From a bacterium (GTDB lineage Bacteria > Planctomycetota > J058 > JAJDCP01), in assembly GCA_030428695.1 (NCBI GenBank), contig JAUIEM010000253.1:1-14604 (forward strand): 14,604 nucleotides of DNA. Reading direction: 5' to 3'. Position 1 is the stretch's first letter. Each line of letters opens with the position of its first letter. Below are positions 1 through 14,604 of this stretch, piece by piece. The position numbers and the translations under genes are program-made. The notes beneath the pieces were generated by a model. The model did no database searches. It worked only from the letters and a program-made list of their open reading frames with translations, and was not told where the DNA came from.

Positions 1-394
1 CGACCAGCTTCATCGCGAGGCTGGGGCCCAGCCCTGCCGGGCCGGAGCCGAGCGCGTAGACCGGCACGATGTTCGGGTGCTCGAGGCGTCCGCTGAGCTG
101 GGCCTCGGCGAGGAACTGGACGCGGCGCTCGGGATCCTCGGCGAGGGCGGGTTTCAGCGCCTTCAGCGCGACCTCGCGGCCGAGGCTCCGCTGCAGGGCG
201 CGGTAGACCAGCCCCATGCCGCCCTTGCCGAGCAGCTCGAGGCTCTCGAAGCTCTCGCTGGGCGAGGCCGTAGGGGTCCGTGGAACCCAGGGCGCGGCGG
301 GCTTGTACGTCGCTTCCGCGGCGAACCCGCCGTCGACATCGCTGCCGAGGGTGGTCTCCCAGCGCTCGCGCAGGCTCTGCTCGGTCGGTTCCAC
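1..394 (-). CDS. Ser/Thr protein kinase, N-terminal part (runs off left edge)
   Basis: This is a Hanks-type Ser/Thr kinase of which only the first 131 residues lie in the window. The GTG start at 394-392 has GAGGG five bases upstream. Residues 56-61 read GKGGMG (nucleotide loop), K78 in VALK is the ATP-binding lysine, and E97 is the likely helix-C glutamate. EHPNIVPVY (105-113) is the usual beta-4 segment. The catalytic loop and DFG lie outside the window. The 55-residue N-terminal leader shares L8, E10, W12, L16, D21-G22 and an ATY[K/R] tail with the leader of the divergent kinase at 1004, at almost identical numbering. This supports both start codons and shows the two genes are paralogues. 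A promoter candidate sits 27 bp upstream. Substrates and C-terminal sensor domains cannot be seen. Confidence 0.9.
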   Translation of the reverse strand, partial: MEPTEQSLRERWETTLGSDVDGGFAAEATYKPAAPWVPRTPTASPSESFESLELLGKGGMGLVYRALQRSLGREVALKALKPALAEDPERRVQFLAEAQLSGRLEHPNIVPVYALGSGPAGLGPSLAMKLV

Positions 395-420
395 GGTGTC
401 CCTCGCACAGCGTCCCCTTG

Positions 421-448
421 AAGCTAGCCGTTCCCGCGCGCAGGTCAA
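421..448 (-). promoter_or_regulatory. Candidate sigma-70-like promoter for the kinase at 1-394
   Basis: On the minus strand, TTGACC (448-443) is followed after 16 bp by TAGCTT (426-421). Transcription would begin near 414, giving a leader of about 20 bases before the GTG at 394. The -35 box matches the consensus at five of six positions. The -10 keeps only the T-A---T frame. The call rests on sequence pattern alone. Confidence 0.45.
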
Positions 449-594
449 CGGGAAGCGGAGGAATGGGCGCGGCGCAGCGAGGGCCCGCCTCCGGGGAACG
501 AGGAGACGAGGGCCGCTGCGGCCGAACACCTCCGGCGCGAGACACGCGCGTGGCAGGTGAGGACACGCACCCGTTGGGACGGACGGACTGCCAC

Positions 595-812
595 GCCTGG
601 TTGCGAAGGGGAAGAGAAGACAGACAGAGCGGGGAAGACACGCCAAGGCGCCGGACGCACCGCCTGGTTGCGAAGGTGCGAAGCGAAGAGGAAGAGAAGA
701 CAGCCCGACCGGGGAAGAAACGCCAAGGCGCCGGACGAACCGCCTGGTTGCGAAGGTGCGAAGCGAAGAGGAAGAGAAGACAGGCAGAACGGGGAAGAAA
801 CGCCAAGGCGCC
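595..812. repeat. Degenerate tandem repeat, 80-bp unit, about three copies
   Basis: Each unit starts GCCTGGTTGCGAAGG, runs through GAGGAAGAGAAGACAG and CGGGGAAGA, and closes with CGCCAAGGCGCCGGACG. Unit 1 is 595-661 (67 bp, lacking 13 bases after GCGAAGG). Unit 2 is 662-741 (80 bp). Unit 3 is 742-812 (71 bp, losing its 3' end where the purine tract begins). Units 2 and 3 are nearly identical outside a short variable patch around CCCGACC/GGCAGAACG. There is no separate spacer and repeat, so this is not a CRISPR array. The CGCCAAGGCGCC core resembles intergenic CTTGGCG-type elements I recall from other genomes, but I could not check this. Confidence 0.85.
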
Positions 813-899
813 AAGAAGAGAAGACAGAAGAGAAGGCAGAGAAGAAAGCAGAAGAGAAGGCTTCGTATCTTCTTCGCGCCTTGCTCTTGGCGCCTTGGC
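802..899. repeat. 15-bp perfect inverted repeat around a purine-rich loop
   Basis: The left arm 802-816 (GCCAAGGCGCCAAGA) is the exact reverse complement of the right arm 885-899 (TCTTGGCGCCTTGGC). The left arm lies at the end of the third tandem unit. The 68-base interior is purine-rich to 860 and pyrimidine-rich afterwards, so the whole segment has mirror strand asymmetry and could extrude a long imperfect hairpin. The core GGCGCC is itself palindromic. Possible roles are a dispersed repeat (REP/MITE-like), a transcription or mRNA structure, or a DNA-structure element. The sequence does not decide between them. Confidence 0.8.
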
Positions 900-951
900 T
901 TCCTGGCACCCGTGGCGATTTCGTTTCCTGTTCCTTCCAAAGGCCGTCGCG

Positions 952-981
952 TTTTCATCGAGAGCACCGAGCCACTATGGT
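952..981 (+). promoter_or_regulatory. Candidate promoter for the TPR kinase
   Basis: TTTTCA (952-957) is followed after 18 bp by TATGGT (976-981). The transcript would start near 988, just ahead of the Shine-Dalgarno run at 986-996. This geometry favours the ATG at 1004 over the in-frame ATG at 977, which would lie inside the -10 box. Confidence 0.4.
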
Positions 982-985
982 GGGT

Positions 986-996
986 GAGGAGGAGGA
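986..996 (+). promoter_or_regulatory. Ribosome binding site that sets the start at 1004
   Basis: GAGGAGGAGGA ends seven bases before the ATG at 1004, an ideal distance. The upstream in-frame ATG at 977 has no comparable purine run before it. The N-terminal alignment with the divergent kinase also begins at the 1004 start. Confidence 0.7.
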
Positions 997-1003
997 ACTC
1001 CCG

Positions 1004-4000
1004 ATGCCCCTCGCCGACGCAGAGCTTTCCGAGCTGTGGCGCGACTCGCTCGCCCGGGAGCTCGACGGACTCGACGCCGACGCGACCTACCGGACCGGCG
1101 CGGCGCCGCGCGTCGGGGTCCCGACCCGGGCGGAGGAGGAGCGCTTCGCGGTCGGCGAGGAGCTCGGCCGCGGCGGCATGGGCACGGTCTTCCGGGCGCG
1201 GCAGAGCAGCCTCGAGCGGGACGTCGCGCTCAAGCAGCTCGGGGGGGCGGGCCGCCATGGAAGCACCGCGCGCCTGCGCGACGACTTCCTCTCCGAGGCG
1301 CTGATCACCGGCCAGCTCGAGCATCCGAACATCGTCCCCGTCCACGACCTCGGGTTGAACCCCGACGGCGAGCTCTTCCTCGCGATGAAGCTGGTTGACG
1401 GCGAGAGCTGGCGCGCGCTCTTGCGCCGCGAGCCCGACGCGCTGCTGCGCCATCTCGACATCCTGCTGCAGGTCTGCAACGCCGTCGCCTTCGCGCACAG
1501 CCGCGGCATCGTGCACAACGACCTCAAGCCCTCGAACGTGATGCTCGGGGCCTTCGGCGAGGTGCTCGTGCTCGACTGGGGCGTCGCGACGCGGCTCGAG
1601 GAGGACGGGCGGGTGCGGGCGGCGGTCGACCTGTGTACCCCGTGCGGCACGCCGGCGTACATGGCCCCCGAGCTCGCCGAGGGGCGGGGACGCGACATCG
1701 GGCCGTGGACGGACACCTACCTGCTCGGCGCGGTGCTCTACGAGATCCTGAGCGGGCGTCCGCCCCATTCCGGCAAGAAGTTCCTGCAGGTGATCCTGTC
1801 CGCCGCGCGCGGACGCTTCCCCCCACTGCCCGCCGACGCCCCGGAAGACCTCGCCGCCATCTGCCGCCGCGCCCTCGATCCCGACCCCCGGGCGCGCTAT
1901 CCGAGCGTCGCCGCGCTGCAGGAGGAGCTGCGGCGCTTCCTGTTGCACCGCGAGAGCCTCGAGATCGTCGCCCGCGCCAGCCTCGAGCTCGAGCGCTGTG
2001 CCGCCCAGTTCGACCGGCTCGGTTCCCTCGAGGCCGGCGCCCGCGACGCGCTGTACGCCAGCCTGGACACGACCGTCGCGGCCTTCGCCCAGGCCCGCTC
2101 GGTGTGGCCGGAGAACCCGCGCGCCGGGCGCGGGGAGGCCGAGGCCCGGCGGCTCTACGCCGACACGGCGCTGCGCCTGGGCGACGTCGAGCTCGCCTCC
2201 TCGCAGGTCGCCCGGCTCGAGGCCGTCGGCGGCCCGCCCGGCGAGCTGCGCGCGCGCGTCGACCGCGCTCGCGTGGCCCAGCGCCGGGCGCGTCGCAGCG
2301 CGCGGCGCCTGCGCTGGACGGCGGCGGGGCTGCTGCTGCTGCTGGTGTGCGCCCTGGGCCTGGGGCTGGTGGTGGTGGTGGGGCAGCGCGCCGAGGTCGT
2401 CGCCGAGCGCGACCTCGCCCGGCAGCGCGGAGCGATCGCTCAGGACGCCCTCGAGGACATGACCCAGGGCGTGTTCGACACCCTCGTCGATCACGGCAGC
2501 ACGGGCACCCACGGCCTCGCCCGCGAGCTGCTGGTCGTCGCCCGCAAACATCTCGAGCGCCTCGCCGAGCTCGAGCGCGAGCCCTCGAGCCTGTCGCTGC
2601 TCGGGGCGCGGGCCCGCGTCCGGCTCGGCGACCTCAAGCTGCAGATCGAGGGCGACCTCGACGGCGCGGACTCCCTCTACGCCTCGGCCCTGACGGCGCT
2701 CGAAGCGCTGCGCGCCGAGCTCGGCGAGCAGCTCGACTTCCACCTCTCGCAGGTGCGCGCCCGGCGGGGCGAGGTGGTCTGGCAACGCGGCGAGGTCGAG
2801 GCGGCGCGGAGGATTTTCGAGGCCGAGCTGGTCGCGCTCGGGCGCTTCTCCCACGTCAACGCTCGGCGCCAGCGCTCCCTCGTGCTCGAGCGCCTGACCG
2901 AGGCGCGGCGCGACACCGGCGACCTGCAGGGGGCGCTCGAGGCGGCCCGGCAGAGCGTCACCCTCGACCGCAAGCTGCTCGCGGAGTTCCCGGGCAACCG
3001 CCAGTTCAAGGAGGACCTCAGCCACTCCCTCGGCATGGTCGGCGAGCTGCTGCTCGAGCTCGGGCGCTTCGACGAGGTCGAGGACGACCTCGCCGCGGCG
3101 GAACGCCTGGCGCGCGACCTGGTGGCCAGCGGCGAGGACATCGGCCCCCAGCTCGCCCTGGCGGCCGCCCTGCTGCGGCGCTCCAGCCTCGACAAGCAGC
3201 GCGAGCAGGTCGATGCGGCGGCGGCGCGTCTCGACGAGGGGCTGTCGCTGCTCGAGGGGGTCTGCGCGCGCGACCCGACCCACGCCGAGGCCCGTCTGCG
3301 GATCGCGATGAACCTGGTCGAACGCGGGCGCGTCGCGATCCTGCAGGACAGCCTGGCGCTCGGCAGCCGGGTCTTCGCCCGGGCCGAGGCGGTGTGCCGG
3401 GCGCTGCCCGCCGCCGCGCGCTCGGTGCACGTGACCACCACCCTGGCCGAGGCCCTGCTCGCGCGCTCGCGCCTGTGCCGTCTCGAGCTGGACAACGCGC
3501 GGGCCCGGGCGCTGACCCGGGAGGCCCGGAGTCTGCTCGGCGGGCTGCTCGCGCGCTCCCCGGGGGTCGCGCGCGCCTTCCTCTACGCCCGGGCCTGCCT
3601 CGAGCTCGCTTTTCTCTCCCTGCGGGCCGACCCTGCGGCGGCGCGGGCGCTGTTCCTCGAGGCCGAGGAACACCTCTCGGAGGGGAGCTGGCGGGCGAGC
3701 CCGGCGGCCCACCTCGAAGCGGCCCAGGCGCTGCTCTACGCGCTGCCCGCCGCGCCGCTCGAGCGCCAGGCCGCGCTCGCCGATGCGACCCTTGCGCTGG
3801 TCGAAGGGGCCCGGCAGCAGGCCCCGGACCATCCCCAGTACGTGCTCGTGCTCGTGTCGATGCTCAACGACATCGGCAACCAGGCCTTCGCGGAGGGCGC
3901 GTTGGAGCGGGCCGAGGCGCTCTACCGGGAGGGCCTGGAGGGGACCGAGGAGCTCGCGGCGCGCCAGGTGGACTACCGCAGCCACCGGCTGTTCGACGCG

Positions 4001-5386
4001 ATCCTGCGGGTCAACCTCGGCAACATCGCGGCCGAGCGCGGCGCGGTCGACGAGGCCCGCGCCTGGTACGCCGAGGGGCTCGCGCGCTGGCCCGCTCCGC
4101 ACACGCCCACCGGCAGCCTCGACTTCGCGGAGGCGCTACGCAACTGCGCCGCCCTCGCCCTCGACCAGGGGACGCTCGAGGAGGCCGCGGCGCTGCTCGA
4201 GCGGGCGCGTGCGCTGCTGCTTCCCCTGCTGCCACGCCTGGCGGAGAGCCCGCGGCTGCGGCGGGTGAGCCGGCGGGTGCTGGCCAACTGGCTCGACACG
4301 CGCTTCGACCTCGACGATCCACAGGTCGCGGACCACGCCCGGGAGCTGTGGGAGCTCGCTCGCCCCGACCTCGAGCGCGGCAACCTCGAGCTGGCTGGCC
4401 TGGCCCGCGCGGCGCTGGAGGTGCTGGCGGCGCGCCTCGAGACCGCGGCGGGCCTCGAGGCGGTCGATCGCGAGCATCGGCGCCTGCTGGGCGTGCTCGC
4501 CGGGCAGCCCCGCGCGCCGGAGCGGGCCGAGCTCGAGGCCTTCGCCCTCCACAACCTCGGACGCTCGGCAGGGCGCCGGGGGGAGGTCGAGGCGGCGGCG
4601 CGGCTGCTGCGCGAGGCGGTCGAGGCCCAGCAGCGGGGCGACCTGGGGCGCCCGGCGGCGCGGCTCGAGCTCGCGGCCTACCGGACCAGCCACGGCTTCG
4701 CCGAGCTGCTGTGCGGGCGCGCGGGTCCCGGCGCGGCGGCGCTGGTCGGCGCCGACAGCCTGCTGACCGCGCTCGAGGGCAGCGCCGAGCCCGCGGAGCA
4801 CGCCTCGGTCGCCCTCCGCCACACCTACTGCGCCGCCTTCGCCGGGCTGCTCGGGGCCGAGGAGGCGACCCGCAGGATGCTCGAGCTCGCCGCGCGGCTC
4901 GAGGTCTCCACGCCCCAGGCCGACGACGCGGTCGAGGGCATGGCGCGGCTGCTCGACGCCGCGGGCCGTGAGCGCTACGGGGCGGACGATCTGCCCGGCG
5001 CGCGCCTCGCCTTCGGTCGCGCGGTCGCGTTGTGGCGGCTGCTGCACCGTTGGGATGCCGGGCCGGAGGTCGGCGCGGAGCTCGGGCTCGTCGTCGGCAA
5101 GCTCGGGGCGGTCGCGTTGGAGAAGGGGGAGTTCGCGGAAGCGGCCGCGCACGCGGCCGAAGCCGTCGAGCTGCTCAGCGCCAGCGCGGATCCCGAAGCG
5201 CTGTTCTACAGGGCGCGCATGCTCCAGCAGCAGCTGATCGCGCTGTGCGGGGCGGAGCGCTTCGACGAGGCGCGGGAGGTCCTCGCCCGCTTCGAGGCGC
5301 TCGGTGAAGGGCTCGCGGCGGAGGATCCCGCCCAGGCGGACTGGCACGCGCAGGCGTTGCGCGACCTCGCGGGGCTGGTGGAGTAG
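1004..5386 (+). CDS. Membrane Ser/Thr kinase with ~1000-residue TPR-like C-terminal region
   Basis: This is a 1460-aa receptor-type kinase. Residues 1-48 are a leader (L8, W12, L16, ATYR at 27-30) shared with the divergent kinase. The kinase domain spans about 49-320: GRGGMG (55-60), K77, catalytic loop HNDLKPSN (171-178, with Asn in place of the usual Arg), D191-W192-G193 in place of DFG, and APE (221-223). All residues needed for catalysis (K77, D173, N178, D191) are present. A basic stretch precedes one hydrophobic membrane segment (about 438-460). The remaining roughly 1000 residues are Ala/Leu/Glu-rich helical pairs with degenerate TPR spacing (for example AEALYREGLEG and ARAWYAEGLARW), predicted outside the membrane. 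HND and DWG variants combined with TPR arrays are familiar in planctomycete and myxobacterial kinases. The likely role is sensing protein partners through the TPR region and signalling inward; ligand and substrate are unknown. Frames further upstream (557-976) lie in repeats and were not included. Confidence 0.92.
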   Translation: MPLADAELSELWRDSLARELDGLDADATYRTGAAPRVGVPTRAEEERFAVGEELGRGGMGTVFRARQSSLERDVALKQLGGAGRHGSTARLRDDFLSEALITGQLEHPNIVPVHDLGLNPDGELFLAMKLVDGESWRALLRREPDALLRHLDILLQVCNAVAFAHSRGIVHNDLKPSNVMLGAFGEVLVLDWGVATRLEEDGRVRAAVDLCTPCGTPAYMAPELAEGRGRDIGPWTDTYLLGAVLYEILSGRPPHSGKKFLQVILSAARGRFPPLPADAPEDLAAICRRALDPDPRARYPSVAALQEELRRFLLHRESLEIVARASLELERCAAQFDRLGSLEAGARDALYASLDTTVAAFAQARSVWPENPRAGRGEAEARRLYADTALRLGDVELASSQVARLEAVGGPPGELRARVDRARVAQRRARRSARRLRWTAAGLLLLLVCALGLGLVVVVGQRAEVVAERDLARQRGAIAQDALEDMTQGVFDTLVDHGSTGTHGLARELLVVARKHLERLAELEREPSSLSLLGARARVRLGDLKLQIEGDLDGADSLYASALTALEALRAELGEQLDFHLSQVRARRGEVVWQRGEVEAARRIFEAELVALGRFSHVNARRQRSLVLERLTEARRDTGDLQGALEAARQSVTLDRKLLAEFPGNRQFKEDLSHSLGMVGELLLELGRFDEVEDDLAAAERLARDLVASGEDIGPQLALAAALLRRSSLDKQREQVDAAAARLDEGLSLLEGVCARDPTHAEARLRIAMNLVERGRVAILQDSLALGSRVFARAEAVCRALPAAARSVHVTTTLAEALLARSRLCRLELDNARARALTREARSLLGGLLARSPGVARAFLYARACLELAFLSLRADPAAARALFLEAEEHLSEGSWRASPAAHLEAAQALLYALPAAPLERQAALADATLALVEGARQQAPDHPQYVLVLVSMLNDIGNQAFAEGALERAEALYREGLEGTEELAARQVDYRSHRLFDAILRVNLGNIAAERGAVDEARAWYAEGLARWPAPHTPTGSLDFAEALRNCAALALDQGTLEEAAALLERARALLLPLLPRLAESPRLRRVSRRVLANWLDTRFDLDDPQVADHARELWELARPDLERGNLELAGLARAALEVLAARLETAAGLEAVDREHRRLLGVLAGQPRAPERAELEAFALHNLGRSAGRRGEVEAAARLLREAVEAQQRGDLGRPAARLELAAYRTSHGFAELLCGRAGPGAAALVGADSLLTALEGSAEPAEHASVALRHTYCAAFAGLLGAEEATRRMLELAARLEVSTPQADDAVEGMARLLDAAGRERYGADDLPGARLAFGRAVALWRLLHRWDAGPEVGAELGLVVGKLGAVALEKGEFAEAAAHAAEAVELLSASADPEALFYRARMLQQQLIALCGAERFDEAREVLARFEALGEGLAAEDPAQADWHAQALRDLAGLVE

Positions 5387-5445
5387 GTCTGCCGGCGCCG
5401 CGCAGCGCGCGCGCCCGCCCGGCACCCCCCGGCGTGTTCCGGTAG

Positions 5446-5480
5446 GCCCGCGCCCGGGCTGGCGCGCGTCGGCGGGCTTT
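5446..5480 (+). terminator. Weak terminator-like hairpin after the TPR kinase
   Basis: GCCCGC (5446-5451) pairs with GCGGGC (5472-5477) around a 20-base GC-rich loop and is followed by only three T residues. It lies 60 bp after the stop codon of the TPR kinase. In DNA this GC-rich such a stem can occur by chance, so the call is tentative. The T residues overlap the promoter candidate for the next kinase. Confidence 0.2.
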
Positions 5481-5507
5481 GCGCTGCGCGGCCTCCGGCC
5501 CTAGTCT
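5478..5507 (+). promoter_or_regulatory. Candidate promoter for the pentapeptide/HEAT kinase
   Basis: TTTGCG (5478-5483), an 18-bp spacer and TAGTCT (5502-5507) give a possible promoter with a leader of about 45 bases before the GTG at 5559. The 172-bp gap after the previous gene makes independent transcription reasonable. Both boxes are imperfect. Confidence 0.3.
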
Positions 5508-5558
5508 GGGGGTGGAGGAAGCGCGCGCTCGGCGCGGCTCCGGGTCCGGGGAGACGCC

Positions 5559-8042
5559 GTGGAGCAGGAAGTCGACAAGACCTACGCCGCGCTGCGCCTG
5601 TGGTGCGCGGCCCGCTCCCAGACCGGGGTCTCCCTCAGCCTCGGCCTCGACCAGCTCGACGCCCTGTCCCTGAGCATGACCCTGTCCGCGCTGTTGCAGC
5701 GGCTCGACGAGGCCAAGGAGATGTCCTCGCGGGTGCTCGCCCACGCCGGGGCGAAGACCAAGGACTTCGACTCGAGCGCCGCCCTGTCCGTCGATCCGGC
5801 GGCGCTGCCCTCGAGGCGGGCGGCGATGGCCGAAGAGCCCGACCTGCCCGTGCGCAAGGACGAGCGCTTCGAGATCGTCGGGGCGATGGCCGGCGGCATG
5901 GGCGTGGTGACGATCTGCTACGACCACGCCCAGCGCTTCCCCTTCGCGATCAAGACCTTCCGCGACGACGTCTTCCTGCACGACGTCTCCACCCTGGCCT
6001 CGTTCACCCGCGAGGCGCGCATCTGGACCGGCCTCGGCCGCCATCCCCACATCGTACGGGCCTACGGGACGCGGCTGATCGAGGATGTGCCCTACCTGTT
6101 CCTCGAGTGCGTGCCCGGTCCGACCCTGAAGGACCTCCTGCGCAAGGGCCCGTTCAGCCCCGCGGACGCGGTCGAGGCGGCGCTGCAGGTGTGCTCGGCC
6201 CTGCGCTACGCGCGCGGGGTGGTGCACGGCGACCTCAAGCCCTCGAACCTGCTGTTCCACCGCGGCGCGGTCAAGGTGACCGACTTCGGCCTCGCCCGCG
6301 ACCTCTTCCGCCAGCGCCAGCGCTCCGGCGCCGCCGGCACCCCGCCCTACATGGCCCCGGAGCAGTGGAGTGGCGTCGGACTGTCCGAGCGCACCGACGT
6401 CTACGCCCTCGGCACCGTGCTGTACGAGCTGCTCGCCGGCCACCGCCCGTACCAGTACGACAGCATCGAGGAGTACAGGGAACAGCGCACCCGCGCCGAG
6501 CCGCCGCCCGCCATCCCGCTCGCCGCCCCCTGGTCCGCCCTGAACGAGCTCTTGACGCGCTGCCTGGCCAAGCCCCAGGAGGCGCGCCCCTCGCTGCGCG
6601 CGCTGCAGCGACACCTGCGGGCGATCGCCCGGCCCGAGGAGGCGCAGCGGGTCGAACGGGACGTGCCGCGGCGCAGCGTGGTCGGCTTCTTCCAGGGGCT
6701 GGCCGAGCGCTTCCGCGAGCGGCGCCGGGTCCGCGAGGTGCTCGCCTTCGGCAGCGACTACGCCGGCGGCATCGAGGAGGCGATCCGGCGCCAGCTGAAG
6801 ACCCTCTCCCGGCGCAAGCTGCGGGACTGGGACGTGCAGCGCCTGCTCGCCCTGTCCAAGCTGCGCGACGCCCATCCCCAGGCCTTCGCCGGCTGGTCGG
6901 CGGCGAGCCTGGACTTCCTCGGCGTGCGGCTGGCGGGGCGCGACCTGCGGCGGGCCTTCCTGCCGGACGCCGACCTCGCGGGCCTCGACCTGTCGGGCTC
7001 GGACCTGCGCGGGGCCTGCCTGCGCGGGGCGGTGCTCGCGGGCGCCGACCTGCGGCGCAGCAAGCTGCGCTGGGCCGACCTGTCCTCGGCCGAGCTCGCC
7101 GGCGCCCAGCTCGAGAAGGCCGACCTGCGCAAAGCCGACCTGCGAGGCGCGCGGCTGGCGGAGACCGACCTGCGGGGCTGCCAGCTGGCCGGGGCGAACC
7201 TGCGCGGGGCGGCGCTGTTCGAGAGCCGCCTCGACCTGTCGGCCCTGCCCTCGATCGCCGAGCTGCTCGCCGCCCCCGAGCGCGAAGCGCGGCTCGGCGC
7301 CCTCGGCCTGCTCGGCCGCATCGGGCCGCATCCGCGGGTGCTGGTCGCGCTGCTCAAACCTCTGCGCGACCCCGACGAGACGATCTGGGTGCGGGCGGCC
7401 CATCAGCTCGCCCACTTCGGCCCCGAGGCGGCGAAGGTCGCGCCGCTGCTGCTGCGGCGGGCGGCGGAGGCCTCGCCGGGCAGCCGCATCGCCCTCGTCG
7501 AGGTGCTCGCGAGCATCGGTGACTTCCGCACCACCGTGCCCCTGCCCTACGAGGCCTGGCGCCAGGCCCTCGACGAGCAGCACGCGCGGGCGGCGGCGAG
7601 CTGGGGAGACGAGGGCACCCGGGTCGTGCGCTTCCTGGTCTCCTGCCTGCACGCCCCCCAGATCCGCCTCCGGGTCGCCGCCGCGACCGCCCTCGGCCAG
7701 GTGCGCCCGCGGCTCGAGCTCGCGGTCACCGCCCTGCGCCAGGCCCTCGGCCTCGAGCGCGAGGTCGCCCTGGCCGCCGCCCGGGCCCTCGGCGAGCTGG
7801 CGCCCCTGGCCACCGCCGCCGTGCCCGAGCTCAACGCCGGGCTGCGGCGGGACGACCCCGAGCTGCAGGTCGCGCTGCTCGACAGCCTCGCCCGGCTCGG
7901 CCCGAGCGCCCGCACGGCGATCTCGCGCATGCGGCTGCTGGCCGAGGCGGAGGATGGGGATGTGCGGAAAGCGGCGGAGCGGGCGCTGCAGGCGCTCGCG
8001 AGCGGGCCCGAAGGGCGGGACCCCGCGGTCAGCCCCGGCTGA
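5559..8042 (+). CDS. Ser/Thr kinase fused to 22 pentapeptide repeats and HEAT-like repeats
   Basis: This is an 827-aa protein with no visible signal peptide or membrane segment, so probably cytosolic. The GTG start is preceded by GGGGAG at seven bases. Residues 1-100 are a helical leader unlike that of the TPR kinase. The kinase domain follows: a GGMG loop (112-115, with Met110 where the first loop glycine normally sits), K132, HGDLKPSN (223-230), D242-F243-G244 and A266-P267-E268. Catalytic Asp225 is present; the Arg of HRD is Gly. Residues 452-561 form 22 consecutive pentapeptides with central Leu or Phe, predicted to fold as a right-handed beta-helix. From about 565 to 820 are HEAT-like helix pairs, apparently in two blocks. 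Both are protein-binding scaffolds. The gene overlaps the opposite-strand kinase by 14 bp. The likely role is a scaffold-bound signalling kinase; substrate unknown. Confidence 0.92.
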   Translation: MEQEVDKTYAALRLWCAARSQTGVSLSLGLDQLDALSLSMTLSALLQRLDEAKEMSSRVLAHAGAKTKDFDSSAALSVDPAALPSRRAAMAEEPDLPVRKDERFEIVGAMAGGMGVVTICYDHAQRFPFAIKTFRDDVFLHDVSTLASFTREARIWTGLGRHPHIVRAYGTRLIEDVPYLFLECVPGPTLKDLLRKGPFSPADAVEAALQVCSALRYARGVVHGDLKPSNLLFHRGAVKVTDFGLARDLFRQRQRSGAAGTPPYMAPEQWSGVGLSERTDVYALGTVLYELLAGHRPYQYDSIEEYREQRTRAEPPPAIPLAAPWSALNELLTRCLAKPQEARPSLRALQRHLRAIARPEEAQRVERDVPRRSVVGFFQGLAERFRERRRVREVLAFGSDYAGGIEEAIRRQLKTLSRRKLRDWDVQRLLALSKLRDAHPQAFAGWSAASLDFLGVRLAGRDLRRAFLPDADLAGLDLSGSDLRGACLRGAVLAGADLRRSKLRWADLSSAELAGAQLEKADLRKADLRGARLAETDLRGCQLAGANLRGAALFESRLDLSALPSIAELLAAPEREARLGALGLLGRIGPHPRVLVALLKPLRDPDETIWVRAAHQLAHFGPEAAKVAPLLLRRAAEASPGSRIALVEVLASIGDFRTTVPLPYEAWRQALDEQHARAAASWGDEGTRVVRFLVSCLHAPQIRLRVAAATALGQVRPRLELAVTALRQALGLEREVALAAARALGELAPLATAAVPELNAGLRRDDPELQVALLDSLARLGPSARTAISRMRLLAEAEDGDVRKAAERALQALASGPEGRDPAVSPG
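8029..8042. repeat. Palindromic overlap holding both stop codons of convergent kinases
   Basis: TCAGCCCCGGCTGA has six-base arms (TCAGCC/GGCTGA) around CC. Its right end is the TGA of the plus-strand kinase and its left end is the complement of the TGA of the minus-strand kinase. The palindrome exactly equals the overlap between the two coding regions. It could act as a small two-way hairpin at the convergence point, or be chance. Confidence 0.8.
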
Positions 8043-8991
8043 GCGCCACCAACACCAGGGCCAGCAGCGCGATCCCGAAGCCGGCCCCGATGGCGAGCCG
8101 CCAGACCGGCAGCCGCAGCCGGCTCGGCAGCCGGGGCTCGCGGCGCACCCGCACGCGTTTGAGGTTCTGCAGCAGCTCCTCGCCGTCGCGGAAGCGCCGG
8201 CGCGGGTCCTTCTCGAGGCAGCAGGCGAGCAGCTTGACGAGGTTCTCGGGGACGTCGTCGCGGGGCGGGAACTCCGGACGGGAGCGCAGGGTGCGCTTGA
8301 GCTGGCGCACGACCGAGGCGTCGGCGAAGGGGCTCTGGCCGTACAGGGCGTGGTAGAGGGTCGCGCCGGCGCTGTACACGTCGGCGGCGGGGCCGACCGC
8401 CTTGAAGCTCTCGATCTGCTCCGGGGGCATGTATTCGGGGGTGCCCATGCAGGTGTCGCGGCTGGTCAGGCCGCTGCCGGCGTCGAGCTTGACCATGCCG
8501 AAGTCGGTCAGCTTGACCTCGCCGGCGCTGCCGAGCAGCACGTTGGCGGGCTTGACGTCGCGGTGCACGAGCCTGGCCTGGTGGATGTGCGCGAGGGCGC
8601 GGGCGAGGCCGATGCCGATGCGGAGGATCTCGTCGACATCGAGCTTTTTCTCGATCGCGGTCGCGAGGTCACCGCCGTCGACGAGCTCCATCACCAGGTA
8701 GGGGACGCCGGCGTAGCTGTCGCTCTCGTAGACCTCGACGATGTTCGGATGCCGCAGGCCGGTCGCCGTCTCGGCCTCGCGGGCGAAGCGGCGGACCGCT
8801 TCCTTATCGCGGGCGATGTTCTTCGCGATGATCTTGACCGCGACCGCGCGCTGCACGGGGGAGTGCTGCCGGGCGCGCAACACGGCGGAGCTCGGGGTGC
8901 TCGCCAGGCGGCCCTCGACGGTCAGGCGCGGAAACACCTCCGACAGCGGGGTGTCGTACAGCGAGCGCTGCTCCGTCGCCGACCCGGCCAC
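8029..8991 (-). CDS. Tail-anchored Ser/Thr kinase with a glycine-less nucleotide loop
   Basis: This is a 320-aa protein: a bare kinase domain (about 20-280), a basic linker (about 279-297, RVRVRREPRLPSRLR region) and one C-terminal hydrophobic helix (about 298-318) with only a couple of residues after it, as in tail-anchored proteins. VAVK gives K53; H143-R144-D145, K148, N150 and D163-F164-G165 are all intact, so catalysis looks possible. The glycine-rich loop is missing: the segment that should read LGxGGxG is LASTPSS (29-35). The APE motif is PPE (189-191). The GTG start at 8991 has GAGGGG five bases upstream; an ATG at 8996 is out of frame. The gene lies 75 bp downstream of rfbD on the same strand, with its own TACAAT box in the gap. 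It probably phosphorylates membrane-proximal targets, which are unknown. Confidence 0.92.
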   Translation of the reverse strand: MAGSATEQRSLYDTPLSEVFPRLTVEGRLASTPSSAVLRARQHSPVQRAVAVKIIAKNIARDKEAVRRFAREAETATGLRHPNIVEVYESDSYAGVPYLVMELVDGGDLATAIEKKLDVDEILRIGIGLARALAHIHQARLVHRDVKPANVLLGSAGEVKLTDFGMVKLDAGSGLTSRDTCMGTPEYMPPEQIESFKAVGPAADVYSAGATLYHALYGQSPFADASVVRQLKRTLRSRPEFPPRDDVPENLVKLLACCLEKDPRRRFRDGEELLQNLKRVRVRREPRLPSRLRLPVWRLAIGAGFGIALLALVLVALSRG

Positions 8992-9029
8992 TGCATCCCC
9001 TCGCTGTACGGACGTGCCCGTAGAACCTG

Positions 9030-9051
9030 ACGAAACAAACCGCCGTTTCGT
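9030..9051 (-). promoter_or_regulatory. Hairpin in the leader of the tail-anchored kinase
   Basis: ACGAAAC (9030-9036) and GTTTCGT (9045-9051) form a 7-bp stem with an 8-base loop. It lies after the rfbD stop and before the kinase start. No T-run follows on the minus strand, so it is not a classical terminator. It could protect or attenuate the kinase message, or be an operator. Confidence 0.4.
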
Positions 9052-9059
9052 TGCATCAA

Positions 9060-9065
9060 ATTGTA
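9060..9065 (-). promoter_or_regulatory. Candidate -10 box for the tail-anchored kinase
   Basis: TACAAT on the minus strand (complement of ATTGTA) lies in a locally AT-rich patch between rfbD and the kinase. Transcription would start near 9053, giving a roughly 60-base leader that contains the hairpin. No convincing -35 box lies at 16-18 bp, where rfbD coding sequence constrains the bases. Confidence 0.35.
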
Positions 9066-9066
9066 C

Positions 9067-9939
9067 TTAAGTGTCTTCGGTCGCCGCCAGCCCACGCTCC
9101 AGCGCGTCCTGCCAGGGGGCAGGCGTGTGGCCGGTCCAGGCGGTGTAGCGGGCGGTGTCGAGGGCGGAGTACGCCGGGCGGGTGGCGGCGCGGCCGAGCT
9201 CTGCGCGCCCGATCGGCTGCACCGCGTCGGGGTCGAGGCCGGCCAGACGGGCGAGGGCGCGGGCCTGCTCGAAGCGGCTGGTCACGCCGCTGTTGACGAA
9301 GTGGCACAGGCCGCGGGCCTGTGGGCAGTCCAGCAGCCGCACGATGCCGTCGGCGAGGTCGCCGTGAAAGGTCGGGCAGCCCCACTCGTCCTCGACCACC
9401 CGCGCCTCGCCGCGCTCGCGCAGCACCCGCAGGATCGCCGCCGGGAAGCCGCTGCCGCCGCGTCCGAACAGCCACGCCGTGCGCACGACGAGGCCCTCGG
9501 GCAGGGCGGCGAGGAAGCGCCGCTCGCCCTCGAGCTTGGTGCGCCCGTACGCGTTGAGGGGGCCGGTCGGATCTTCCGGGAGATACGGGCGCCGCAGCGC
9601 GCCGTCGAAGACGTAGTCGGTCGAGACGTGCAGGGCGCGGGCGCCGCGTCGGGCGGCGACCCGGGCGACGGCCGCGGCGCCCCCGGCGTTGACCGCGCGG
9701 GCGCCGGCCTCGTCAGCCTCGGCCGCGTCGACCGCGGTCCAGGCCGCCGCGTTGAGCAGCGCGGTCGCGCCGAGCGCTTCCGCTTCCGCTGCGATCGCCT
9801 GCTCGACGTCGGCGCGGGCGAGGTCGACGGTCGCCCGGGTGGTACCGGCGCAGGCGATCCCCCGCGCTTCCAGGCAATGCAGCAGCTCGCGGCCGAGGCG
9901 GCCGCCCGCGCCGATGACGAGGACGCGCGGCTCAGGCAT
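9067..9939 (-). CDS. rfbD: dTDP-4-dehydrorhamnose reductase
   Basis: This 290-aa short-chain dehydrogenase of the RmlD family reduces dTDP-4-dehydro-L-rhamnose to dTDP-L-rhamnose with NAD(P)H, the last step of dTDP-rhamnose synthesis in the cytoplasm. GAGGRLG (10-16) is the nucleotide-binding loop. LNAAAWTAVDAAE (62-74) matches the RmlD signature. STDYVFDG (106-113) supplies the catalytic Thr107, and Y131-x3-K135 is the SDR catalytic pair. DEWGCPT (184-190) and RPAYSALD (254-261) are further family motifs. Length is normal. The gene overlaps the upstream FHA gene by 8 bp (ATGCCTGA) and has no clear ribosome site, so it is probably translationally coupled. No rfbA, rfbB or rfbC lies in the window, so the other pathway steps must be encoded elsewhere. 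A related sugar reductase of the same fold is a lesser possibility. Confidence 0.9.
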   Translation of the reverse strand: MPEPRVLVIGAGGRLGRELLHCLEARGIACAGTTRATVDLARADVEQAIAAEAEALGATALLNAAAWTAVDAAEADEAGARAVNAGGAAAVARVAARRGARALHVSTDYVFDGALRRPYLPEDPTGPLNAYGRTKLEGERRFLAALPEGLVVRTAWLFGRGGSGFPAAILRVLRERGEARVVEDEWGCPTFHGDLADGIVRLLDCPQARGLCHFVNSGVTSRFEQARALARLAGLDPDAVQPIGRAELGRAATRPAYSALDTARYTAWTGHTPAPWQDALERGLAATEDT

Positions 9940-11116
9940 TCTGGCGGGCGTCGCGGCGTGCCTCGGAGCCGGGGAACAGCGTGAAGATGCTCTTGAGCAT
10001 CTCGCCGGCGCCGGAGTAGCGGTTGGCCGCGTTCGGGTCGGTGGCGCGCTGGATGATGTAGGCGAGCTGCGGCGAGCAACGCAGCCCGAGCATGCCGGAC
10101 TCGCTCGCGCTCGGCAGCTCGGGCCGGCCCGAGACCGCGTGGTAGGCGGTGACCCCGAGGGAGAAGATGTCGCAGCGGGTGTCCGCCGCGGTCGGGTTGG
10201 CGACGAACTCCGGCGCGGTGTAGTTCGTCTCGCGGATCGAGCTCGGGACGAGCGTGGCGCAGCCGACGGCCTGGCCGAAGTCGCTGAGGTACGACCAGCC
10301 GCGCCGGTCGTAGAGGATGTTCGAGGGCTGCACGCTGCCGTGCACCTGGCCGCGGGAGGCGGCCTTGCCGATTGCGGGCAGCAGGTCGATCATGAAGCAG
10401 ATCGCCTGCCGCTCTTCGACCTTCCCGTAGTTCTTCAGGTAGGCCTGCAGGCTACCGCCATCGATGAACTCCGAGGCGATGAACACCAGCCCGTTCCAGA
10501 AGTCGACCTCGTGCACCTTGACCGCGCCCGTCGTCGACACCGCGAAGCGCGCGCGCAGGTCGGGCACCACCTGGGTCGCCTCCTGGTCGCTGAGGCGCCG
10601 GGTTTTCAGCACCTTGAGGGCGCAGTTGCCGGTGCTGTCGGGGTTGCGGGCCAGGTACACCCAGCCGCGCGGGCCCTCGCCGAGCGGACGCAGCAGCTGG
10701 TAGTTCTTGACCCACTGGTCGGCGGACTTCGCCTTGAGGCAGCGCTCGCACTCGGCCTGCTTGTAGTCGATCGCCACCGGCTTGCCGCAGGTCGCGCAGA
10801 ACTTCGAGCTCTGCGGCGGGCCCTCGCGGGTGGTGACGCGCAGGATGACGTAGCCGAGGGAGATCAGGTCGCCGCCCTTGAGGCGCTGGCTGTGGACCTG
10901 GATGCCGTTGACGAAGGTGCCGTTGGAGCTGCGCATGTCGGTGACCATCAGCCCCGACTCATCGTACTTGACCATCAGATGCCGGCGCGACAGGCTCGGG
11001 TCATCGATCGCGACCTGACACTTCGGCGAGCGGCCGAAGATCAGGGATGAGCCATAGGGAATGGGAATGGTCCGGACAGAAGAACCATCGCGGATGACTT
11101 CAACCGAAGCTTCCAT
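9932..11116 (-). CDS. FHA domain, four-cysteine zinc ribbon and kinase-fold pseudokinase
   Basis: This is a 394-aa cytosolic protein. Residues 1-95 are an FHA domain, a phosphothreonine-binding module, with its conserved residues visible: G28-R29-S30, S43-R44-R45-H46 and S64-N65-G66-T67. C107/C110 and C123/C126 form a small zinc-ribbon-like knuckle. From about 138 a kinase fold follows: GEGPRG (146-151), K168, D279-F280-G281 and A301-P302-E303. The catalytic loop reads HGSVQPSN (259-266), so the catalytic Asp is Ser261 and the conserved Lys of DLKP is Gln263. Phosphotransfer is therefore unlikely, though ATP could still bind through K168 and D279. No membrane segment is seen. The ATG at 11116 has GAGG just upstream. 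The stop overlaps rfbD by 8 bp. It is best read as a phospho-reader and allosteric pseudokinase, possibly serving the neighbouring kinases; that partnership is inferred. Confidence 0.9.
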   Translation of the reverse strand: MEASVEVIRDGSSVRTIPIPYGSSLIFGRSPKCQVAIDDPSLSRRHLMVKYDESGLMVTDMRSSNGTFVNGIQVHSQRLKGGDLISLGYVILRVTTREGPPQSSKFCATCGKPVAIDYKQAECERCLKAKSADQWVKNYQLLRPLGEGPRGWVYLARNPDSTGNCALKVLKTRRLSDQEATQVVPDLRARFAVSTTGAVKVHEVDFWNGLVFIASEFIDGGSLQAYLKNYGKVEERQAICFMIDLLPAIGKAASRGQVHGSVQPSNILYDRRGWSYLSDFGQAVGCATLVPSSIRETNYTAPEFVANPTAADTRCDIFSLGVTAYHAVSGRPELPSASESGMLGLRCSPQLAYIIQRATDPNAANRYSGAGEMLKSIFTLFPGSEARRDARQNA

Positions 11117-11174
11117 GGAACCTCAGGCGCGTTCTCCGAGGACGTTGGTGTGGCGCTGCGACACGTGCTCCGCC

Positions 11175-11180
11175 ATTGTA
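11175..11180 (-). promoter_or_regulatory. Candidate -10 box for the FHA-pseudokinase/rfbD unit
   Basis: TACAAT on the minus strand (complement of ATTGTA) lies 59 bp before the ATG at 11116. A start near 11168 would give a leader of about 50 bases. The same hexamer occurs before the tail-anchored kinase. No strong -35 is seen. The 189-bp divergent spacer (11117-11305) must hold promoters for both strands. Confidence 0.4.
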
Positions 11181-11195
11181 TTCCGACCCGGGGAG

Positions 11196-11226
11196 TTTAC
11201 ACTGGTTTCGCCTCGCGCGCCAGAAT
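11196..11226 (+). promoter_or_regulatory. Weak promoter candidate for tsaB
   Basis: TTTACA (11196-11201) and CAGAAT (11221-11226) are separated by 19 bp, longer than ideal. The leader would be about 70 bases. It is the best plus-strand pair I found in the spacer before tsaB, but the support is thin. Confidence 0.2.
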
Positions 11227-11305
11227 CCGCTGATCCCGCCCCCACGGGCGCGGGACGGACGAGCGGCGGGCGTGAAGCGGCTGAGAAAGGCGGGCAAAAC
11301 AGACG

Positions 11306-11995
11306 ATGGACACGCCCTGGATCCTCGGCATCGAGACCTCCGGTCCGGTCGGCAGCGTCGCCCTCGGCGACGGGAACGGCGAGCCCCTGGCTATCGAGCT
11401 CCCGGAGTCGCGCCGCTTCGCCGCGGCCCTGCCCGGAGCGGTCGCCGAGCTGCTCGCCCGCGCCCGCATCCAGGCCGAGGAGCTCTCGGCCCTCGCCGTC
11501 GGCTGCGGCCCCGGCAGCTACACCGGCATGCGCGTCGGCGCCGCCCTGGCCAGCGGCCTGGCCCGCGGCTGCGGGGCCGAGCTGGTCGGGGTGTGCAGCT
11601 TCGACGCCTGGGCCGCCGCCCTGGTCGGCGTCCATCAGGGGTCGCTGCTCGTCGCCGCCGACGCCCGGCGCAAGCGCGTGTACGAGGCCCGCTACGCGCT
11701 CGCGGAGGGCTGGAGCGCGACGCGGGCCCCCGCGATCACCGCCGTCTCGGCCCTCGGCCTGACGGCGCCCTTCCCCTACGTCAGCGCCCGGCCCCTGGCC
11801 GCCCTCGACGCCTGCGGCGGGGTGCGCCTGCAGGCCCCGCCCGCGCCGCCCGCCGCCGAGCTGATCGCGGTCGTGCGCGGGGGCGGCGGCGTGCGGGTGC
11901 CCGCCGGCGCGCCGCTCGGCCTGCGGCCGCTGTACCTCAAGGCGACCGAGGCGGAGGAGCGGGCCGGAAAAGTCGTCGTCGCCTTCGGCGGTTGA
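11306..11995 (+). CDS. tsaB: tRNA threonylcarbamoyladenosine biosynthesis protein TsaB
   Basis: This 229-aa member of the ASKHA/Kae1-like fold is the non-catalytic partner of TsaD. With TsaE it supports transfer of the threonylcarbamoyl group to A37 of ANN-decoding tRNAs in the cytoplasm. The start WILGIETSG, the signature GPGSYTGMRVG (68-78) and DARRKRVYEARY (119-130) are diagnostic. The length is typical of TsaB and shorter than TsaD. No strong Shine-Dalgarno precedes the ATG; AAAGG lies about 15 bases upstream, so initiation may be weak. The usual companions rimI, tsaE and tsaD are absent from the window. It stands divergently from the FHA-pseudokinase gene and 75 bp before the AraC gene. 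Confidence 0.93.
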   Translation: MDTPWILGIETSGPVGSVALGDGNGEPLAIELPESRRFAAALPGAVAELLARARIQAEELSALAVGCGPGSYTGMRVGAALASGLARGCGAELVGVCSFDAWAAALVGVHQGSLLVAADARRKRVYEARYALAEGWSATRAPAITAVSALGLTAPFPYVSARPLAALDACGGVRLQAPPAPPAAELIAVVRGGGGVRVPAGAPLGLRPLYLKATEAEERAGKVVVAFGG

Positions 11996-11998
11996 TCC

Positions 11999-12026
11999 GA
12001 TCCTGCGGGATGCTTGCCCGATCCTG
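11999..12026 (+). promoter_or_regulatory. Putative AraC-family operator, copy A
   Basis: Two identical half-sites GATCCTG lie at 11999-12005 and 12020-12026, 21 bp apart, the centre-to-centre distance known for AraC half-sites. Positions 11999-12025 match 14027-14053 at 22 of 27 bases, including an unbroken CTTGCCCGATCCT (12013-12025). The site lies 32 bp before the TATGAT box of the AraC gene, so it is well placed for autoregulation. Confidence 0.55.
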
Positions 12027-12058
12027 TGGACGGCGCCCCGCCTCGCGGCGACATCCGC

Positions 12059-12064
12059 TATGAT
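12059..12064 (+). promoter_or_regulatory. TATGAT -10 box, possible leaderless start of the AraC gene
   Basis: TATGAT ends six bases before the ATG at 12071. The expected transcription start therefore falls on or next to the A of the start codon. No Shine-Dalgarno sequence precedes this ATG, as expected for a leaderless message. No good -35 box is present, which fits a promoter needing an activator. Confidence 0.5.
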
Positions 12065-12070
12065 GGCGCC

Positions 12071-12967
12071 ATGAGCGCCTCCGAGCTGATCCGCCTCGTC
12101 CACGACGCCGCGCCCCGCGCCGGCTCCAACGCCACGGCCCTGCCCGGGGTGGTGATCTACCGCGCCGACGAGCCTAGCGAGCGCCGCGCCTGCCTGTACG
12201 ACCCCTGCCTGATGATCGCGGCCCAGGGACGCAAGACCGGCTACGTCCGGGGCCAGGCTTTCAGCTACGACCCGGAGCAGCTGCTCGTGCTGTCGGTGCC
12301 GCTGCCCCTCGACTGCGTGATCGAGCGCGCCTCCCCCGAGGAGCCCTACCTCGCGGTCAAGGTCTCCCTCGAGCCGCGGGTCGTGCGCGAGGTCGTCCTC
12401 GCGGCGGGCCAGCAGGCCCCGGAGGAGATGCAGGCGGCGATCCGCACCTCGCCGCTGACCGACGCCCTGCGCGCGTCGACCATCCGCCTGCTGCGCGCCC
12501 TCGCCGACGAGCGCGACGCCCGGGTGCTCGGGCCGCTGTGCGTGCGGGAGCTGTACTACCGGGTGTCGTGCGGGCCGCAGGGCGGCTTCCTGCGCGCCCT
12601 CGCCCTCGGCCACAGCCACTCGCGCGCGATCGCCCGGGTGCTGCGGCGCATCCACGCGCGCTTCGACGAGCCCTTCGAGGTCGCGGCGGCGGCGCGGGAG
12701 GCGCACATGGCCGTGTCGACCTTCCATCACGCCTTCAAGGCCGCGACCGCGATGTCGCCCCTGTCCTACGTCAAGTCGATCCGCCTGCATCAGGCCCGCT
12801 CGCTGATGCTCGACGACGGGCTGACCGCCGCCGAGGCCTCCTACCGGGTCGGCTACAACAGCCCGTCCCAGTTCAGCCGCGAGTTCAAGCGCCTGTTCGG
12901 CCTGCCGCCGGGAGCCGAGCTCGAGCGTCTGCGCGCCGAGCTCGCGCCCTCGGCTTCCCGCCGCTGA
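12071..12967 (+). CDS. AraC-family transcriptional regulator
   Basis: This is a 298-aa regulator. The N-terminal half fits the AraC_N type (PF06719-like): an LMIAAQGRK strand, a Y-D-P-E-Q-L-L-V-L-S-V-P-L-P-L segment and an E-E-P-Y-L-A-V-K-V segment. The C-terminal part (about 202-280) is the double helix-turn-helix, with MAVSTFHHAFKAATAMSP (first HTH) and YRVGYNSPSQFSREFKRLFG (second HTH), matching the AraC consensus closely. I chose the ATG at 12071 over a TTG at 12014 because homology starts there and a TATGAT box sits just before it. The gene is 75 bp after tsaB and ends 6 bp from the convergent aldo/keto reductase. Regulators of this subtype often sit beside oxidoreductase genes that they control. 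A shared 27-bp site before both genes supports that here. The inducer is unknown. Confidence 0.93.
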   Translation: MSASELIRLVHDAAPRAGSNATALPGVVIYRADEPSERRACLYDPCLMIAAQGRKTGYVRGQAFSYDPEQLLVLSVPLPLDCVIERASPEEPYLAVKVSLEPRVVREVVLAAGQQAPEEMQAAIRTSPLTDALRASTIRLLRALADERDARVLGPLCVRELYYRVSCGPQGGFLRALALGHSHSRAIARVLRRIHARFDEPFEVAAAAREAHMAVSTFHHAFKAATAMSPLSYVKSIRLHQARSLMLDDGLTAAEASYRVGYNSPSQFSREFKRLFGLPPGAELERLRAELAPSASRR

Positions 12968-12970
12968 GCG

Positions 12971-12980
12971 CCGCTAGCGG
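12971..12980. repeat. Short palindrome between convergent AraC and reductase genes
   Basis: CCGCTAGCGG is a perfect 10-bp palindrome centred on the junction of the two convergent genes and contains the TAG stop (complement CTA, 12974-12976) of the reductase. It is too short and lacks a T-run for a standard terminator. Confidence 0.5.
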
Positions 12981-13969
12981 TCGATCGCCCGCATGTCGGG
13001 GTAGCGCTGGCCGGCGGCCGCGCCGATCGGTAGGATCGCCTCGAGCCGCGCGCGCTCCTCGGCGCTGAGCTCGATGCTGCCGGCGGCGGCGTTCTGTGCG
13101 AGCCGGTCGAGGTTGGTCGTGCCGGGGATGCAGGCGACCCCCGGGCGGCTGAGCACGAAGGCGAGCGCGAGCTGGGCGGCGGTGCAGCCCTTCTCCTCGG
13201 CGAGGGCCTTGACCTCCTCGACCAGGGCGAGGTTCTTCGCGAAGTTCTCGCCGCGGAAGCGCGGGTTCGTGCGCCGCCAGTCGTCCTCGGGCAGGTCGTC
13301 GGCGGTCTGGAAGCGGCCGGTCAGGAAGCCGCGGCCGAGGGGGCTGTAGGCGACGAACACGATGCCGAGCTCGCGGCAGGTGGCGAGCAGCTCCTCCTCG
13401 GGCTCCCGGGACCACAGGGAATACTCGGTCTGCAAGGCGGCGATCGGGTGGACGGCGGCGGCCCGGCGGATGGTCGCCGGCGCGGCCTCGGACAGGCCGA
13501 GGTAGCGGACCTTGCCTGCCCGCACCAGCTCGGCCATCGCGCCGACGGTGTCCTCGATCGGGGTGTTCGGGTCGACGCGGTGCTGGTAGTAGAGGTCGAT
13601 GGTCTCGACGCCGAGCCGCTGCAGGCTCGCCTCGCAGGCCTGCTTGACGTACTCCGGCCGGCCGGAGATGCCGGTGAAGGAGCCGTCCTCGCCCCGCATC
13701 ACGGAGAACTTCGTCGCGAGCACCGCCTGCTCGCGCCGCGCGCCGGCCAGGGCCTTGCCGACCAGCCGCTCGTTGGCGCCGCTGCCGTACATGTCCGCGG
13801 TGTCGAACAGGTCGACGCCGAGCTCGAGGGCGCGGTGGATCACGCCGATCGAGGCGCTCTCGCGGGCCGCGAGGGCGTCTTTGCTTCCATAGAACTCACT
13901 CATCCCCATGCAGCCGAGACCGACCGCGGAGAACTCCGGGCCGTCGGGCCCGAGTCGCAGTTTCTTCAT
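12974..13969 (-). CDS. Aldo/keto reductase, AKR13-like
   Basis: This 331-aa (beta/alpha)8-barrel NADPH-dependent carbonyl reductase is probably cytosolic. The catalytic tetrad is visible: D56 and Y61 in FDTADMYG, K87 in LATKFS, and H130 in DLYYQHRVD. The opening [12 protein letters not shown] (17-28) and [16 protein letters not shown] are typical of the AKR13/YakC-like group of quinone or aldehyde reductases. The ATG at 13969 was chosen because GAGGAGG lies eight bases upstream; a GTG at 13990 would place that ribosome site inside the gene. The stop lies 6 bp from the end of the AraC gene. A TATCCT box and a copy of the putative AraC operator precede it, so AraC control is likely. The natural substrate cannot be read from sequence; detoxification of reactive carbonyls is a reasonable guess. 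Confidence 0.94.
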
Positions 13970-13977
13970 CGCAGGTT

Positions 13978-13984
13978 CCTCCTC
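13978..13984 (-). promoter_or_regulatory. Ribosome binding site that sets the reductase start
   Basis: GAGGAGG on the minus strand ends eight bases before the ATG at 13969. It falls within the potential GTG-initiated extension starting at 13990, which argues for the shorter protein. Confidence 0.75.
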
Positions 13985-13992
13985 TGGCACCC

Positions 13993-13998
13993 AGGATA
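13993..13998 (-). promoter_or_regulatory. Candidate -10 box for the aldo/keto reductase
   Basis: TATCCT on the minus strand would start transcription near 13986, giving a leader of about 17 bases that just includes the ribosome site. No clear -35 box lies at 16-18 bp, which fits a promoter that depends on an activator. Operator copy B begins 29 bp upstream. Confidence 0.4.
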
Positions 13999-14026
13999 GG
14001 GGGCGCGGGGAAGGCCGAACAGGGGA

Positions 14027-14054
14027 GGTCCTGCCGAAGCCTTGCCCGATCCTC
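14027..14054 (+). promoter_or_regulatory. Putative AraC-family operator, copy B
   Basis: The half-sites GGTCCTG (14027-14033) and GATCCTC (14048-14054) are 21 bp apart. The segment 14027-14053 matches copy A (11999-12025) at 22 of 27 positions, including 13 unbroken bases (14041-14053). It lies between the divergent reductase and the exported-protein gene, and could control either. Its orientation relative to the reductase is opposite to that of copy A relative to the AraC gene. Confidence 0.5.
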
Positions 14055-14091
14055 TACGCGCTTCGTGGGCGGGGTGGCGCGCGATTCCTGA

Positions 14092-14111
14092 CCGCGGCTT
14101 GCGAGCCGCGG
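14092..14111. repeat. 8-bp perfect hairpin overlapping a -35 box
   Basis: CCGCGGCT (14092-14099) and AGCCGCGG (14104-14111) form a perfect stem around TGCG. It covers the TTGCGA (14099-14104) proposed as the -35 box of the exported-protein gene. It may be a repressor site or a DNA structure; no T-run follows, so it is not an obvious terminator. Confidence 0.55.
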
Positions 14112-14127
14112 ACCGCACGCCTACCTT
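14099..14127 (+). promoter_or_regulatory. Candidate promoter for the exported protein
   Basis: TTGCGA (14099-14104), a 17-bp spacer and TACCTT (14122-14127) would start a transcript near 14134, about 25 bases before the ATG at 14159. Confidence 0.4.
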
Positions 14128-14158
14128 TGCAGGAAGCGCACTCCTTCGGGAGGTTCCG

Positions 14159-14604
14159 ATGTCCCGCACGCCTCTTCTGCTGTCGCTGCTCGCCTTCGCC
14201 CTCGTCCCCCTTCAGGCCGACGAGCCAGCCCTCGACCTGCGGGGACGGATCGAACGCAAGACCAGCCAGAGCTTCCAGCTCCCCGCCGAGCGCAAGGGGA
14301 TGTGGCACATCAGCCTCGAGGGCGACACCGACGGCGTCGACCTCGACCTGACCGCGCGGAACGGCGAGGAGCGCTGGCGCAGCCGCGGGAAGAAGGCCTC
14401 CGAGCAGCTGTTCGTGCCGAGCCGGCGGCCCGTCGAGGTCGTCGTCGAGCACTACCGCGGCGGCGCCTCGGGCTTCCGCCTGGTCGCGACCCACGTCTCC
14501 CCGGACAGCAAGCTGCGCGGCGGCAAGGAGCAGAGCGGCGCCCTCGACGCGACGGGCGACGCCTTCGCCCTGCACGAGCTGACCGGCTCGCGCAAGCGCT
14601 ACTT
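14159..14604 (+). CDS. Exported protein with PPC-like beta-sandwich domain, N-terminal part
   Basis: The first 148 residues of a gene running off the right edge are present. The ATG has GGGAGG six bases upstream. Residues 1-20 are a signal peptide: a short polar start with Arg3, a hydrophobic core LLLSLLAFALV, and likely cleavage after LQA (18-20). The mature part, beginning DEPALDLRGRIERKTSQSF, resembles the bacterial pre-peptidase C-terminal (PPC) domain: a strand with an S-F-Q-L segment, a G-D-T-D-G-V-D-L-D-L core, and a closing G-G-A-S-G-F-R-L strand. After about residue 118 a second similar unit (SGALDATGDAFALHEL) seems to begin. PPC domains are common in secreted planctomycete proteins, often with peptidases. 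Full length and catalytic function are not visible. I recognise no gene name. Confidence 0.8.
   Translation, partial: MSRTPLLLSLLAFALVPLQADEPALDLRGRIERKTSQSFQLPAERKGMWHISLEGDTDGVDLDLTARNGEERWRSRGKKASEQLFVPSRRPVEVVVEHYRGGASGFRLVATHVSPDSKLRGGKEQSGALDATGDAFALHELTGSRKRY

Follow-up and report, generated by a model that had tools for sequence, protein, structure and literature searches.

The window, by which we mean the whole stretch of 14,604 nucleotides that was analyzed (74% G+C), contains an AraC-type regulator gene and an aldo/keto reductase (AKR) gene that converge on each other, preceded by tsaB and followed by a further reading frame (Table 1). The regulator has an AraC_N domain (PF06719; 151.2 bits, cut-off 24.2) above the gathering score and a C-terminal AraC helix–turn–helix (HTH_18; 76.5 bits, cut-off 33.6), and hence belongs to the AraC_N regulators; it is an AraC_N protein of the YqhC kind. 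The protein database entry for this regulator has 313 residues, which fits a GTG start at 12026. The reductase is a member of PF00248, with an Aldo_ket_red match of 262.9 bits over residues 20–312 of 331, and scores under the curated cut-off in each of the seven NCBIfam models matched, including the DkgA model (39.8 bits, cut-off 425).

Table 1. Genes and predicted regulatory features of the araC–AKR locus (window positions).
Feature	Position	Strand	Remarks
tsaB	11306–11995	+	75 bp 5' of the araC ATG
Site 1 distal half-site, TGATCCGATCCTGC	11993–12006	+	21 bp before the core; begins inside the tsaB stop codon; 10.7 bits
Site 1 core half-site, TTGCCCGATCCTGT	12014–12027	+	Faces araC
Candidate araC -10 box, TATGAT	12059–12064	+	Six bases 5' of the ATG; putative
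araC, AraC_N (PF06719) + HTH_18 regulator	12071–12967	+	298 aa from this ATG
AKR, aldo/keto reductase (PF00248)	12974–13969	-	331 aa; convergent with araC
Shine–Dalgarno-like GGAGG before the AKR ATG	13978–13982	-	Putative
Predicted AKR -10 box, TATCCT	13993–13998	-	Family register, -49 to -44 from the core
Site 2 distal half-site, AGGGGAGGTCCTGC	14021–14034	+	Weak (0.7 bits); core 21 bp away
Site 2 core half-site, TTGCCCGATCCTCT	14042–14055	+	Points away from the AKR gene
ORF 14159	starts 14159	+	No Pfam match

Two spacers in this locus, one of 75 bp between the tsaB stop codon (11995) and the araC ATG (12071) and one of 189 bp between the AKR ATG (13969) and ORF 14159, carry copies of a 27-base element, GATCCTGCGGGATGCTTGCCCGATCCT at 11999–12025 and GGTCCTGCCGAAGCCTTGCCCGATCCT at 14027–14053. 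A sequence-only reading had claimed that the copies agree at 22 of 27 bases, share an unbroken 13-mer and contain half-sites repeated at 21 bp; on recount the figure of 22 of 27 is confirmed, the 13-mer CTTGCCCGATCCT is present at 12013–12025 and 14041–14053, and the half-site pairs are CCGATCCTGCGG/CCGATCCTGTGG in site 1 and GGTCCTG/GATCCTC in site 2. Both sites have the same orientation (+ strand), and the element extends beyond the 27 bp first noted. The 12-mer TTGCCCGATCCT, with up to two mismatches allowed, occurs at only two places in the window, which are the two sites, each without a mismatch.

At least 2516 proteins are related to this regulator at E ≤ 0.001; to our knowledge, few of them have been studied. 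We compared 81 loci, comprising E. coli yqhC and 80 loci of regulator relatives (41–49% identity) from a sampling that was seeded with the window protein and is rich in Burkholderiaceae. A pattern-free comparison of 63 dissimilar upstream regions, the window included, singled out 21 bp as the repeat distance: ten pairs of identical 7-mers, in six regions, lie 21 bp apart, versus zero to five at any other distance from 7 to 44. Of the 81 loci, 73 have the core TTGCCNNNWNCT within the stretch from -250 to +40 relative to the araC start; the 77 matches there are without exception on the araC-facing strand, compared with 2.2 predicted from the remainder of the loci. The eight loci that lack the core there are six Pseudomonas tandem loci, in which the site lies before a short-chain dehydrogenase/reductase (SDR) gene, L075, for which only 63 bases upstream are available, and L040, which has the one-base variant TTGCCTATTCTT. 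None of the first 80 relatives has an exact TTGCCCGATCCT, a result of variation at the Y, R, W and Y positions of the core; the apparent refutation of the element was overturned by the pattern-free comparison of upstream regions.

The enzymes beside these regulators were called by tblastn with reference proteins and checked with Pfam on ten representatives, given that greedy ORF calling mislabels many genes in GC-rich loci, the window araC included. A divergent neighbor from the reference set is present in 65 of the 81 loci (28 Zn-alcohol dehydrogenases, 27 SDR, 5 YqhD, 2 AKR, 2 flavodoxin-fold and 1 cupin), a tandem SDR in six, and none at that place in ten. Regulators of this kind occur in 13 of 294 Planctomycetota genomes and 48 of 297 Acidobacteriota genomes (E 1e-30). 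We added the loci of all 18 Planctomycetota matches and of 30 (mostly the best) of the 56 Acidobacteriota matches and dropped L112 and L130, which duplicate L058 and L001, for a total of 127 loci. Across this set, relatives from several bacterial phyla have what aligns as the same site at the same position.

To describe the site, 101 examples, mostly picked by the core alone, were aligned and cut to 57 non-redundant sites. Three features emerge. The core reads TTGCC-Y-R-W-T-Y-C-T; a second, degenerate half-site in direct orientation lies at exactly -21; and the opposite strand has, at -44 to -49, a -10 box (TANNAT) that is that of the enzyme gene. Selection by the core makes the conservation of its columns a given, which does not apply to the distal and -10 columns. 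In the -10 box, A-49 is conserved in 82% of the sites, T-45 in 78% and A-44 in 68%, with all three key bases together in 34 of the 57, and leave-one-out placement returns a shift of 0 for 38 of the 57. In L032 and E. coli, A-49 and T-45 are kept and position -44 is G. No -10 box at a fixed offset is conserved on the araC side of the 57 aligned sites. Given a distal copy at -21 and a -10 box at -44 to -49, the distal half-site comes to lie directly next to where a -35 box would be, which is the class II layout of AraC. The sequence-only reading had taken GATCCT as the repeated unit; the recurrence of the half-site stands, and GATCCT alone is replaced by TTGCCYRWTYCT as the recognized unit.

A composite model was built from the core, the degenerate copy 21 bp away and the enzyme -10 box at its fixed distance. 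In leave-one-locus-out scoring, 118 of the 127 loci rise above 12 bits; these comprise 109 sites that face araC within 320 bp, the six Pseudomonas SDR sites, L045 and L059, in which the best composite site is at a second gene and another strong one lies before araC, and L136. The nine loci with no composite site above 12 bits are L075, L141, L143, L147, L148, L153, L156, L158 and L159, of which L141, L143 and L147 still have core-plus-distal scores of 13–15 bits. L148, L153, L156, L158 and L159, which lack the site, have a changed second recognition helix. Comparing changes in this helix (K273, F272) with the missing site gives p 0.0005 at K273, a value that comes from six loci, one of them truncated, is uncorrected and leaves phylogeny uncontrolled, so that a tie between the helix change and the missing site is suggestive only, a hint.

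The sequence-only reading had also pointed to conservation of the site in close relatives that keep both genes. A divergent AKR accompanies the site in L001, L032 and L132 (AKR identity of 57%, 60% and 64%, respectively) and in L151, L154 and L128; four of the nine loci without a composite site also adjoin an AKR, namely L141 and L147 (10.2 and 7.0 bits, with a divergent AKR) and L153 and L156 (AKR/araC tandem, without the site). The claim of an AraC-type operator with 21-bp geometry that ties the araC gene to the AKR is supported by the comparison with relatives; the view that the site is specific to AraC/AKR pairs has to be given up, since it is general to pairs of an AraC_N regulator and an oxidoreductase.

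When the composite model is built without the window, site 2 (31.0 bits) and site 1 (30.7 bits) rank first and second in the window, and the third-best of its 29,080 positions scores only 2.7 bits. The predicted AKR -10 box scores 7.5 bits, is the best of 31 shifts (shift 0) and ranks 12 of 29,194. Site 2 has the class II layout of direct half-sites 21 bp apart, the proximal one at -35, and a -10 box at the fixed place, with a distal half that is weak (rank 310 of 29,180) and would share 1 bp with a -35 box set 17 bp from the -10 box. Site 1 has no -10 box in the enzyme-side register (-0.2 bits), because that stretch falls within tsaB, and it lacks activating geometry toward araC. Given that site 2 combines an AKR -10 box with a weak distal half-site and site 1 combines a good distal half-site with no -10 box, the copies look specialized, site 2 for the reductase and site 1 for araC, and by these sequence measures the two operator copies are not equivalent. 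A scan for sigma-70-like -35/-10 pairs and terminators found none, including for the AKR and araC promoters; the absence of a sigma-70 pair fits an activator-dependent promoter, which is consistency and not proof. If the candidate araC -10 box is used, the araC mRNA may be leaderless.

We consider it very probable that the two 27-bp repeats are a genuine operator pair of the AraC_N regulator encoded at 12071–12967. Among the other readings, the one that survives best, improbable as we judge it, is that site 2 regulates ORF 14159 on the + strand and not the AKR: site 2 faces this reading frame just as site 1 faces araC, and its core ends 103 bp before it. However, the conserved promoter of the family lies on the other side of the site, where the enzyme sits, and the AKR -10 box is in register there. 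The divergent loci, in which the site faces araC, cannot separate polarity set by araC from polarity set by the enzyme. The six Pseudomonas loci with tandem SDR and araC genes (L037, L043, L046, L050, L065 and L066, three of which are among the 57 sites) do so: all six have a reversed site before the SDR gene with all three key -10 bases, and the seed found no site before araC in any of them. The site therefore follows the enzyme gene and not the gene that it faces, and site 2 of the window obeys this enzyme polarity for the AKR despite the convergence of AKR and araC. In L136 the site before araC is reversed, a Zn-alcohol dehydrogenase gene lies downstream in tandem, and the -10 box lacks T-45. 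A second site with the -10 bases lies before another gene in L045 (a PF11512 gene) and in L059 and L031 (small genes with no Pfam match), so the window is not alone in having a regulator with two separate sites; in L045 and L059 the second-site gene converges on araC, as the AKR gene does here.

Less likely still, and very doubtful in our estimation, is that the operators belong to another regulator and that the AraC protein is a mere neighbor. Cross-binding is conceivable given that a Singulisphaera genome encodes five AraC_N genes with similar sites (composite scores of 15.9, 25.1, 34.7, 38.4 and 40.6). Genome-wide matches argue against this reading. The bare core TTGCCYRATYCT has 41 matches in the genomes of seven relatives, where about 72 are expected for that length at equal base frequencies and a control pattern read backwards has one. 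For 30 of the 41, scores were computed with a model from which the loci that had led to these genomes were excluded: seven reach 19 bits and all adjoin AraC_N genes, six of them being the very loci that led to the genomes and the seventh, L100, a paralogue in a Xanthomonas genome with a core identical to that of the window, being the only independent case; the other 23 score at most 15.4 bits. The bare core is scattered in these seven genomes and the composite site hardly is. The tendency of loci without the site to have a changed second recognition helix, in the six phylogenetically uncontrolled loci described above (one truncated), also speaks against this reading.

That the repeats are a chance, mobile or structural element without a regulatory role has a negligible probability: 74% G+C makes GC-rich matches cheap, and two or more matches of TTGCCCGATCCT with up to two mismatches appear in 53 of 200 shuffles, so that this count taken alone is weak evidence, but 1000 mononucleotide shuffles of both spacers reach at most 21 identities in 27 bases (twice) versus 22 observed, the model built without the window singles out the two sites, and the strength of the case comes from the comparison with relatives, in which the element is conserved beside the regulator in 118 of 127 loci.

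The closest characterized relative of the system is YqhC. E. coli YqhC is an activator of yqhD and dkgA that responds to glyoxal and furfural (PMC5297802), a gSELEX study places its single binding place in the yqhC–yqhD spacer (PMC8249747), and evolved YqhC variants raise the expression of yqhC, yqhD and dkgA (PMC8262776). The same source names the N-terminal domain of YqhC as AraC_N-type and reports that purified YqhC variants bind a yqhD–dkgA promoter probe and not a control probe (PMC8262776). Primers for this probe, as given there, match L081 at 2412 and, with one mismatch, at 2539–2562, and the core lies between them at 2520, so that the probe bound by YqhC contains the element. In the E. 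coli yqhC/yqhD spacer, TTGCCTATTTCT is preceded at 21 bp by CATTTCT. A Reg-Seq study leaves the yqhC promoter without an assigned site (PMC7567609), and a ChIP-exo study describes a sequence-specific pattern at YqhC sites, referring to its Supplementary Figure S4 (PMC8464067); a published YqhC half-site may well already exist. Our literature searches, which did not cover some YqhC papers, found no report of a family-wide AraC_N operator code.

Like the YqhC system, the window has an AraC_N-type regulator, a putative aldehyde reductase as its predicted target and, in the spacer, a core TTGCCYRWTYCT with a partner half-site 21 bp upstream, which is the operator layout seen in the YqhC divergon. 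In contrast to that system, the window regulator is only 37% identical to YqhC (blast), its genes are convergent rather than divergent with two operators rather than one shared, and neither of the YqhC targets is present: YqhD has no match at E 1e-8 within 9001–14604, and the AKR stays far below the DkgA cut-off. Given these differences in arrangement and targets, the locus is not to be classed as a YqhC divergon. A second comparison is with AraC at araBAD, an example of class II activation by a dimer of the AraC family. The window resembles it in having direct half-sites 21 bp apart, a promoter-proximal half-site that abuts the -35 position and no recognizable -35 box, and differs in having AraC_N instead of the arabinose-binding domain and another half-site sequence. 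GliR (PA3027) of Pseudomonas aeruginosa is another activator of the AraC type; its target gene is divergent and its site overlaps the -35 box (PMC8151288). Its motifs, YYGGCGHTDTYSGMC and GGAYAWCGCCG, are unrelated to the window site.

Starting from the operator, geometry, polarity and -10 register given by comparison with relatives, we infer binding, activation, ligand, sign of autoregulation and descent as follows. Each site would consist of two direct half-sites 21 bp apart, a core TTGCCYRWTYCT and a degenerate distal copy, and a dimer of the regulator should occupy both on one face of the helix. By analogy with YqhC, the regulator may sense a reactive aldehyde or other electrophile. Given that the distal half-site of site 2 abuts the -35 place and the AKR -10 box lies at the family distance, the ligand-sensing regulator would recruit polymerase to the AKR promoter; bound to its ligand at site 2, it would switch on the reductase, which would in turn remove the ligand. 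Class II activation is thus the most likely way in which site 2 drives the reductase. Site 1, judged by its position, would autoregulate araC; it keeps the usual araC-facing polarity, with no enzyme promoter remaining on its other side. In the loci compared, the usual layout is a divergent enzyme gene and one shared site, and the window, as annotated here, has a convergent enzyme gene with its own copy. We posit that the locus derives from a divergent araC–AKR pair whose one operator came to be present twice.

The locus is ordinary in kind: an AKR and an AraC_N regulator that resembles YqhC, each gene with its own probable operator; the shared operator code is the useful and wider-reaching part of the finding. 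We think it reasonably likely that a single operator–promoter code is shared by most AraC_N (PF06719) regulators, across a range that extends from Proteobacteria to Acidobacteriota and Planctomycetota. The code would combine TTGCCYRWTYCT with a degenerate copy at 21 bp and an enzyme -10 box whose offset is fixed, and the enzyme gene would set the polarity. If so, the targets of thousands of uncharacterized regulators would be readable from DNA alone, and the fixed promoter geometry would allow prediction of the oxidoreductase under each regulator, including targets that are non-adjacent or rearranged, such as the convergent AKR described here. A readable operator would also reduce the question of the ligand to a straightforward reporter assay. 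Where a genome has several paralogues, these would share one code and need other means of separation, which raises the question of how paralogues with similar operators, as in Singulisphaera, avoid cross-talk.

The composite site, in which the operator core, its distal copy and the enzyme -10 box stand at fixed distances, is present at all five AraC_N paralogues encoded in the single genome of Singulisphaera acidiphila (L058, L125, L127, L128 and L129), with scores ranging from 15.9 to 40.6 bits. Two further loci, L141 and L147, carry a variant operator core (TTGTACAATCCT / TTGTACGATCCT) and adjoin divergent aldo/keto reductase (AKR) genes (47% and 46% identity). AraC_N relatives of about 46% identity are also carried by plasmids of Klebsiella, Providencia and Pantoea, among the matches listed (H1–H25, 25 of the 816 plasmid records with some match).

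At four loci of regulator relatives (L054, L070, L073 and L074), the operator core is followed directly by an ATG in the araC frame. If this ATG is the araC start codon, the bound regulator would lie over its own start, which suggests autorepression of araC at these loci.

Several closely spaced Ser/Thr protein kinase genes occupy positions 557–11116 of the window, two of them, beyond those with Pfam support, judged from the appearance of their translations. The long reading frame at 557–5386 looks like a Ser/Thr kinase, and a tandem repeat array sits close to its start.

Kinase genes and repeat array of the window
Feature	Positions	Basis or detail
Long reading frame, Ser/Thr kinase-like	557-5386	
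Tandem repeat array	603-812	80-bp unit, 2.6 copies, 93% matches
Ser/Thr protein kinase gene	8029-8991	Pfam
Ser/Thr protein kinase gene with FHA domain	9932-11116	Pfam

A 92% relative of the FHA kinase is present on a 28.5-kb NCBI contig (P0121), whereas the matches listed outside the window include no AraC above 65% and no AKR above 74%. In the lineage of this bacterium, araC and the AKR gene may form an accessory pair.
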